The notes under the pieces: model-generated
The model's input: the letters and a program-made list of their open reading frames with translations, nothing else
What the model was told of the DNA's origin: nothing
Databases searched by the model: none
Translations under genes and position numbers: made by a program
Shown here: one piece after another, positions 1 through 64,000 of the stretch
How the letters are laid out: each line of letters opens with the position of its first letter
Numbering within the stretch: the stretch's first letter is position 1
Assembly (NCBI RefSeq): GCF_014199525.1
Contig: NZ_JACHNU010000001.1
Span: 186,001 to 250,000, forward strand
Reading direction: 5' to 3'
Origin: Conexibacter arvalis
GTDB taxonomy: Bacteria > Actinomycetota > Thermoleophilia > Solirubrobacterales > Solirubrobacteraceae
Length of the DNA: 64,000 bases

Positions 1-2639
1 TTCGCGTCGGTGCCGTCGCCGGTCGCGCTGACGACGTTGCGCTTCGCGCGGCCGAAGCTGGTCGGCGCGACCACGACGGCGACCGTCGCCGCCGCGCCCG
101 CGCGCAGCTGGCCGAGCCGGCAGGTCACCGGGAAGCGGCGGGTGCAGCGGCCCTGGCTCGCTCTCAGCGAGACGATCCGGCCGCTCGCGGCGAACGTGTC
201 GGTCAGCCGCGCGTCGGGCGCGTCGCCGCCGCCGCGGTTGACGACGCGGATGCGGTACGTGATCCGCTCGCCGATCGTCGCCGCTCTGCGGTCGGCGCGC
301 TTCGTGACGTGGAGGTCGAACGGCGCGGCCGGCGCGCCGGTCGGCGGGGTCGGCTCCGGCGGAGTCGGCGGCCCCGGCGGCGGCGGGCCGGGAGTGGTCG
401 CCGCGCAGACGGTCGCCGTCGCGCTGTTGTCGCTCAGGTCGCCGTCCTGCTGGTCGCCCCGCACGGTCGCGACGTTGACCGTGCAGCCGGCGCCCGGGAG
501 CGCGGTCGCGGTCACGAGCACCTGGGTCGAGCCGCCGGCCTCCAGCGATCCGAGCGCGCACGACACGCGCCCGTCGGCGATCGCGCAGCTGCCCTGGCCC
601 GGCTTGGCCGAGACGAGCGCCAGCCCGGGCGCGAGCGGATCGTCGACGGTCACGCCGCTCGCGTCGCTGGGGCCGTCGTTGGCGACCGTCAGCACGTACA
701 TCACCTGGCCGCCCGCCGGCACGGACGCGGCCGAGGCCCGCTTGGCGATCGAGAGGTCGGCGCGCCCTCTCAGCGACGGGCAGACCGTGCTCTCGTCGTC
801 GGAGGGGTCGGGGTCGATCGTGAGCGCTCTGACCGTCGCGGTGTTGCTCGGGCAGCTCGCCAGCGAGCTCGGCGCTCTCATCGTGATCGCGAACGACTCG
901 GTGGCGCCGTTCGGCAGCGCGTCGAGCGCGCACGTCACCGTGCCGCCGGCCTCGCCGCAGCCCGCGCTGACGGAGAGGAACCTCAGCCCTCTCGGAAGGA
1001 CGTCGGTCACGACCACGCCGCGCGCGGGGTCAGGTCCTCTGTTGAAGACGTCGAGCCGGTAGGCGATCTCGCCGCCGGGCACGATCGGCGTCGGCGTCGC
1101 GCGCTTGACGACGCCGACGTTCGCCCGTCCCTGCGGCACGCAGACCGCGCTGACGTCGTTGGCCGGGTTGGGATCGGGCGTGTCGCTCGCGACGGTCGCG
1201 GCGTTGGTCAGCTGCGTGCAGGTCACCGCGGCGGTCGCCACCCGGACGCTCACCTCGAACGTGCGCGTGGCGCCGGAGTCGAGCGAGTCGACCGCGCAGG
1301 TCACCGTCGCGCCGACGACGCCGCAGCCCGCGCCGGCCGCGACGAACGACAGCCCGGCCGGCAGCCGGTCCTCGACGCGGACGCTCGTCGCCCGGCTCGG
1401 GCCGGCGTTGGTCACCGTGAGCGTGTAGGTCTCCTCGCCGCCGGGCGTCAGCCGCTCGGAGGCGGCCGTCTTCGTCACGCCGAGGTCGGCCGGCAGCTGG
1501 GTGTTGACGACCGTGCAGGCGATGTCGTCGCCGGGCGCCGGCGAGACGGCGACCGACGTGCCGCCGCCCGACGGCAGCGACGGGTCGGCGACGCCGTCGT
1601 TCGTGCACGTCCACGCGCGCGCGTAGTCGTCGAGCCGGGTCCCGCTCGCTGCGGCGGCCGCCTCCGACAGCGTGTAGGAGGCTCCGTCGGTGCGCGGCAG
1701 CACGATCGTCTCGCCGGTGGTCGCGGCGTCGCTTGCGCCGGTCGAGGCCGACGCGATCTCCGTGCCCTCCGGCGAGGTGACGGCGAGGTCGAAGGCGTCG
1801 GAGGCGCGGACCCGCCCGGCGACCTGCTTGGCGACCTCGACCTTCGCGGTCTGGAGCGCGAACGCTGCGCCGGAGCGGGCCGTCGTCTGGAGCGCCAGCG
1901 ACAGCGTCGACGGCGTGTCGGCGCCGACGATCACGCCGTCGTAGAGCGCGACCGGCGAGCTGCCAGCGCCCGGCGGGTCGCTCCCCTGCCCGATGCAGGT
2001 GACGGTGGTCGTGCCGAGGCCGCTGAGCGCGTCGCGGCAGCCGCGCGGGGCGGTGCCGTTCATGACGCCGATCAGGCTCAGCGGCCTGTCGGAGGTCCAG
2101 GTCAGCCGCTCGTTCGGCGTCGCGATGTTGTTCTCGGCGTCGGCGGCCACGAGCCGCCAGCCGGTCACCCGGGCGCCCGCGCCGTCGACGACCTCGATCT
2201 CGCTCAGCGTCAGCTCGGCGCCGTTGAGGGCGCCCGCGTCGCGCGCGTACAGGACCGGTCTGCCCGGGACCCCGACGTAGTCGGAGGAGCCGAACGGGAA
2301 TCGCCGCGCCAGCGGCGCCGGCAGCGGGTCGATCGCCGGGTGGGCGGACGGCCCGGCCAGCGGACGCGATCTGATCGTGAACGAGACGGTGTACGCGCCG
2401 CCGGGCAGCGTGATCGACAGCCGCTGGCCGTCAGCCGAGCGGGCGGCGGCGTCGCTGTAGGCCGCCATGTCGAGCCAGCAGAGGGTCGAGGCGTACGGGC
2501 CGCCGGCGCCGTACCCGCAGCCGGCGGCGCCGGACTGCGCCGACGCCTGCGCAGGGATCAGAGCCGCCGCGGCCGCCGCGACGAGCGCCGCGACGACGAT
2601 CGGCGCGAACCGGCGCGACGCGAACGCGGCGAGCGCCGC
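1..2639 (-). CDS. CshA-type/DUF11-repeat secreted surface protein, incomplete at both ends
   Basis: The frame is open from the left edge to about 2663 and reads as one coherent protein of about 880 visible residues. It starts with a hydrophobic export signal ending near PAQASA, at about 2560-2639. Next is a domain of the CshA fibrillar-adhesin type (LCWLDMAAY, then a LPGGAYTVSF stretch), then a prealbumin-like segment around 1540-1870. At least four DUF11-type repeats follow, each with a YxLTVxNxGPS-like core and a TCxLxxLxxG core (for example near 1470, 1080, 740 and 270). A Pro-rich spacer lies at about 330-400. Such proteins are exported and displayed on the wall. The C-terminus lies outside the window. 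No ATG, GTG or TTG occurs in frame between the upstream stop at 2664-2666 and the ATG at 2468, which would remove the signal peptide, so the true start seems to have been lost at the junction near 2640. Confidence 0.8.
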
Positions 2640-2640
2640 G

Positions 2641-2817
2641 CCCGCCCAGCAGCACGGCCAGCGCTACGTGCCGCGGCTGCTGGAGCATGCGCGGCGCGGC
2701 GACCTCGACCCTTCGTTCCTGGCGACCCATCGCATGCGGCTCGACGACGCGCCGCGCGGCTACGAGCTGTTCAAGCACAAGCGCGACGGCTGTGTGCGCG
2801 CCGTCTTCGCCCCCTGA
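2641..2817 (+). pseudogene. 3' remnant of a zinc-dependent alcohol/formaldehyde dehydrogenase
   Basis: The last 58 codons before the TGA at 2815 read as the C-terminus of a medium-chain zinc alcohol dehydrogenase of the glutathione-independent formaldehyde dehydrogenase type. Recognisable pieces are QRYVPRLLEH, DPSFLATHR, LDDAPRGYELF and KRDGCVRAVF. A whole enzyme has about 380-400 residues. Everything 5' of codon 1 of this fragment is replaced by the antisense of the surface-protein signal peptide, so the NAD-binding and zinc-binding parts are absent. The frame stays open upstream to 2467 only as a shadow of that gene. It has no start of its own and is probably not functional. The homology edge at about 2641 coincides with the place where the surface-protein gene loses its start. 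Confidence 0.75.
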
Positions 2818-2886
2818 GTCGGATTGGGAGGCGCGCGCGGCGGGAACCTGCGGGGCTCGTCCACGAACCGAGGAGAGCCGGTCGGC

Positions 2887-3021
2887 ATGGCGGTGCGACG
2901 CCAACGCAGAGGGAAGGTCGACGACGAGCCGGGAAGCGGCCTCGCACTTGCCGTGGCCGGGCTGTTCACGATCGCCGTGCTCGCGATGATCGTGTGGATC
3001 CTCGTCGAGCACGGGATGTGA
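2887..3021 (+). CDS. small single-pass membrane protein
   Basis: This 44-residue protein has a basic, hydrophilic N-terminus (RRQRRGKVDD) and one hydrophobic segment, about residues 17-39 (LALAVAGLFTIAVLAMIVWI), ending close to the C-terminus. The ATG at 2887 follows a GGAGAG ribosome site 7 bases upstream. A longer start at 2824 has no such site. It lies 69 bp after the dehydrogenase stump and 10 bp before a lipoprotein gene on the same strand, so the two probably share a transcript. I do not recognise the family. The predicted topology is a short cytoplasmic tail with a membrane anchor. Confidence 0.6.
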   Translation: MAVRRQRRGKVDDEPGSGLALAVAGLFTIAVLAMIVWILVEHGM

Positions 3022-3031
3022 GGAGCGCGGG

Positions 3032-3472
3032 ATGAGCGGAATCGACGCGCGACGCCCGTCGGCGCGCACCCGCGCCTGGCGCTGGGCGCTCGCGCTGGCG
3101 GGCGCGGCGGCGCTGCTGGCAGGCTGCGGCGGCGACGAGGAGTCGCTGCAGTCGGGCGGCGACGCGAACGCGGGGGCGAGTGGCGGCGACATGCTGCCCG
3201 CCGCCGACGTCGCGCGCGTCCTGAGCGCGCAGAGAGAGATCGCCGCTTGCCGCGACGGCGGCGACGCGCGCGGGGTCGACGGCGCCGTCTCGACGCTGAT
3301 CGCCGTCTATCGCGACGGCCCCGACCGCATCTACCAGTTCGGCTCCAGCGAACGGCTGGGACGGCCGATGCGCGACGTGCTCGACGAGGCGAGCGAAGGG
3401 CTCGACGCCTGCCGCGACCCCGCCGCCCGGGCGCGGATCGAGCGGGCGCTCGCGCAGGACGACGCCGGGTAG
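3032..3472 (+). CDS. putative lipoprotein, unknown function
   Basis: The 146-residue product begins with an Arg-rich n-region, a hydrophobic core and the lipobox LLAGC (cysteine near residue 31), so it should be lipid-anchored outside the membrane. A Gly/Asp-rich linker follows. The C-terminal part is a probable helical domain (DVARVLSAQREIAACRDGG, then ALAQDD) with two more cysteines near residues 72 and 130 that could pair. The ATG is preceded by GGAG (3021-3024). The gene starts 10 bp after the small membrane protein gene. No known domain is recognised. Confidence 0.65.
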   Translation: MSGIDARRPSARTRAWRWALALAGAAALLAGCGGDEESLQSGGDANAGASGGDMLPAADVARVLSAQREIAACRDGGDARGVDGAVSTLIAVYRDGPDRIYQFGSSERLGRPMRDVLDEASEGLDACRDPAARARIERALAQDDAG

Positions 3473-3559
3473 CGGTCGGCGCCAACCTGCGGACATCGCC
3501 CGTTCGCAACCGCGCTCGGCGGGTACAGGCGGGCTTCAGGCAGCGTCGGGAGCATCACC

Positions 3560-4492
3560 ATGAACCGTGCGAAGACCGTCAAGCGACGGGTCCGCTCAGC
3601 GGATCCCTCCCTCACCCCGGAGGCCAACCGGCTGCTGACCGACGAGCTGCGCGAGGTAGTCGGCGCCGAGGAGGTCGAGGTGCCGGCCGCGGCGGCCGAC
3701 GGCCGCGGCGAGGCGCACGGCGGCCACGGCCGCCTCCTGACCGCGATCCTCGCCAACCGGGTCCTGTTCTCGATCTCGTTCGCCGCGCTCGTGACGGTCG
3801 GCGTGATCCTCTCCCTGATCACCGGCACGTGGTGGGCGCTCGTCGTCGCCTGCGCCGTCCACGCCACCGGCACGCTGCTGATCGCCGGCTTCGCGATCCA
3901 CATGACGACCGAGGTCGAGCACGTCGACCCGACCACCGCCGCGCGGCTGGAGGACGAAGGCGTCGGCGACCCCGATCGCGTCCTCACCGAGCTGACGGAG
4001 CAGTTCGCCGGCGCCGAACGGGCGCACGGAGCGGCCGACGTCGTCTCCACCGGCAGCAACGACAACCGCGCCGACCCCGACGCGTCCCCGGCGCAAGCCG
4101 AGCGCGAGCAGCGTACGGCGATGACGCCGTCGGCGCACGGCAGCAGCCCCGCCGGCAGCGGCTCGGTGATCGGCCTGATGCCGGTCGCGGTCGTCGCCGG
4201 CCTGCTCGTCGTCACGCTGATCGCCGCGATCGCCGAAGGCGGTCTCGTCTGGGCGGTGCCGGCGATCGTCTGGGCCGCCGCGACCGTCTGGCTCGTGCTC
4301 GTGCTGCGCGTCGACGGACCTGCCGAGGAGCGCGCGGCCGACGCCGGCGAGCCGCTCGAGGGCGGGCCGGATCGCGCGCACGGCGACACCGCCACGGCGG
4401 CGCGCGCCCGGCTGCTGCCGGTCGTCGCGGTCGCCGTCGTCGGCGTCGCCGGCTTCTGCGTGCTGGTCGCGCTGGCGATGACGACGCTCTAG
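3560..4492 (+). CDS. multi-pass membrane protein, unknown function
   Basis: The 310-residue protein has a charged N-terminus of about 65 residues, two adjacent membrane segments (about 68-89 and 91-113), a long acidic and Ser-rich loop (about 115-200), two more segments (about 204-226 and 229-249), another charged loop and a last segment near 288-309. The N-terminal PSLTPEANRLLTDELREVVG stretch looks like a short helical region. The start follows GGGAG in 3548-3552. It stands alone between a lipoprotein and a DHFR-fold gene. The family is not recognised, and the odd number of segments suggests the two ends lie on opposite sides of the membrane. Confidence 0.6.
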   Translation: MNRAKTVKRRVRSADPSLTPEANRLLTDELREVVGAEEVEVPAAAADGRGEAHGGHGRLLTAILANRVLFSISFAALVTVGVILSLITGTWWALVVACAVHATGTLLIAGFAIHMTTEVEHVDPTTAARLEDEGVGDPDRVLTELTEQFAGAERAHGAADVVSTGSNDNRADPDASPAQAEREQRTAMTPSAHGSSPAGSGSVIGLMPVAVVAGLLVVTLIAAIAEGGLVWAVPAIVWAAATVWLVLVLRVDGPAEERAADAGEPLEGGPDRAHGDTATAARARLLPVVAVAVVGVAGFCVLVALAMTTL

Positions 4493-4590
4493 CGGACGGT
4501 CGCGGCGTCGGCCGCCGATGAGTTCCCGCCCGCCCGGGCGTCATCTGTCGCGATGCGGGAAACGACCGACTCCGCGAAGGAGGAGAGATC

Positions 4591-5202
4591 ATGGGCAAGC
4601 TCGTCGTCACCGAGTTCCTGACGCTCGACGGCGTCGCGCAGGCGCCGGGCGCGCCGGACGAGGACCGCGAGGGCGGCTTCGTCCACGGCGGATGGCAGGC
4701 GCCGCTGCTCGACGAGCAGGCGGGCGCGACGATGTTCGAGCAGGCGCGCGGGATGGACGCGCTGCTCCTGGGCCGCAGAACGTACGAGATCTTCGCCGGC
4801 TACTGGCCGACCGCGCCGGAGGAGATCCCGTTCACCGGCCTGCTCAACGACGTCGCCAAGTACGTCGCCAGCCGCACCCTCGCCGAACCGCTCGAGTGGA
4901 GCGGGTCGACGCTCCTGACCGGCGAGCTCGCCGACAGCGTCGCCGCCCTGAAGGAGCGCCACGAGGAGATCCACGTGATCGGCAGCCTCGACCTCGTCCA
5001 GTCGCTGCTGCGCCACGGCCTCGTCGACCGGATCGAGCTGTGGCTCTACCCGCTCCTGCTCGGCAGCGGCAAGCAGGTCTTCGGCGAGGGGATCGCGCCG
5101 GCGAGACTGCGCCTGGTCGAGTCGGTCGCCTACCCCAACGGCACGCTGCAGCTCGCCTACGAGGCCGACGGCCTCCCCGCCTACGGCACCATCGGAGCCT
5201 GA
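4591..5202 (+). CDS. dihydrofolate-reductase/RibD C-terminal family protein
   Basis: The 203-residue product has the features of the RibD C-terminal/DHFR-like family common in actinobacteria: N-terminal VVTEFLTLDGVAQAP, the LLLGRRTYEIFAGYW motif near residue 55, KYVASRTL, the IHVIGSLDLVQSLL nucleotide-binding turn near 130 and ELWLYPLLLGSGKQVF near 150. These proteins are probably cytosolic NADPH-dependent reductases of uncertain substrate, not true folate enzymes. The start is supported by a strong AAGGAGGAGAG site 5-15 bases upstream. The gene is monocistronic and converges on the vapC-like gene 25 bp downstream. Confidence 0.8.
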   Translation: MGKLVVTEFLTLDGVAQAPGAPDEDREGGFVHGGWQAPLLDEQAGATMFEQARGMDALLLGRRTYEIFAGYWPTAPEEIPFTGLLNDVAKYVASRTLAEPLEWSGSTLLTGELADSVAALKERHEEIHVIGSLDLVQSLLRHGLVDRIELWLYPLLLGSGKQVFGEGIAPARLRLVESVAYPNGTLQLAYEADGLPAYGTIGA

Positions 5203-5227
5203 ACGGGCACGGCGCGCGGGCGGCTCC

Positions 5228-5626
5228 TCAGCGCGTGAGGACGGCGCAGCGCAGGCCGGGAGCGCCGGCGATCCGCCGGTCGAGGGTGACGAGCGCGGCG
5301 TCGAGCAGCTCGGCGAGCGCGACGTAGGCGGCGTCGTAGGTCGAGAGGTTGCGGCGCAGCTCCCACGCGCGCCGCGCGAGCAGCTCGTACGGCCACTGCT
5401 CGATCGCGAGGTCGAGCAGGTCGTCGTGGGCCTGCGCAGCCTGGTCGGAGCTCACGAGCCCGGCGAGCTCATGACGGCGGATGATGTTCGCCGCCTCGAA
5501 CTGCACGAGTCGCGGGGCGGCGAGCGCCCGTCCGCGGAGCGCCTCCGCGGCCCATCGCCCATCGGGGCCGTCGTCGAGCAGCACCGCGACGAGCGCGGAG
5601 GCGTCGCAGACGACCGGCGTGCTCAC
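5228..5626 (-). CDS. vapC: PIN-domain toxin (VapC/FitB type)
   Basis: The 132-residue protein is a PIN-domain ribonuclease toxin. The conserved acidic residues are visible: Asp in VVCDASALVAVLL (about residue 8), Glu in VQFEAANIIRR (about 43), Asp in STYDAAYVALAE (about 97) and Asp in VTLDRRIA (about 115). Family members cut RNA with Mg2+ held by these acids. It overlaps the upstream antitoxin gene by 4 bp (ATGA), the usual coupled arrangement. The genes on either side are unrelated, so the pair may be a mobile or stabilising module. Confidence 0.85.
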   Translation of the reverse strand: MSTPVVCDASALVAVLLDDGPDGRWAAEALRGRALAAPRLVQFEAANIIRRHELAGLVSSDQAAQAHDDLLDLAIEQWPYELLARRAWELRRNLSTYDAAYVALAELLDAALVTLDRRIAGAPGLRCAVLTR

Positions 5627-5859
5627 CGGCGGTCGGCGTCGCGCGCGGCGAGGATCGATGCGGCGTCGACGCGGACGCCCGTCGCCCCGACACGCGTCCG
5701 CGCCCGTGCGATCACGTCGTCGACGGCGGGACGCGCCGCCGTGTCGATCAGCATGCCGCGCAGATACTCCTGCAACGACTGACCGGCGCGCGCGGCCCGC
5801 GCCGCAAGTTCGTCCCGAACCTCGTCCGGGACCTCTCGCACGGTGATCGCCACAGTCAT
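5623..5859 (-). CDS. vapB: FitA-like ribbon-helix-helix antitoxin
   Basis: The 78-residue protein starts with the ribbon strand TVAITVREVPDEVRDEL and two helices ending in GQSLQEYLRGML, the pattern of FitA/VapB antitoxins that bind DNA as dimers. The C-terminal 35 residues (RVGATGVRVDAASILAARD) are the expected toxin-neutralising tail. It comes first in the operon and overlaps vapC by 4 bp. The upstream 78 bp carries a possible -10 TAGATT about 7-12 bases before the ATG, so the leader would be very short. Autoregulation by the complex is expected from the family. Confidence 0.85.
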   Translation of the reverse strand: MTVAITVREVPDEVRDELAARAARAGQSLQEYLRGMLIDTAARPAVDDVIARARTRVGATGVRVDAASILAARDADRR

Positions 5860-5937
5860 GCAGTCAATCTAGCAGCTTCGCTGCGGAATCAGCAGCGCTG
5901 CCTCACCGGAGACCTTGCGGCCTCAGCGGGCACGGCG

Positions 5938-7233
5938 TCACCGGCGGCGCTGCGTCCCGAGGTCGCGTCGCAGCGCCAGCGCGGCGTGCAGCTCGAGCAC
6001 GCGGCCGGCGCTCAGCGACCGGCCGAGCAGCTCCTCGGCGCGCCGCAGGCGGTTGGCGACGGTGTGCTGGTGGACCGACAGGCGGTTCGCCGCCTCGAGC
6101 TTGCTCATGCCCGCTTCGAGATAGGAGAGCAGCGTCTCGCGCAGCTGCGCCGACGCCGCGTCGTCGCCGGCGAGCGGGCCGAGCTGCTCGGCGACGAAGC
6201 CGCGGGCGCGCTCGGGATCGCTCGTCAGCAGCGCCGGCAGCTCGACGCGGCGGTAGCGCACGACCGGGTCGGTCCGCCGCATCCGAAGCGCGAACCGGCG
6301 CGCCTCGACCGCCTCAAGGTGACTGGCGCGGAAGCCCTCCTCGCCGTGGCCGCAACGGCCGGCGGCGACATGCACCCCGGGCGGGACATGCGCGGCGGCG
6401 ATCGCCTCCTCGTCGCGCCCCGCGGCGGGGCTGACCCACGCCCACAGGACCGAGACGCCGTCGGCGACGACGAGCGGGCGCCCCGCGCCGACGGCGGCGG
6501 CGGCGTCGGCGACGGCCGCCTCCAGCAGCCTCAGCGCGGACTGCGCGTCGCCGCCCGGGTCGGCCCAGACGACGAGCGCGAGCTGGGCGCGGCGCAGCTC
6601 GTAGTTGAGCCGGCGGCTGGCGACGTCGAGGTCGAGCTCGGCGCCGTCGAGCAGCTCGCGGACGGTCGCCGCGCGCAACGCGTCGGCGCTGCGCGCCCAT
6701 CGCTCGCGCTCCTCCCCGTAGACCTGGATCGCGCAGTCGGCGAGGCGGTTGGCGTACTGCAGGTGGTGCGTTCCCCAGCGCAGGATCAGCGCTCCGGCGT
6801 CGGGTCCGGCCGTCTCGACCATGTGCGCGGCGACGTGCTCCCACACGTATGCCATGCCGTAGCGCGTGCTGCGGATGATCTGGTCGAGCGAGACGCCCCG
6901 CCGCGCGACGTCGCGCAGGTAGTCGACCGTCTCGGCCGCGAGCGTGAGGCTCTCGGCCTCCTCGCCGCGCAGCATCATCGTCGCCTGCCGCGCGATGCTC
7001 GCCTCCGACGCGATCCGATGGTCGTCGAACAGCTCGTCGAGCCGCTCCGAGAGCCCCTCGACCCGCGCGAAGGAGCGGCGGACCATGTCGGCGGCGATCT
7101 CCTCGACGTTGTCCAGCAGCCAGTGGATCGTCTCCTCAAGCGCCTCGGGCAGGGCGGCCTCGCGGCGCGCGCATCCACGCCGCGGGCGCGCCGTCGCCGG
7201 AGGCCCGCCGTCGCCCTCTCGCACGCTCGCCAC
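5938..7233 (-). CDS. PucR-family transcriptional regulator
   Basis: The 431-residue protein has an N-terminal all-helical sensory region (ETIHWLLDNVEEIAADMVRR, then RRGVSLDQIIRSTRYGMAYV), a middle GGDEF-like region typical of CdaR/PucR proteins and a C-terminal helix-turn-helix (about residues 370-420: LRETLLSYLEAGMSKLEAA, HQHTVANRLRRAEELLG). PucR-type regulators usually control nearby catabolic genes in response to a substrate. It starts at GTG 7233, 18 bp after the CoA-transferase gene, so SDR, CoA transferase and regulator form one operon. The divergent hydratase gene is a likely second target. An ATG further inside is possible. Confidence 0.85.
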   Translation of the reverse strand: MASVREGDGGPPATARPRRGCARREAALPEALEETIHWLLDNVEEIAADMVRRSFARVEGLSERLDELFDDHRIASEASIARQATMMLRGEEAESLTLAAETVDYLRDVARRGVSLDQIIRSTRYGMAYVWEHVAAHMVETAGPDAGALILRWGTHHLQYANRLADCAIQVYGEERERWARSADALRAATVRELLDGAELDLDVASRRLNYELRRAQLALVVWADPGGDAQSALRLLEAAVADAAAAVGAGRPLVVADGVSVLWAWVSPAAGRDEEAIAAAHVPPGVHVAAGRCGHGEEGFRASHLEAVEARRFALRMRRTDPVVRYRRVELPALLTSDPERARGFVAEQLGPLAGDDAASAQLRETLLSYLEAGMSKLEAANRLSVHQHTVANRLRRAEELLGRSLSAGRVLELHAALALRRDLGTQRRR

Positions 7234-7251
7234 GCTCCCGCGCCCCCGGGC

Positions 7252-8496
7252 TCAGCCCGCGTCGCGGCCGAAGGCGCCCTGCGCGCGCGCCGCCTCGATC
7301 CGCTCCCCGTCGTAGCCGCACAGCTCGCGCAGCACCTGCTCCTGGTCGGCGCCGCGCGCGGGCGCCGGCCGCAGCGGCGCCTCGTGGCCGGAGATCCGCA
7401 GCGCCGAGGCGATCTGGCGGACCTCGCCGAACGTCGGGTGCGCATAGGAGCGGATCGCGTCGCGCGCCTCGATCTGCGGGTCGCTCAGCGCGGCCGGCAG
7501 CGTGCGCACCTCGCCGACCGGCACGCCGGCGGCCCTCAGCGCCTCGACCCACGCCGCGACCGGCCGCTCGCGCATCCGCGCGCGCAGGATCGCGAGCAGC
7601 TCGTCGCGGTTGCGCAGGCGGGCCGCCATGTCGGCGAAGCGCTCGTCGCCGAGCAGCTCCCCGAGGCCGGCGACCTCGCAGTAGCGGCGCCAGAACTTCT
7701 CCTTCGCGCAGGCGACCGTCAGCCAGCCGTCGGCGGCCTCGAACGCCTGGAACGGCACGATCGACGGGTGCGCGGACTCGCCGTGGCGGACCGGCTCGTG
7801 CTCCTTGGTCGCCGACCACGTGCCGACGTAGGTCAGCAACGACAGCGCGACCTCGTAGAGCGACAGGTCGCAGTCGCCGCCGACGCCGTCGCGCCGCGCG
7901 CGCCAGACGCCCGCGGCGATCGCCAGCGCCGCCGCGTAGCCGGCGCAGAAGTCGACGAGCGAGAGGCCCGACTTCGTCGGCGGCCCGTCCGGCTCGCCGG
8001 TCAGCGACATCCAGCCCGACAGCGCCTGCATGATGTAGTCGTAAGCCGGCTCGGCGGCGCGGGGCCCGGTCATGCCGAAGCCCGACAGCGAGCAGCAGAC
8101 GAGCCGCGGGTTGCGGTGCGCGAGCGCGTCGTAGGTGAGCCCGAGCCGCGCCGGCTGGTCGCCGCGCAGGTTGCAGGCGAGCGCGTCGGCGCCGGCGACG
8201 AGGTCCTCCAGCACCGCCCGTCCCGCCGCGCTCTTGAGGTCGAGCGAGATCGAGCGCTTGCCGGCGTTGAAGGTCTCGAAGAAGAGCGAGTCCTCGCCGT
8301 CGCGGTACGGCGGCACGTAGCGGCCGACGTCGCCGCCGGTCGCCGGGTCCTCGACCTTGATCACGGTCGCGCCGAGGTCGCTCAGCTGACGGGTGCCCCA
8401 CGGCCCGGCGCCGAACTGCTCGACCGCGAGCACGGTCACGTCCGCCAGCGGCGCGCGCGGCACGGTCGGGCGCTCGGCGGCCGACGCGCCGGTCAT
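7252..8496 (-). CDS. CaiB/BaiF-family (class III) CoA transferase
   Basis: The 414-residue product matches family III CoA transferases. Visible features are TVLAVEQFGAGPWGTRQLSDLGA, then VIKVEDPATGGDVGR, FETFNAGKRSISLDLK, the AYDYIMQALSGWMSLTG region with the catalytic-type Asp near residue 150, and a C-terminal RDAIRSYAHPTFGEVRQ. It would move CoA between two carboxylic acids in the cytosol, activating a substrate without ATP. The ATG at 8496 overlaps the upstream SDR stop by 4 bp (ATGA), which fixes the start; longer frames read into that gene. The substrate is unknown. Beside an SDR and an enoyl-CoA hydratase it suggests a beta-oxidation-like route. Confidence 0.88.
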   Translation of the reverse strand: MTGASAAERPTVPRAPLADVTVLAVEQFGAGPWGTRQLSDLGATVIKVEDPATGGDVGRYVPPYRDGEDSLFFETFNAGKRSISLDLKSAAGRAVLEDLVAGADALACNLRGDQPARLGLTYDALAHRNPRLVCCSLSGFGMTGPRAAEPAYDYIMQALSGWMSLTGEPDGPPTKSGLSLVDFCAGYAAALAIAAGVWRARRDGVGGDCDLSLYEVALSLLTYVGTWSATKEHEPVRHGESAHPSIVPFQAFEAADGWLTVACAKEKFWRRYCEVAGLGELLGDERFADMAARLRNRDELLAILRARMRERPVAAWVEALRAAGVPVGEVRTLPAALSDPQIEARDAIRSYAHPTFGEVRQIASALRISGHEAPLRPAPARGADQEQVLRELCGYDGERIEAARAQGAFGRDAG

Positions 8497-9314
8497 GCGC
8501 TCATCCCGACCGCGAGGCCGCCGCTGACCGCGAGCACCTGGCCGGTGACGTAGTCGCTCGCCGGCGAGCACAGGAACGCGATCGGCGCCGCCGCCTCCGC
8601 GACGGTGCCGGCGCGGCCCAGCGGGATCGCCCGGTCGAGGTCGGCGCGCGCCCGCGCGGGGACGCCGACCCGCACGACCCGCTCGCCGATCGTCACCGTC
8701 GACTCCTCGCCCCACGTCTGCGTCAGCCGCGTGTCGATCAGGCCGAACGCGACGGCGTTGACGTTGACCTTCAGCGGGCCCCATTCGCGCGCGAGCGTCT
8801 TCGTCAGCCCGACGACCCCGGCCTTCCCGGTCGCGTAGCCGGCCTGGCCGGCGCCGCCCCACGCGGCCACCGAGGAGACGTTGACGACCTTGCGGAAGAC
8901 CTCGCGCCCCTCCTCGCGCTCGCGCTTGGCCGGCTCGCGCAGGTGCGGCGCCGCGGCGCGCAGCACGCGGAACGGCGCGACCGCGTGGATCTCGAGCATC
9001 GACCGGAAGGTGTCGTCATCCATCCGGTGCAGCGGCCCGTCGGCCGTGTAGCCGGCGTTGTTGACGACGATGTCGAGCCGCCCCCATGTCCCGACCGCCG
9101 CGTCGACGAGCGCCTCCGCGACCCTCTCCTCGACCAGGTTCCCGGCGAACGCGACCGTCTCGCCCGGAAGCTCCGCGGCCGTCCGCTCGACGACCTCCCG
9201 GTCGAGGTCGGCGACGACCACCCGCGCGCCGCCGGCCGCGAGCGCCTCCGCCGTCGCGCGCCCGATCCCGCGAGCCGCGCCGGTCACCACCGCCACCTTG
9301 CCCTCGTACGTCAC
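8493..9314 (-). CDS. SDR-family oxidoreductase (probable hydroxyacyl-CoA dehydrogenase)
   Basis: The 273-residue protein is a classical short-chain dehydrogenase. It has the GAARGIG dinucleotide motif near residue 12, an Asp in VVVADLDRE suggesting NAD preference, NNAGY near 88, the NVSSVAAWGG serine followed 13 residues later by YATGK, and a C-terminal SGGLAVGMSA. A stretch of about 20 residues before IPLGRAGTVAEAA is longer than in most relatives. The GTG start at 9314 follows GGGAGAG. It heads an operon with the CoA transferase and a PucR gene. It probably oxidises the product of the divergent hydratase. Confidence 0.85.
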   Translation of the reverse strand: MTYEGKVAVVTGAARGIGRATAEALAAGGARVVVADLDREVVERTAAELPGETVAFAGNLVEERVAEALVDAAVGTWGRLDIVVNNAGYTADGPLHRMDDDTFRSMLEIHAVAPFRVLRAAAPHLREPAKREREEGREVFRKVVNVSSVAAWGGAGQAGYATGKAGVVGLTKTLAREWGPLKVNVNAVAFGLIDTRLTQTWGEESTVTIGERVVRVGVPARARADLDRAIPLGRAGTVAEAAAPIAFLCSPASDYVTGQVLAVSGGLAVGMSA

Positions 9315-9420
9315 CCGCTCTCCCTTCCTCAGACCGTCGCGGCCGCGCCCGACAGCGCGGGACCGACCGCGTCCCATCGCGGGACGCGGCCAGCGTATGC
9401 CGGCCGCTCGGCGCGGCGCT

Positions 9421-9465
9421 TGTGTGGCCGTCCAGCGTCGCAGCGTCGCGCTGGACGGCCGCACA
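9421..9465. promoter_or_regulatory. 45-bp inverted repeat in a divergent promoter region
   Basis: Arms GGCCGTCCAGCG (9426-9437) and CGCTGGACGGCC (9449-9460) are perfect reverse complements. The flanks TGTG (9421-9424) and CACA (9462-9465) extend the symmetry with one mismatch pair. The 11-nt centre contains part of a short direct repeat. It sits midway in the 285-bp gap between the SDR operon and the hydratase gene. A PucR-type regulator is encoded in that operon, so this is a good operator candidate for both directions. Confidence 0.55.
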
Positions 9466-9599
9466 GGACAGGGCCGACGCGCCTCCATAGCCTCGTCGCG
9501 GGCACGCGCAGCCCGCGCGGCCCCGGGGAGGAGCTGGCGGGGCGACGCGCGTCGCCGGCACCTCCGCACGGCCAACGACAGTCACCGGAGGTAAGCATC

Positions 9600-10364
9600 T
9601 TGGACTCCCTCGTCTCCGCCGTCGAGGACGGCGTCTACCGCATCGAGCTCAACCGGCCCGACCGCCTCAACGCGATCGACAAGCCGATGCAGCGAGCGCT
9701 GATCGCCGAGCTGGTCAGAGCCGACCACGACGACGACAGCGACGTGATCGTGCTCGCCGGTCGCGGGCGCGCCTTCTGCGCCGGCGGCGACATCCGCTCG
9801 CTGACCGCGTCGGACTCGTTCAGAGACACGCGCGGGCGCGTCCATCCCGGCGCCAAGCACCTCGTCAACGCGTTCCTCGGGCTCGAGAAGCCGATCGTCG
9901 CCGAGGTCGGCGGGGCCGCGGTCGGGCTCGGGGCGACGATCGCGCTGATGTGCGACGTCGTCGTGATGGGCGAGAGCGCCCGCATCGGCGACCGCCACGT
10001 CAACGTCGGCGTCGTCGCCGGCGACGGCGGCGCCGTGATCTGGCCGCTGCTCGTCGGGCCGGCCCGCGCCAAGGAGCTGCTGATGACCGGCCGGCTGCTG
10101 CGCGGCCCCGAGGCGCGGGAGATCGGCCTCGTCGCCCACTGCGTCCCCGACGACGAGGTCGGCGCGAAGGTCGCCGAGCTCGCCGCCGAGCTGGCCGCCC
10201 AGCCGCGCTGGGCGATGCGCGCGACGAAGGTCTCCGTCAACCGCTACCTCGAGTGGATGTCGAACCTGACGCTCGACGCCTCGCTCGCGCTCGAGCACCT
10301 CTCGATGACCAAGGACGAGCACGCCCAGGCCGTCGAGGCGTGGCTCGCCGCCCAGGGCAGGTAG
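9600..10364 (+). CDS. enoyl-CoA hydratase/isomerase family protein
   Basis: The 254-residue product has the crotonase fold: RIELNRPDRLNAID, the oxyanion-hole motif GRAFCAGGDIRSL near residue 60, then EVGGAAVGLGATIALMCDVV near residue 105. The usual catalytic glutamate after the second oxyanion strand (PEI/PEV) is not evident. The sequence there is IGDRHVNVGVVAGDGG, so it may act as an isomerase or use another residue. The TTG start at 9600 is chosen because CCGGAGGT lies about 6 bases upstream and homology begins there. It diverges from the SDR/CoA-transferase/PucR operon and converges on an ABC permease gene. Confidence 0.82.
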   Translation: MDSLVSAVEDGVYRIELNRPDRLNAIDKPMQRALIAELVRADHDDDSDVIVLAGRGRAFCAGGDIRSLTASDSFRDTRGRVHPGAKHLVNAFLGLEKPIVAEVGGAAVGLGATIALMCDVVVMGESARIGDRHVNVGVVAGDGGAVIWPLLVGPARAKELLMTGRLLRGPEAREIGLVAHCVPDDEVGAKVAELAAELAAQPRWAMRATKVSVNRYLEWMSNLTLDASLALEHLSMTKDEHAQAVEAWLAAQGR

Positions 10365-10374
10365 CGGCGGACGG

Positions 10375-10402
10375 CGGCGGCGGGGCGGGCGCCCCGCCGC
10401 CG
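10375..10402. terminator. GC-rich hairpin between convergent genes
   Basis: A 12-bp stem (CGGCGGCGGGGC with GCCCCGCCGCCG) with a 4-nt loop lies in the 44-bp gap between the convergent hydratase and ABC permease genes. No clear T-run follows on either strand, so it is either a bidirectional non-canonical terminator or Rho-assisted. Confidence 0.5.
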
Positions 10403-10408
10403 GCGGCG

Positions 10409-11410
10409 TCAGCCGGAGCGGCGCTGGGCGAGCATCGTCGAGGCCGCGACCGCGACGACGACGGCGGCGCCGGTGAAGACCGGGTCGACCCAGTCGGCCG
10501 CGCCCGCGAGCGTCAGGCCGTTGATGCTGACCGCGACGAAGAAGACGCCGACGATCGTGCCCGGAACGTTGAACCGCCCCGGCTTGATCGTCGTCGCGCC
10601 GAGGAAGACGGCGGTCAGCGCCCCGACCGTCAGGCCGAGCCCGTCGCCCGGGGTGGCGGCCCCGGTGCGCGCCAGCAGCAGCACGCCGGCGACGCCGTAG
10701 AAGAGGCCGGCGAGCACGAACGAGAGCAGGATCAGCCGCCGCGTGCGGACGCCGACCAGCCGCGCGGCCTCCGCGTTGGAGCCGATCATCAGCAGCGAGC
10801 GGCCGGTGACCGTGTAGCGGATCACGAACCCGACGACGAGCACGACCACGAGGAGCAGCCAGACCGGGCGCGGCACGCCGAGCCAGGTGAGCGAGCCGAA
10901 GTCGGTCAGCGCCGCGGGCATCCCGATGATGCTGCGGCTGCCGCTGTAGAGCAGCACGACGCCGCCGATCAGGGTCGCCATGCCGAGCGAGATCACGATC
11001 GCCGGCGCTCTCAGGTAGGCGACGACGCTGCCGCTGATCAGCCCCACGCCGGCGCAGGCGACGACCGCGATCGGCACCGCCGCCACCAGCGGCACGCCGG
11101 TCTCGGTGACGATCGCCGCGACGATCATCGAGGAGAGCATCGCGATCGCGCCGATCGTCAGGTCGAACTGGCCGGCGACGAACGGCAGCAGCGCGCCGAG
11201 CGCGGCGATCGCGACGACCGCCTCGTTCGCGAACAGCGTCCGCAGGTTGTCGGTCGTCAGGAAGCTGTCGGAGGTCGTCGGCCACAGCGAGAAGAACGCG
11301 ATCAGCGCCAGCAGCGCCCAGACGAGCCCGAACCGCTCGACGATCGGTCCCACGGCGCGCCTGCGCGACCGCGTCCGGCTGGGTGCGTCGACGACAGCGT
11401 CGGTGCTCAT
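10409..11410 (-). CDS. sugar-type ABC transporter permease (RbsC-like)
   Basis: The 333-residue integral membrane protein has about ten hydrophobic segments and the BPD_transp_2 family pattern, including LLPFVAGQFDLTIGAIAMLSS near residue 75, SRSIIGMPAALTDFG, the EAARLVGVRTRR cytoplasmic loop near 225, and GRFNVPGTIVGVFFVAVSINGLTLAG near 285. It forms the channel of an ABC importer. The ATG at 11410 overlaps the ATPase stop by 4 bp and is the last gene of the SBP-ATPase-permease operon. The family moves sugars and also other small polar compounds; with CoA-catabolism genes on both sides the substrate could be an organic acid. Confidence 0.88.
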   Translation of the reverse strand: MSTDAVVDAPSRTRSRRRAVGPIVERFGLVWALLALIAFFSLWPTTSDSFLTTDNLRTLFANEAVVAIAALGALLPFVAGQFDLTIGAIAMLSSMIVAAIVTETGVPLVAAVPIAVVACAGVGLISGSVVAYLRAPAIVISLGMATLIGGVVLLYSGSRSIIGMPAALTDFGSLTWLGVPRPVWLLLVVVLVVGFVIRYTVTGRSLLMIGSNAEAARLVGVRTRRLILLSFVLAGLFYGVAGVLLLARTGAATPGDGLGLTVGALTAVFLGATTIKPGRFNVPGTIVGVFFVAVSINGLTLAGAADWVDPVFTGAAVVVAVAASTMLAQRRSG

Positions 11411-12981
11411 GCGTTCCTCTCTTCGGCGAGCGACTCGCCGTACACGTTGCTCAACAACCACTCGTGCGACAGCTCGCCGGCCGTCGCCTGCGCCCCGATG
11501 CGCCCGCGCTCGAGCACGACGACGCGATCGCACAGCTCCAGCAGCTCGTCGGCGTCGGCGCTGGCGACGAGCACCGCCATGCCGCGCTCGGCGGCGGCGC
11601 GGATCAGCGCGTAGATGTCGGCGCGGGCGCCGACGTCGACGCCCTGCGTCGGCTCGTCCAGCAGCAGCAGCCGCGTCCCGGCCGTCAGCCAGCGCGCGAT
11701 CACGATCTTCTGCTGGTTGCCGCCGGACAGCCGCGACAGCTCCGCCTCGGGACCGGGGCAGCGGACGCCGAAGTCGCGGATCGCGGCGGCGGTCGCGTCG
11801 TCCTCGCGGCCCCGCCGCAGCCACAGGCGGCGGTAGGCCGGCAGCTGGCTGGCGAGCAGGTTCTCGCGCACGCCGAGCTCCAGGAACGCGCCCTGGCCGG
11901 CGCGGTCCTCGGGCACGAAGCCGACGCCCGCGCCGACGGCGTCGGCGGTGTCGCCGCGGCGCAGCGCGCGGCCGCCGACGCGCACCGTGCCGCGTTCGCG
12001 CCGCTCGGCGCCGAACAGCGCCCGCAGCAGCGTCGAGCGGCCGGCGCCGACGAGCCCGGCGAGGCCGACGACCTCGCCGGCGCGCACGTCGAGGTCGCAG
12101 CCGGCGACGACCCCGCAGTCGAGGCCGCGGACCTCGAGCACGGCCGGCCGCGCGCCGTCCTCCTCCGCCGCCGCGCGACGCGCCGGCGGCGCGGCGGCGA
12201 CCTCGCGGCCGGCGACCAGCCGCGCCAGCTCGCGCGGCGTCAGCGACGCCGCAGAGCGCCGGGCGGCGACCTCGCCGTCGCGCAGCACGGTCACCTCCGA
12301 GGCGAAGGCGAGCACCTCGTCGAGCCGGTGCGAGACGTAGACGATCGACTGGCCGCGCGCCGCGTAGCCGCGCAGCGCCTCCAGCAGCCGCTCGACCTCG
12401 GCCGTCGCCAGCCGCGCGGTCGGCTCGTCGAGGATCAACGCGCCGGCATGCAGATCCTCGCGCCCCCGCAGCGCGCGGGCGACGGCGATCAGCGTCCGCG
12501 TCGACGCGCGCAGGTCGGCGACCGTGCGGCTGGCCTGCACGCCGACGTCGAGCTCGTCGAGCACGCGGTCGGCCGCGCCGTACAGCGCGGCCCAGTCGAT
12601 GCGGCCGCCGCGGCGCGGATACGGCAGCCCCGAGAAGAGGTTCTCGGCGACCGTCAGGTCCTCGAACAGACCGAGGTCCTGATGGACGAAGCCGAGGCCG
12701 GCGCCGTGTGCCCACTCTGGCGTCACCTCGGCGGCGGCGACGCGCCGGCCGTTGACCTCGACCTCGCCGGCGTCCGGACGGCAGACGCCGGCGAGGATCT
12801 TGATCAGCGTCGACTTGCCCGAACCGTTGCCGCCGACGAGCGCGTGGATCTGCCCGCGCTCGACGGCGAACGACGCGTCGTGCAGCGCGCGGGTGCCGCC
12901 GAAGGCCTTCGAGAGCCCGTCGACGCGAAGCCCGACGGTGCTCGCGCCGACCTGCTCGGCGCCCTCGGCGGACACGCTCAT
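11407..12981 (-). CDS. sugar-type ABC transporter ATP-binding protein with two NBDs
   Basis: The 524-residue protein carries two nucleotide-binding domains like RbsA/MglA. Domain 1 has Walker A GGNGSGKST (about residue 53) and Walker B GALILDEPT. Its signature region reads DLRASTRTLIAVARAL, without the usual SGG. Domain 2 has a degenerate P-loop, GLVGAGRSTLL (about 300), a good signature RLSGGNQQKIVIARWL (about 420) and Walker B LLLLDEPTQGVDVG. Such asymmetry is usual in this family. Start ATG 12981 overlaps the SBP stop by 4 bp. It energises import with the adjacent permease and binding protein. Confidence 0.9.
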   Translation of the reverse strand: MSVSAEGAEQVGASTVGLRVDGLSKAFGGTRALHDASFAVERGQIHALVGGNGSGKSTLIKILAGVCRPDAGEVEVNGRRVAAAEVTPEWAHGAGLGFVHQDLGLFEDLTVAENLFSGLPYPRRGGRIDWAALYGAADRVLDELDVGVQASRTVADLRASTRTLIAVARALRGREDLHAGALILDEPTARLATAEVERLLEALRGYAARGQSIVYVSHRLDEVLAFASEVTVLRDGEVAARRSAASLTPRELARLVAGREVAAAPPARRAAAEEDGARPAVLEVRGLDCGVVAGCDLDVRAGEVVGLAGLVGAGRSTLLRALFGAERRERGTVRVGGRALRRGDTADAVGAGVGFVPEDRAGQGAFLELGVRENLLASQLPAYRRLWLRRGREDDATAAAIRDFGVRCPGPEAELSRLSGGNQQKIVIARWLTAGTRLLLLDEPTQGVDVGARADIYALIRAAAERGMAVLVASADADELLELCDRVVVLERGRIGAQATAGELSHEWLLSNVYGESLAEERNA

Positions 12982-14219
12982 CCGCGCTCCCCCGCCCAGA
13001 TCGCGCGGTAGTTGTCGGCGTAGCCGGCGGAGCGCTCGTTGCCGTCGTAGGGGTTGGCCGGGGCCGGGTGCTCGGCGTCTATCAGCTGGAAGCCGATGCC
13101 CGCGTCGACCTGCTCCTCGCCGGCGAACAGCCGGTTGAGCCCGTCGGCCGCCGCCCAGGCGCGCCACTCGCCCGGCACGCCGACGGCGAAGTTCTGCGGG
13201 CCGCCGGACGCGATCATCTCGAGGTTGGTCGAGAAGCCCTCCCAGCCGGTCAGCATCAGGTCCTTGCCCTCAGCGTTGGCCTGCGCGACCGCGGCGCCGG
13301 CGCCGAGCGTGATCGGCCCGTCGATCGGCGAGACGACGACCTTCGCGTCCGGGTTGCGGCCGATCGCCGAGAGGACCTTCGCCTGGAGCCGGTTCTGGGC
13401 CAGGTCGGCGGCGGTGAACGGCGCCTTGCGGATCGTGCAGCCGGGGCAGCGCTCGGTCAGCTCCTTCGCGATCGCGGCGACCATCTCCCGGACCATCCCG
13501 CCGTCGTCCCAGTCGAGCAGGATCACGTCGCCCTCGCCGCCGGTCTTCACGGTCACGTAGCTGGCGAGCGAGCCGGCCAGCTCGTCGCGGACGTAGTCGA
13601 CGTACGGCGCGACGCCTCTCCCGTACCGCAGCTGCGCGTCGAACATCGCCTCGCCGCCGTTCTCGTCGCAGTCGAGCGCGCTCAGCCCGTAGACGAGGAT
13701 CCCGCGTCGCTTCGCCTCCTGCAGCGAGCCGGGCGCCCAGTCGCACGAGACCGAGCCGACGAGCACGATCGCGTCGGCCTTCGCCGAGATCGCCGAGCGG
13801 ATGTGCCGGTTGGCCTCCGCGGGGTCGAGCTTGGCGTCGGCGACCGTCGTTCTCCAGCCCAGCTCGCGACCGGCCTCGGCGAACGCGTCCGACGGCGCCT
13901 GGCAGCCCTCGGCCGCCTGCGAGCAGCTGATCACCCAGACGTTCTTGCCCCTGACGGCGGCGGGGCCGCTTCTCGGCAGGTCGCGGTCGGTGCCGGCGTA
14001 GCCGGCGTCGACGACGGCTCTGGCGGCGGCGACCGCCGCGGAGGCGTCCCCGCCGCCCCGCGCCGTCGTCGTCTCCGATCTCTCCGAGCTGCCGCAGCCG
14101 GCCGCGACCAGGCCCAGCCCCAGCGCGCCGACGCACGCGACCGCGCGCGCCCAGCCGCCATGCTTTCGGCGGGCGGCGGCGATCCGCCGCCGCGCGTTGC
14201 CGAGCGTCGTCCTCTGCAT
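12978..14219 (-). CDS. ABC transporter substrate-binding lipoprotein (periplasmic-binding type 1)
   Basis: The 413-residue protein has an unusually long basic n-region (about 25 residues with many Arg), a hydrophobic core and the lipobox LVAAGC near residue 42. The mature part has the type 1 fold of sugar-binding proteins: KNVWVISCSQAAEGC near residue 93, AISAKADAIVLVGS near 145 and DAKVVVSPIDG near 295. Several Cys residues (CSQAAEGC, SCDW, LDCDE, CPGC) are more than expected and may form disulfides. ATG 14219 follows GAGAGGAGAGAG. It is first in the operon; the upstream region holds a site resembling the 9421-9465 repeat. Confidence 0.88.
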   Translation of the reverse strand: MQRTTLGNARRRIAAARRKHGGWARAVACVGALGLGLVAAGCGSSERSETTTARGGGDASAAVAAARAVVDAGYAGTDRDLPRSGPAAVRGKNVWVISCSQAAEGCQAPSDAFAEAGRELGWRTTVADAKLDPAEANRHIRSAISAKADAIVLVGSVSCDWAPGSLQEAKRRGILVYGLSALDCDENGGEAMFDAQLRYGRGVAPYVDYVRDELAGSLASYVTVKTGGEGDVILLDWDDGGMVREMVAAIAKELTERCPGCTIRKAPFTAADLAQNRLQAKVLSAIGRNPDAKVVVSPIDGPITLGAGAAVAQANAEGKDLMLTGWEGFSTNLEMIASGGPQNFAVGVPGEWRAWAAADGLNRLFAGEEQVDAGIGFQLIDAEHPAPANPYDGNERSAGYADNYRAIWAGERG

Positions 14220-14373
14220 GCTCTCTCCTCTCCGCCGGCGGTGCGCGCCGACCCTGCGAGCCGGGCCCGCTGTCAGACGCGCGTCGCGGCTCTCCTGGAC
14301 CGTGACGTGCGCTGATTAGAGTCCGCCGCGGGCCTGCTGCCATTGGCCAGCCGCCCTGAGTTGGGCGCGCCGT

Positions 14374-14388
14374 CTGGACGCCCGCACA
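14374..14388 (+). promoter_or_regulatory. candidate regulator half-site upstream of the ABC importer operon
   Basis: CTGGACGCCCGCACA matches 14 of 15 bases of the right arm and flank at 9451-9465 (CTGGACGGCCGCACA). It lies in the gap between the importer operon start and the 3' end of the second PucR gene, about 155 bp upstream of the SBP start codon. Copies of GGGCGCGCC flank it on both sides. The shared word suggests one regulator, possibly PucR-type, acts at both places. Confidence 0.4.
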
Positions 14389-14407
14389 ATCGGCCGGGCG
14401 CGCCCGC

Positions 14408-15709
14408 TCAGGAGGGTGGCGACAGCGCCCGGTCGCCGAGCGCCTGCGCGATCTTCAACGCCAGCTCGAGCTCGAGCCGCCGCTCGTCGATCGAGCGGCC
14501 GAGCAGGTCCTCGGCCGAGCGGATCCGGTACAGGACCGTGTTCTTGTGGACGTTCAGCCGCTCAGCGGCCGAGCGGGCGTTGGCGCCGTGCGCGAAGTAG
14601 ACGGTCAGCGTCTCGCGCAGCCGCGCGGCGGCGGGGTCGTCCTCGGCGAGGCCGCCGAGCGTGCGCGCGACGAAGCGGCGCATCCGGCCGTGCTCCTCGG
14701 CGACGAGCGAGACGAGCTCGAGCTCGTCGTAGCGGAAGACCTTCGCGCCCGGGATGCCGGTGTTGGCGACATGATGGGCGTGGACGGCCTCCTGATGGCC
14801 GTTGCGGAAGCCGGGGAGGCCGCCGTCGACGGTGCCGAGCGCGACGTACTGGCGCTCGCGACAGCGGCGCCCGACGATCTCCGCCACCTCCTCCATCGGG
14901 AGCGGCCGCTCCAGCCCGATCCACGTCCAGAGCGTCGAGGAGCCGGCCGGCGCCGTCAACGCCCGGTGGGCGCCGAGGTCCCGCGCGATCGCGGTGGCGA
15001 GCGCTTCGAGCCCGGCCAACACGTCAGCGACGCTGCCGCCCTGCTCGGTGCTCCACAACACTGCCGGCACGAGCGGGCGGCGCAGCTCGAAGCCGAGCGT
15101 GCGCGACGCGGCGTCGACGTCGGCGCCGTCCCGGTCGTCGAGCACCGAGCGCACGATCTCGGCGCGGTGGGCGGAGGCGCTGTCGATCCAATGCCTGCGC
15201 TCGCGCTGGTAGTGCTCGATCACCTTGTCGACCGCGAGCTCCATGTAATCGAAGTAGCGCCGCGAGAAGTCCTCGTAGACGGCGAGCACGGTCGCCGGGT
15301 CCTCCACCCGCGCTCTGATCTCGCTCAACCAGCCGGTCAGCGACCAGCGCGGGCCGCGCATGTACGCGCGCGAGATCATCTCGGGGTCGCCGCCGCGCCG
15401 CAGGATCGTCGTCGCCATCTCGAACGCCTCCGGCGGCGGCTCGGCCGGCGCCCCGGGCCGGCCGTCGGCGAGGTGCTCCAGGTAGCAGCGGAGGTTGGCC
15501 CGCATGCTGCGGCGGCAGTCCTCGCGGATCGCCTCGTCGGCCCGCACGTCGGGCAGCGCGTCGATGCAGACGCGCAGGCCCTCCTCGGCGAGGCGATCGA
15601 GGTCGGAGAGCTTGCGCTCCGCGATCGCAGCCACGTGCGCGGAGACCTCCTCCGGCGACGGAAGCGACTCGCGCGCCTGTCCCGTTTCCACCGTGACCGT
15701 CCTCGCCAT
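14408..15709 (-). CDS. PucR-family transcriptional regulator
   Basis: The 433-residue protein has the same plan as the 5938-7233 product: a helical N-terminal domain (ISRAYMRGPRWSLTGWLSEI, then RRYFDYMELAVDKVIEHYQR), a middle CdaR-like domain and a C-terminal PucR helix-turn-helix (LRETLTVYFAHGANARSAA, then HKNTVLYRIRSAEDLLGRS). The two proteins look clearly homologous but not nearly identical. The ATG at 15709 lies 6 bp after the hydratase stop, so it is probably cotranscribed with that gene and perhaps the thiolase further up. It is the likely local regulator of this hydratase/thiolase block and perhaps of the ketone-carboxylase operon. Confidence 0.86.
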   Translation of the reverse strand: MARTVTVETGQARESLPSPEEVSAHVAAIAERKLSDLDRLAEEGLRVCIDALPDVRADEAIREDCRRSMRANLRCYLEHLADGRPGAPAEPPPEAFEMATTILRRGGDPEMISRAYMRGPRWSLTGWLSEIRARVEDPATVLAVYEDFSRRYFDYMELAVDKVIEHYQRERRHWIDSASAHRAEIVRSVLDDRDGADVDAASRTLGFELRRPLVPAVLWSTEQGGSVADVLAGLEALATAIARDLGAHRALTAPAGSSTLWTWIGLERPLPMEEVAEIVGRRCRERQYVALGTVDGGLPGFRNGHQEAVHAHHVANTGIPGAKVFRYDELELVSLVAEEHGRMRRFVARTLGGLAEDDPAAARLRETLTVYFAHGANARSAAERLNVHKNTVLYRIRSAEDLLGRSIDERRLELELALKIAQALGDRALSPPS

Positions 15710-15715
15710 CGCCGC

Positions 15716-16540
15716 CTACCGGTTCCTCCACACGGGCTCGCGCCGCTCCGCGAACGCGGCGATCCCCTCGTGGAAGTCCTCGGAGGCGAAGACGGCGTCT
15801 CCCAGCTCCATCTGGCGGCGCCAGCCCTCTGCGTCGGTCCAGTCGCCGGAGCGGCGGATGACGCCCGTCGTCGCCCGCACCGCGACCGGCCCCGAGCGGC
15901 CGATCCGCTCGGCCAGCTCGATCGCCGCGGCGAGCGCCTGCCCGTCGTCGACGACGCGGTTGACGAGCCCCAGCTCGGCGTACCGCTGCGCCGGCCACAG
16001 CTCGCCGGTCAGGCACGCCTCCATCGCGAGGTGGTACGGGATCCGACGCGGCAGCCGGAACAGCCCGCCGCCGGCGGCGAACAGCCCGCGGGCCGCCTCC
16101 GGCATGCCGAAGCGGGCGCCGCGCGCGGCGACGACGAGGTCGCACGAGAGGCAGACCTCCATGCCGCCGCCGACGGCGTAGCCCTCGACCGCTGCGATCA
16201 GCGGCTTCGCGGGCGGGACCTCCATCACGCCGAAGCCGCCGCGCGCCTCGTCGCGCGCGATCCCCTCGGCGACGATCGCGGTGAGGTCCTGGCCGGCCGA
16301 GAAGCAGCCGCCGGCGCCCGTCAGGACGGCGGCGCGCAGCGTGTCGTCGGTCTCGTAGCGGTCGAGCGCGCGCGCGAGCGCGACGGCCGTCGCGCGGTCG
16401 AACGCGTTCTTGCGGCTCGGCCGGTCGATCGTCAGCACGAGCACGTGCTCGCCCGCGCGCCGCTCGCCGATCGGCGGGCTCCCGGCGCCGCCCGAAGCGG
16501 CGGCAGCCGCTCGCGCCTCGCCGTCGTCACGTCCAACCAT
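15716..16540 (-). CDS. enoyl-CoA hydratase/isomerase family protein
   Basis: The 274-residue crotonase-family protein has LTIDRPSRKNAFDRATAVAL, GCFSAGQDL near residue 80, EGYAVGGGMEVCLSCDLVV near 120 and FGMPEAARGLFAAGGGLFRL with the catalytic-type Glu near 147. The C-terminal FHEGIAAFAERREPVW is normal for hydratases. A 20-residue Ala/Gly-rich extension precedes the fold. ATG 16540 follows GGGAGAAAG; an in-frame start 48 bp upstream is possible. It lies 97 bp after the thiolase gene and 6 bp before the PucR gene on the same strand. It probably hydrates an enoyl-CoA for the neighbouring thiolase. Confidence 0.86.
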   Translation of the reverse strand: MVGRDDGEARAAAAASGGAGSPPIGERRAGEHVLVLTIDRPSRKNAFDRATAVALARALDRYETDDTLRAAVLTGAGGCFSAGQDLTAIVAEGIARDEARGGFGVMEVPPAKPLIAAVEGYAVGGGMEVCLSCDLVVAARGARFGMPEAARGLFAAGGGLFRLPRRIPYHLAMEACLTGELWPAQRYAELGLVNRVVDDGQALAAAIELAERIGRSGPVAVRATTGVIRRSGDWTDAEGWRRQMELGDAVFASEDFHEGIAAFAERREPVWRNR

Positions 16541-16637
16541 CACACCACCACTTTCTCCCGCGACGCGGGAAGCCGGAGACGAAACCATGGATCGCGCAGC
16601 CGGTCAAGCGAGCGCGCCGAACCGTGCGCGGCACCGC

Positions 16638-17807
16638 TCAGCGCGCCAGGATCGAGATCGACACCGCGGCCAGCCCCGCTCCGAGCCACCCGCCTCCGTT
16701 CTCCGCGAGGGCGACGCGCGCGCCCTCGACCTGCCGCGCGCCCGCGCCGCCGCGCAGCTGGGTCACCAGCTCGACGATCTGCGAGCAGCCGGTCGCGCCG
16801 ATCGGATGGCCCTTGGAGATCAGCCCGCCGCTCGGGTTCAGCGGGAGCCGCCCGCCGAGCGACGACGCTCCCGAGCGCAGCAGCCCCACGCCGCCGCCGC
16901 CGGCCTCCACGAGGCCGAGCTCCTCGGGCACGGTCAGCTCCGCGGGCGCGGCCGCGTCGTGCAGCTCGACGAGGTCGATCGCGTCCGGCCCGACGCCGGC
17001 CTCCCGGTAGGCGGCCTGGGCCGCCGTCGCGATCGGGCTCGGCTCGGCCCGCCCAGTGCCGGAGCGCAGCACGCTGGAGAGGACCCGCACCGGGTCGGCG
17101 TCCATCCGCTCCAGCCCGCGCGCGGAGGCGAGCAGGACCGCCGCGGCGCCGTCGCCGATCGGCGAGCACATCAGCAGCGTCAGCGGGTCGGAGACCGTGC
17201 GCGACGCGAGCACCTCGTCGACGGTGACCTCGTCGCGGAACTGCGCGACCGGATTGTGCGCCGCGTTGCGATGCGACTTGACCGCGACCGCCGCGAGGTC
17301 CGCCGCCGTCGCGCCCTGGCGCGCCATCGCCTCGCGCGCCATCCGCGCGTAGATGTCCATGAACATCGAGCGCTGCGGCGCCCCGTCGCTCGGCGGCAGC
17401 TCCTCCTGGTCGACCGCGCCGCCGAAGGCCGAGAAGCTGACGGCCTTGTCCTCGTGCGACAGTCTCTCGGCGCCGATCGCCAGCACGACGTCGGCCGCGC
17501 CCGAGGCGATCGCCGAGACGCCGAGGCCGAAGGCCGTCGCGCCCGACGCGCACGCGTTCTCGACGTTGACGATCTGGGTGCCGAGCAGGCCGGTGCGGCG
17601 CAGCGCGACCTGCCCGCGGATCATCTCCTGACCGGTCACCAGGCCGGCCGCCGCGTTGGCGAAGAAGATCGAGTCGATCGCGTCGGGCTCGGCTCCCGCG
17701 TCGGCGAGCACGCCCGCGACGGCCTCCTCGGCCAGGTCGCGCAGCGTGCGGTCGTGGAACTTGCCGAAGGGGGTGTTGGCGACCCCCGCTGCAAAGACCT
17801 CGCGCAT
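16638..17807 (-). CDS. SCPx-type thiolase / acetyl-CoA acyltransferase
   Basis: The 389-residue protein is a thiolase of the SCP2-thiolase (lipid-transfer) branch. The nucleophilic Cys is in NVENACASGATAF (about residue 86). The C-terminal LNPSGGLISKGHPIGATGCSQ gives the catalytic His, with a Cys nearby. It would cleave a 3-ketoacyl-CoA with CoA in the cytosol. The ATG at 17807 follows GGAGAG. It diverges from the ligase/carboxylase operon across a 261-bp gap with a long palindrome. That suggests it thiolyses the 3-keto-acyl-CoA made by the ligase from the carboxylated ketone, as in anaerobic acetophenone degradation. Confidence 0.87.
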   Translation of the reverse strand: MREVFAAGVANTPFGKFHDRTLRDLAEEAVAGVLADAGAEPDAIDSIFFANAAAGLVTGQEMIRGQVALRRTGLLGTQIVNVENACASGATAFGLGVSAIASGAADVVLAIGAERLSHEDKAVSFSAFGGAVDQEELPPSDGAPQRSMFMDIYARMAREAMARQGATAADLAAVAVKSHRNAAHNPVAQFRDEVTVDEVLASRTVSDPLTLLMCSPIGDGAAAVLLASARGLERMDADPVRVLSSVLRSGTGRAEPSPIATAAQAAYREAGVGPDAIDLVELHDAAAPAELTVPEELGLVEAGGGGVGLLRSGASSLGGRLPLNPSGGLISKGHPIGATGCSQIVELVTQLRGGAGARQVEGARVALAENGGGWLGAGLAAVSISILAR

Positions 17808-17897
17808 GTCGGCTTCTCTCCGTCGTCGTGGGGTGAGGCGCACGACCGCGGCCGGCGCACGACGAGCGTAGGCGGGGCCGTCGCCGCCGCCTTCTAC

Positions 17898-17933
17898 GTC
17901 GATGCCAACGCGCCGGCGCGCGTTCGCATCGAC
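17898..17933. promoter_or_regulatory. 36-bp palindrome between divergent thiolase and ligase/carboxylase genes
   Basis: Left arm GTCGATGC-C-AACGCGC (17898-17913) and right arm GCGCGTT-C-GCATCGAC (17918-17933) pair over 15 of 16 positions, with a single C/C mismatch and a CGGC centre. It lies about 90 bp from the thiolase start and 136 bp from the ligase start. Its size and position fit an operator for a dimeric or tetrameric regulator acting both ways. Confidence 0.55.
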
Positions 17934-18068
17934 GCCGAAGCCGCCGCCGCGACCCGCCCGTAGCCTCGCCGAGCGCGCCCACCGCCGACGCCCGGCGCGG
18001 AACGGCGGAGCGCAGAGAGACCGGCCCGCGCGGCACGCCCGCGGCGGGCGCCAGTGAGAGGGAGGGCA

Positions 18069-19625
18069 ATGACCAGTCGCTTGGATCCGGCTGCACTGTC
18101 GAGGACGGGCGCCGAGCAGCACGGCGATCGGACCGCGCTGATCTGCGGGTCCTTCACGCAGACCTACGCCGAGCTGCACGAGCGCGGGCGGCGGCTCGTC
18201 GCCGTGCTGCGCGGGCTGGGCGTCGAGCGCGGCGAGCGCGTCGCGGTGCTCGCCGACAACTCGCCGGAGGCGCTGGAGATCATCTCCGGCCTGGCGACCG
18301 GCGGCTTCGTGCGCGCGACGCTCTATGCCCACAACAGCCCGGGCTCCAACCTCTACCTGCTGCAGCTCGTCGACGCCGCGGTGCTGCTCGTCCAGCGCCG
18401 CCACCACGACGCGATCCGCCACCTGCTGCCGCAGGCGCCGGCGCTGCGCCACGTGATCGTCTTCGACGGCGAGACGCCGGCCGGCGCGCTCCCGTACGAC
18501 CGGCTGCTGGCGGCGGCCGACCCCGCTCCGGAGGAGCCGCTGCCCGCGCTCGACGAGCTGCAGCTGATCCGCTTCTCGGCCGGCACGACCGGCAAGCCGA
18601 AGGCGATCGTCCACCTCGTCCACCAGCGGTCGGCGATCGCCCTGCAGATGTCGCGCCTGCTCGGGCCGCTCGACCCGAGCGACCGCTACGTCGCGGCGGC
18701 GCCGCTGTCGCACGCGACGTCGCTGCCGGTGTGGCCGATCATGGCGGCCGGCGGCGCGGTCGTGCTGCTGCGCCGCTTCGACGCCGGTGACCTGCTCGCG
18801 GCGATCGGGCGCGAGCGCGCGTCGATCACCTTCGGCGTGCCGACGATGGTCGACGCGGTCGCCCGCCACCCAGACGCGGCGACGACCGACCTCGGCAGCC
18901 TGCGCGCCTTCGTCTACGGCGGCGCGCCGATGACGCCGGCGGTGCTGACGCGAGGCCGCGCGGTCTTCGGCGACGTCTTCATGCAGCTGTACGGGCAGAG
19001 CGAGGCCGGCGTCCCGCTCACCGTCCTGCGCCCGGAGGAGCACGTCGGCGCCGACGCCGCGCGGCTGCGCTCGGTCGGGCGTGCGATGCAGGACACGACG
19101 ATCACGATCGTCGACGACGACCTGCGCCCGCTGCCGCCCGGCACGGTCGGCGAGGTCGCCGCGAGGTCGCCCGGGGCGATGGAGGGCTTCTGGGGCGATC
19201 CCGACGCGACCGCGCAGCGCAAGCTGCCCGACGGCACCGTGCTGACGCACGACATGGGCTACCTCGACGAGGACGGCTTCCTCTACCTGACCGACCGCAA
19301 GGAGGAGATGATCATCTCGGGCGGCTTCAACATCTGGCCGGCGGAGCTGGAGGCGGCGCTCGCCGACCATCCCGCCGTCCGCGAGGTCTCGGTCTTCGGG
19401 ATCCCGCACGAGCGGTGGGGCGAGACGCCGATGGCGGTCGTCGTGCTCGAGCCCGGCGCGGAGGCGACCGAGGAGGAGCTCGTCACGTGGTCGCGAGAGC
19501 AGCTCGGCGCGGTCAAGCGGGTCACGGCCGTCGCCTTCGCCGACGACCTGCCGCGGACTCCGATCGGCAAGGTGCTGCGGCGCAAGGCCCGCGAGCTGCA
19601 CGGCCCCTCGGCGGCGAAGGGCTGA
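18069..19625 (+). CDS. AMP-forming acyl-CoA ligase (candidate beta-keto-acid CoA ligase)
   Basis: The 518-residue protein is an ANL-superfamily ligase. It has the P-loop RFSAGTTGKPKAIVH (about residue 177), YGQSEAG (about 315), the TLTDRKEEMIISGGFNIW-type hinge region (about 410-427; the sequence begins YLTDRKEE) and the catalytic Lys in TPIGKVLRRKARE near the end. It adenylates a carboxylate and transfers it to CoA. ATG 18069 follows GAGAGGGAGGG. It is first in an operon and only 4 bp before the first carboxylase gene. In the known acetophenone pathway a benzoylacetate-CoA ligase is encoded with the carboxylase, so a 3-oxo acid is the likely substrate here; this is inference. Confidence 0.85.
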   Translation: MTSRLDPAALSRTGAEQHGDRTALICGSFTQTYAELHERGRRLVAVLRGLGVERGERVAVLADNSPEALEIISGLATGGFVRATLYAHNSPGSNLYLLQLVDAAVLLVQRRHHDAIRHLLPQAPALRHVIVFDGETPAGALPYDRLLAAADPAPEEPLPALDELQLIRFSAGTTGKPKAIVHLVHQRSAIALQMSRLLGPLDPSDRYVAAAPLSHATSLPVWPIMAAGGAVVLLRRFDAGDLLAAIGRERASITFGVPTMVDAVARHPDAATTDLGSLRAFVYGGAPMTPAVLTRGRAVFGDVFMQLYGQSEAGVPLTVLRPEEHVGADAARLRSVGRAMQDTTITIVDDDLRPLPPGTVGEVAARSPGAMEGFWGDPDATAQRKLPDGTVLTHDMGYLDEDGFLYLTDRKEEMIISGGFNIWPAELEAALADHPAVREVSVFGIPHERWGETPMAVVVLEPGAEATEEELVTWSREQLGAVKRVTAVAFADDLPRTPIGKVLRRKARELHGPSAAKG

Positions 19626-19629
19626 GGCG

Positions 19630-21489
19630 ATGGCGACCACGATCGACATCGACACCGGCGGCACCTTCACCGACGGGTTCGTCGTCCGCGACGGCGTCCC
19701 GCACACCGTCAAGGTGCTGACGACGCCGCACGACTTCGCGGTCTGCTTCCGCGAGGTGATCGCGGCCGCGGCCGACGCCGTCGACCTCTCCGTCCCCGAG
19801 CTGCTGCGCGAGACCCGCTGCGTCCGCTACGCGACGACCGTCGGCACCAACGCGCTGATCCAGCGCCGCGGCCCGCGGCTCGGCGCCGTGCTCGACACCG
19901 GCGCGGGCGCCGGCGACCCGGCCCGCTGGGGTGCCGGGGTGCTCGTCGACGCGGCGATGGTCGCGCCCGCGCCCGACGGCGAGGTCGCGCGCGACGGCGA
20001 CGCGGCCGAGCAGATCGTCGGCGCGGCGCGCAGGCTGCTCGCCGAGGGCGCCCGCAGCCTCGTCGTCTCGCTCGACGGCGAGCGCTCGCAGGCCGTCGAG
20101 GCGCGCGTGCGCGAGCTGTTCGAGGAGGCCTTCCCGCGCCACTGCCTCGACACCGTCCCGCTCCTGCTCGGCAGCGAGCTGACCGACGACCCCGACCCGG
20201 CCCGCCGCGCGGCGACGGCGCTCTTCAACGCCTACGTCCACCCAGACGTCGCCGACTACCTCTACCGCGCCGAGGACTTCCTGCGCGACAACGGCTACGA
20301 CCGGCCGCTGCTGATCGTCCACAACTCCGGCGGCGTCTCGCGCGTCGCGCGCACCGTCGCCGCCCGCACCTTCAACTCCGGCCCGATGGCCGGGCTGCTC
20401 GGAGCGCGGGCGCTGGCGCGCGCGCTCGACCTCGGCGACCTCGTCACGCTCGACATGGGCGGGACGAGCATCGACGTCGCGTTCGTCGGCCCGGAGCGGC
20501 TGCCGATGCGCGAGCACGGGCTCGTCGACGAGACCGTCGAGATCTCGCTGCCGCTGCCGGAGATCCTCGGCCTCGGCGCCGGCGGCGGGTCGATCGCCTG
20601 GCTCGACGACGGCGAGCTGCGCGTCGGCCCGCGCAGCGCCGGCGCCAAGCCCGGCCCCGCCTGCTTCGGCCTCGGCGGGACCGAGCCGACGCTGACCGAC
20701 GCCGACGTCGTGCTCGGCGTCCTGCGGCCGGAGCGGTTCATGGGCGGCGGGATGGCGATCGACGTCGACGCGGCCGCGCGCGCCGTCGCGACGATCGCCG
20801 AGCCGCTCGGCATCGGCGTCGAGCAGGCCGCCAGCCGCATCCGCGCGACCGTCCACCGCGACGTCGCCGAGCGGCTCGCGGCCGAGCTGCGCGCGCGCGA
20901 CCTCGAGCCGGGCGCCGTGACGGCGCTCGCGTTCGGCGGCAACGGCGCGACGCACGGCGCCGAGATCGCCGACCTCGCCGGCCTGGAGCGGATGGTCGTC
21001 GTCCCCTTCTCGCCCGTCTTCAGCGCCTTCGGCGCCTCGACCGCCGACGTCGCCCACCGCCACGAGGCGCGGGCCGACGGCGGCGCCGGCGCAGAGGAGC
21101 TGCGCAGCCGCGCGCTGCGCGACATGCGCGGCGAGGGCTACGCGCCGGACGAGGTGCGGGTCGAGGTCGCGGAGGTCGAGCGCGACGGCGTCGCATGGAC
21201 GGTCGTCGAGGCGACGGCGGCGCTCGGCGGCGGCGTGCCCGACCGCGGGCTCCCCACCGCCGCGCACGAGCCGCCGCCGGCGGCGACGCGCGAGGTGCGC
21301 TGGAGCGAGGCCGAAGCCGTCGCGACGGCCGTGCTCGACCGCGAGCGCGCCGCGGCGGAGGGCGTCGTCGCCGGCCCGGCGCTCGTCGACGCACCGATGA
21401 CGACGTGCGTCGTGCCGGCCGGCTGGCAGATGGAGACCGACGAGCGGGGAGTCCAGCGGCTCTCCCGGACCCGCGGGAGCGGACGATGA
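19630..21489 (+). CDS. HyuA-type subunit of a ketone (acetophenone/acetone-like) carboxylase
   Basis: The 619-residue protein has the hydantoinase A/oxoprolinase actin-like ATPase pattern: IDIDTGGTFTDGFV at the N-terminus, TTVGTNALIQRRGPRLG near residue 75, LIVHNSGGVSRVA near 235, VTLDMGGTSIDVAF near 275, and GPACFGLGGTEPTLTDADV near 345. A C-terminal region of about 100 residues ends in a PALVDAPMTTCVVPAGW motif. In acetone and acetophenone carboxylases such subunits use ATP to activate the ketone enolate or bicarbonate. It is about 90 residues shorter than its paralogue at 21851, matching the unequal pair in the acetophenone enzyme. ATGA overlap with the next gene shows coupling. Confidence 0.85.
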   Translation: MATTIDIDTGGTFTDGFVVRDGVPHTVKVLTTPHDFAVCFREVIAAAADAVDLSVPELLRETRCVRYATTVGTNALIQRRGPRLGAVLDTGAGAGDPARWGAGVLVDAAMVAPAPDGEVARDGDAAEQIVGAARRLLAEGARSLVVSLDGERSQAVEARVRELFEEAFPRHCLDTVPLLLGSELTDDPDPARRAATALFNAYVHPDVADYLYRAEDFLRDNGYDRPLLIVHNSGGVSRVARTVAARTFNSGPMAGLLGARALARALDLGDLVTLDMGGTSIDVAFVGPERLPMREHGLVDETVEISLPLPEILGLGAGGGSIAWLDDGELRVGPRSAGAKPGPACFGLGGTEPTLTDADVVLGVLRPERFMGGGMAIDVDAAARAVATIAEPLGIGVEQAASRIRATVHRDVAERLAAELRARDLEPGAVTALAFGGNGATHGAEIADLAGLERMVVVPFSPVFSAFGASTADVAHRHEARADGGAGAEELRSRALRDMRGEGYAPDEVRVEVAEVERDGVAWTVVEATAALGGGVPDRGLPTAAHEPPPAATREVRWSEAEAVATAVLDRERAAAEGVVAGPALVDAPMTTCVVPAGWQMETDERGVQRLSRTRGSGR

Positions 21490-21854
21490 ACGGCGAGCAG
21501 CGCATCGCGATCACCGAGTACCTCGACGTCGACCTCGCGTCGGAGCAGTGGACCTGCCGCCGCTGCGACGCGGCGCTCGGCGACGCGGCCGACGACTACA
21601 AGCGGCACCTGCTGATCCACGACCGCGACCCGCGCGAGGTCCACCCGGCGCGGTTCGCGACCGAGCACTCCTACGCGCCCGACCCGGCGTGGTGCCGGAT
21701 CGTCGAGTTCTACTGCCCGTCGTGCGGGACGCAGGTCGAGACCGAGTACCTGCCGCCCGGCCATCCGCTCACGCGCGACATCGAGATCGACCTCGCGTCG
21801 CTGCGGCGGATCGCCGCCGAGCGCGCCGGCGAGCGGGCGGAGGAGGCCCGATGA
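21486..21854 (+). CDS. small zinc-finger subunit of a ketone carboxylase
   Basis: The 122-residue protein has two Cys pairs, WTCRRCDAAL (about residues 19-22) and FYCPSCGTQVE (about 76-79), which look like a zinc site. Between them is a His-rich stretch (KRHLLIHDRDPREVH). The C-terminal LPPGHPLTRDIEIDL resembles the small gamma-type subunit of acetone and acetophenone carboxylases. It overlaps both neighbours by 4 bp. It lies between the two HyuA-like genes, as the small subunit gene does in the acetophenone carboxylase cluster as I recall it. It is probably needed for assembly or metal binding. Confidence 0.75.
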   Translation: MNGEQRIAITEYLDVDLASEQWTCRRCDAALGDAADDYKRHLLIHDRDPREVHPARFATEHSYAPDPAWCRIVEFYCPSCGTQVETEYLPPGHPLTRDIEIDLASLRRIAAERAGERAEEAR

Positions 21855-23983
21855 CCGAGATCAACGTCGACATCGGCGGCACCTTCACCGACTGCGTCGC
21901 GACGCGCGCCGACGGCACCGTCGCGACCGCGAAGGCGCTGACGACCCACCACGACCTCTCCGCCGGCTTCCTGCGGGCCGTCGGCGAGCTCGCCGGCGCC
22001 TTCGGCGTCGCGACCGACGAGCTGCTCGCCGAGACGGAGGCGATCCGCTACGCCACGACGCTCGGCACCAACGCGCTGATCGAGCGCAACGGGCCGCGTC
22101 TGGGCCTGCTGACGACGATGGGCCACGAGGACACCGTCCCGATCGGGCGCTGCCGCCAGTGGGGCGACGGGCTGGCGGCGAGCGAGACGCGCGACCTCGC
22201 GCGGGCCGAGCGCCCGGTCCCGCTGATCGACCCGGAGCGGATCGTCACGCTCGTCGAGCGGGTCGACTACGACGGCAGGGTCCTGATCCCGCTCGACGAG
22301 GAAGAGGTCCGCGACCGCCTCCAGCAGCTCGTCGGGCAGGGCGTGCGCGGCTTCGTCGTCGGCCTGATGAACGCCCACGCCAACCCCGACCACGAGCTGG
22401 CGGTGCGGCGCGTGATCGAGCAGGAGTACCCGAGCCAGTTCCTCGGCCGCTTCCCCGTGATCTGCTCGCACGAGGTCTCGCGCCGCTCCGGCGAGTACGT
22501 GCGCCAGATGACGGCGATCATCGACGCCTACCTGCACCGCTTCACCGCCGACCGGCTCTCCGACCTGCGCGACCGGCTGCGCGACCGCGGCTACGGCGGC
22601 CAGCTGCTGCTCGTCCACAACTCAGGCGGGATGGGCAGCCTCGCGCGCACGACCCCGGTGCAGACGGTCCACGCCGGCCCGGTCTCGGGCCTGTACGGGT
22701 CGCGCCGCGTCGCCGAGGCGCACGGCTACGACAGCGTCGTCACGACCGACATGGGCGGCACGTCGTTCGACGTCGGCGTCGTCGTCAGGGGCTCGGTGCG
22801 CTTCTACGACTTCAACCCCGTGATCGACCGCTGGCGCGTGCAGGTGCCGATGATGGACATCAAGGCGATCGGCGCCGGCGGCGGCTCGATCGCGCGCGTC
22901 GACCCGATCGCCGGCGTCGCCGTCGGCCCGGCGTCGGCCGGCTCGAACCCCGGCCCGGCCTGCTTCGGCCAGGGCGGCTCGGAGCCGACGGTGACCGACG
23001 CCAACCTCGTGCTCGGCTACCTCGACCCCGACAACTACCACGACGGGGCGATCAAGCTCGACCGCCGCCGCGCCGAGCGCGCGATCGAGCGCCGGATCGC
23101 GAGGCCGCTCGGGATCGACGTGATCGAGGCCGCCCGCCGCATCCGCCGCGTCGTCGACGAGCGCATGGGCGCGGAGATGTTCCGCGAGATCACCGTCAAG
23201 GGCTATGACCCGCGCGACTTCGCCGTCTTCTCGTTCGGCGGCGGCGGTCCGCTGCACGCGTGCGGGTACGCGGCCGCGCTCGACGCGCCGAAGGTCGTCG
23301 TCCCGCCGCACAGCTCCGTCTTCTCGGCCTCCGGCGCGGCGGGGCTGGAGCTGCTGCACATCTACGAGCGGTCGACCTGGATGATGCTGTTCGACCCGCT
23401 CACCAAGCGGCGTCTCACCGACTTCGCGCGCTTCAACGCGATCGTCGAGGAGTGCCGTGCGCAGGCGGTCGCCGACTTCGCCGCCGACGGCTACGGCCCC
23501 GACGACTTCGAGGTCACGCTCGAGCTCGACTGCCGCTCGTCGGGGCAGCTGTTCGTCACGACCTTCGCCAGCCCGGTCGAGCGGATCGAGAGCGACGCCG
23601 ACCTGATCGCGGTGATCGAAGCGTACTTCGCCGAGTTCCGCGACCGCTTCGGCGACCTCGCGCTGACGAAGGAGGTCGGCGTCTCGATCGACGTCGTGCG
23701 CCTGCGGGCGCGCGTCCCGCGCGAGCCGCTGCGCAGAGCGGCGCGGCCGTCGCGGGAGGGCGGGATCGAGGCGGCCCGGACCGGCGAGCGCGACTGCTGG
23801 TGGACCGCCGGCGGTCTCGCCCGCACGCCGGTCTACGCCTACCGGCGGCTCGCCGACGGCGCCGCGATCTCCGGCCCGGCGGTGATCGAGGCGCCTGACA
23901 CGACGATCCTCGTCGACCCCGGCTGGCACGGCCGGATGGACGAGCACGGCTTCTTCACGATGACGCGGGAGGACGCGGCATGA
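21851..23983 (+). CDS. second HyuA-type subunit of a ketone carboxylase
   Basis: The 710-residue protein has the same HyuA/oxoprolinase plan with well conserved motifs: INVDIGGTFTDCVATR, TTLGTNALIERNGPRLG, LLVHNSGGMGSLART (about residue 260), VTTDMGGTSFDVGV (about 300), GPACFGQGGSEPTVTDANL (about 375) and FSFGGGGPLHACGYA (about 465). The C-terminal half-domain ends GPAVIEAPDTTILVDPGWHG. It is full length for the family. Overlaps of 4 bp at both ends place it inside a coupled operon with the small zinc subunit before and the HyuB-like subunit after, so equal production of subunits is likely. Confidence 0.87.
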   Translation: MTEINVDIGGTFTDCVATRADGTVATAKALTTHHDLSAGFLRAVGELAGAFGVATDELLAETEAIRYATTLGTNALIERNGPRLGLLTTMGHEDTVPIGRCRQWGDGLAASETRDLARAERPVPLIDPERIVTLVERVDYDGRVLIPLDEEEVRDRLQQLVGQGVRGFVVGLMNAHANPDHELAVRRVIEQEYPSQFLGRFPVICSHEVSRRSGEYVRQMTAIIDAYLHRFTADRLSDLRDRLRDRGYGGQLLLVHNSGGMGSLARTTPVQTVHAGPVSGLYGSRRVAEAHGYDSVVTTDMGGTSFDVGVVVRGSVRFYDFNPVIDRWRVQVPMMDIKAIGAGGGSIARVDPIAGVAVGPASAGSNPGPACFGQGGSEPTVTDANLVLGYLDPDNYHDGAIKLDRRRAERAIERRIARPLGIDVIEAARRIRRVVDERMGAEMFREITVKGYDPRDFAVFSFGGGGPLHACGYAAALDAPKVVVPPHSSVFSASGAAGLELLHIYERSTWMMLFDPLTKRRLTDFARFNAIVEECRAQAVADFAADGYGPDDFEVTLELDCRSSGQLFVTTFASPVERIESDADLIAVIEAYFAEFRDRFGDLALTKEVGVSIDVVRLRARVPREPLRRAARPSREGGIEAARTGERDCWWTAGGLARTPVYAYRRLADGAAISGPAVIEAPDTTILVDPGWHGRMDEHGFFTMTREDAA

Positions 23984-26118
23984 GCGCGGCGACGACGGAC
24001 TACTTCGAGCAGCTGCTGTCGGGCCGGCCGGTCCTGTACGGGCCGGACCGCGAAATCATGGAAGAGCACCGGATCCCGCCGCGGACCGCGCGCGAGGAGG
24101 AGGCGCTCGCCGCGATCGCCGACCCGGCCGACGTGACGGTCGCGCACGCGCGGCTGGAGGCGGTGCTGGAGTCGGCGATGGAGGTGCTGCAGCAGATCTG
24201 CGTCGCGCCCGGCGCGAAGTGGGGCGACCTGACGGTCGGCATCTACTCGCGCGCCGGCGACCTCGCGCTCGCGAGCACGCGCGGCGTGAACATGTTCTCG
24301 GCGGCCGTCTCGCCGGTGCCGAAGTTCATCGGCAAGCACTGGGCCGACGAGCCGACCGTCGGCGTCCGGCCGGGCGACGTCTTCTTCCACAACGACTCGA
24401 CCTACGGCGGCACGCACAACCCCGACCACACCGTGCTCATCCCGCTCTTCTGGGAGGACGAGCACGTCGCCTGGATCGGGACGGTGATGCACGAGGGCGA
24501 CAACGGCGCGCTCGACCCCGGCGGCTTCGCGCCGTCGGCGACGACGCGCTTCGGCGAGGGCCTGCGGATCGCGCCGATGAAGATCGGCGAGAACCACGTG
24601 CTGCGGCGCGACGTGCTCAACATGTTCCAGAACCAGGTGCGCGACCCGCTCGCCTGGCTCGTCGACACGCGCGCCAAGCACTCCGCCGTGCGCGACGTCG
24701 AGCAGCGGCTGCACGACCTGATGCGCGAGCACTCGCCCGAGCTGCTGATCGCGACGCTGCGGCATCTGCTGGAGAGCACCGAGGCCGAGGTCGCCAAGCG
24801 AGTCGCGGCGTGGCCCGACGGCCGCTTCCGCTCCGTCTGCTTCGGCGACACGACGCTCCACGAGGAGCGGCTGTTCAAGCTCGCGGTCGAGATCGAGAAG
24901 CGCGGCAGCAGGCTGACCGTGCGCACGCACGGCTCGGCGCCGCAGATCGATCGCGCGATCAACGCGCAGGCGCATTACGTGCGCTCGATCGTCGGCAACG
25001 AGTTCATGGCGTTCCTGTTTGCCGACCTGCCGCGCAACGCCGGCTTCGTCTCGGCGCTCGAGTTCGACTTCGAGCCCGGCTCGATGCTCGCCGCCGACGA
25101 CGACCAGCCGACATCGCTGTCGATGCTCAGCTCGTTCGCGATGAACACGGCGCTGCACGTCGCGCTGACGAAGGCGCTGTTCGCGAACCCCGGCCAGACC
25201 GTCCCGATCGCGCCCTGGTACGCGATGATCCCGACGCTGCGGATGGCCGGCCTCAACCAGCACGGCCAGCTGCTGGCGCGCAGCGCCGTCGAGATGAACG
25301 CCGCCGGCGGCGGCGCCCGCCACGACCGCGACGGCGAGCACGCCTGCGCGCCGTTCTTCGCGACGCTCGCCGACTGGGGCGAGATGGAGGAGCGCGAGGC
25401 GGAGTTCCCGGTCGTCGGCCTGTGGCGGCGGATCCCGGAGGACAACCACGGCTTCGGCCGCCACCGCGGCGGCGCGTCGGTCGAGTGGGCTTACATGCTC
25501 TACGGCAGCAGAAGGTTCGTCTTCGCCGAGACGAGCACGGGCGGGCGCTTCCCGGTCACCGGCGGCCTGTTCGGCGGCTACGGCGGGCCGTGCACGCCGC
25601 TGACGCGCGTGCGGCCGCGCAACGGATTCGAGGACGTGCGGGCGTGGCTGGCCGCCGGCGCCGAGGGCCTCTCCTACGACGCCGCGAAGGTCGTCGAGCG
25701 CCGCCCGATCGACGCCGACTACACCGTCAGCAGACCGGACGTGATCCCGGCGCCGGTCGTCGAGGGCGAGTTCTGGATCCAGCGGATGGGCGGCGGCGGG
25801 GGCTACGGCGACCCGCTCGAGCGCGAGCCCGAGGAGGTCGCCGTCGACCTGCGCCGCGGGCTGATCAGCCCCGAGGTCGCCAGCTCGGTCTACAAGCTCG
25901 TCTGGAACGGCGACCGCTGCACGCCCGACCTCGACGCGACCGCCGCCGCGCGCGACGCCGAGCGCCGCGCACGGCTGGAGCGCGGGCTTCCGTACGACGC
26001 ATTCGTCGCCGCCTGGCGGCGCGACGCCCCGCCCGCGGAGGTGCCGTACCTTGGCTCGTGGGAGTGGGAGGCGCCGGCGGAGTGGGCGTCGGAGTCCGAG
26101 TCGGAGGAGGCGGCGTGA
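23980..26118 (+). CDS. HyuB-type (carboxylase alpha-like) subunit of a ketone carboxylase
   Basis: The 712-residue protein belongs to the hydantoinase B/acetone carboxylase alpha family. It has VRPGDVFFHNDSTYGGTHNPD near residue 130, GTVMHEGDNGALDPGG near 165, PMKIGENHVLRRDVLNMF near 200, and in the C-terminal half FPVTGGLFGGYGGPC near 525 and a Gly-rich RMGGGGGYGDPLERE near 600. These proteins carry the carboxylation site of acetone and acetophenone carboxylases. It overlaps its neighbours by 4 bp on each side. With two HyuA-like subunits, one zinc subunit and one HyuB, the set matches acetophenone carboxylase better than the three-subunit acetone carboxylase or the two-subunit hydantoinase. 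Confidence 0.87.
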   Translation: MSAATTDYFEQLLSGRPVLYGPDREIMEEHRIPPRTAREEEALAAIADPADVTVAHARLEAVLESAMEVLQQICVAPGAKWGDLTVGIYSRAGDLALASTRGVNMFSAAVSPVPKFIGKHWADEPTVGVRPGDVFFHNDSTYGGTHNPDHTVLIPLFWEDEHVAWIGTVMHEGDNGALDPGGFAPSATTRFGEGLRIAPMKIGENHVLRRDVLNMFQNQVRDPLAWLVDTRAKHSAVRDVEQRLHDLMREHSPELLIATLRHLLESTEAEVAKRVAAWPDGRFRSVCFGDTTLHEERLFKLAVEIEKRGSRLTVRTHGSAPQIDRAINAQAHYVRSIVGNEFMAFLFADLPRNAGFVSALEFDFEPGSMLAADDDQPTSLSMLSSFAMNTALHVALTKALFANPGQTVPIAPWYAMIPTLRMAGLNQHGQLLARSAVEMNAAGGGARHDRDGEHACAPFFATLADWGEMEEREAEFPVVGLWRRIPEDNHGFGRHRGGASVEWAYMLYGSRRFVFAETSTGGRFPVTGGLFGGYGGPCTPLTRVRPRNGFEDVRAWLAAGAEGLSYDAAKVVERRPIDADYTVSRPDVIPAPVVEGEFWIQRMGGGGGYGDPLEREPEEVAVDLRRGLISPEVASSVYKLVWNGDRCTPDLDATAAARDAERRARLERGLPYDAFVAAWRRDAPPAEVPYLGSWEWEAPAEWASESESEEAA

Positions 26119-26906
26119 GCGCCGCCTTCGCGCCGCTCCTGGATCGGCTGGCGCGGCGCCTGTCGCCGGATGCGCCGGCGGTCGCCGACGCCCCGGAGCG
26201 GTGGGCGTACGCGCTGCGCGACGCGGTCGACGCGGTCGCGCCCGACTGGATCGTCACCCATCGCGACGACGCGCTCGAGGCCGGCGCGATCGCCGCGCAG
26301 CTCGCGGCGGGGGCCGACCCGATGGACCTCGACCCCGCGGCCGTCCCCGCGGTCGCGGCGACGCTCGACTGCGCGGGCACGCTCGCGTCGCTCTACCCCG
26401 ACCGCGTCGTCGCCGCGTCGCTGACCGGCCCGGTGCGGCTGCGCGACGCGGTCGCGGAGGCGCTCGGCGACGACGGCGCGGCGCTCGACCGCGACGACCT
26501 GCTCGCCGACTGCGGCGACGCGCTGGCGCGGCTGGCGGCCGCGTACGCGGAGCGCGGCGTCACGCGGATCGTCGTCTGGGAGGGCGAGCCGTCGCCCGCG
26601 GCGGCGCCCGCCCCCGCGGCGGCCCACGAGCCGCTGCTGCGCCGCCTGGAGCTGCTGGGCGTCGAAGCGGTGCTGTGCGGCGGCAGCGACCTCGCGCCGG
26701 CCCGCTATGCCGGCCACGCGTGCGCGGGCGGCGGCAGCGGCGCGGCGCTGCTGGACCCGTGCGCCTTCGAGCCGGCGCGCGCTGCCCGCGCAGGCGACGC
26801 GCTCGCCGCGGCCGCGTCCGCCGCCGGTCCCGCCGGCGTCGTGCTCTCCGACGGGCCGCTCAGCCCCGACACCGACCTCGCCGCGCTGCGGGCCGCGCGC
26901 GCCTGA
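26115..26906 (+). CDS. fifth gene of the ketone carboxylase operon; possible accessory subunit
   Basis: The 263-residue protein begins at a GTG overlapping the previous stop (GTGA). It is Ala- and Asp-rich, with LDRLARRLSPDAPAVADAP at the start, APDWIVTHRDDALEAGAI near residue 45 and DCAGTLASLYPDR near 90. It ends with a LSPDTDLAALRAARA tail. I recognise no firm domain, although the alternating strand/helix pattern resembles a TIM barrel such as a decarboxylase-like fold. By place and size it could be the equivalent of the fifth (Apc5-like) subunit of acetophenone carboxylase, which is reported to be needed for activity. That assignment rests on context only. Confidence 0.6.
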   Translation: MSAAFAPLLDRLARRLSPDAPAVADAPERWAYALRDAVDAVAPDWIVTHRDDALEAGAIAAQLAAGADPMDLDPAAVPAVAATLDCAGTLASLYPDRVVAASLTGPVRLRDAVAEALGDDGAALDRDDLLADCGDALARLAAAYAERGVTRIVVWEGEPSPAAAPAPAAAHEPLLRRLELLGVEAVLCGGSDLAPARYAGHACAGGGSGAALLDPCAFEPARAARAGDALAAAASAAGPAGVVLSDGPLSPDTDLAALRAARA

Positions 26907-26955
26907 CGCAGCCGGCGCGCCGCGGGCCCGCGCTCGCCTCCGCCGGACGGCGCGC

Positions 26956-28827
26956 TCAGGCGGAGGTGCTCGGCTGGGGCGCCGCGGTCGCGGAGATCCT
27001 CAGCGCCTCGACGAGGTCGCGGTAGAGCGCGTCGTCGGCGAGCAGCTCGTCGTGGGTGCCGCGGGCGCGGACGCGGCCCGCTTCGAGCACGACGATCTGG
27101 TCGGCGTCGACGACGGTCGAGAGCCGGTGGGCGATCGTGAGGACGGCGCCGTCGCGCGCGCGGGCGCGCAGGCAGCGGTGGATCGCCGACTCGGTCAGCG
27201 CGTCGACCTGGGCGGTCGCCTCGTCGAGCAGCAGCAGCGCGGGCGTGCGCAGGATCGCGCGCGCGAGCGCGATCCGCTGGCGCTGGCCGCCGGAGACCGA
27301 CGTCGCCGACAGCTGCGTGTCGAGGCCGTCGGGCAGGTCGGCCAGCAGCCCGTCGAGCTGGACCTCCTCCAGCACAGCGCGCAGCTCTGCGTCGGTGGCG
27401 TCGGGATGGGTGAAGAGGAGGTTCTCGCGGATCGTGCCGGGGACGACCGGCGACTCCTGCTCGACGTAGGCGATCCGCTCGCGCACCTCGGCGTGGGTCA
27501 GGCGCGCGTAGGGGCGGCCGGAGAGCGCGATCTCGCCGGCCTGCGGCTCCAGGAAGCGGAGGATCAGCGACATCAGCGTCGTCTTGCCGGCGCCCGAGGG
27601 GCCGACGATCGCGACGTGGCCGCGTCGCGGCACGACGAGGTCGACGCCGTCGACCGCCGGGTCGAGCTCGGGGCCGTAGGCGGCGGTCACGCCGCGCAGC
27701 TCGAGCATCGGCGGCGCGCCGTCGCCGGCGGCGGACATGGCTGCGGCGGGCGCTACAGCGGCGGGTGCGGCAGCCGCGGGCGTGGCCGGGCCGACGGGCA
27801 CGGCTGCGGCGGGCGCGATCGCCGGCGCCTGCCGCGCGCCCGGCGCCGGGTCGCCCTCCTCCGGCTCCAGCCGCTCCGTCTCGCGGATCCGCGCCGCCGC
27901 CGCGAAGCCGGCCTGCAGCGAGGTGACGTTCTGCGTCAGCTCCATGATCGGCCCCATCAGCCCGAAGGCGTAGAGCAGGAAGGCGATCAGCGTCGAGACC
28001 TCCATCGCGCCGTCGCTGACGCGCCAGGCGCCGAGGCCGAGGATCGTGATGATCGCGACCTGCAGCCCGGTGAAGGCGATCGTCCACGCGAGCGCCTCGC
28101 GGCGGACGGCCCTGATGCTGTGGGCGGCCGCCTCGTCGGCGTCGGTCCCGATCCGCGCGCCGATCCGCGTCTCGGCGCGGCTGGCCTTGACGGTGCGGAT
28201 CGCGCGCAGCGTCCCCTCCAGCGTCCCGCCGAGGCGGCCGACGTGCTCCTGCGCTCTCTCCTGCGCTCTCGCGATCGCCGGCATCAGGCCGAGGAACAGC
28301 GCGGTGACGATCGCGAGCGCGAGCACGGTCGTGCCGAGCAGGACGAGGTCGAGCACGCCCATCAGGACGAGGCTGCCGACGAGCATCACGCTCCCGTTAA
28401 CGAGGCCGATCACGCTCGAGGAGGCCGCCTCGCGCAGCAGCACGGTGTCGGAGGTGACGCGGGTGACCAGCTCCCCGGCCGGGCGCCCGGTGATCGCGGC
28501 GATGCGGGCGCGCAGGTAGCGGCCGACCATCGAGCGGCGGGCGTCGAGGACGATCCGCTCGCCGACCGTGCCGAGCAGCGTCCACTGGAAGTACCACGTC
28601 ACGGCGCCGGCGAGCGTCAGTGCGGACAGCACCAGCACCGGGGCGAGCAGCGACTCCGACGTCGCCAGCGAGTCGAGGATCCACTTCGTGATCAGCGGGC
28701 TGGCGAGGCCGGCGGCGGAGCCGGCGATCGCGAGCGCCAGGCCGCCGGCGAGCGCCGCCTTGTGCGGGCGGGCGAAGCCCCAGAGGATCGCGAGGCGCGG
28801 GAAGCGGGACGGCCGTGGATCACTCAC
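26956..28827 (-). CDS. ABC exporter, membrane and ATPase domains fused
   Basis: The 623-residue protein is a half-transporter of the ABCB/multidrug type. Six membrane segments lie in residues 25-320. An Ala/Pro-rich linker of about 45 residues (about 350-395) is unusually long. The NBD has Walker A VGPSGAGKTTLMS (about 430), Q-loop YVEQESPVVPG, signature SVSGGQRQRIALARAI (about 525), Walker B LLLLDEAT and H-loop IAHRLS. It probably works as a homodimer that exports lipids, drugs or peptides. Start GTG 28827 is chosen since upstream codons run into the divergent TetR gene. A TetR gene lies 57 bp away with a palindrome between, implying repression. Confidence 0.88.
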   Translation of the reverse strand: MSDPRPSRFPRLAILWGFARPHKAALAGGLALAIAGSAAGLASPLITKWILDSLATSESLLAPVLVLSALTLAGAVTWYFQWTLLGTVGERIVLDARRSMVGRYLRARIAAITGRPAGELVTRVTSDTVLLREAASSSVIGLVNGSVMLVGSLVLMGVLDLVLLGTTVLALAIVTALFLGLMPAIARAQERAQEHVGRLGGTLEGTLRAIRTVKASRAETRIGARIGTDADEAAAHSIRAVRREALAWTIAFTGLQVAIITILGLGAWRVSDGAMEVSTLIAFLLYAFGLMGPIMELTQNVTSLQAGFAAAARIRETERLEPEEGDPAPGARQAPAIAPAAAVPVGPATPAAAAPAAVAPAAAMSAAGDGAPPMLELRGVTAAYGPELDPAVDGVDLVVPRRGHVAIVGPSGAGKTTLMSLILRFLEPQAGEIALSGRPYARLTHAEVRERIAYVEQESPVVPGTIRENLLFTHPDATDAELRAVLEEVQLDGLLADLPDGLDTQLSATSVSGGQRQRIALARAILRTPALLLLDEATAQVDALTESAIHRCLRARARDGAVLTIAHRLSTVVDADQIVVLEAGRVRARGTHDELLADDALYRDLVEALRISATAAPQPSTSA

Positions 28828-28839
28828 GTCTGAAAATGT

Positions 28840-28851
28840 AACACGGGTGTT
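28840..28851. promoter_or_regulatory. candidate TetR operator between exporter and regulator
   Basis: AACACGGGTGTT has perfect 5-bp arms (AACAC/GTGTT). It lies in the 57-bp gap between the divergent exporter (start 28827) and TetR gene (start 28885), which is A+T-rich for this genome. On the minus strand TACATT, just downstream of it, is a possible -10, so binding here would block both genes. Confidence 0.5.
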
Positions 28852-28884
28852 TCGAAATAGAGGATCCGAGTATCGTTCTGCCCG

Positions 28885-29448
28885 ATGAGCACGAGCGAGA
28901 CAGGAGTCCGCGCCCGCACCCGCCAGGCGATCGTCGCCGCGGCGATCGACGTGCTCGCGGCCGACGGCGGCGCCTCGCTCGCCGACGTGGCGAGCGCCGC
29001 CGGCGTCAGCCGCACGACCGTCCACCGCTACTTCCCCGAGCGCTCCGACCTGCTGGCCGCCGTCGTCGAGGAGGCGATGGCGCGCGTCGAGACGGCGACC
29101 GAGCGCGCCCGCCTCGCCGAGGGCCCCGCCCCCGCCGCGCTCGAGCGCGCCTGCCGCGAGTACTTCGAGCTCGGCAGCGCGCTCACGCTCCTCTTCGGCG
29201 GCTCGATCGAGATCGCGGACGCGGACTGGGAGCGCTGCGCGACCAGCCCGGAGGACGACATCGGCGCGGTCGTCGCCCGCGGCCACGCCGACGGCACGAT
29301 CGACCCCGAGCTCACCGGCGCGTGGGTCGAGAACCTCGTGTGGGCGCTGCTCTACAGCGCCTGGTCCCACCAGCGCGAGCACGACGTCCCGCGCCAGACC
29401 AGCCTCGACCTCTGCCTCCGCAGCCTCCGCAAGGCGATCGCCGCCTGA
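28885..29448 (+). CDS. TetR-family repressor
   Basis: The 187-residue protein has an N-terminal TetR helix-turn-helix: RTRQAIVAAAIDVLAADGG, then SLADVASAAGVSRTTVHRYF (about residues 32-51) and PERSDLLAAVVEEA. The C-terminal ligand domain (about 60-187) is not assignable. The ATG at 28885 has no obvious ribosome site within 12 bases, so the transcript may be nearly leaderless. It diverges from the ABC exporter, with a 12-bp palindrome between, and converges on an MFS gene. It is likely to repress the exporter and itself, with release by an exported compound. Confidence 0.85.
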   Translation: MSTSETGVRARTRQAIVAAAIDVLAADGGASLADVASAAGVSRTTVHRYFPERSDLLAAVVEEAMARVETATERARLAEGPAPAALERACREYFELGSALTLLFGGSIEIADADWERCATSPEDDIGAVVARGHADGTIDPELTGAWVENLVWALLYSAWSHQREHDVPRQTSLDLCLRSLRKAIAA

Positions 29449-29482
29449 CGGCGCGGGCGGCGTCGCCCCGCATGCCTGCCTG

Positions 29483-31024
29483 CTACCGCCCGATCGGCGG
29501 CACCTGCCGGAGCGTGGCGAGCACCAGCAGGGCGATCGCGACCGCGGCGACGGCGCTGAGCGCGGTGACGGCGTTCATCCCGGCGAGGAAGGCGTCGCGG
29601 CCGGCGGCGAGCAGCTCGGCGCCGACCGTCGCGGGCAGCTCCTCGGCGACCGCGAACGCGGCGGCGAAGCTGTCGCCCGCGCTCGCGGCCGCGTCGGACG
29701 GGACGCCGGCGGGCATCGCCTCCTCGATCCGGGCGCTGTAGATCGCGGTGCCGACGCTGCCGCCGACGGCGATCCCGCCGGCGGCGCCGAGCTCGTTGCC
29801 GGTCTCCGAGATCGCCGACGCCGACCCGGCCTCGTCGGCCGGCGCCGAGCCGACGATCATGTCGGTGCCGAGCGCGCCGAGCGGGTTGAGCCCGACGACG
29901 ACGAGCACGCCGCCGACGATCAGCAGCGCCAGCCCCGACCCGGCGTCGAGCAGGCTCAGCGCCGCGAACGCGCACGCAGCGACGGCCATCCCCGCGGCGA
30001 TCACCGACGCGGGCCGGAAGCGGCGCGCGAGCAGCGGGGCGGCGAGCGAGGCGACGACGGTCGCCGCGCCGAGCGGCAGGAACCACAGCCCGGCCTCCCC
30101 CGGCGACAGTCCCGCGATCAACTGCAGGTGCTGGGTGAAGTAGAAGGTGAACGAGTACATCAGCGGCATGCTCAGCATCAGCGCCAGCAGCGCGGCGGTG
30201 AAGCGGCGCCGCGCGAACAGCCGCAGGTCGAGCAGCGGGTCGGCGAGCGTCCGCTGGCGCCGCGCGAACAGGAGGCCGACGGCGACGCCGAGCGCGACCG
30301 CCAGCAGCGCGCCGGCACCGGGGCCGTCCTTGGCGATCTCCTTGACGCCGTGGACGAACGGCAGGATCGCGCCGAGCGACAGCGCGACGCTGGCCGGGTC
30401 GAGCCGTCCGGGCCGCGGGCTGCGGTGCTCGGGCAGCAGCAGCGGCGCGGTCGCGAGCAGGAGCGCCATCACCGGCAGCGCGAGCAGGAAGACCGAGCCC
30501 CACCAGAACCGCTCCAGCAGCAGACCGCCGATCGCCGGGCCGGTGATCCCGCCGATCGAGAAGGCGATCAGCCAGACGCCGATCGCCAGCGACCGCTGCT
30601 TGGGGTCGCCGAACATGCTGCGCAGCAGCGAGAGCGTCGACGGCATCAGCGTCGCGCCGGCGACGCCGAGGAGCGCGCGCGAGGCGATCAGCATCTCGGG
30701 GCTGACCGACCAGGCGGCGAGCGCCGAGGCGGCGCCGAAGGCGGCCGCGCCGATCATCAGCAGCCGGCGCCGGCCGATGCGGTCGCCGAGCGTGCCCATC
30801 GTGATCAGCAGGCCGGCGACCATGAAGCCGTAGACGTCGGTGATCCACAGCAGCTCGGTGTTGCTGGCGCCGAGGTCGGCGCCGAGATGGGGCACCGCCA
30901 TGTAGAGCACCGTGAGGTCGAGGCCGAGCACGACCGTCGGGAGCACGAGCACGATCAGTCCCAGCCACTCCCTCAGCCCGGCGCGGGCGGGAGCGGCGTC
31001 AGCGTCGTCGGTCGTGGTCGCCAT
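29483..31024 (-). CDS. MFS exporter, DHA2 (14-TM) family
   Basis: The 513-residue protein has about 14 hydrophobic segments and DHA2-type motifs: LDLTVLYMAVPHLGADLGAS in TM1, the MGTLGDRIGRRRLLM loop (motif A) near residue 80, ASRALLGVAGATLMPSTLSL in TM4 and GITGPAIGGLLLERFWW (motif C) near 160. Relatives such as SmvA/QacA export drugs and cationic dyes using the proton gradient. The start at 31024 diverges from a TetR gene 129 bp away, whose palindromic operator candidate lies between. Confidence 0.88.
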   Translation of the reverse strand: MATTTDDADAAPARAGLREWLGLIVLVLPTVVLGLDLTVLYMAVPHLGADLGASNTELLWITDVYGFMVAGLLITMGTLGDRIGRRRLLMIGAAAFGAASALAAWSVSPEMLIASRALLGVAGATLMPSTLSLLRSMFGDPKQRSLAIGVWLIAFSIGGITGPAIGGLLLERFWWGSVFLLALPVMALLLATAPLLLPEHRSPRPGRLDPASVALSLGAILPFVHGVKEIAKDGPGAGALLAVALGVAVGLLFARRQRTLADPLLDLRLFARRRFTAALLALMLSMPLMYSFTFYFTQHLQLIAGLSPGEAGLWFLPLGAATVVASLAAPLLARRFRPASVIAAGMAVAACAFAALSLLDAGSGLALLIVGGVLVVVGLNPLGALGTDMIVGSAPADEAGSASAISETGNELGAAGGIAVGGSVGTAIYSARIEEAMPAGVPSDAAASAGDSFAAAFAVAEELPATVGAELLAAGRDAFLAGMNAVTALSAVAAVAIALLVLATLRQVPPIGR

Positions 31025-31082
31025 CGGTCCTCCTCGGTCGTTCGCGGCCGCCGCCCGACGGCGACCGCGTTGGTTTCAATCC

Positions 31083-31097
31083 GTTCCGATACGGAAC
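31083..31097. promoter_or_regulatory. candidate TetR operator and promoter of the MFS/TetR pair
   Basis: GTTCCG-ATA-CGGAAC is a perfect 6-bp-arm palindrome. A partial copy, GTTCCGTTCCGGTCCG, follows at 31112-31127. Between them, AGTCAA (31101-31106) reads as TTGACT, a good -35, on the MFS strand. The 129-bp divergent gap is A+T-rich compared with its surroundings. Repressor binding here would stop both the MFS gene and the regulator. Confidence 0.55.
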
Positions 31098-31153
31098 AGA
31101 AGTCAATCACAGTTCCGTTCCGGTCCGCAACGAAACTTCGCTACGATGGCCGC

Positions 31154-31822
31154 GTGCCGACCGCTCGCGACAGCCGCGCCGCGATCGAGCGCGTGGGGCG
31201 CCCGCGCGACCCGGCGATCGACGCCGCCGTGCTGGAGGCGACCCTCGCCGCGCTCGCCGACGACGGCTACGGCGGCCTGCGGATGGAGGACGTCGCGCGG
31301 CGGGCCGGCACGACGAAGCCGGCGATCCGCCGCCGCTGGCCGGGCCGCCAGCAGCTCGTGCTCGCCGCGCTCGCCTCACGGCTCGGCACGCTCGCGGCGC
31401 CAGACACCGGCTGCACGCTCTGCGACCTCGACGAGAGCCTGAAGCTGTTCGCGGCCGCCTTCCGCCGGATGCCGCCCGGCGTGCTCGCGCCGCTGTTCGC
31501 CGACTGCGCCGCCGACCGCGCGCTGCGCGACGCCTTCATGGAGACGCTGTTCGAGCCGCCCCGGGCCGCCGTCGCGCAGACGCTCGAGCGCGCGTACGAG
31601 CGCGGCGACCTGCGCGAGGCGGCCGACCGCGACCTCGTCGTCGACCTGATCGCCTCGTTCGTCCACTACCGCGTCCTGTTCGGCCACGCCCCGATCGACG
31701 ACCAGCAGACCGAGCGCACCGTCGAGACGCTGCTCCAGGGCCTCGCCGCCGACTACGACCGCCTGCTCGCGCACAGCCGCGCGAGCGACGCCGGCTCGGC
31801 GATGCACCACCTCCACGCCTGA
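31154..31822 (+). CDS. TetR-family repressor
   Basis: The 222-residue protein has a TetR helix-turn-helix: AAVLEATLAALADDGYGGL, then RMEDVARRAGTTKPAIRRRW (about residues 37-56) and PGRQQLVLAAL. The C-terminal part resembles the TetR_C_16-like group (RMPPGVLAPLFADCAAD, FEPPRAAVAQTLERA). The start is GTG 31154; the ATG at 31146 is out of frame and no strong ribosome site is seen. It diverges from the DHA2 exporter across the GTTCCG palindrome and is its likely repressor. Confidence 0.85.
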   Translation: MPTARDSRAAIERVGRPRDPAIDAAVLEATLAALADDGYGGLRMEDVARRAGTTKPAIRRRWPGRQQLVLAALASRLGTLAAPDTGCTLCDLDESLKLFAAAFRRMPPGVLAPLFADCAADRALRDAFMETLFEPPRAAVAQTLERAYERGDLREAADRDLVVDLIASFVHYRVLFGHAPIDDQQTERTVETLLQGLAADYDRLLAHSRASDAGSAMHHLHA

Positions 31823-31903
31823 GCGGCGAGCGGCGACGGGGCCGCGGTCACCCCGTGGCGCCCGCGGGAGGACGCGCCGCAGCGCCGGGTCGCCGCAGAG
31901 CGG

Positions 31904-32721
<818 letters not shown>

Positions 32722-32725
<4 letters not shown>

Positions 32726-33483
32726 CGCGCCGCCATCCGGATCGATCCGTCGAGGCGGATCGTCTCGCCGTTGAGCATCGGGTTGGCGACGATCGCCTCG
32801 ACGAGCGCCGCGAACTCCTGCGGACGGCCGAGCCGGCTCGGATGCGGCACCTGCGCGCTGAGCGAGCGGATCGCCTCGTCGGAGAGCGTCGCGAACAGCG
32901 GCGTCTCGAACAGGCCGGGCGCGACCGTCACGACCCGGATCAGGTGCTCGGCCATCTCCCGCGCGATCGGCAGCGTCATCCCGGCGACGCCGCTCTTGGA
33001 GGCCGAGTAGGCGGCCTGGCCGACCTGGCCGTCGAAGGCCGCGACCGACGCGGTGTTGACGATCACGCCGCGCTCCTCGCCCAGCGGGGCGGTCGCGATC
33101 ATCGCCGGCGCCGCCAGCCGGATCACGTTGAACGTCCCGATCAGGTTGATCTCGACGACGCGGCGGAACTCCTCCAGCGGCATCGGCCCGCGCTTGGAGA
33201 CGACCCGTCTCGGCGGCCCGATGCCGGCGCAGTTGACGACCGCGCGCAGCGGGCCGAGCCCGGTCGCGGTCTCGACCGCCGCGGCGACCTGCGCCTCGTC
33301 GGTCACGTCGGCGGCCGCGAAGGCGACGCGCTCCCCGAGTCGCTCGGCGACCGCGGCGCCGTCCGAGGACGGGAGGTCGACGATCGTCACGCTCGCGCCC
33401 GCGGCGACGAGCCGCTCCACCGTCGCCAGCCCGAGGCCGGAGGCGCCGCCCGTCACGAGCGCGCCGTTGTCTGCGATCTGCAC
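32722..33483 (-). CDS. SDR-family 3-hydroxyacyl-CoA dehydrogenase (type II/HSD10-like)
   Basis: The 253-residue protein has TGGASGLG near residue 11, an Asp in VTIVDLPSSDG that favours NAD, NCAGIGPPRRVV near 86, NTASVAAFDGQVGQAAYSASKSG with the catalytic Ser, Tyr and Lys, and ETIRLDGSIRMAAR at the end. The pattern, including a GPMPLEEFRRVVEINLIGTFNV helix, matches type II 3-hydroxyacyl-CoA dehydrogenases. GTG 33483 follows AGGAGAG. It lies between the thiolase (27 bp) and the hydratase (4-bp overlap), so hydratase, dehydrogenase and thiolase make one beta-oxidation set. Confidence 0.87.
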
Positions 33484-33510
33484 TGCTCTCCTGCCTTCTC
33501 TCGTGTCTCT

Positions 33511-34686
33511 CTAGATGCGCTCGACGATCGTGGCGTTCGCCATCCCGCCGCCTTCGCACATCGTCTGCAGCCCGTAGCGGGCGCCGGTCGCCTCCAAGTG
33601 GCCGACGAGCGTCGCCAGCAGCCGCGTCCCGGAAGCGCCCAGCGGATGGCCGAGCGCGATCGCGCCGCCGCGCGGGTTGACGCGCGCGAGGTCGGCGCCG
33701 GTCTCGCGCTGCCACATCAGGGGCACGGGCGCGAACGCCTCGTTGACCTCGAAGGCGTCGATCTCGCCGATCCCGAGGCCGGCGCGCGCGAGCGCCCGCT
33801 CGGTCGCGGGCACGACGCCGGTCAGCATCAGGAACGGGTCGCTGCCGACGACGGAGAAGGCGCGCACCCGCGCCCGCATCCGCAGGCCGAGCTCGCGCGC
33901 CTTCCGCTCGCTCACGATCAGCGCCGCCGACGCGCCGTCGGTCAGCGGCGACGAGTTGCCCGGCGTGATCCGCCACGCCGCCTCGGGGAAGCGGGCCGCG
34001 GCCTCGTCGGTGCGGAAGGCCGGCCGCAGCGCCGCCAGGCCCTCTGCGGTCGTCCCGGCGCGGACGGTCTCGTCGACGGTGAATGCGCGCCCGTCGAGCG
34101 CGACCGGGACCAGCTCGCCGTCGAAGCCGCCGGCCGCAGCGGTCGCCGCCGCGAGCTCGTGTGAGCGCGCCGAGAACTCGTCCAGCTCGCCCCGCTCCAG
34201 CCCCCAGCGCGCCGCGATCAGCTCGGCGGAGATGCCCTGCTGCACGAGGCCCTTGGGATAGCGCGCCGCCAACGGCGCCTGCGGCTCCGCCCCCTGCGCG
34301 TTGGAGAACATCGGCACCCGGCTCATCGACTCGACGCCGCATGCGATCGCGACGTCGTAGGCGCCGGCCATCACGCCCTGCGCGGCGAAGTGGACCGCCT
34401 GCTGGCTGGAGCCGCACTGGCGGTCGATCGTCGTCGCCGGGACCGACTCCGGGAAGCCGGCCGCCAGCAGCGCCGTGCGGCCGACGTTGAGCGCCTGCTC
34501 GCCGCTCTGCGACACGCAGCCGGCGATCACGTCGTCGACGAGCGCGGGGTCGACTCCCGTCCGTTCCACCAGCGCGGCGAGCACGGTCGCAAGCAGCGTC
34601 GCCGGATGAGTCTCCGACAGCGCCCCGCCGGGCTTCCCCTTTCCGGACGGCGTGCGGACGACGTCCACGATCACGGCAGCGTTCAC
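33511..34686 (-). CDS. acetyl-CoA acyltransferase (thiolase, FadA type)
   Basis: The 391-residue thiolase has all catalytic landmarks: the nucleophile in TIDRQCGSSQQAVHFA (about Cys 88), NEAFAPVPLMWQRETG, GGAIALGHPLGASGTRL with the catalytic His near 348, and the second Cys in LQTMCEGGGMANA near 378. The start opens with AAVIVDVVRTPSGKGKPGG. It should release acetyl-CoA or propionyl-CoA from 3-ketoacyl-CoA. GTG 34686 follows AGGAGGA, and its start overlaps the LivG-like gene by 4 bp, so the transporter and beta-oxidation genes are on one transcript. Confidence 0.9.
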   Translation of the reverse strand: MNAAVIVDVVRTPSGKGKPGGALSETHPATLLATVLAALVERTGVDPALVDDVIAGCVSQSGEQALNVGRTALLAAGFPESVPATTIDRQCGSSQQAVHFAAQGVMAGAYDVAIACGVESMSRVPMFSNAQGAEPQAPLAARYPKGLVQQGISAELIAARWGLERGELDEFSARSHELAAATAAAGGFDGELVPVALDGRAFTVDETVRAGTTAEGLAALRPAFRTDEAAARFPEAAWRITPGNSSPLTDGASAALIVSERKARELGLRMRARVRAFSVVGSDPFLMLTGVVPATERALARAGLGIGEIDAFEVNEAFAPVPLMWQRETGADLARVNPRGGAIALGHPLGASGTRLLATLVGHLEATGARYGLQTMCEGGGMANATIVERI

Positions 34687-35438
34687 TGATCCTCCTGTGC
34701 GGTTCCGAGATATGCCTCTCTGACGGCCGGCTGGTCGAGCACCGACGGCGGGCCGTCGGCGAGCTTGACGCCGTAATCGAGCACCACCACGCGCGCGCAG
34801 AGCCTGCGCACCCAGTCGACGTCGTGCTCGACCATCAGCACCGCGACGCCGGAGGCCGGCAGGCCGGCGAGCAGCTCCGCCATCGCCCCGCGCTCCGCGC
34901 TCGAGAGGCCGGAGAGCGGCTCGTCGAGCAGCAGCAGCCGCGGTCTCATCAGCAGCGCGCGGGCGAGGTCGACGCGGCGGCGGACGCCGAACGGCAGGTC
35001 CGCGACCGGGTGGTGGCGCAGGTCGGCGAGGCCGACGTCCGCGAGCGCCTGCTCGGCCAGCTCGCGCACCTGCGCGCGCCGCCGCGGCGCGAGCCAGCCG
35101 AGCCACGGCGCCCACGCGAAGCCGCCGAGCAGCACGTTGTCCAGGCAGGTGAGGCCGTCGAGCAGCTGCGCCTGCTGGAAGGTGCGGCCGATGCCGCGCG
35201 CCGCACGACGGTGCGACGGCAGCGGCAGCACGTCGCGGCCGTCGTGCACGACCTCCCCGGCGCTCGCGCGCACGAGGCCCGAAATCGCGTTGATGAGCGT
35301 CGTCTTGCCGGCCCCGTTGGGGCCGACGAGGCCGACGAAGCCCTCCGGCGGCACCTCCAGACCGACGTCGGCGAGCACCGGCGCGCCGCCGAACGAGACG
35401 GTCACGCCGGAGACGCGCAGCAGCACGTCGTCGGTCAT
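34683..35438 (-). CDS. branched-chain-type ABC transporter ATP-binding protein (LivG-like)
   Basis: The 251-residue ATPase has Walker A GPNGAGKTTLIN near residue 41, GIGRTFQQAQLLDGLT near 90, Walker B RLLLLDEPLSGLS near 165 and H-loop VLMVEHDVDWV. The signature is altered to LPFGVRRRVDLARAL (LivG usually LSYGQQRR). The C-terminal DYGVKLADGPPSVLDQPAVREAYLG is typical of LivG. It overlaps both neighbours by 4 bp. It pairs with the LivM-LivF fusion to power uptake of an organic acid or similar substrate, in the cytosol on the membrane face. Confidence 0.9.
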   Translation of the reverse strand: MTDDVLLRVSGVTVSFGGAPVLADVGLEVPPEGFVGLVGPNGAGKTTLINAISGLVRASAGEVVHDGRDVLPLPSHRRAARGIGRTFQQAQLLDGLTCLDNVLLGGFAWAPWLGWLAPRRRAQVRELAEQALADVGLADLRHHPVADLPFGVRRRVDLARALLMRPRLLLLDEPLSGLSSAERGAMAELLAGLPASGVAVLMVEHDVDWVRRLCARVVVLDYGVKLADGPPSVLDQPAVREAYLGTAQEDQ

Positions 35439-37279
35439 CGCACGACCTCCCCGCCGCCGATCAGGGCGGCCTCGCTCGCATCGGTCCACTGGTCGGCCGC
35501 CAGGTCGGCGACGACCGCGCCGTGGCGCAGCATCACGACCCGGTCGGCGACCGGCAGCGCGGCGCGGACAGCCTGCTCGACCATGAGCACCGTCACGCCG
35601 AACTCGCCGCGGATCGTCGCGACCTTTTCGAGCAGGTCGCGCACGATCGCCGGCGCGAGCCCGAGCGACAGCTCGTCGATCACGAGCAACCGCGGCTGCG
35701 TCAGCAGCGCCCGGCCGATCGCGAGCATCTGCTTCTCGCCGCCGCTGAGCAGCGCGGCGTCGGTGCGGGCGACCGCGGCCAGCCGCGGCAGCAACTCGAG
35801 CACGTCGTCGCGGGTGACGAACCGGTCGGCGCCGGCTGCGATCCGGCGCGGCACGACATCGAGGTTCTCCGCGGCGGTGAGGCCCGGGAAGACCTTCGTC
35901 CGCTCCGGCACGAGCGCGATGCCCGCGGCCGTCAGCTCGTCGGGCGAGCGCCGCAGCAGCGTCTCGCCGCGGTAGCGGTCCAGCTCCGCCGAGGTCGCGA
36001 TCTTCTCGCTCGTGAGCGTGCCGGTGAGCGCGCGCAGCAGCGTCGTCTTGCCGGCGCCGTTGGCGCCGACGACGAGCGTCGCCGACCCCTTCGGGCAGCG
36101 CAGGTCGACGTCGCGGACGGCGGTCACTCCGTTCGGGTAGGTGACGGTCAGTCCCGTCACCTGGAGCAGCGGGTCGTCTCCTCCCGAGCCGGCCGTGGCC
36201 GCGGACGAGACCGTCGCGGGCGCCGCCGCCGGCCGGGACACCGCGGCCGGCTCGCGCACGACCGCGACGTCGGCCGGGGCCTCCGCCGTCGGCTTGCCGC
36301 CCCGCCGGCCGATCCGCGCGATCGCCGCGCCCACCCTCGCCGGCAGCGAGATCAGCCCGCCCGGCAGCCACAGCAGGCAGCCGATGATGACCGCGCCGGT
36401 CACGATCAGCGTGAGGTCGGAGGTGCGGGCGCTCAGCGCGGTGCCGCCGATCGCCCGCAGCCCGTCGTCGAGCAGGAACGGCAGCGCGGTGATCAGCAGC
36501 GCGCCGAGCGCCACCCCGATCGCCGACCCGAGCCCGCCGACGACGACCATCGCGAGGTACTCGATCGCGATCAGCAGCGTGTAGTTCTCGACGTGGACGG
36601 TGCCGACGTAGTAGGCCATCAGCGCGCCCTCCAGCCCGATGATCCCCGACGAGATCGCGAACGCCGCGGTCTTCATCCAGCGCGTGGAGACGCCGAAGAC
36701 CGGGGCGATCTGCTCGTGGTCGCGAACCGTCTGGGCCGCCCGCCCGAGCGAGCTGCGCGTGACGAGGTGGAAGAGGAGCGTCACGATCGCCGCGAGCGGC
36801 AGCAGCAGCCAGTACCACGCGACGTCGCTGTCAAGCGAGACGCCGAGCAGCTCGGGGTAGGGCATCCGGAAGCCGCTCGCGCCGACCTCGTGGTTCTGCA
36901 CCTCCGCGGCGACGTAGAGCACCGCGTAGGTGAGCGCGATCGTGCTGACCGCGAGGTAGAAGCCACGCAGCCGGAAGGCCGGGATGCTCGCGACGGCGCC
37001 GACGACCCCGGCCGCCAGCAGCGCGCCCGCGCACGCGAGGACGAAGCCCGTCTCCGCCTGCTCGTCGAGCAGCGCGGCGGTGAACCCGCCGATCGCGAGG
37101 AAGGCGGCATTGCCGATGCTGACCTGGCCCACCAGGCCGACCATCACGTTCAGCGCCTGCGCGCCGAGCACCGCGAACAGCGCCAGCACGACGATGCTCA
37201 GCCAGCGGTCGCTGCCGGCGAAGGGCAGCGCCAGCAGGACGGCCGCGAACGCCGCCAGGGAGACCCGTCGCACCGTCAT
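35435..37279 (-). CDS. LivM-LivF fusion: permease and ATPase in one chain
   Basis: The 614-residue protein begins with a LivM-type permease of about 325 residues (NVMVGLVGQVSIGNAAFLAI near 45, LRGFYLAVSTIALTYAVLYV near 105, EYLAMVVVGGLGSAIGVALG near 235). A linker of about 45 residues rich in Ala, Pro and Thr follows. The rest is a LivF-type ATPase with Walker A GANGAGKTTLLRAL (about 405), signature LLSGGEKQMLAIGRAL (about 510), Walker B RLLVIDELSLGLAP and H-loop VLMVEQAV. These are normally separate proteins. No stop or frame change lies between them. It overlaps the LivH and LivG genes by 4 bp on each side. Confidence 0.9.
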   Translation of the reverse strand: MTVRRVSLAAFAAVLLALPFAGSDRWLSIVVLALFAVLGAQALNVMVGLVGQVSIGNAAFLAIGGFTAALLDEQAETGFVLACAGALLAAGVVGAVASIPAFRLRGFYLAVSTIALTYAVLYVAAEVQNHEVGASGFRMPYPELLGVSLDSDVAWYWLLLPLAAIVTLLFHLVTRSSLGRAAQTVRDHEQIAPVFGVSTRWMKTAAFAISSGIIGLEGALMAYYVGTVHVENYTLLIAIEYLAMVVVGGLGSAIGVALGALLITALPFLLDDGLRAIGGTALSARTSDLTLIVTGAVIIGCLLWLPGGLISLPARVGAAIARIGRRGGKPTAEAPADVAVVREPAAVSRPAAAPATVSSAATAGSGGDDPLLQVTGLTVTYPNGVTAVRDVDLRCPKGSATLVVGANGAGKTTLLRALTGTLTSEKIATSAELDRYRGETLLRRSPDELTAAGIALVPERTKVFPGLTAAENLDVVPRRIAAGADRFVTRDDVLELLPRLAAVARTDAALLSGGEKQMLAIGRALLTQPRLLVIDELSLGLAPAIVRDLLEKVATIRGEFGVTVLMVEQAVRAALPVADRVVMLRHGAVVADLAADQWTDASEAALIGGGEVVR

Positions 37280-38139
37280 GCCCGTTGCACCGTCTGGGTC
37301 CCGAACAGGCCGCTCGGCCGGATCGTGAGCGTGAGCAGGACGAGCGCGAACAGCGCGACGGTCGCCGCCTGGCCGCCGAGCAGCTGTGCGGCGACCTGGA
37401 GCGTGAGCGCGGCCAGCGCAGCCCCGGCGAAGACGCCACCGAGGCTGTCGAGCCCGCCGATCACGGCCGGCGACAGCGCGCCGAGCCCGATCATGATCAG
37501 CGTCGAGCTGGCGCCGAGCCGGTAGCCGTAGCCCATCGCAGCGATCGCCGCGATCACCGCGCCGCTGCAGAAGGCGACGAGGAAGATCCGCTCGACCCGC
37601 AGCCCGGTCTGGCTCGCCAGCAGCGGGTCGGCGCTGGCCGCGCGGATCGCGAGGCCGGCGCGCGTCCACTTCTGCCACGACAGCGTCGCCGCCATCGCGG
37701 CCAGCGCGAGCCCGACCAGCGCCAGCTCGAGCACGGTCAGGCGCGCTCCGCCGATCGAGAGGTAGGACTCGGGGAGCGGGGAGGCGAGCTGGTAGCTGCC
37801 CGACCCCCACACCCACGAGAAGACGCCCTCGAGCGCGATCCCGAGCCCGAGCGTGACCACCGCGGCGGCCCACAGCGACCGCCGCTTGACCGACTGGCGC
37901 AGCAGCACGCCGAGCGCGACGCCGAGCGGCACCTGGATCGCGAGCACGCACAGCAGCACGACCCACGAGCTGCCGATCACCGTCTGGAGGCTGTACGCGA
38001 CGTAGACGGTGAGCAGCATCAGGTGGCCCTGCGCGAGGTTGAACACGCCGGTCGTCTTGAACACCAGGACGAAGGCGAGCCCCGCCAGCGAGAACAGGCT
38101 CCAGTCGCGCAGCGAGCCCACGAGGACGTCGAGGACCAT
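37276..38139 (-). CDS. branched-chain-type ABC transporter permease (LivH-like)
   Basis: The 287-residue membrane protein has about eight hydrophobic segments and LivH motifs: GLAFVLVFKTTGVFNLAQGHLM near residue 20 (split across TM1-TM2), RRSLWAAAVVTLGLGIALEG near 86, RAGLAIRAASADPLLASQTGL near 160, and a GALSPAVIGGLDSLGGVFAG loop near 220. It forms the channel with the LivM half of the fusion. ATG 38139 follows AGGAGA 9 bp after the binding-protein stop. In LivH the EAA-like loop contacts the ATPases. Confidence 0.9.
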   Translation of the reverse strand: MVLDVLVGSLRDWSLFSLAGLAFVLVFKTTGVFNLAQGHLMLLTVYVAYSLQTVIGSSWVVLLCVLAIQVPLGVALGVLLRQSVKRRSLWAAAVVTLGLGIALEGVFSWVWGSGSYQLASPLPESYLSIGGARLTVLELALVGLALAAMAATLSWQKWTRAGLAIRAASADPLLASQTGLRVERIFLVAFCSGAVIAAIAAMGYGYRLGASSTLIMIGLGALSPAVIGGLDSLGGVFAGAALAALTLQVAAQLLGGQAATVALFALVLLTLTIRPSGLFGTQTVQRA

Positions 38140-38148
38140 CGTCGTCTC

Positions 38149-39354
38149 CTAGTCGACGTCGAACCAGTCGGTGACGGGTCTCGTCGCGTAGCCGCCGCGC
38201 GGGTCGAAGTGCATCCAGCGCGCGGACGTGAACGCGACCCTGCTGCCGCCCGCGAAGCCGAACTGGCCGTGGCTGAAGCCCCTCACCTCGGTGTCGGTCT
38301 CGCGCAGCGCCGCGGCGAACGCGGCGCCGTCGCAGTCGCCCTCGCAGCGCTCGAGCGCGGCCGCGATCAGCGCGCCGGCGGCGTAGCCGAAGCCGAAGTA
38401 CGGCTTGTCCTGCGCGCCTCCGGCGCCGGCTCTCGCGGCCGCGAGAGCGATCGATCTCACGCCGGGGTCGTTGCTCGCCGGCGAGACGAACAGCTGCGGG
38501 TAGTAGTAGTTCGGCAGCCTCAGCGCCGCGCCCTGGACCTCGTCGGTGTAGTAGGGCGCGAGGATCGGCACGTCGGTCATGCCCTGCGCTCTGTACGCGG
38601 CCGCGATGATCGGCAGCGACGGCGTCCACTGGACGATCGCGTCCGGTCTCTGCCGCGCGATCGGCGCGAGGCTGGGGTTGACGTCGGTCAGCGTCGCGGG
38701 CAGGAACGCCTCGCCGACGACGCTCCATGCGCCGCTCTCCTTGCCGTGTTCGGCGATCAGGCGCGCCGCCTCTCTGCTGGCCGGGGTCTCGGAGCCGACG
38801 AACGCGAGCTTCGCGCCGTCGCCGAGCTCCCGGCTCTCGACGAACTCGGCGACGGCCTGCACGTACTGCTCCGGCGTCCAGCCGGTCGTGAAGCTGTACG
38901 GGCTCGCCATCAGCGTCTCCGTCACGAGCCCATAGCCGAGCAGCGCGACCTCGTTGCGGTCGGTGTCGCGCACGAGCGCCTCGCCGGTGGTGCTGATCGG
39001 CATGCCGGCGACGACCCCGACGCCGTCGCGCACGAGCTGGCGGTACTGCGTGGCGGCCGTGTCCGGCTTCGCCTGGTCGTCGAGCACGACCAGCTCTATC
39101 TTGCGGCCGTTCGCGCCGCCGTCGGCGTTGACGCCGTCGAGGTACGTTCTCAGCCCGGCGAGGTCGCCCTCGGTCAGGTACGCGAGCGGGCCGGCGATCG
39201 GCCCAAGGTACCCGACCTTGAAGGTGCCGCCGCCGCTGCCGCTGCCGGCGGTCGTCGCGCCGTCGCCGTCGTCGCTGCTGCCGCACGCGGCGAGCAGCAA
39301 CGCCGCGGCGAGCGCCGCGAGCGCCAGCGCGATCCTGGTCTGCACTCTCCTCAT
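38149..39354 (-). CDS. Liv-type ABC transporter substrate-binding lipoprotein
   Basis: The 401-residue protein has a signal with lipobox LLLAAC near residue 24, a Gly/Ser/Thr linker, then the Leu/Ile/Val-binding fold: VGYLGPIAGPLAYLTEGDLAG near residue 47, VDGVNADGGANGRKIEL-like region near 75 (starts LDGVNADGG), DTAATQYRQLVRDGVGVVAG near 98 and AFVGSETPASREAARLIAEHG near 185. The N-terminal start follows GAGGAGGAGAG. Family members bind amino acids, amides or aromatic and aliphatic acids outside the membrane. The neighbouring ligase, hydratase and thiolase genes suggest a carboxylic acid. Confidence 0.9.
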   Translation of the reverse strand: MRRVQTRIALALAALAAALLLAACGSSDDGDGATTAGSGSGGGTFKVGYLGPIAGPLAYLTEGDLAGLRTYLDGVNADGGANGRKIELVVLDDQAKPDTAATQYRQLVRDGVGVVAGMPISTTGEALVRDTDRNEVALLGYGLVTETLMASPYSFTTGWTPEQYVQAVAEFVESRELGDGAKLAFVGSETPASREAARLIAEHGKESGAWSVVGEAFLPATLTDVNPSLAPIARQRPDAIVQWTPSLPIIAAAYRAQGMTDVPILAPYYTDEVQGAALRLPNYYYPQLFVSPASNDPGVRSIALAAARAGAGGAQDKPYFGFGYAAGALIAAALERCEGDCDGAAFAAALRETDTEVRGFSHGQFGFAGGSRVAFTSARWMHFDPRGGYATRPVTDWFDVD

Positions 39355-39363
39355 CTCTCCTCC

Positions 39364-40281
39364 TCAGGAGCCACTCGTTCTGCGGACGAGCAGATCGCGA
39401 TAGGCGCGCATCTCGTCCGCGGTGTCGACCGGCACGAAGAAGCCCTCCGTGTCGGTCACGTCGTCCAGCTGCGCGAGCACGCGCTCGGCGGTCGGCTCCA
39501 CGTCGGAGACGCCGGGCGTCTCTCCCACGAAGACGCGGGCGATCCGCCCGCCGCCGACCGAGAACGTCTCGCCGCTGAGCGGGCAGTCGTCGTGCAGCAG
39601 CGCGGCGACCGCCGGCGCCACCTTGGCGGCCGGGAAGTGCCGCTCCATCCACGCGACCACCCGCGGGTCGGGGTACCACGCGGTCAGCCGCGAGTGCGCG
39701 ACCGGCGAGATCGCGTTGACGCGGATGCCGTGCGGGCGCCCCTCGATCGCGAGGCCGCGCGTGAGCCCCACGATCCCCATCTTCGCCGCGCCGTAGGCGA
39801 AGAAGTCGAGGCCGTGCGGGCCGTCGACCGTCAGGCCGAAGAGGCCGGCGGCCGAGGTCGTGTTGACGATCCGGCCGCCGCCCTGCGCGACCATCAGCGG
39901 CCACGCCGCGCGGCAGACGTAGAAGGTGCCGGAGAGGTGGACGTCGACCATCGTCGGCCAGTCGCCGAGCGTGATCCCCGCGTTGTTGACGACCATGTCG
40001 AGGCGGCCGAAGGCGCTGACGGCGGCGGCGACGATCGCGGCCGCGCCCTCCGGCGTCGCGACGCTGTCGAGGTTGGCGATCGCCCTCCCGCCGGCGGCGC
40101 GGATCGCCGCGGCGACCTCGTGCGCGGGCTCCGCGTCGGCGCCGCTGCCGTCGGCTCCGCCGCCGAGGTCGTTGACGACGACCGCCGCGCCGCGCGCGGC
40201 CAGCTCGAGCGCGTGCTCGCGGCCGATCCCGCGGCCGGCCCCGGTGACGAGCGCGACCCTCCCGTCGAAGCGGACGGTCAT
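39364..40281 (-). CDS. SDR-family oxidoreductase (multifunctional-enzyme 2/HSD17B4-like N-terminal type)
   Basis: The 305-residue protein starts VRFDGRVALVTGAGRGIGREHALELAARGAAVVVNDLGGG, the pattern of peroxisomal multifunctional enzyme type 2 dehydrogenase domains (an Asp-Leu-Gly-Gly loop after strand 2). It has NNAGITLGDW near residue 110, NTTSAAGLFGL then FFAYGAAKMG with Tyr and Lys spaced wider than usual because of a VDGPHGLDF insert, and a long C-terminal tail ending in RRTSGS. It probably oxidises a 3-hydroxyacyl-CoA of a bulky substrate. It overlaps the ligase by 4 bp and lies 9 bp before the binding-protein gene. Confidence 0.85.
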   Translation of the reverse strand: MTVRFDGRVALVTGAGRGIGREHALELAARGAAVVVNDLGGGADGSGADAEPAHEVAAAIRAAGGRAIANLDSVATPEGAAAIVAAAVSAFGRLDMVVNNAGITLGDWPTMVDVHLSGTFYVCRAAWPLMVAQGGGRIVNTTSAAGLFGLTVDGPHGLDFFAYGAAKMGIVGLTRGLAIEGRPHGIRVNAISPVAHSRLTAWYPDPRVVAWMERHFPAAKVAPAVAALLHDDCPLSGETFSVGGGRIARVFVGETPGVSDVEPTAERVLAQLDDVTDTEGFFVPVDTADEMRAYRDLLVRRTSGS

Positions 40282-41897
40282 CTCCCCTCCCGCGTCTCGA
40301 CGCCGGAGCGGCGCACGACGATGCCGGCCGCCTCGCGGTCCCACGTGTCGGGGGTGATCGCCGCGTCGCGCAGCTCGTGCTTGCGGACCTTGTTGGTCGG
40401 CGTCTTCGGCAGCTCGCCGAGCACGCGCACGTAGCGCGGCACCATGAAGTGCGGCAGGCGCGGGACGAGGAAGCGCAGCAGCTCCTCGGGGTCGACGGTC
40501 ATCCCGGGCGCGCAGGCGACGACGGCGAGCACGTCGTCCTCGCCGTGCGGGCTGGGGACGCCGACGACCGCCGCCTCCTGCACGGCGGGATGGGCCAGCA
40601 CCTCGGCCTCGACCTCGAACGACGAGATGTTCTCTCCGCGCCGCCGCAGCGCGTCCTTCATGCGGTCGACGAAGTACCAGTTGCCCTCGGCGTCGACGCG
40701 GAAGGCGTCGCCGGTGTGGAACCAGCCGTTGCGCCACGCGCGCGCGGTCGCCTCCGGGTTGCGCCAGTAGCCGAGCGTCAGCGTCCACGGCATCTCGGTG
40801 CGCACGATCAGCTCGCCGACCTCGCCGGGCGCGACCTCGACGTCGTGGTCGTCGACGAGCCGCACCTCGACGCCGTCGCGCGGTCTGCCGCACGAGCCGG
40901 TCGCCGTCGGGTTGCGGGCGGAGATCAGCGGGCAGCTGACCTCCGTCATGTTGAAGCCGGTGTAGACGTCGCAGGCGAACCGCTCGCCGAACCGCAGCGC
41001 GTCCTCGACGAGCGGGATCATGAAGACCAGCCGCAGCGGGTTGTCGGGATCGTCGGCCTCCTGCTCGCGCGCGAGCAGGAAGTTGGCCATCACGCCCAGC
41101 AGGGTGCAGACGGTGACCCTGTCGCGGCGGATCACCTCCCAGAAGCGGGAGGTGTCGAAGCGGTCGACGATCGCGACCGAGCCGCCGTCGAGCCACAGGC
41201 AGCCGACGACGCCGATCGTGCCGCCGGCGTGGAACATCGGCAGGTTGACGAGGTAGCGGTCGCCGGCCGAGAACAGCTCCGAGAAGGTCAGCGCGCCGGT
41301 CGCCCACACGTGCAGATAGGTGCAGACGACGCCCTTCGACGGGCCGGTCGTGCCGGAGGTGTAGATGATCGCGTACGGGTCCCACGGCTGGGCGGGGCTG
41401 TCGAGCAGGTCGTCGGTGACCGGGTGGATGCGCAGCGCGGCGCCGTCCCAGCTCTCGACCGACGCAGGCGCCTCGCCCGCGCCGCCGACCACGACCACGT
41501 GCTCGAGGGCGCCGAGCGCGACCTCGTGCAGGCGCGGCAGCAGGTCGGCGTGGACGATCGCGACGCGCGCGTCGGCGTCCCGCAGGACGTGCTCGAGCAT
41601 CCGCCCGCGGTATGCGGTGTTGACCGGCACGTAGACCGCGCCGAGCTGGTTGACGCCAAACCAGGTGCGCAGCGCGTCCTGCCCGTTCGGGAGCCACGAG
41701 ACGACGGCGTCGCCGGCCGCGACGCCGAGCGCCCGCAGGCCCGCGGCGACCGCGAGCGCCTCGTCGCGCGTCCGTCTTGTCGTCCACTGCGTCCCGTCGT
41801 CGAAGACCGCGAACACCTCGTTCGGGTCCGCCGCCACCCGCCGGGCGAGCATGTGCGGGATGACGCACCGCTCCCGGGCGGGAATCTGCACCTGCAT
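40278..41897 (-). CDS. AMP-forming acyl-CoA ligase
   Basis: The 539-residue ANL-superfamily ligase has YTSGTTGPSKGVVC near residue 172, NLPMFHAGGTIG near 215, YTGFNMTEVSCPL near 310, a GDAFRVDAEGNWYFVDRMKD hinge region near 415 followed by RRRGENISSFEVE, and TPTNKVRKHELRD with the catalytic Lys near 515. Its closest pattern is the crotonobetaine/carnitine-CoA ligase group (CaiC-like). It likely makes the CoA ester of the acid imported by the Liv transporter encoded just downstream. ATG 41897 follows AAGGAG and overlaps the SDR gene by 4 bp at its end. The substrate cannot be read from sequence. Confidence 0.87.
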   Translation of the reverse strand: MQVQIPARERCVIPHMLARRVAADPNEVFAVFDDGTQWTTRRTRDEALAVAAGLRALGVAAGDAVVSWLPNGQDALRTWFGVNQLGAVYVPVNTAYRGRMLEHVLRDADARVAIVHADLLPRLHEVALGALEHVVVVGGAGEAPASVESWDGAALRIHPVTDDLLDSPAQPWDPYAIIYTSGTTGPSKGVVCTYLHVWATGALTFSELFSAGDRYLVNLPMFHAGGTIGVVGCLWLDGGSVAIVDRFDTSRFWEVIRRDRVTVCTLLGVMANFLLAREQEADDPDNPLRLVFMIPLVEDALRFGERFACDVYTGFNMTEVSCPLISARNPTATGSCGRPRDGVEVRLVDDHDVEVAPGEVGELIVRTEMPWTLTLGYWRNPEATARAWRNGWFHTGDAFRVDAEGNWYFVDRMKDALRRRGENISSFEVEAEVLAHPAVQEAAVVGVPSPHGEDDVLAVVACAPGMTVDPEELLRFLVPRLPHFMVPRYVRVLGELPKTPTNKVRKHELRDAAITPDTWDREAAGIVVRRSGVETREGR

Positions 41898-41962
41898 CGC
41901 GCTCCTTCTCTCCTCTCGCGCCGTGCCGCCGCGCGGGCGGCCGGCCTTCTCCGAGGGCCGCC

Positions 41963-42754
41963 TCAGCGGCCCGTGAACCGGGGCGGGCGGCCTTCCGCGA
42001 AGGCGCGCACGCCCTCCGCCCCGTCCTCGATCTCCGTCACCGTCGCGCGGTGAGCGTCGTCCTGCATCCGCAGCCCGACGGCGGGGCTCTCGCCCCACGT
42101 CCGCAGCAGCAGCTGCTTGTAGAAACCGATCGCCTTCGTCGCCGATGCGGCGAGCTGCGCGGCGAGCTCGTCGACGCGTGCGTCGAGAGCGTCGTCGGCG
42201 AGCACCTCGTGCACGAGCCCGATCCGCAGCGCCTCCGCGCTGCAGACGAGCCGGCCGGTCATGTAGATCTCGGCCGCGCGCGCCGGGCCGACGACGCGCG
42301 GCAGCGCGATCGCGTTGCCGACCTGGCCGATCCGCACGAGGCGGCTGCCGATCCGCGCCCGCTCGGCGGCGAGGCGGATGTCGGCGGCGCAGGCGATCTC
42401 CGTGCCCGCGCCGGCGCAGACGCCGCCGAGCGCGGCGAGGACCGGCTTCGGGCACTGGTAGATCGCGTGCACGATGCGCGTGTAGATCGTGTCGCGCGTG
42501 CCGTGGAAGAACGGCGCGTCGCGGTACTCGCCGTCGAGCGACCGCTCCAGCGACGAGAGGTCGTCGCCGGCGCAGAAGGCGCCGTCGGCGCCGGCGAGCA
42601 CGACGACCCGCACCTCGGGGTCGTCGGTCGCGCGGTCGAGCGCGCCGAGCAGCGCCATCCCGAGCGCGTGGTCGATCGCGTTCAACCGCTCGGGGCGGTT
42701 GAGCGTCAGCCGGAGCTCGCCGCCGCGACGCTCCTCGATCAGCACCTCGTCCAT
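41963..42754 (-). CDS. enoyl-CoA hydratase/isomerase family protein
   Basis: The 263-residue crotonase-family protein has LTLNRPERLNAIDHALG, GAFCAGDDLSSLERSLDGEY near residue 58 and ALGGVCAGAGTEIACAADIRL near 108. The catalytic Glu region is RIGSRLVRIGQVGNAIALPR, without the PEV/PEI glutamate, like the hydratase at 9600. The C-terminal AEGVRAFAEGRPPRFTG is typical. It starts 1 bp after the upstream thiolase stop (TGAGATG), so coupling is likely. A 65-bp gap follows before the ligase, the largest in this operon. Confidence 0.83.
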   Translation of the reverse strand: MDEVLIEERRGGELRLTLNRPERLNAIDHALGMALLGALDRATDDPEVRVVVLAGADGAFCAGDDLSSLERSLDGEYRDAPFFHGTRDTIYTRIVHAIYQCPKPVLAALGGVCAGAGTEIACAADIRLAAERARIGSRLVRIGQVGNAIALPRVVGPARAAEIYMTGRLVCSAEALRIGLVHEVLADDALDARVDELAAQLAASATKAIGFYKQLLLRTWGESPAVGLRMQDDAHRATVTEIEDGAEGVRAFAEGRPPRFTGR

Positions 42755-42755
42755 C

Positions 42756-43955
42756 TCAGCCGACCTCCGCCGCGCGTTCGCCGCCGAGCACCGAGACGAA
42801 CGCGACGCACTCGCCCGGCCAGCCGCCGAGGTTCTGCGTCATCGCGAACCTGCCGTCGAGGTCGAGCTGCCGTCTGCCGGCCTCGCCGCGCAGCTGCAGC
42901 CAGCACTCGAACAGCATCCGGATGCCGGAGGCGCCGATCGGGTGGCCGAACGACTGCAATCCGCCGTCGGGGTTGACCGGCAACATGCCGTCGCGGTCGA
43001 AGGCGCCGTCGAGGACCGCTCTCCACGAGGTCCCGCGCGGCGTGAACTGGAGGTCCTCCATCAGCACCAGCTCGGTGACGGTGAAGCAGTCGTGGACCTC
43101 GGCCATCCCGATCTGCGCGGGGACGTCGGTGACGCCCGCCTGCCGGTACGCCTCGCGGCCGGCCGCGGCGACCTCGGGGAAGCCGGTGTAGTCGTAGGCG
43201 GGGTCGATCGCGCCGGTGCCCGGCCCGACCGCCATCCCCATGCCGTGGACGTAGATCGGCGTGTCGGTGTACCTGTGAGCGTCCTCGGCGCGGCAGACGA
43301 TCGCCGCGGCGCCACCGTCGGTGAGGCCGCCGCAGTCGAGCAGGCTGAGGTTGCCGGCGAGGTTCGGCGTGCTCGCGATCCGCTCCTTGCTGATCAGCTG
43401 CCGGTAGGCGGCGCGCGGGTTGTCGACCCCGTTGGCGTGGTTCTTGTACGAGATGTGGGTGAGCGCCGTCTTCAGCTCCTCCGGGCTGATCCCGTACGCC
43501 GCCAGGTAGCCGTCGGAGAGGTAGCCGAAGAGGCCGGGCGGCGTGATCTCCAGCAGCGTGCCGTCGCCGGGCGGCGGGGTGCCGGGGACGCCGGCGGTGC
43601 CGGTGTCGCCGGTCTTCTCCGCGCCGATCGCCATCGCCACGTCGTAGGCGCCGGAGGCGACCGCGAAGCAGGCGTTGCGGAACGCGTCGGAGCCGGTGAC
43701 GCAGAAGTTCTCGTTGCGGCTGACGGGCTTGCCGTCGAGCTTGAGCGGCTTGGAGAGCGTCGTTCCCGCCACGCTGGAGGCGTACGTGCCGAGCCAGAAG
43801 GCGTCGACGTCGCCGATCTCCAGCCGCGTCGAGGCGACCGCCTCCAGCGCCGCGTCGACGAGCAGGTCGTCGACGCCTCTGCCGGGCAGGTCGCCGAAGC
43901 TCGTGCAGCCCATCCCGACGATCGCGACGCGACCGCCGATCCCTCTCGCGGCCAT
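42756..43955 (-). CDS. SCPx-type thiolase / lipid-transfer protein (candidate aldolase partner)
   Basis: The 399-residue protein is of the SCP2-thiolase branch. It has VAIVGMGCTSFGDLPGR at the start, a nucleophile-type Cys in RNENFCVTGSDAFRNACFA near residue 86, the EVHDCFTVTELVLMEDLQF region near 295 and GGLQSFGHPIGASGIRMLFE with the catalytic-type His near 340. The second Cys of FadA thiolases is absent. Members that pair with DUF35 proteins (Ltp2 with ChsH2 in steroid side-chain degradation) act as retro-aldolases instead. The DUF35 fusion gene directly upstream overlaps it by 1 bp (TGATG), so the pair may form one complex. Confidence 0.85.
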   Translation of the reverse strand: MAARGIGGRVAIVGMGCTSFGDLPGRGVDDLLVDAALEAVASTRLEIGDVDAFWLGTYASSVAGTTLSKPLKLDGKPVSRNENFCVTGSDAFRNACFAVASGAYDVAMAIGAEKTGDTGTAGVPGTPPPGDGTLLEITPPGLFGYLSDGYLAAYGISPEELKTALTHISYKNHANGVDNPRAAYRQLISKERIASTPNLAGNLSLLDCGGLTDGGAAAIVCRAEDAHRYTDTPIYVHGMGMAVGPGTGAIDPAYDYTGFPEVAAAGREAYRQAGVTDVPAQIGMAEVHDCFTVTELVLMEDLQFTPRGTSWRAVLDGAFDRDGMLPVNPDGGLQSFGHPIGASGIRMLFECWLQLRGEAGRRQLDLDGRFAMTQNLGGWPGECVAFVSVLGGERAAEVG

Positions 43956-45367
43956 CAGTCCTCCTCCATGACGGGGCGCGCCTTCCAGAAGTAGTTGTGC
44001 TGTCCATCGCGCGTCGCCATCACGCGGAAGGTCAGCGCGACGCGCCGGCCGGGCACGAGGTCCTCCGGCGCCGTCTCGGTCAGCTCCAGCTCGGCGCGCC
44101 CGCCGCCGTCGAAGTCGACGACGCCGAAGACAGCCGGCGGGCTCGGCGACCAGGCGAGCCGGTCGACCGTGTGCGCGACGAGCCTCCCGCGCACCTCGCG
44201 CATCGGCTCGCGGTCCATCCTGTCGACGGCGCGACAGGCGTGGCAGACGCGCTGGGGCGGCAGCTGGCGCGTGCCGCAGGCGCGGCAGCGGGTCGCCTCG
44301 ATGCCGAACTTCCACGCGCGGCGGCGATGCGCGACCGGCGCCGCCGGCGGCGCGGGCGCCGCCTTGCGCGGCGGCTCGACGTCGATCAGCCCCCGCCACG
44401 AGAGGTAGCGCCCGTACGGGAGGCCCTCCCGCGCCGCCGCGAGCTGGCGCGCCAGCGGATCGGCGGCCTGCGCCCGCCGCTCCGCGAGCAGTTCGGTCGC
44501 ACGGAAGACGAGCGCCTCGACGCCGTCGCCGACGGCGAGCAGGACGATCGTCTCGCCCGCCGCGGCGCGATCGAGCGCCGCCACCAGTCCGAGGCCGGCG
44601 TCGGCCGCGCCGGCCGCGCCGATCTCGCCAGCGAGGTCGACGAGCGCCTCGGCAGGAACGCCGGCGGCCCGTGCGACCGCACGCCGGGCGCGCGGGTTGG
44701 CGGCCGCGACGACCAGATGCCTGACGTCGTCGGCGGCGACGCCCGCGGCGGCGAGCGCCGTCGCGGTCGCGTCGGCGGCGAGGCCGGCAGAGATCTTCGC
44801 CCCGAAGCTCTCCTCCCACCGGCGCGGCACGGCCGCCTCCGGCAGCCGCCAGCGGTCGAGATGCTCCTCGGTCGCCGCGCCGCTGCCGATCAGCTCCGCG
44901 ACGACCGGCTCGTCGCCGCCGGTCGCGACGAATGCGGCGGCGCCGTCGCCGCCGCCGAGCTCGTCGGGCCCGTTCGGCGCGCCGACGCGGATGTCGGACA
45001 GCACCGCGAGCGCGGGAGCGGGCGACTGGAGCGCGGCGCGCAGCGCTCCGGCACCGGAGCGGACGGCGCCGGCGACGTCGGTCGCACCGACGTCGCGCGG
45101 CAGGCCGAGCGCGGCGTGGATCGCGGCGGCATTGGTCTTCTCGAGGTAGGCCGGGCGGCTCGTCGCGAACCAAATCCACGACGGCGCGAGCAGGTCGCCG
45201 GCGAGCGCGCGGCGGGCCGCCTCGACGCCCATCGTCGTCGTGTCCTCGTCGAAGCAGGCGACGGCGCGGCGGCCCTGGCCGCCACCGGCGCCGTGCGCCG
45301 CGCGCACGGCGGCCGCGTCGAGCCGGTGGACCGGGACATGGGTCCCGTAGCTGATGACCCCGGCCAC
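43955..45367 (-). CDS. HMG-CoA-synthase-like domain fused to DUF35 zinc-ribbon/OB-fold
   Basis: The 470-residue protein has an N-terminal condensing-enzyme domain (about 1-310: VISYGTHVPVHRLDAAAV, DEDTTTMGVEAARRAL, FATSRPAYLEKTNAAAIHAA). The strand that usually carries the catalytic Cys reads DVAGAVRSGAGALRAAL, with no Cys. The C-terminal DUF35 part has a zinc ribbon (CRACGTRQLPPQRVCHAC, about 358-375) and an OB-fold ending AYFWKARPVMEED-like (the sequence has NYFWKARP). DUF35 proteins bind acyl-CoA and partner SCPx thiolases. GTG 45367 starts 2 bp after the SDR stop. It may be the acyl-CoA-binding partner of the adjacent thiolase. Confidence 0.83.
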   Translation of the reverse strand: MAGVISYGTHVPVHRLDAAAVRAAHGAGGGQGRRAVACFDEDTTTMGVEAARRALAGDLLAPSWIWFATSRPAYLEKTNAAAIHAALGLPRDVGATDVAGAVRSGAGALRAALQSPAPALAVLSDIRVGAPNGPDELGGGDGAAAFVATGGDEPVVAELIGSGAATEEHLDRWRLPEAAVPRRWEESFGAKISAGLAADATATALAAAGVAADDVRHLVVAAANPRARRAVARAAGVPAEALVDLAGEIGAAGAADAGLGLVAALDRAAAGETIVLLAVGDGVEALVFRATELLAERRAQAADPLARQLAAAREGLPYGRYLSWRGLIDVEPPRKAAPAPPAAPVAHRRRAWKFGIEATRCRACGTRQLPPQRVCHACRAVDRMDREPMREVRGRLVAHTVDRLAWSPSPPAVFGVVDFDGGGRAELELTETAPEDLVPGRRVALTFRVMATRDGQHNYFWKARPVMEED

Positions 45368-45369
45368 GG

Positions 45370-46209
45370 TCAGGCTGCCTCGGCCGCGGCGGCGAGCGCC
45401 TCGTGGCGGAGTCTCCAGTCGGCGCTGCCGCGCGCGCGGAAGTCGGTCACGAACCAGCTCGCGCCGATCCCGCCGCCGCCGTCGACGAGCAGGCTCTGCC
45501 CGGTCATGTAGGCACTGTCGTCGCTCGCCAGGAAGGCGACGGCGTCGGCGATGTCGGCCGGGCGGCCGAGGCGGGCGAGCGGGACCTCGCGCTCGAACAG
45601 CTCGCGCGCGCCGGTCGCCAGCAGGTCCGCGGTCATCGCGGTCTCGGTGACGCCGGGCATCACGGCGTTGACGCGGACCCGGTGGACGCCGAGCTCGTAC
45701 GCCATCACGGCGGTCAGCATGTTCAGCGCCGCCTTCGCCGAGCAGTAGGCGGAGAAGAAGGCGGCCGGCTGGACGGCGCCGGAGGAGGAGGTCATCACGA
45801 TCGAGCCGCCGTTGCCGCACTGCGCCATGCGGCGGGCCGCCGCCTGGCAGACGAGGAACGTGCCGGTGACGTTGACGTCGAAGTGACGGCGCCACGTCCG
45901 TGCCGAGACGTCGAGCACCGGGCCGACGCGGCACCAGCCGGCGTTCGCGTGGCAGACGTCGAGGCGGTCGAAGCGGCCGACCGTCTCGGAGAAGAGCGCG
46001 GCGACCTGCGCCTCGTCGGTCTGGTCGCAGGCGACGCCGACGGCCTCGGCGCCGCCGGACCGCAGCTCGGCCGCGATCCGCTCGGCGCCCTCGCCGTCGA
46101 GGTCGGCGATCACGACGCGCGCGCCCTCCGACGCGAGCTTGGCGGCCGTCTCGGCGCCGATGCCTGACGCGCCGCCGGTGACGAGCGCGACCTTTCCTTC
46201 GAACCGCAT
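45370..46209 (-). CDS. SDR-family oxidoreductase, first gene of the long catabolic operon
   Basis: The 279-residue protein is a classical SDR: TGGASGIG near residue 12, an Asp in VVIADLDGEG suggesting NAD, HANAGWCRVG (replacing NNAG) near 85, MTSSSGAVQPAAFFSAYCSAKAA with Ser, Tyr and Lys, and QSLLVDGGGGIGASWFVTDF. A C-terminal extension of about 20 residues follows the usual end. The ATG at 46209 after GGGAGAG is preferred to the TTG 12 bases upstream. It begins the 13-gene minus-strand operon; the TetR-type operator candidate AATGA-ATGC-TCATT lies 16-29 bases before its ATG. Confidence 0.86.
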   Translation of the reverse strand: MRFEGKVALVTGGASGIGAETAAKLASEGARVVIADLDGEGAERIAAELRSGGAEAVGVACDQTDEAQVAALFSETVGRFDRLDVCHANAGWCRVGPVLDVSARTWRRHFDVNVTGTFLVCQAAARRMAQCGNGGSIVMTSSSGAVQPAAFFSAYCSAKAALNMLTAVMAYELGVHRVRVNAVMPGVTETAMTADLLATGARELFEREVPLARLGRPADIADAVAFLASDDSAYMTGQSLLVDGGGGIGASWFVTDFRARGSADWRLRHEALAAAAEAA

Positions 46210-46541
46210 CTGCTCTCCCAAGTCAATGAATGCTCATTTACTTCGCGACGAAGATAGACGAGCGCTCGGCGACCTGTCAAGCCGTCCGGTCGGAACGAGG
46301 CGCGACGGCAGCGCGCCGTCGGCACGTGGGGCGCGGCGCGCGAGGCGCGGGCGAGTACGGCGGGGCGAGTGTGCAGCGGGCGCGTGCAGCCGGTGCGAGT
46401 GCGGCCGGAGCACCTGCGGCAGGCGCGGCGGCGGGGGCACGTGCGGCGAGGGACGTGCCGGCGAGGCGCGAGCCGGCGAATCGGCGCGCCGCGGTCGTGC
46501 GCCGGCGCACTCGCCTCAGCGCTGCGGCCGCGCGGCGGCGG
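46210..46541. other. 332-bp gap upstream of the catabolic operon
   Basis: The part next to the operon (46210-46275) is A+T-rich and carries the operator candidate. From about 46290 to 46510 the sequence is G+C-rich with many short repeats of GCGAG, GGCGCG and CCGGCG, and gives only low-complexity Arg/Ala-rich reading frames on both strands. I see no gene there. Confidence 0.5.
46225..46238. promoter_or_regulatory. candidate TetR operator before the 13-gene operon
   Basis: AATGA-ATGC-TCATT is a perfect 5-bp-arm palindrome located 16-29 bases upstream of the SDR start at 46209. The same ATGA-NTGC-TCAT core recurs at 47302-47313, on the other side of the TetR gene. The position would cover the transcription start region of the operon. 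Confidence 0.6.
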
Positions 46542-47183
46542 TCAGCGGTCGACGACGCCGACCATGCGCAGCGCGAGCTGCACGTGGAGGTCGGCGATGC
46601 GGCGCGGTGAGAGCGACGCCTGCAGCCAGTACGGCTCGGTCACCATCACGCACATGTCCATGATCGCCATCGCCGTCGCCCGCTGGGGCGGCATGTCGGC
46701 GCTGTCGAGCAGGGCGAACTCGCCGACCTCGACGCCCTGCTCCAGCACGTCCTGCAGCAGACGGCGCGTCGCGCGACGGGCCTCGGCGATCTGCTCAAGG
46801 TCACCTGGAGGGAGGAACTCCATGTCGCGCACGCTGACACGCGACTCGCGTGGGAAGCGCGTGTAGAAGAGCACGTAGGTCTCGACGAACTCGCGCAGCG
46901 CCTCGGCCGGGCGGTCGACCCCCTCGACCGCCGCGCGCAGCTGCCGCAGCAGGTCGCTGTGGGCCTTGCTGATGATCGCGTGCAGCAGCGCTTCCTTGGA
47001 GGGGAAGTGGTTGTAGAGCGCGCCGACGGTCACGCCGACCGCCGAGGTGACCTCTCTCACGCTCGTCGCCATGAACCCCTTGCGGTGGAACAGCTCGACG
47101 GCCGCGTCCTCGAGGCGGGCCCGCATCTCGGGCGCTCTCAGGCGGACGGCGCGGGGCGGGCTGGTTGTTCTTCGCTGGGCCAA
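46542..47183 (-). CDS. TetR-family repressor of the flanking operons
   Basis: The 213-residue protein has a TetR helix-turn-helix: EDAAVELFHRKGFMATSV, then REVTSAVGVTVGALYNHF (about residues 42-59) and PSKEALLHAIIS. The long helical C-terminal domain (LREFVETYVLFYTRFPRE, LEQIAEARRATRRLLQD) resembles the fatty-acid/steroid-type TetR regulators. A TTG start at 47183 is chosen because GAGGAA lies 4-9 bases upstream. The regulator lies between two operons that each carry an ATGA-NTGC-TCAT site, so it probably represses both and itself until a CoA ester or acid binds. Confidence 0.86.
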   Translation of the reverse strand: MAQRRTTSPPRAVRLRAPEMRARLEDAAVELFHRKGFMATSVREVTSAVGVTVGALYNHFPSKEALLHAIISKAHSDLLRQLRAAVEGVDRPAEALREFVETYVLFYTRFPRESRVSVRDMEFLPPGDLEQIAEARRATRRLLQDVLEQGVEVGEFALLDSADMPPQRATAMAIMDMCVMVTEPYWLQASLSPRRIADLHVQLALRMVGVVDR

Positions 47184-47288
47184 GGAATTCCTCTCCGCCG
47201 CCGATCCGGCGCTCGGCGACGGCAGGAGAGATTAGCCCTCGCCGCCGGCGGCGGCGACGCCTCCTCCGCGCGGGGAGCGACCCGCCGC

Positions 47289-47318
47289 TCGAACTAGGTG
47301 AATGAGTGCTCATATAAT
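47289..47318 (+). promoter_or_regulatory. promoter with embedded TetR operator candidate
   Basis: A perfect -10 hexamer TATAAT lies at 47313-47318, 18 bp after TCGAAC (47289-47294, a weak -35). The palindrome ATGA-GTGC-TCAT (47302-47313) fills the spacer and touches the -10, so a bound repressor would block polymerase. The core matches the site at 46225-46238. Transcription would begin near 47325 and run into the amidohydrolase gene. Confidence 0.65.
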
Positions 47319-47390
47319 AGCGGCGCGCGCTCGACCTGAACGAGCGCACAGGCAGCTGCCCTGCGTGACGTCCACACGAAAGGAATGCGC

Positions 47391-48404
47391 GTGCCCCACG
47401 AACGCACCCCCGTCATCGACGTGTGCGGGATCCTCTACGACGCGCCGAGCTGGGAGGCGTACCTGCGGACCTTCGCCGCGCGCACGCCCGCCTACCTCTC
47501 CGTCTTCGCCGGCCGCTTCGCCGTCCTCGCCGGCCTCGACCCGCGCGTCGTCGCCGAGACCGCGCGCCGCGACCCGGTCGCGGCCGCGGAGCTGCTGATC
47601 GCCGCCGGGACGCTCGACGCGGACGTGCGGGCCCACGTCGAGGCCCTCGACCGCGACGGCGTGCGCGCGCAGGTGATCGCCGGCGGCCATGCCGAGCTGG
47701 CGAGCGGCGACGGCACGATCAACGATCGCGTCGCCGCGCTGGCCGCGGAGGCGCCGGGGCGGCTGGTGCCGTTCGCGGGGCTCTCGCTGCGGGAGGGCAG
47801 CGACGCCGTCGGAGAGCTGCGCCGCTGCGTCGGCGAGCTCGGGATGCGCGGCGCCGCGATCACGCACTTCCTCGACGACGCCGATCCGCTCGGCGCCGCC
47901 AGCCGCGCCGTCTACGTCGAGGCCGAGCAGCTCGGCGTGCCGCTGTGGATCCACACCGGGCACAACCTCTCCTCCCGCCACCGTCCCGACCACTGCACCT
48001 GGCGCGAGCTGGACGCGATCGCGCGCGACCATCCGCAGCTGACGCTGATCGCCGGCCACGGGGGCTGGCCGTGGGTGCTGGAGATGGTGTCGATCTGCCA
48101 GCGGCACGTGAACGTCCACCTGGAGATCTCCAGCCACCGCCCGGCGCGCATGGCGATCGCCGGGTCCGGCTGGGAGCCGCTGCTGGCGCACGGTGCGACG
48201 ACGATCCGCTCGAAGGTCCTGTTCGGGACGATGAGCTGGGTCCACGACTGCTCGATCCGCGAGCTGGCCGACGAGGTCGAGCAGCTCGGGATCGGGGATC
48301 GCACGGCGCGCCGCTGGCTGCACGACAACGCCGCGCGGGTGCTCGGCCTGCCTCCCGGCGAGGCGCCGCCCGCCTCCGCCCGCGCGCAGGAGGCGGTGCG
48401 ATGA
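47391..48404 (+). CDS. amidohydrolase-2 family protein with degenerate metal site
   Basis: The 337-residue protein has the TIM-barrel plan of the ACMSD/2-pyrone-dicarboxylate lactonase family. Visible pieces are an N-terminal VIDVCGILYD, GRLVPFAGLSLREG near residue 120, VPLWIHTGHNLSS near 182, TLIAGHGGWPWVLEMV near 215 and KVLFGTMSWVHD near 280. The family normally starts with an HxH metal motif and ends with GSDxP. Here these are DVCGILY and GTMSWV, so two metal ligand sites are missing. GTG 47391 has AAGGA 6 bases upstream; an ATG at 47385 abuts the site. It overlaps the hydrolase gene by 4 bp. Confidence 0.8.
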   Translation: MPHERTPVIDVCGILYDAPSWEAYLRTFAARTPAYLSVFAGRFAVLAGLDPRVVAETARRDPVAAAELLIAAGTLDADVRAHVEALDRDGVRAQVIAGGHAELASGDGTINDRVAALAAEAPGRLVPFAGLSLREGSDAVGELRRCVGELGMRGAAITHFLDDADPLGAASRAVYVEAEQLGVPLWIHTGHNLSSRHRPDHCTWRELDAIARDHPQLTLIAGHGGWPWVLEMVSICQRHVNVHLEISSHRPARMAIAGSGWEPLLAHGATTIRSKVLFGTMSWVHDCSIRELADEVEQLGIGDRTARRWLHDNAARVLGLPPGEAPPASARAQEAVR

Positions 48405-49258
48405 GCGCCACGATCACGACCGACCGGATCGAGCTGCCCGGCGGCCCGTTGGCGATCCACCGGGCCGGCGACGCCGGGCCGCCGCTGCTCCTGCTGCACG
48501 GCGCGATGCTCGACACCGCGAGACTGCTGTGGCGCAATGTGATCCCGGCGCTGTCGGATGCGTTCCAGGTGGTCGCGCCGGACTGGCCGCGCCACGGCGG
48601 CAGCCGCCCGTGGTACGGCTTCCTCGACCAGGCCGCGCTGGCGAGCTGCGTCGACGCCGTGCTCGAGCACTGCAGGTTCGAGCGGGCCGCGATCGCCGGC
48701 CTCTCCCTGGGCGGCGGGGTCGCCGCCGGCTACGCCGCCGCGCGCCCCGACCGGGTCAGCCGCCTCGTGCTCATCAACCCCGGCGGCATGGAGGGCCGCC
48801 GCGCCTGGCAGCGGACGACCTGGCTGACGATGCGCACGCCCGGCATGCTGCGGCTGCTCACCCGCCTCTATCCGCCGGCGCGCGTCCGCGCCGGCCTCGC
48901 CCGCGCGCTGCCGGCCGGCGAGCGCGCGCCCGACTTCGACGCGATCGTCGCGCTCGCCGAGCGGGAGCTGCGCGCCAAGCGCGAACACGGCGAGCTGCTG
49001 CTCGACGACTGGCAGATCGCCTCCTATGGCTGGAGCCGGATGCGGATCGACCACCGGCCGCTACTGCCGCGGATCGCCTGCCCGACGCTGCTGGTCCACG
49101 GGCTCGAGGACAGGCTCGTGCCGCGCGCCTCTCTCGTCGAGGCCGCGCGGCTGCTGCGGGACGCGCGGCTGGTCGACGTCGAGGGTGCGGGCCACGCGCT
49201 GCCGCTCGACAGACCCGAGCGGCTGCACGAGGAGATCCGCGCCTTCGTCGCGGCCTGA
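48401..49258 (+). CDS. alpha/beta-hydrolase
   Basis: The 285-residue alpha/beta hydrolase has the oxyanion segment LLLLHGAMLDTARLLWRN near residue 30, the nucleophile in IAGLSLGGGVAAGYAA (Ser near 100), the acid in LLVHGLEDRLVP (about 238) and the His in VEGAGHALPLDRPE (about 263). The catalytic triad is complete. Related proteins cleave carbon-carbon bonds (MhpC/BphD), esters or lactones. Coupled by ATGA to the amidohydrolase gene and under the same operator-bearing promoter, it may open or release a ring or ester substrate feeding the long catabolic operon. Confidence 0.85.
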   Translation: MSATITTDRIELPGGPLAIHRAGDAGPPLLLLHGAMLDTARLLWRNVIPALSDAFQVVAPDWPRHGGSRPWYGFLDQAALASCVDAVLEHCRFERAAIAGLSLGGGVAAGYAAARPDRVSRLVLINPGGMEGRRAWQRTTWLTMRTPGMLRLLTRLYPPARVRAGLARALPAGERAPDFDAIVALAERELRAKREHGELLLDDWQIASYGWSRMRIDHRPLLPRIACPTLLVHGLEDRLVPRASLVEAARLLRDARLVDVEGAGHALPLDRPERLHEEIRAFVAA

Positions 49259-49275
49259 GCGCCGCGGCGGCGCGG

Positions 49276-49932
49276 TCAGGCGCCGGCGGCTCCGCGCGAT
49301 CTCGGCGCCGCGCGGCGCCGCGGGCGCGGGGCCGCCGCCTGCACCAGCCGCAGCGCCATGTCGCCGTAGTGGTAGGCGACCTCGGATTCGCCCAGCGGCC
49401 CGCCCTCGCGGTACCAGAGCGAGACGCCGATGCCCATCTCCAGGATCGCGTAGGTCGACAGCTGCGCCGACGCCGTCTCGAAGCGGCCCTCCGCGATGCC
49501 GCGCTCGATCAGCGCCTGCCAGCTCTGTGCGTAGCGGCGGCGCAGCTCGCGGATCTCGCCGCGGGCCGGCTCGTCGAGGCTCGCGATCTCGCGGTTGCCG
49601 ACCTGCACCTCGAGCGGATGGCGGGCGTGGTAGCGGACGTGGGCCTCCATCGAGCGGCGCAGCTGCTCGGCGCAGTCGTCGGTGGTCCGCAGCACGCGTT
49701 CGTGCTCGTCGAGCAGCGTCGCCATCGTCGCGACCATGATCTCGCGCAGCAGTGTCTGCTTGGAATCGACGTGGTTGTAGAGGCTGGAGGCGCGCATCCC
49801 GACCGCCTCCGCGATGTCTCTCATCCCGGTCCCGTAGTAGCCGCGCTCGGCGAACAGCCGCACGGCGGCCGCACGGATGTCGTCGCGACGTGGAGTGGCC
49901 GAAACCTCGGAGGGCGTCGCGTGCGCGGGCAT
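49276..49932 (-). CDS. TetR-family regulator
   Basis: The 218-residue protein has a TetR helix-turn-helix: IRAAAVRLFAERGYYGTGM, then RDIAEAVGMRASSLYNHV (about residues 38-55) and DSKQTLLREIMVA. The C-terminal domain continues with HVRYHARHPLEVQVGNREI and ends in an Arg/Ala-rich tail (about 25 residues). The pattern is like KstR2/TetR_C_33-type regulators of CoA-related catabolism. It diverges from the SDR/ACAD/APH operon; the intervening 151 bp holds ACGAATC repeats (near 49977 and 50032) that may be its binding sites. It converges with the hydrolase operon 17 bp away. Confidence 0.85.
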   Translation of the reverse strand: MPAHATPSEVSATPRRDDIRAAAVRLFAERGYYGTGMRDIAEAVGMRASSLYNHVDSKQTLLREIMVATMATLLDEHERVLRTTDDCAEQLRRSMEAHVRYHARHPLEVQVGNREIASLDEPARGEIRELRRRYAQSWQALIERGIAEGRFETASAQLSTYAILEMGIGVSLWYREGGPLGESEVAYHYGDMALRLVQAAAPRPRRRAAPRSRGAAGA

Positions 49933-50083
49933 CGCGCCAGTCTACCGGCCGCCGGATGGGCGCAAAACCGTCCATCGACGAATCGTGAATCGGCCGTCAA
50001 TGCGGCGATCAGCGAGCTCGTACGGCATACTGACGAATCATCATTAGCCTGTGCTGGAGAGAGCAGATGAAGCGAGGGACCCG

Positions 50084-50874
50084 TTGACTTCCTGGACCAC
50101 GACGAGCGCGGTGGCCGATCGCGAGCCGGGCTTCGCCGGCAGGGTCGCGTGGGTGACCGGCGCCAGCCGCGGCCTCGGCCGCGCGCTCGTGCGCGCGTTC
50201 GCCGACGCGGGCGCCGAGGTGGTCGCGACCGCGCGCTCCGCCGACGCGCTCCACGAGCTCGCCGCGGAGGTCCGCGCCGCGGGCGGGACGATCCATCTCG
50301 CGCCCGGCTCGGTCGCGAGCGAGAACGACCTGGCCGATGCGATCGCATCGATCGAGGCGTACACCGGACGGCTCGACGTGCTCGTCAACAACGCCGGCGT
50401 CAGCCCGTCGTTCCGACATGCGGAGACCGTGCCGACCGACGAGTGGCACGAGGTGCTCGACGTCAACCTGACCGGCGCCTTCCTCGCTCAGGCGCGGGCG
50501 CTGGAGCTGCTCGCCGCCGATGGCGGCGGGGCGGTCGTCAACGTCTCCTCCGTCCACGGCGTCTCCGGCCACGAGCGGCTTGCCGCCTACAGCGCCAGCA
50601 AAGGCGGCCTGGAGGCGCTGACGCGTACGCTGGCGGTCGAGTGGGCGCCGCGCGGCGTACGCGTCAACGCGGTCGCGCCGGGCTACCTGGAGACCGACAT
50701 GACGAGCGGGCTGCGCGCGCACGACCGCTGGTCGCAGGCGCTGCTGGACCGCATCCCGATCGGCCGCTTCGGCACCGTCGAGGAGGTCGTGCCCGCCGTG
50801 CTCTTCCTCGCCGGCGACAGCGCCCGCTACATCACCGGCACGACGCTCTCGATCGACGGAGGATGGACCGCACG

Positions 50875-50878
<4 letters not shown>
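50084..50878 (+). CDS. SDR-family oxidoreductase (LvaD-like position)
   Basis: The 264-residue SDR has WVTGASRGLG near residue 25, an Arg in VATARSADALHE suggesting NADP, NNAGVSPSFRHAE near 105, NVSSVHGVSGHERLAAYSASKGG with Ser, Tyr and Lys, and ITGTTLSIDGGWTAR at the end. The start is uncertain. TTG 50084 with GCGAGGG upstream is preferred, but GTG 50051 or 50111 is possible. Its end overlaps the acyl-CoA dehydrogenase gene by 4 bp. In the levulinate operon of Pseudomonas putida an SDR accompanies the same ACAD and kinase types, so a keto/hydroxy-acyl-CoA conversion is likely. Confidence 0.85.
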
Positions 50879-52073
<1,195 letters not shown>

Positions 52074-52077
<4 letters not shown>

Positions 52078-53183
52078 GCCGGCGCACCCCGCCCCCGGGC
52101 GACGGGAGGCGCGCGGTCGCGACCGACGACGTCGTCGCGACCGCCGCGCAGGCGCGCGGGCTGCCGCGTCCACCGCTGCTCGTGCTCGAACCGCTCGCCG
52201 CCTTCCTCGACGCGCATCGGATCGGCAGCGGCCCGATCGACGCGCGGCCGATCGGCGACGGCCACTCCAACGTCACCTACGGTCTGCGGCGCGGCGACGC
52301 TCACGTCGTGCTGCGGCGCCCGCCCCGGCCGCCGCTGCCGCCCTCAGCGCACGACGTCGTGCGGGAGGCGCGCCTGCAGCGTGCGCTGGCTGGCCACGCC
52401 CGCGTGCCCGAGATCCTCGCGATCTGCGACGACGAGTCGATCCTCGGCGTCCCCTTCTACGTGATGGGCCACGTCGCCGGCGCGGTCGCCGGGCCGACCC
52501 TGCCGCCCGCGCTCGACGCCCCCGGCCAGCGCGGGCGGTTCGGCGCGGAGCTGGTCGACGCGCTCGCCGAACTGCACGCGGTCGACGTCGAGACGGCCGG
52601 CCTCGGCGGCTTCGGCCGCGGAGCGGGCTACCTCGCCCGCCAGCTGCGCCGCTTCCGCGGGCTGTGGGCGCAGTACGCGACGCGCGACCTGCCCGACCTC
52701 GACCGCACCGCCCGCTGGCTGGAGGAGCACCTCCCCGACTCGGGGCCCGCGACGCTCGTCCACGGCGACTACCGGCTCGGCAACGTCGTCTTCGAGCGCA
52801 GCGACGAGCTGCGGCTCGCCGCGATCCTCGACTGGGAGCTTGCGACGCTCGGCGACCCGCTCGCCGACCTCGGCTACCTGACCGCGACCTGGGCCGAGCC
52901 CGGCGACGACGAGACGCCGATGCTCGCGCTGTCGGCCGCGACCCGGCTGCCCGGCTTCTCCAGCCGCGACGACCTGCGCGAGCGCTACGCCCGCCGCACC
53001 GGCCGCGACCTCGAGCGGCTCGCCTGGCACGAGACGCTCGCGACCTGGAAGGCGGCGATCTTCCTCGAGTGCAGCTACTCCCGCTACCTCGCAGGCTCGA
53101 CCGACGACCCCTACTTCGGCACGCTCGCCGAGGGCGTCCCGCAGCTCGCGCGCGCCGCCGCACGACGGATCGCCGCCGGCTGA
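52074..53183 (+). CDS. APH-family phosphotransferase, ACAD10/11-kinase-like (LvaA-like)
   Basis: The 369-residue protein has an aminoglycoside-phosphotransferase fold: GDGHSNVTYGLRRGDAHVVLRRPP near residues 60-83 (P-loop and Lys-equivalent region), the catalytic loop LVHGDYRLGNVVF near 226 (HGD with Asn) and DFG-equivalent ILDWELATLGDPLADLGY near 250. It resembles the kinase domain that in animals is fused to ACAD10/11, and LvaA, which phosphorylates 4-hydroxyacyl-CoA. An antibiotic-resistance role is unlikely given the context. GTG 52074 overlaps the dehydrogenase stop (GTGA), so the two are translated together. Confidence 0.86.
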
Positions 53184-53216
53184 TCGCCGCGCCCCGCGGT
53201 GAGCCGGCGCCACACC

Positions 53217-53226
53217 AAAGCATCAA
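53217..53226. promoter_or_regulatory. AAAGCATCAA word upstream of the aldehyde dehydrogenase gene
   Basis: AAAGCATCAA occurs here, 83 bp before the aldehyde dehydrogenase start, and again at 55678-55687 before the PuuD-like operon. The FadR-type regulator gene lies between the two. Both copies sit in A+T-richer leaders. This may be its binding word; the two flanks differ, so the site length is uncertain. Confidence 0.35.
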
Positions 53227-53248
53227 AGCGCTACTCTGCGATCCATTC

Positions 53249-53279
53249 CGTGCGGCCCGCGGCGATCGCGGGCCGCACG
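53249..53279. other. perfect 12-bp stem hairpin in the aldehyde dehydrogenase leader
   Basis: CGTGCGGCCCGC (53249-53260) and GCGGGCCGCACG (53268-53279) pair perfectly around a 7-nt loop GGCGATC. It lies between the APH gene and the aldehyde dehydrogenase gene on the same strand. No T-run follows. It may be a terminator of the SDR/ACAD/APH operon or an operator for the downstream gene. Confidence 0.5.
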
Positions 53280-53308
53280 ATCGCCCCAGCGAACCAGGAA
53301 GGTTGCCC

Positions 53309-54751
53309 GTGGTCACGCCCGCGAACCCGCTCGAGCTCATCGACGGCCGCATCGCCACCCCCGCCGAGCGACTCCCCGGCCTGCTCGAGGACCCCGACGA
53401 CGGCAGTGCGCTCGGACCGCAGCGGGCGAGCGCCCCCAAGGCGGTCGAGCTGGCGCTCGCGGCCGCCGACCGCGCCTGGGAGGACGGCGGCTGGAGCGGG
53501 CTGCCGGTCGACGCGCGCGCCGCGGCGCTGGAGCGACTGGCCGACGGCCTCGCCGCCCGCGCCGAGGAGCTGGCGCTGCTCGACGCACTCGACAGTGGCG
53601 TGCCACTCGCGATTACGCGCGCGATCGCCGGCTCGCTGGCCGGCACGCTGCGGGCCGCGGCCGCCGAGGCGCGCGCCGCCGGCGAGGCGCGGCCGCTGGA
53701 GGCCGGCGGCCGGCGGGTCGAGGTGCTGCGGCTGCCGTGGGGCCCGGCGCTGCTGCTGACGCCGTGGAACGCCCCGGCGGCCGCCGCCGCGAGCAAGCTC
53801 GCCAACGCGCTCGCGGCCGGCTGCCCGGCGATCCTCAAGCCCTCCGAGCTGGCGCCCTCCTTCTCGCGCCCGCTCGCCGAGGCGGCCGTCGAGGCCGAGC
53901 TGCCGCCCGGCGCGCTGCAGATCGTCCACGGCGGCCCGGAGGTCGCGCAGCGGCTGCTCGGCGACCGGCGGGTGCGCGTCGTCGCGCTCACCGGCGGGCA
54001 GGCGACCGGCCGCGCCGTCGCGGCGGCGACGGCGGCGCGGATGGTTCCGCTGCAGCTCGAGCTGGGCGGCACCAACGCGGCGCTGGTCACCGACGACGCC
54101 GACCTCGGCGCCGCGGCCGAGGCGCTCGCCGCCGGCATGACGAAGCTCAACGGCCAGTGGTGCGAGGCGCCGCGGCGGATCCTCGTCGCCGCCGCGCGCC
54201 ACGACGAGCTGGTCTCCGCGCTGGAGGCGGCGCTCGCCGGCCGGACGGTCGGCAGCCTGCGCAACGAGGCGACCGACGTCGGCCCGCTCGCCCACCGCGA
54301 CCACCTCGCGCGCGTCCGCGCGCAGGTGGCGGCGCTCGGCGGCGAGGCGCTCACGCCGTCGCCGGCGCCGGAGGGCGACGGCTTCCACCTCAGCCCCGCG
54401 ATCGTCGTCGGGGCCCCGCCCGCGGCGGCCGGCGAGGAGATCTTCGGTCCGGTCGTCACCGTCCACCCGGTCGCCGACGACCACGAGGCGGTGCGGCTGG
54501 CCAACGCCAACGGCGACGGCCTCGCCGGCTACGTCTTCGCCGGCGACCGCGAGCGGGCCTTCGCGCTGGGGCGGCGGCTGCACGCCGGCGAGGTGCGGAT
54601 CGGCGGCACCAACCTGGTCGACCTCGCGCCCGGCTCGACGCAGTCGTTCTGGGGTACGAGCGGGCTCGGCGCGCACGGCGCCCGCCAGGTGCTGGAGGCC
54701 TTCCGCGGCAGCCGGATCGTCGGCGAGGAGGACCCCTCCCTGCCGCTGTGA
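53309..54751 (+). CDS. aldehyde dehydrogenase (NAD(P)-dependent)
   Basis: The 480-residue protein is an ALDH: LRLPWGPALLLTPWNAPAAAAASKLANAL near residue 140, LKPSELAPSFSRPLAEA near 175, VALTGGQATGRAVA near 230, the general base in LQLELGGTNAALV (Glu near 252) and the nucleophile in KLNGQWCEAPRRILV (Cys near 287), then EIFGPVVTVHPV near 380. The catalytic pair is intact. GTG 53309 with AGGAAGG 6 bases upstream is preferred over TTG 53303. It would oxidise an aldehyde from amine or alcohol breakdown, in keeping with the PuuA/PuuD-like genes 2.5 kb downstream. Confidence 0.88.
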   Translation: MVTPANPLELIDGRIATPAERLPGLLEDPDDGSALGPQRASAPKAVELALAAADRAWEDGGWSGLPVDARAAALERLADGLAARAEELALLDALDSGVPLAITRAIAGSLAGTLRAAAAEARAAGEARPLEAGGRRVEVLRLPWGPALLLTPWNAPAAAAASKLANALAAGCPAILKPSELAPSFSRPLAEAAVEAELPPGALQIVHGGPEVAQRLLGDRRVRVVALTGGQATGRAVAAATAARMVPLQLELGGTNAALVTDDADLGAAAEALAAGMTKLNGQWCEAPRRILVAAARHDELVSALEAALAGRTVGSLRNEATDVGPLAHRDHLARVRAQVAALGGEALTPSPAPEGDGFHLSPAIVVGAPPAAAGEEIFGPVVTVHPVADDHEAVRLANANGDGLAGYVFAGDRERAFALGRRLHAGEVRIGGTNLVDLAPGSTQSFWGTSGLGAHGARQVLEAFRGSRIVGEEDPSLPL

Positions 54752-54806
54752 CCGGCGCCGGCCGACCGCGCGGCGACTGCGGGTCAGCGGACCAGACTGC
54801 AGGCCA

Positions 54807-55514
54807 ATGCCCTCCAGCCCCGAATCCGACGGCGAGCCGCTGGTCGTCGCGCCGGCCTATGCCGTCGTCGTCGACCACCTGCGCCGCGCGATCCACCTCG
54901 GCCGCTACGCCCCCGGCGACAAGCTGCCGCCCGAGCGGACCTTCGCCCCCCAGCTCGGCGTCTCGCGCGTCACCCTGCGCGAGGCGATCCGCGTGCTGGA
55001 GGGCGAGGGCTACCTGACGACCCGCCGCGGCGCGACCGGCGGCGTGATCGTGCTCGGCCACGGCGTGCCGCGCGAGCAGCTGCTCGAGCAGGTGCGCGAG
55101 CGCCGCGACGAGATCGTCGCGCTGCTCCAGTTCCGGCTCGTCAACGAGCGGCTGGCGGCCGAGCGGGCGGCGACGCGGATCGAGCCGCAGCAGCTCGACG
55201 AGCTGGAGCGGACGATCGCCGAGCTGCGCGCGGCCGAGGCGATCGGCGCCTTCCGCCAGGCCGACTCGGCCTTCCACCTGACGATCGCCCAGGCGGCCGA
55301 CTGCGAGCTGCTGCGCAAGGCGGTCGAGGACGCGCGCGCGGCGATGTTCCTGCCACTCGACGCGATCGAGTACGAGCTGATCCGCGCCGCGACGCTGCGC
55401 GGCCACCAGCGCGTCCTCGCCGCGCTGCGCAGAGGCGACGCGGCCGCCGCCGGCCGCGCGATGGCCGCGCACGTCCGCGCCACCGAGCGCGAGCTCGACG
55501 CCGTCCTCGGCTAG
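54807..55514 (+). CDS. FadR-subfamily GntR transcriptional regulator
   Basis: The 235-residue regulator has an N-terminal GntR winged helix (DHLRRAIHLGRYAPGDKLPP, RTFAPQLGVSRVTLREAIRVLE, then a wing GYLTTRRGATGGVIV). The C-terminal FCD domain has the metal-binding pattern: an Asp and His in FRQADSAFHLTIAQAA (about 156-160), RGHQRVLAALRRGD (His about 202) and AAHVRATERELDA (His about 224). Such regulators sense small carboxylates bound to a metal. It lies between the aldehyde dehydrogenase gene and the PuuD-like operon, both with an AAAGCATCAA word in their leaders. It starts 55 bp after the former. Confidence 0.87.
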   Translation: MPSSPESDGEPLVVAPAYAVVVDHLRRAIHLGRYAPGDKLPPERTFAPQLGVSRVTLREAIRVLEGEGYLTTRRGATGGVIVLGHGVPREQLLEQVRERRDEIVALLQFRLVNERLAAERAATRIEPQQLDELERTIAELRAAEAIGAFRQADSAFHLTIAQAADCELLRKAVEDARAAMFLPLDAIEYELIRAATLRGHQRVLAALRRGDAAAAGRAMAAHVRATERELDAVLG

Positions 55515-55530
55515 CGCCCGCCCACGCCCC

Positions 55531-55620
55531 GCGCCGCCCGCCCGCAGCCCTCCGCGCGCCGCCCGCAGCCCTCCGCGCGCCGCCCGTCCACACCCCGCGC
55601 CGCCCGTCCGCATCCCTCCG
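55531..55620. repeat. about four tandem copies of a 21-23-bp G+C-rich unit
   Basis: Four adjacent units of the form GCGCCGCCCG-YCCGC-NNCCCTCC (first near 55531, then near 55555, 55576 and 55598) differ by a few bases; the third is most changed. They lie just after the FadR-type gene stop at 55514. The array is not coding on the plus strand. It may be a simple tandem-repeat expansion or a site of recombination. Confidence 0.6.
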
Positions 55621-55677
55621 CGCCGGCTCGCCGCCCGCCGGCCGGGCCGCCTTCGCGATCCCGGGGGTCGCGGCCAT

Positions 55678-55687
55678 AAAGCATCAA
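55678..55687. promoter_or_regulatory. AAAGCATCAA word upstream of the PuuD-like operon
   Basis: This is identical over 10 bp to 53217-53226. It lies next to TATAAA at 55691-55696, a plausible -10, so a bound regulator would overlap the promoter. The nearby FadR-type gene is the natural candidate. Confidence 0.4.
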
Positions 55688-55754
55688 TGGTATAAACCTC
55701 ATGCCAATTGGCGGGCGCGTTCGTCGCGGCCCGCCCGAGCGGAGAGGGAGCACG

Positions 55755-55820
55755 ATGGGCGCACGGCGGCGGTCGACAGCGGACGGGCGGAGCGACGGGA
55801 GCGCTCCGCGGGCGCGATGA
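55755..55820 (+). CDS. 21-codon leader ORF coupled to the PuuD-like gene
   Basis: ATG 55755 follows an excellent GGAGAGGGAG site (55741-55750). The frame gives 21 residues, six of them Arg (starting MGARRRSTADG), and stops at TGA 55818-55820, which overlaps the ATG of the next gene by the usual ATGA. It could be a translated leader that couples or regulates the next gene. The large gene itself has no clear ribosome site of its own, which supports the idea. Confidence 0.4.
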   Translation: MGARRRSTADGRSDGSAPRAR

Positions 55821-56614
55821 GCGCGCTCGCCTCCGCGGGGCCGGTCGCGGCAGCCGCGCGGCCGGCCGCCCCGCTGGTCGGGATCACCGGCCCGCGCCTG
55901 CACGCGGCCGAGATCTCGACGACGCCGCAGATCCTGCTCCACGCCTACTGCGACGCCCACTACGTCTTCTACCCGCAGGCGGTCGCGCGGGCCGGCGGCC
56001 TGCCGGTCCACCTGCCGCGGGAGGCCGACCCGGAGGCGGTCGTCGCGCGGCTCGACGCGCTCGTCGTCGCCGGCGGCCAGGACGTCGACCCGCGCCGCTA
56101 CGGCAGCCAGCCGACGCCGACCAGCTCGAGAGTCGACCCCGGCCGCGACTCCTTCGAGCTGGCGCTGATCGAGGCGGCGCTCGCGCGCGGCCTGCCGCTG
56201 CTCGGGATCTGCCGCGGCATGCAGCTGCTCAACGTCGCCCGCGGCGGCACGCTGATCGACGACCTGCCGCCGGTGCAGGCGGTCGAGCACACGCTCGTGA
56301 TCTACCCGCCCGAGGTCCGCGTCCACGCCGTCGAGCTGGCGCCCGGGACGGCGCTGCACGACATCTACGGGCCGCGGATCGAGGTCAACAGCTTCCACCA
56401 CCAGGGGATCGGCGCGCTCGGCGCCGGGCTCGCGGTCGCCGGCACCGCGCCCGACGGGATCGTCGAGGCGGTCGAGCTGCCGTCGGCGTGCGCGATCGGC
56501 GTCCAGTGGCACCCGGAGATGCTGCCGGGCACCGATCCCCTGTTCCATTGGCTGCTGCGACAGGCCACCGACCACGAGGCGCGCGCCGCGCGCCAGGAGA
56601 GGAGAGCTCGATGA
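55817..56614 (+). CDS. class I glutamine amidotransferase-like gamma-glutamyl hydrolase (PuuD-like)
   Basis: The 265-residue protein has the class I amidotransferase triad: the nucleophile in LLGICRGMQLLNVARGG (Cys near 135), and the His and Glu in CAIGVQWHPEMLPG (about 234-236). A GGQDVDPRRYG motif near residue 80 and VNSFHHQGI near 195 are typical of PuuD (gamma-glutamyl-GABA hydrolase, about 254 residues). It releases glutamate from gamma-glutamyl amides. An ATGA overlap couples it to the SDR gene, with a GlnA-like synthetase after that, so the genes probably belong to one gamma-glutamylation pathway. Confidence 0.86.
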   Translation: MSALASAGPVAAAARPAAPLVGITGPRLHAAEISTTPQILLHAYCDAHYVFYPQAVARAGGLPVHLPREADPEAVVARLDALVVAGGQDVDPRRYGSQPTPTSSRVDPGRDSFELALIEAALARGLPLLGICRGMQLLNVARGGTLIDDLPPVQAVEHTLVIYPPEVRVHAVELAPGTALHDIYGPRIEVNSFHHQGIGALGAGLAVAGTAPDGIVEAVELPSACAIGVQWHPEMLPGTDPLFHWLLRQATDHEARAARQERRAR

Positions 56615-57414
56615 GCACCATCGCAACGCCGGAGCGCCGCGTCGACGGCGCCCGCCATCTCGGCAAGGTCGCGCTCGTGACCGGCGCCGCCTCCGGCATC
56701 GGCCGGGGGATCGCGCTGCGGCTGGCGCGCGAGGGGGCTCAGGTCGCCTGCCTCGACCTCAACGGCGACGGGGTGCGCGAGTCGGCGGCCGCGATCGAGC
56801 GCGAGCTCGGCGGCGGCCGCGCGCTGGCGCTCGACGTCGACGTGCGCGACCGCGCGCGCGTGCGCGCGGCGGTCGAGCGGACGGTCGCCGAGCTGGGCAG
56901 GCTCGACCAGCTCGTCAACGCGGCCGGGATGCTGACGATGACCGGCTTCGCCGACCTCACCGACGAGGAGTGGGACCGGACGATCGACGTCAACCTCAAG
57001 GGCTGCTTCGTGCTCGCGCAGGAGGCGGCGAAGGCGCTGACGCCGCGCACCGGCGCGATCGTCAACATCACGACGGTCGAGGCCGACGTGGTCGTGAGCT
57101 CGACCGGCCACTGCCAGCCCCATTACAACGCATCGAAGGGCGGGCTGAGAATCCTCACGAAGGCGCTCGCCGCCGAGCTGAGCGACCGCGGCATCCGCGT
57201 CAACGCCGTCGCCCCCGGCGTCGTCGACACGCCGCTGACCGGGATCGACCTCCACTCGCCGGAGGCGTGGGCCTTCATGGAGCAGCGGGTCCTGATCAAG
57301 CGGCTCGGGCAGCCCGACGACATCGCCGCGGCCGTCTCGTTCCTGCTCTCCGACGACGCCTCCTACATCACCGGCGCGCAGCTGCCGGTCGACGGCGGGT
57401 GGCTGGTCCGATGA
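56611..57414 (+). CDS. SDR-family oxidoreductase
   Basis: The 267-residue SDR has VTGAASGIG near residue 25, an Asp in VACLDLNGDG suggesting NAD, NAAGMLTMTGF near 108 and a GAIVNITTVEADVV strand followed by HYNASKGGLRI (Tyr and Lys near 173-177). The spacing between the Thr/Ser strand and Tyr is about four residues longer than the classical 13, with a GHCQPH segment before the Tyr. It ends with ITGAQLPVDGGWLVR. It overlaps its neighbours by 4 bp. It may oxidise an alcohol or amino alcohol intermediate of the gamma-glutamyl route. Confidence 0.85.
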   Translation: MSTIATPERRVDGARHLGKVALVTGAASGIGRGIALRLAREGAQVACLDLNGDGVRESAAAIERELGGGRALALDVDVRDRARVRAAVERTVAELGRLDQLVNAAGMLTMTGFADLTDEEWDRTIDVNLKGCFVLAQEAAKALTPRTGAIVNITTVEADVVVSSTGHCQPHYNASKGGLRILTKALAAELSDRGIRVNAVAPGVVDTPLTGIDLHSPEAWAFMEQRVLIKRLGQPDDIAAAVSFLLSDDASYITGAQLPVDGGWLVR

Positions 57415-58778
57415 CGGCGCTCCAGGAGATGCCCGGTCGGCTGGCGCTCGACGAGCTGGAGGCGGCCGGGATCGAGACCGTGATCGTCGCCGCCCCCGAC
57501 ATGCAGGGCCGGCTGTTCGGGCGCCGGATGTCGCCGGCCCAGCTGCGCCGGCGCCTCGACGGGATCGACCTCTGCACCTGCACGCTGGCGTGGGACATCG
57601 ACCAGTCGCTCGAGCTGCAGGTCGACTACGCCGGCTTTCACACCGGCTGGCAGGACATGCGCCTCGTCCCCGACCCGGCGACGCTGCGGCGGCTCGGCTG
57701 GCTGGAGGGGGTCGCGCTCTGCTTCGGCGACCTGCGCGACGACGAGGGGGCGACCGTCCCGATCGGCCCACGGGCGATGCTGCAGGGCCAGATCGAGCGG
57801 CTCGCGCAGCTCGGCTACGAGGCGCGGATCGGCAGCGAGCTGGAGTTCTACCTCTACCGCGGCACCCCCACGGAGGCGCGCGCCGCCGGCTACCGCGGGC
57901 TGACGCCGACGACCGAGCACCACGCCGACTACCTGATCTCGCCGGGGAACCTGATGGAGCCGTTCTTCGGCCGGCTGCGCCGCGGGCTGGAGGCATCGGG
58001 CGTCGAGCTGGAGCTGGAGCAGGGCGAGTGGGGGCTCGGCCAGTGGGAGGTCAACATGCGCTACGGGCCGCCGCTGGAGGCGGCCGACCGCCACGCGCTG
58101 TTCAAGCTCGCGACGAAGGAGGTGGCGACGCTGGAGGGACTGTGCGCGACCTTCATGGCCCGCCCCTCCAACGAGGCGATCGGCTCCTCCGGCCACGTCC
58201 ACCTTTCGCTGCTCGACCGCGACGGCGGCGCGGCCTTCCACGACGGCGACGGCGAGCGCGGCCTGTCGGCGGCCTACCGGGCGGCGGTCGGCGGCGTGCT
58301 CGACCACGCCGCCGAGTTCATGGCCTGGTACGCGCCGACCGTCAACTCCTACCGCCGCGCCTCGCGCGACGAGCTGGTCGCCGGCGCCGGGGCGACGTGG
58401 GGCTACGACAACCGCACGACGACCGTCCGGACGGTCGGGGCGACGCCCGAGAGCCTGCGGCTGGAGCTGCGGCTCCCCGGCGCAGACGGCAACCCGTACC
58501 TCGTCTTCGCCGCGCTGCTGGCGAGCGTCGCCGACGGCCTCGAGCGCCAGCTCGACCCCGGTCCGCCGGTGCGGGGCAACGCCTACGAGCAGGAGCGCCG
58601 CCCGCTGCCGGCCGACCTCGCCGCGGCGGCGGCCGCGCTGCGCGGCAGCGCCGAGGCCCGCGCCGCCTTCGGCGACGTCGCCGTCGACCACTACGCCGCG
58701 GTCGCCGAGCACGAGTGGGAGCAGTTCATGGCGGTCGTCGGCGAGTGGGAGATCGCTCGCTACTTCGAGCAGATCTGA
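57411..58778 (+). CDS. glutamine-synthetase-like gamma-glutamyl-amine synthetase (PuuA-like)
   Basis: The 455-residue protein is a type I-like glutamine synthetase homologue: an N-terminal beta-grasp part, then RIGSELEFYLYRG near residue 143, GEWGLGQWEVNMRYGPPLEAAD near 204, SSGHVHLSLLD near 260, APTVNSYRRASRDE near 308, TWGYDNRTTTVRTVG near 330 and LELRLPGADGNPYLVFAA near 350. No adenylylation-site loop is evident. With a PuuD-like hydrolase and an amino-acid permease beside it, gamma-glutamylation of an amine or polyamine is more likely than ammonia assimilation. It starts by ATGA overlap and ends 112 bp before the permease start, with a strong inverted repeat between. Confidence 0.87.
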   Translation: MTALQEMPGRLALDELEAAGIETVIVAAPDMQGRLFGRRMSPAQLRRRLDGIDLCTCTLAWDIDQSLELQVDYAGFHTGWQDMRLVPDPATLRRLGWLEGVALCFGDLRDDEGATVPIGPRAMLQGQIERLAQLGYEARIGSELEFYLYRGTPTEARAAGYRGLTPTTEHHADYLISPGNLMEPFFGRLRRGLEASGVELELEQGEWGLGQWEVNMRYGPPLEAADRHALFKLATKEVATLEGLCATFMARPSNEAIGSSGHVHLSLLDRDGGAAFHDGDGERGLSAAYRAAVGGVLDHAAEFMAWYAPTVNSYRRASRDELVAGAGATWGYDNRTTTVRTVGATPESLRLELRLPGADGNPYLVFAALLASVADGLERQLDPGPPVRGNAYEQERRPLPADLAAAAAALRGSAEARAAFGDVAVDHYAAVAEHEWEQFMAVVGEWEIARYFEQI

Positions 58779-58789
58779 GGGAGCCATGT

Positions 58790-58836
58790 GGAATGAAGAT
58801 CAGTCCTTGACAATGGACTGATCTTTATTCCATACT
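58790..58836 (+). promoter_or_regulatory. A+T-rich 17-bp inverted repeat around a consensus -35
   Basis: GGAATGAAGATCAGTCC (58790-58806) and GGACTGATCTTTATTCC (58815-58831) pair at 16 of 17 positions; the exception is a G-T pair. The 8-nt loop TTGACAAT begins with a perfect -35 hexamer (58807-58812). After 18 bp comes CATACT (58831-58836), a 4/6 match to the -10. The GC content of this element is far below that of its surroundings. It would drive the permease gene, and a bound repressor or hairpin would control it. Confidence 0.6.
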
Positions 58837-58890
58837 CGCCCCGACGCGCGGCCGTTGGGGCCGCCGCCTTTCTCGGAGGGAGAGAGCGTG

Positions 58891-60363
58891 ATGGAGACGA
58901 CGACGGTCGAGTCGCCGCCTGCCCGACACCAGCTCGAGCGCGGCGCGATGGGGGTCGGAAGCATCGTCTTCCTGGTCGTCGCGACCGCGGCGCCGCTGAG
59001 CGCGATGGCGACCGCGATGCCGGTCGCGGTCGCACTCGGCAACGGCGTCGGCGCGCCCGGCGCCTACCTCGTCGTCGCGCTCGTGCTGGCGCTGTTCGCC
59101 GTCGGCTACGCGGCGATGAGCCGGCAGCTGACCAACCCCGGAGCCTTCTTCGCCTACGTCGCCGCCGGCCTCGGTCCGCGGCTCGGGATGGCGGCCGGCT
59201 TCGTCGCGCTGCTCGCCTACAACATGCTCGTCCTCTACGTCGTCGGCCTCGTCGGCTTCTTCGCCCACCAGACCTTCGCCTCCGAGCTGAGCGTCGACAT
59301 CCCGTGGGAGATCTTCTCCTTCGGCCTGCTCGCCTTCGCGCTGGTCGTCGGCATCCTTGGGATCGAGCTCAACGCCCGCGTGCTCGGGACGCTGCTGATC
59401 GCCGAGACGGCGCTGCTGCTGGTGCTCGCCGTCGCGACGCTCGTGACCGAGGGCCCGGGCGCCTATCCGCTCCAGTCGGTCAGCCCCGACGAGATCTTCA
59501 GCGGCGCCGTCGGGATCGGCTTCACCTTCGTCTTCATCTCCTTCATCGGCTTCGAGGCGACGGCGATCTTCGGCGAGGAGGCGAAGGAGCCGCGCCGCAC
59601 CGTCCCGCGCGCGACGATGATCGCGATCGCCTTCATCGGCATCGTCTACCTGCTGTCGTCGTGGTCGATCATCGCCGCCTCGGGCGGCGCCGACGCGCAG
59701 GCCGCCGCGCTCGCCGACCCGGGGACGTTCGTCTTCGCCGCGGCCGGCTCGGTGCTCGGCGGCTGGGCCGTCCACCTGATGAACTGGCTGCTGCTGACGA
59801 GCTTGATCGCGGTCCTGATGGCGATCCACAACATGGCGACCCGCTACATCTTCGCGTTCGGCCGCGAGGGGGTCCTGCCGCGCCGGCTCGGCGAGACCCA
59901 TCCGCGCCGCCGCACGCCCTACGTCGCCGCCTGCGCCCAGGCCGGCTTCGTCGCCGTCGTCGTCGCGATCTACGCGCTCGCCGGCGCCGAGCCGTACCTC
60001 GACCTCGGCAACCAGACCGCCGGCGTCGGCGCGCTCGGCGTGATCGGGCTGATGGCCGTCACCTCGATCGCGGTCGTCGCCTTCTTCTGGCGCCGCCCCG
60101 ACCGCAGCCTCTGGCGCCACGTCGTCGCCCCGGGCCTCGCGGCGCTCGGCCTGCTGACCGCCTGCTGCCTGATCGTCGACAACTACTCGCTCCTGACCGG
60201 CAGCACCTCCAGCGTCGTCAACGCGCTGCCGTGGCTGCTCGTCGTCGCCGCGGCGATCGGCTTCGTCGTCGGCTGGAAGCGGCCGCCGCGCGCGCCGCTC
60301 GACGTCTTCGCCGAGGACGCCGAGGAGCCCGCGACCGCGCCGCCGGCGGCGGCGGCGCGCTGA
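58891..60363 (+). CDS. APC-family amino acid/amine permease
   Basis: The 490-residue membrane protein has about 12 segments and APC motifs: GVGSIVFLVVATAAPLSAMATAMPVAV in TM1, YAAMSRQLTNPGAFFAYVAAGLG near residue 75, GIGFTFVFISFIGFEATAIFGEEAKEP near 220 (TM6 with the conserved EExxxP) and MATRYIFAFGREGVLPRRLGETHPRR near 315. The family takes up amino acids and polyamines with protons. It follows the PuuA-like gene, so it probably imports the amine that is glutamylated. ATG 58891 has GGAGGGAGAGAG before it; the GTG 3 bases earlier is also possible. Confidence 0.87.
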   Translation: METTTVESPPARHQLERGAMGVGSIVFLVVATAAPLSAMATAMPVAVALGNGVGAPGAYLVVALVLALFAVGYAAMSRQLTNPGAFFAYVAAGLGPRLGMAAGFVALLAYNMLVLYVVGLVGFFAHQTFASELSVDIPWEIFSFGLLAFALVVGILGIELNARVLGTLLIAETALLLVLAVATLVTEGPGAYPLQSVSPDEIFSGAVGIGFTFVFISFIGFEATAIFGEEAKEPRRTVPRATMIAIAFIGIVYLLSSWSIIAASGGADAQAAALADPGTFVFAAAGSVLGGWAVHLMNWLLLTSLIAVLMAIHNMATRYIFAFGREGVLPRRLGETHPRRRTPYVAACAQAGFVAVVVAIYALAGAEPYLDLGNQTAGVGALGVIGLMAVTSIAVVAFFWRRPDRSLWRHVVAPGLAALGLLTACCLIVDNYSLLTGSTSSVVNALPWLLVVAAAIGFVVGWKRPPRAPLDVFAEDAEEPATAPPAAAAR

Positions 60364-60431
60364 GCAAGCGCGGGCGGCCGCCGCTCCGGTCCGACGACGG
60401 CGCCGCGGTCGGGCCGCGCGCCGTCGTCCGG

Positions 60432-61916
60432 TCAGACGCCGGCCGTCTGCCTGACCGGAGCCTCCGCCGGCTCCTCCCGCTCGCTGCCGGCCGCCGGGAT
60501 CGCGAGCGCGATCAGGGCGCCGATCACCGCGGCGCCGGCGCAGATCGCGAACAGCGTGCGGTAGGCGCCGAGCGAGGGCAGCTCGTGGCCGCCGACGCCG
60601 ATCGTCATCGAGGCGAGCAGGGTGCCGCCGATCGCGCTCGCGAGCGAGCTGCCGACGCTGCGGAAGAGCGTGTTGAGGCCGTTGGCCGCCGCGAGCTGGG
60701 ATCTGCGCGCGCCGAGCAGGATCAGGCTCGGCATCGCGGCGTAGGCGATCCCGGTGCCGGCGCCGGCGATCGTCGTGCCGACGACGACCTGCCAGTAGGC
60801 GTCGACGAAGACGATGCGGAAGAGGAAGCCCAGCGCGACGATCGACGCGCCGAGCGCGAGCGTGACCTTCGGGCCGAAGCGGATCGACAGCTTCGCCGAG
60901 ACCGGCGACAGCAGCAGCATCGCGACCCCGCTGGGCAGCATCGCGAGGCCGCCGGCGAGCACCGAGGAGCCGAAGCCATAGCCGGTCGCCTCCGGCGCCT
61001 GCACGTACGACGCCGTCCCGATCAGCGACGCGAACAGCGCGAAGCCGACCGCGAGCGAGGCGACGTTGGTGAGCAGCAGCGCCGGGCGGGCGTTGGCGAC
61101 GACGTCGACCAGCGGCGAGGCGGCCCGCCGTTCGACGGCGACGAAGACGGCGATGCCGACGAGGGCGGCCGCCAGCAGGCCGACCGTGCGGGCGTCGCCC
61201 CACCCCCACGCGTTGGCCTGCGCGAGCGGGAGCAGCAGGCAGACGAGCGTCGCGCTGAGCAGGGCGGTGCCGCCGAGGTCGAGCCGGCCGCGACCCGTCC
61301 GCGGCGGGTCGCTGATCGCGGCGGCGATCCCGGCGAAGGCGAGCGCGCCGCCGCCGACGCAGGTCCAGAACAGCACGTGGTAGTCGGCGTGCTCGGCGAC
61401 GAGCGCGGCGAGCGGGAGGCCGAGCGCCCCGCCGATGCCCAGCGTCGCGCTGACGAGCGCGATGCCGGCCGGCGCGCGCTCCTTCGGCAGGACGGTGCCG
61501 ATCAGGCTGATGCCGAGCGGGATCGCCGCGGAGGAGAGCCCGGTGATCGCGCGGCCGACGATCATCACGGCGAGGTTGCTGGTGAGCGCGCAGATCAGCG
61601 AGCCGAACGCGAGCGCGACGACCGCCGCGAGCAGCATCAGCCGCTTGCCGTAGAGGTCGCCGAGTCGGCCGAAGACCGGGACGGCGACCGCCGCCGAGAG
61701 CAGCGTCGCGGTCAGCAGCCACTGGGTGCCGCTCGTCGTGCTGCCCAGGTCGGCCTGGATCTGGCCGAGGACCGGGACGAGCAGCGTCTGCGTCAGCGCG
61801 ACGAGGACGCCGCAGATCGCGACGGTCGCGAGCGCGGCGATCTGCTGCGGCGACCAGCCGTCGGTGTCGGGCGGGTCGGCGACGGCGGTGGAGTCGGGGC
61901 GGGTGGCGTTGGACAT
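60432..61916 (-). CDS. MFS exporter, DHA2-type (14-TM) family
   Basis: The 494-residue protein has about 14 hydrophobic segments: LVALTQTLLVPVLGQIQADL in TM1, motif A FGRLGDLYGKRLMLLAA near residue 80, VGRAITGLSSAAIPLGISLIG near 120 and LGIGGALGLPLAALVAEHA near 150. It is of the multidrug exporter class and likely expels a small hydrophobic compound with proton exchange. ATG 61916 follows AGGAAGG. It diverges from a TetR gene across a palindrome-containing 84-bp gap, suggesting control by that regulator. It converges with the permease gene, with a 68-bp gap. Confidence 0.87.
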   Translation of the reverse strand: MSNATRPDSTAVADPPDTDGWSPQQIAALATVAICGVLVALTQTLLVPVLGQIQADLGSTTSGTQWLLTATLLSAAVAVPVFGRLGDLYGKRLMLLAAVVALAFGSLICALTSNLAVMIVGRAITGLSSAAIPLGISLIGTVLPKERAPAGIALVSATLGIGGALGLPLAALVAEHADYHVLFWTCVGGGALAFAGIAAAISDPPRTGRGRLDLGGTALLSATLVCLLLPLAQANAWGWGDARTVGLLAAALVGIAVFVAVERRAASPLVDVVANARPALLLTNVASLAVGFALFASLIGTASYVQAPEATGYGFGSSVLAGGLAMLPSGVAMLLLSPVSAKLSIRFGPKVTLALGASIVALGFLFRIVFVDAYWQVVVGTTIAGAGTGIAYAAMPSLILLGARRSQLAAANGLNTLFRSVGSSLASAIGGTLLASMTIGVGGHELPSLGAYRTLFAICAGAAVIGALIALAIPAAGSEREEPAEAPVRQTAGV

Positions 61917-61935
61917 GGGCCTTCCTGACAGTTTA

Positions 61936-61947
61936 TGCCTCAAGGCA
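61936..61947. promoter_or_regulatory. candidate TetR operator between MFS and TetR genes
   Basis: TGCCT-CA-AGGCA is a perfect palindrome. On the minus strand TTGTGG and CATAAA flank it with a 17-bp spacer, a plausible promoter for the exporter. On the plus strand CTGACA, a 5/6 -35, lies just before it. Binding here could silence both genes. Confidence 0.5.
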
Positions 61948-62000
61948 GAATATGCCACAATCGCGGAGGTGAACGCCCCCGCCCCGCGAACCCCTCGCCG

Positions 62001-62591
62001 ATGAGCGCACGCGAACCCACCGACGGCGGATCGCTGCGCGAGCGCAAGCGCGCGGCGGCGAAGGCGCGCGTCGCCGAGGTCGCGATCGAGCTGTTCGCCG
62101 CCCACGGCTACGCGGCCGTCTCGGTCGCCGAGATCTGCGCCGCCGCCGAGGTCGCGCCGCGCAGCTTCTACCGCTACTTCCCGGCCAAGGAGGACGTGCT
62201 GCTCGAGCCGGTCCGCGAGATGGCCGACCGCGCGGAGGCGGCGCTCGCGGCCGCGCCGGCCCAGCTCTCCGACGCCGACGCGCTCGCGTTCGCGCTGCGC
62301 CGGCTCGCCGAGCACATGGTCGACCACTGGACGCGGCTGACCGCCTACTTCGACGTGATCCGCGAGACGACCGCGGTGCGCGCCTCGCCGCTGGTGCAGC
62401 TGGCCGACCGCGAGCGCTCGCTCGCCGACCAGCTGCTGGCGCGCCGCCGCGCCACGCCGCCGCCCGACTGGCAGACGCGGCTGCTCGTCGCCCGCTCCGT
62501 CGCCGCCTTCCGCGTCTGGCTGGACGAGGTGCGCGGCGGCGAGGTCGCCGACCCGCTCGCCCACTTCGACCGCATCCTCGCCGCCCGCTGA
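62001..62591 (+). CDS. TetR-family repressor
   Basis: The 196-residue protein has RKRAAAKARVAEVAIELFAAHGYAAVSV, then AEICAAAEVAPRSFYRYFPAKEDVLL, the TetR helix-turn-helix at about residues 14-62. The sequence fits TetR regulators with the C-terminal MftR-like domain (VREMADRAEAALAAAP, LARSVAAFRVWLDEV). ATG 62001 is the first in-frame ATG that keeps the whole helix-turn-helix; no good ribosome site is seen. It diverges from the MFS exporter and is probably its repressor. It converges with the DUF427 gene, with a 30-bp gap. Confidence 0.85.
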   Translation: MSAREPTDGGSLRERKRAAAKARVAEVAIELFAAHGYAAVSVAEICAAAEVAPRSFYRYFPAKEDVLLEPVREMADRAEAALAAAPAQLSDADALAFALRRLAEHMVDHWTRLTAYFDVIRETTAVRASPLVQLADRERSLADQLLARRRATPPPDWQTRLLVARSVAAFRVWLDEVRGGEVADPLAHFDRILAAR

Positions 62592-62621
62592 GCGGCATCC
62601 GGCGGCGGCCGGTCGCCGCTC

Positions 62622-63386
62622 TCAGCGCGCCTCGTCGTAGTCGCGCCACCAGCCGGGGCGGCCCCACGGCGTCTCGGGGCGCGGCTGGCGCTCGCCGTCG
62701 AGGTCGACGTCGACCGCCTCGTCGAAGAAGCAGATCAGGTCCCGCACGGCGAGCGCGTCGTGGCGCGGCCGGCGATAGGTCCAGGCGACGTTCTCCAGCA
62801 GCTCCCCGCCGACCCGCGCCGAGAAGTACGAGGCGACCCCCTTGTAGGCGCACTCGGTCCGCAGCGGGCTCGGCTCCAGCTCGGCGAGCACGTCGGCGCG
62901 CGCGAGGTACCAGCGGGTCGGCAGCCCGGTCTCGAACAGCGCGCGGGCGTGCCGGGCGTCGGCGAGCACGACGCCGCCGGCGGAGACGACGACGTGGCGC
63001 GAGGTCGGCCGCACGTCGATGCGGTGGTAGGGGTCGATCGCGTGGGCGACCAGCCGCTCGTCCTCCTCGAACCAGGCGTCGAGGTCGTCCCACGCGAACG
63101 AGACGTGGCCGTCGAGTCCGGGCGCGCCGGCGGGCGGGGCGACCGGCTCGAGGTCGGCGAGCCGCTCCCAGCGGACGTCGTCGCGCGGGACGAAGTAGCG
63201 CGCCAGCGCGCCGTGCCGGTGGAGCAGCTTCGCGCGGCGGCTGTCGATCACCGTCTCGCCGCCGCGCAGCGCGCGGACCCACCGCGGGGAGGGCTCGACG
63301 AACAGCAGCTCCCCGGCCGGGATCTCGACGTTGAACCGTCCCGCCGGCCGTTGCCCGAACGGGCCGGAGCCGATCGTCAGCGACAT
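62622..63386 (-). CDS. tandem DUF427-domain protein
   Basis: The 254-residue protein holds two DUF427-type units. The first spans about residues 25-120 (ELLFVEPSPRWVRALRGGETVIDS, LHRHGALARYFVPRDDV). The second spans about 125-235 (RHVVVSAGGVVLADARHARALFETGLPTRWYL-type opening with VVVSAGGVVLADARHARALF, then ECAYKGVASYFS and NVAWTYRRP). Single-domain DUF427 proteins have about 95-120 residues. The function is not known with certainty. It stands alone between a TetR gene and an MFS exporter; the start at 63386 has no clear ribosome site. Confidence 0.82.
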   Translation of the reverse strand: MSLTIGSGPFGQRPAGRFNVEIPAGELLFVEPSPRWVRALRGGETVIDSRRAKLLHRHGALARYFVPRDDVRWERLADLEPVAPPAGAPGLDGHVSFAWDDLDAWFEEDERLVAHAIDPYHRIDVRPTSRHVVVSAGGVVLADARHARALFETGLPTRWYLARADVLAELEPSPLRTECAYKGVASYFSARVGGELLENVAWTYRRPRHDALAVRDLICFFDEAVDVDLDGERQPRPETPWGRPGWWRDYDEAR

Positions 63387-63489
63387 GCCACGACGCTAGC
63401 GGCGCGCCGCGAGCGCGTCCATCGCGCCGCCCGCAGTCGGCGCGTCCGCCGCCGGTCGCCGCCCTCGCCCGACGGCGGCGTCGCCGACC

Positions 63490-64000
63490 TCACCCGTCGG
63501 GCGGCCGAGCTGCTCCGCTGGCGCCGGCGCCGCGCCCCGGGAGCCGGCGCGTGAACCACAGCGACAGCAGCGCGGCCGCCGCGACCGCGCCGATCGCCAG
63601 CCGCAGCGCGTCGAGCTGCGCCGCGCCGTAGTGGTCGGCGACCGCCTGCGCGTCGGCCTCCGACACGCCCAGGTCGCGGGCGGCGCGCTCGACCTCGTCG
63701 ACCGGGACGACGGGGATGCCCTCGCGCGCCACCTGCTCGACCTGCGCGCGCACCGCCGCCGGGATCTCCTGGTTGCGCTCGACCGCGTTGGCGAAGCCGG
63801 CCGTCAGCGCCGCGATCAGCACCGACCCGATCAACGCCGTCCCGAGCGAGGCGCCGAGGTTCTGCGCGGTGCCCTGCAGGCCGCCGGCCTCGTTGATCCG
63901 CTCCGGCGGGACCGACGACATCACGACGTTGCCGAGCTGGGAGACGAGCAGCCCCGCGCCGACGCCGAACAGCGCCAGCGCGAGCGCGAACGGCGTCGTG
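63490..64000 (-). CDS. MFS exporter, DHA2 family, C-terminal part (cut by window edge)
   Basis: The frame is open to the right edge, and the visible 169 residues are the end of an MFS transporter. The edge region reads ALALFGVGAGLLVSQLGNVV, then PPERINEAGGLQGTAQNLGASLGTALIGSV and, after a loop of about 75 residues with charged helices (VEQVAREGIPVVPVDEVE), the last membrane segment ALRLAIGAVAAAALLSLWFTRR. The long loop before the last segment is typical of a DHA2 subset. The gene starts outside the window. Confidence 0.8.
   Translation of the reverse strand, partial: TTPFALALALFGVGAGLLVSQLGNVVMSSVPPERINEAGGLQGTAQNLGASLGTALIGSVLIAALTAGFANAVERNQEIPAAVRAQVEQVAREGIPVVPVDEVERAARDLGVSEADAQAVADHYGAAQLDALRLAIGAVAAAALLSLWFTRRLPGRGAGASGAARPPDG

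What the first reader, a model, noticed from the sequence alone, without database searches (positions are those of the whole stretch)
18069..26906. A complete acetophenone-carboxylase-like operon with ligase in an actinobacterium
The order ligase, HyuA-like (619 aa), small zinc protein (122 aa), HyuA-like (710 aa), HyuB-like (712 aa) and an extra protein (263 aa) mirrors the five-subunit acetophenone carboxylase and its benzoylacetate-CoA ligase as known from denitrifying Aromatoleum. Sizes and the place of the small zinc gene fit that enzyme, not hydantoinase (two genes) or acetone carboxylase (three genes). All five are coupled by 4-bp overlaps, and a thiolase diverges. This predicts ATP-dependent ketone carboxylation, possibly under aerobic conditions, with an unknown ketone.
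Basis: partly seen in the sequence, partly recalled or inferred. Interest (0 to 1): 0.75.

Follow-up and report, generated by a model that had tools for sequence, protein, structure and literature searches.

The report
Acetophenone-carboxylase-type operon in soil actinobacterium
This soil actinobacterium carries a complete five-gene enzyme complex, related to one used by other bacteria to break down the solvent-like ketone acetophenone, that most likely uses ATP and bicarbonate to activate some ketone; the enzyme type is already known, but this branch of it has no tested member that we know of and its ketone is unknown.

Summary
Window 18069-26906 encodes an acyl-CoA ligase and five genes in the order apcABCDE: alpha' (619 aa), zinc gamma (122), alpha (710), beta (712) and epsilon (263). 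Each core subunit matches Aromatoleum acetophenone carboxylase (PDB 5l9w) better than acetone carboxylase or hydantoinase. In trees alpha' and alpha fall inside Apc-type clades; beta does so with weaker support. The fifth protein, the doubtful part, is ApcE-like: its AlphaFold model (pLDDT 94) has the solved ApcE (9fou, a URO-D-type barrel) as top match. A divergent thiolase, enoyl-CoA hydratase and PucR regulator complete a conserved actinobacterial module, so the likely route is ketone, beta-keto acid, beta-ketoacyl-CoA, thiolysis. Two points temper it. The window lies in a deep half of the family separate from the one characterised enzyme, with 5 of 7 proposed ketone-pocket residues changed, and no BoxB benzoyl-CoA route was found; the substrate need not be acetophenone. 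Apc-like clusters in actinobacteria are already reported (Rubrobacter, Rhodococcus ruber, Paraconexibacter), one scan found 430 relatives, and Aromatoleum uses this route aerobically too. A well-supported new member of a known kind.

The parts
14408..15709 (-). PucR-type transcriptional regulator (HTH_30 + GGDEF_2), candidate regulator of the module
   Evidence: Pfam; PucR-type genes lie next to apcA in Amycolatopsis, Prauserella, Nocardia and Saccharomonospora loci at 30-32% identity
15716..16588 (-). enoyl-CoA hydratase/crotonase (start uncertain: 16588 or 16444), both crotonase glutamates present (GGGME, GMPE)
   Evidence: Pfam ECH_1 5e-53, NCBIfam PRK08252 above cut-off, about 60% identical to the hydratase in the same module of four other actinobacteria
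16638..17807 (-). SCP2/BbsB-type thiolase, divergent from the operon; Cys86 (ENACASG), HDA, GHPIGATG motifs
   Evidence: Pfam and NCBIfam; motifs; 60-62% identical thiolase diverges from apcA in two other Solirubrobacteraceae (L021, L025)
17897..17934 (.). inverted repeat, 16 of 17 arm positions complementary, 4-bp spacer, in the divergent intergenic region; candidate operator
   Evidence: no other copy in the window within 3 mismatches, none in 100 shuffles; only one other, 3-mismatch, place in the genome
18069..19625 (+). acyl-CoA ligase (AMP-binding), inferred beta-keto acid:CoA ligase
   Evidence: Pfam PF00501 8e-74; 55-57% identical to the ligase in the same module of Amycolatopsis, Prauserella, Nocardia, Saccharomonospora
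19630..21489 (+). alpha' subunit (ApcA-like), ASKHA-type kinase, inferred bicarbonate-activating
   Evidence: 5l9w chains are best PDB hits; NCBIfam ApcA 4e-105 best; alpha' clade SH-aLRT 100; ATP motifs present
21486..21854 (+). gamma subunit (ApcB-like), Cys4 zinc protein
   Evidence: 5l9w_C 5e-35 against acetone carboxylase gamma 2e-9; ApcB model 3e-43; cysteines
21851..23983 (+). alpha subunit (ApcC-like), ASKHA-type kinase, inferred ketone-activating
   Evidence: 5l9w_B 3e-185 against acetone carboxylase 3e-94; ApcC model 7e-205; 44% identity; tree
23980..26118 (+). beta subunit (ApcD-like) with conserved metal site D83, H146, D149, H171
   Evidence: 5l9w_A 4e-96 against acetone carboxylase 2e-49; metal residues; tree
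26115..26906 (+). epsilon subunit (ApcE-like), URO-D-type barrel
   Evidence: NCBIfam ApcE 2.8e-6; family profile against 9fou 7e-41; AF2 pLDDT 94.1; Foldseek top 9fou E 2e-9, TM 0.71; VIA Z 22.6 over 244 residues

Best explanation
The operon encodes a complete five-subunit, biotin-independent, ATP-dependent ketone carboxylase of the acetophenone-carboxylase type, with its CoA ligase and, divergently, a thiolase and an enoyl-CoA hydratase under a PucR-type regulator. Inferred working: the alpha subunit phosphorylates the enol form of a ketone and alpha' phosphorylates bicarbonate, each with one ATP; the beta subunit, carrying a conserved His/Asp metal site, and the epsilon barrel help bring enol phosphate and carboxyphosphate/CO2 together; the beta-keto acid formed is made into a CoA thioester by the ligase and cut by the thiolase, giving acetyl-CoA (or propionyl-CoA) and a shorter acyl-CoA that enters beta-oxidation. 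The ketone is unknown and probably not handled as acetophenone to benzoyl-CoA. Shown here: gene content, homology, tree position, motifs, epsilon fold. Inferred: every catalytic step, the order of steps and the substrate.
For: Gene order apcABCDE and subunit sizes. Best solved relative of each core subunit is 5l9w. ATP motifs, zinc cysteines and beta metal residues kept. Trees place alpha' and alpha in Apc-type clades, SH-aLRT 100 and 90; beta 70. Epsilon matches solved ApcE 9fou by profile and by fold. Ligase, thiolase, hydratase and PucR gene recur next to the same operon in four other actinobacteria, and the divergent thiolase in two Solirubrobacteraceae.
Against: Scores lie well below NCBIfam's equivalog cut-offs for Apc, so it is not an ortholog in the narrow sense. 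Alpha pocket residues differ (L81T, F281V, N282H, Q344D, T345I) and the E248/K281 pair assigned to the bicarbonate site of alpha' is N/D here. Only one enzyme of the Apc branch was characterised as of the 2017 family paper, so carboxylation by this half of the family is, to our knowledge, untested.
Confidence: 0.8

Rival explanations
1. It is a true acetophenone (aryl alkyl ketone) carboxylase: acetophenone to benzoylacetate, ligase to benzoylacetyl-CoA, thiolase to benzoyl-CoA and acetyl-CoA, as in Aromatoleum.
For: Same subunit set, same gene order and a co-encoded ligase; the thiolase is distantly related to benzoylsuccinyl-CoA thiolase BbsB.
Against: Window subunits lie in the half of the family that does not hold A. 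aromaticum; 5 of 7 pocket residues changed; no BoxB match, and no over-threshold class I benzoyl-CoA reductase ATPase (BcrAD/BadFG) or benzoate dioxygenase in the 99%-complete genome; a hydratase is conserved in the module, not needed for that route.
Confidence: 0.15
2. It carboxylates a small aliphatic methyl ketone such as acetone or butanone, doing in this bacterium the job of acetone carboxylase.
For: Ketone activation chemistry is the same; thiolase and ligase would give acetyl/propionyl-CoA; beta carries the acetone carboxylase Mn ligand triad, though Apc and caprolactamase also keep it.
Against: Sequence and composition are Apc-type, not the three-subunit acetone carboxylase; acetoacetate does not need a dedicated SCP2-type thiolase and hydratase (established knowledge).
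Confidence: 0.15
3. It is an ATP-dependent amide or lactam hydrolase (hydantoinase/oxoprolinase-like), not a carboxylase.
For: Same superfamily; alpha also matches caprolactamase (428 bits).
Against: Trees separate alpha' and alpha from both hydrolase references; gamma, alpha' and epsilon are absent from hydrolases; CoA ligase and thiolase make no obvious sense after amide hydrolysis.
Confidence: 0.04

Closest known systems
Acetophenone carboxylase ApcABCDE with benzoylacetate-CoA ligase, Aromatoleum aromaticum EbN1 (PDB 5l9w core, 9fou epsilon)
   Same: Five subunits in the same gene order, ATP motifs, zinc cysteines, beta metal residues, epsilon fold, co-encoded CoA ligase
   Different: 31-44% identity in the three large subunits, separate deep half of the family, 5 of 7 pocket residues changed, added thiolase/hydratase/PucR module, no BoxB benzoyl-CoA route found
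Apc-like clusters already reported in actinobacteria (Rubrobacter xylanophilus, PMC5214803; Rhodococcus ruber Chol-4, PMC6498646; Paraconexibacter AEG42_29, PMC11737030)
   Same: Apc-type operon predicted from the genome of an actinobacterium
   Different: Those reports give no thiolase context or pocket analysis in the passages read; sequences not compared here
Acetone carboxylase AcxABC (PDB 5svb, 5m45)
   Same: Superfamily, gamma zinc protein, metal triad in the large subunit
   Different: Three genes, one kinase subunit, no epsilon; about half the score or less of Apc
ATP-dependent caprolactamase/N-methylhydantoinase (PDB 6yra, 7hk5)
   Same: alpha and beta folds
   Different: No alpha', gamma or epsilon; separate clade in the alpha tree

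Membership tests
Apc-type ketone carboxylase (criteria of PMC5214803) | Gene order apcABCD(E) | tested here: met
   alpha', gamma, alpha, beta, epsilon in order
Apc-type ketone carboxylase (criteria of PMC5214803) | Tree position with Apc, apart from Acx and Hyd | tested here: met
   alpha' 34 rows one side of a branch, SH-aLRT 100; alpha 34 rows, 90; beta grouping only 70, with long-branch warning
Apc-type ketone carboxylase (criteria of PMC5214803) | Subunit lengths (short gamma without N-terminal extension; beta between Hyd and Acx) | tested here: inconclusive
   gamma 122 aa against 129 in Apc and 168 in Acx chains: met; beta 712 aa is longer than the 684-aa Apc chain and near the Acx figure of about 720
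Apc-type ketone carboxylase (criteria of PMC5214803) | Four zinc cysteines in gamma; ATP signature motifs in both alpha subunits; R/K-ERxDxxG fingerprint in alpha | tested here: met
   C24/C27/C77/C80; DIGGTFTD and DTGGTFTD, DMGGTS, VGPxSAG; alpha has VERVDYDG, its first R/K replaced by V
Apc-type ketone carboxylase (criteria of PMC5214803) | Epsilon subunit | tested here: met
   ApcE HMM 2.8e-6; fold 9fou Z 22.6, Foldseek E 2e-9
Acetophenone carboxylase in the narrow sense (NCBIfam equivalogs) | Scores above the curated equivalog cut-offs | tested here: not met
   352/1250, 147/250, 683/1500, 342/1500, 27/450 bits for ApcA-E
Acetophenone carboxylase in the narrow sense | Acetophenone- and bicarbonate-dependent ATP hydrolysis and benzoylacetate formation | not testable with these tools
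   needs purified complex
Acetone carboxylase | Three-gene acxABC, Acx-type subunits | tested here: not met
   five genes; Acx chains score far below Apc chains
Hydantoinase/oxoprolinase | Two-gene alpha-beta enzyme grouping with hydrolases | tested here: not met
   gamma and epsilon present

The most novel reading that the evidence does not exclude
The window belongs to a second, deep, uncharacterised half of the Apc-type carboxylases that acts on a different ketone class (for example longer-chain, alicyclic or terpenoid ketones) with a rebuilt pair of kinase pockets, and is coupled to a dedicated SCP2-type thiolase and hydratase in aerobic soil actinobacteria.
Probability: 0.4. Interest if true: 0.5.

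Novelty: new member of a known kind. Interest (0 to 1): 0.32.

Why it matters
Biotin-independent ketone carboxylation with two separate kinase sites was known from a single characterised enzyme as of the family's 2017 paper. A complete, self-contained operon with ligase and thiolase in an actinobacterium, from the half of the family with no characterised member known to us, gives a testable second example, offers a candidate type for the thiolase step that was unidentified in Aromatoleum, and shows which pocket residues vary when the substrate may change. It is not a new kind of system.

Tried and rejected
Hydantoinase or oxoprolinase identity: rejected by trees and gene content. Acetone carboxylase: rejected by scores and gene content. 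A BadI-like ring-opening hydrolase for a cyclic ketone: the hydratase next to the thiolase matches ordinary enoyl-CoA hydratase models and BadI is not among its 25 best, so no support, though not excluded. The single-sequence PDB search with the fifth protein found nothing meaningful; the family profile and the fold did. No inverted repeat like the one at 17897-17934 was found in the matching intergenic regions of five relatives. Paper searches for ApcE since 2018, and for acetone carboxylase with acetophenone and cyclohexanone, found nothing; one for ketone carboxylase in actinobacteria gave only an unrelated putative alkyl-phenyl ketone carboxylase. Class II benzoyl-CoA reductase was not tested.

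Full report
Observation. The five genes from 19630 to 26906 are joined by four exact 4-bp overlaps; the ligase precedes them with a 4-bp gap.

Subunit identity. The best solved relatives of the core subunits are all chains of A. aromaticum acetophenone carboxylase 5l9w: alpha' 2e-93, gamma 5e-35 against 2e-9 for acetone carboxylase, alpha 3e-185 against 3e-94, beta 4e-96 against 2e-49. By pairwise score alone alpha' is ambiguous, slightly nearer the ApcC chain in phmmer but nearer the ApcA model in NCBIfam and 35% identical to both; the tree settles it. NCBIfam's five Apc models are the best hits of the five proteins, but all below their equivalog cut-offs.

The fifth protein. Its own sequence gives only 27 bits to the ApcE model. 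A gene follows beta directly in most related operons, and a profile from close copies finds many of these divergent proteins. Ten of 19 aligned members match Pfam URO-D and 16 match ApcE; the family profile finds the solved ApcE 9fou at 7e-41. AlphaFold2 models the window protein with mean pLDDT 94.1. Foldseek ranks 9fou first (E 2e-9, TM 0.71) and URO-D enzymes next; VIA-align gives 9fou Z 22.6, rmsd 2.8 over 244 residues. So the epsilon subunit is present, as a URO-D-type barrel.

Residues. Gamma keeps four zinc cysteines. Both alpha subunits keep the ATP motifs. Beta keeps D83, H146, D149 and H171, invariant in 65 of 65 beta proteins and equivalent to Apc D65/H123/D126/H148; H150, D153 and H175 of acetone carboxylase, its Mn ligands, are the same three positions. 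The Apc paper judged that site less likely for zinc; its equivalence to the acetone carboxylase Mn site makes a catalytic metal there worth testing (inference). Caprolactamase keeps most of it too, so it does not by itself mark carboxylases.

Phylogeny. In one tree of alpha and alpha' all alpha' proteins form one side of a branch (SH-aLRT 100) and alpha proteins another (90), apart from acetone carboxylase, caprolactamase, N-methylhydantoinase and the host's own second HyuA. The beta tree agrees with weaker support and long-branch warnings. Alpha, alpha' and beta all split the Apc-type operons into the same two halves: one holds A. aromaticum, the other holds the window with Solirubrobacteraceae, Amycolatopsis, Prauserella, Nocardia, Gordonia, Nevskiaceae and others. 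Of the seven residues proposed to line the ketone pocket of Apc alpha, five differ in the window (L81T, F281V, N282H, Q344D, T345I); the T and H are shared by every sampled member of its half. The E248 and K281 of alpha' assigned to bicarbonate are N and D. The chemistry is probably shared, the substrate need not be.

Pathway context. Amycolatopsis marina, Prauserella, Nocardia flavorosea and Saccharomonospora carry ligase (55-57%), thiolase (38-40%), enoyl-CoA hydratase (about 60%), two SDRs and a PucR-type regulator next to the same operon; two other Solirubrobacteraceae have a 60-62% identical thiolase diverging from apcA. The window has the same parts apart from the two adjacent SDRs. The thiolase keeps its cysteine and histidine motifs. 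This supports carboxylation, CoA activation and thiolysis, with further beta-oxidation of the product (inference). A 38-bp inverted repeat with 16 of 17 complementary arm positions lies between the divergent genes and has only one weak second place in the genome, a candidate operator.

Physiology. The genome has three COX1 genes and no over-threshold NarG, so it is probably an aerobe. It has no BoxB match and no over-threshold class I benzoyl-CoA reductase ATPase or benzoate dioxygenase. This argues, without proof, against an acetophenone-to-benzoyl-CoA route.

Known status. The Apc structure paper already notes an ApcE relative in Rubrobacter xylanophilus and cautions that only one Apc enzyme is characterised. 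Rhodococcus ruber Chol-4 and Paraconexibacter were reported to carry Apc clusters. A. aromaticum uses the route aerobically too. One scan of public genomes found 430 relatives of the gamma subunit across many phyla. Among 60 relatives of the host only three genomes carry an Apc-type gamma at 55% identity or more, and none of the six others of the same genus, so the operon is patchy. The finding is a good, complete new member of a known kind with an open substrate.

Noticed in passing
L019:4942-9210 (own genome, contig C2): A second HyuA-HyuB pair in the same genome whose HyuA groups with hydrolases in the alpha tree; the HyuB carries a weak acetone-carboxylase-gamma-like zinc domain fused at its C-terminus (residues 652-720), followed by a gene that starts like a CoA-transferase and a hydratase-like gene.
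   Followed up: partly
window 17897-17934: Near-perfect 38-bp inverted repeat in the divergent promoter region, nearly unique in the genome.
   Followed up: partly
L059:15602-16690, L063:15917-16930: CobW-type metal-chaperone-like GTPase gene (Pfam cobW in L059; similar start in L063) directly after the epsilon gene in two Pseudomonadota operons, hinting at a catalytic metal.
   Followed up: no
L070:3593-4978, L041:17966-20263: DUF1329 (L070) and MMPL-type transporter (L041) genes near operons of the window's half of the family in Gammaproteobacteria; genes with starts like the DUF1329 one also in L078 and L035. May point to hydrophobic substrates.
   Followed up: no
L016 and L017 (genome G014): One relative holds two Apc-type operons from different branches of the window's half.
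   Followed up: no
window 31904-46209: A second catabolic cluster on the minus strand with transporter-like genes, thiolase-like genes, two hydratase-like genes, SDRs and a second ligase-like gene.
   Followed up: no
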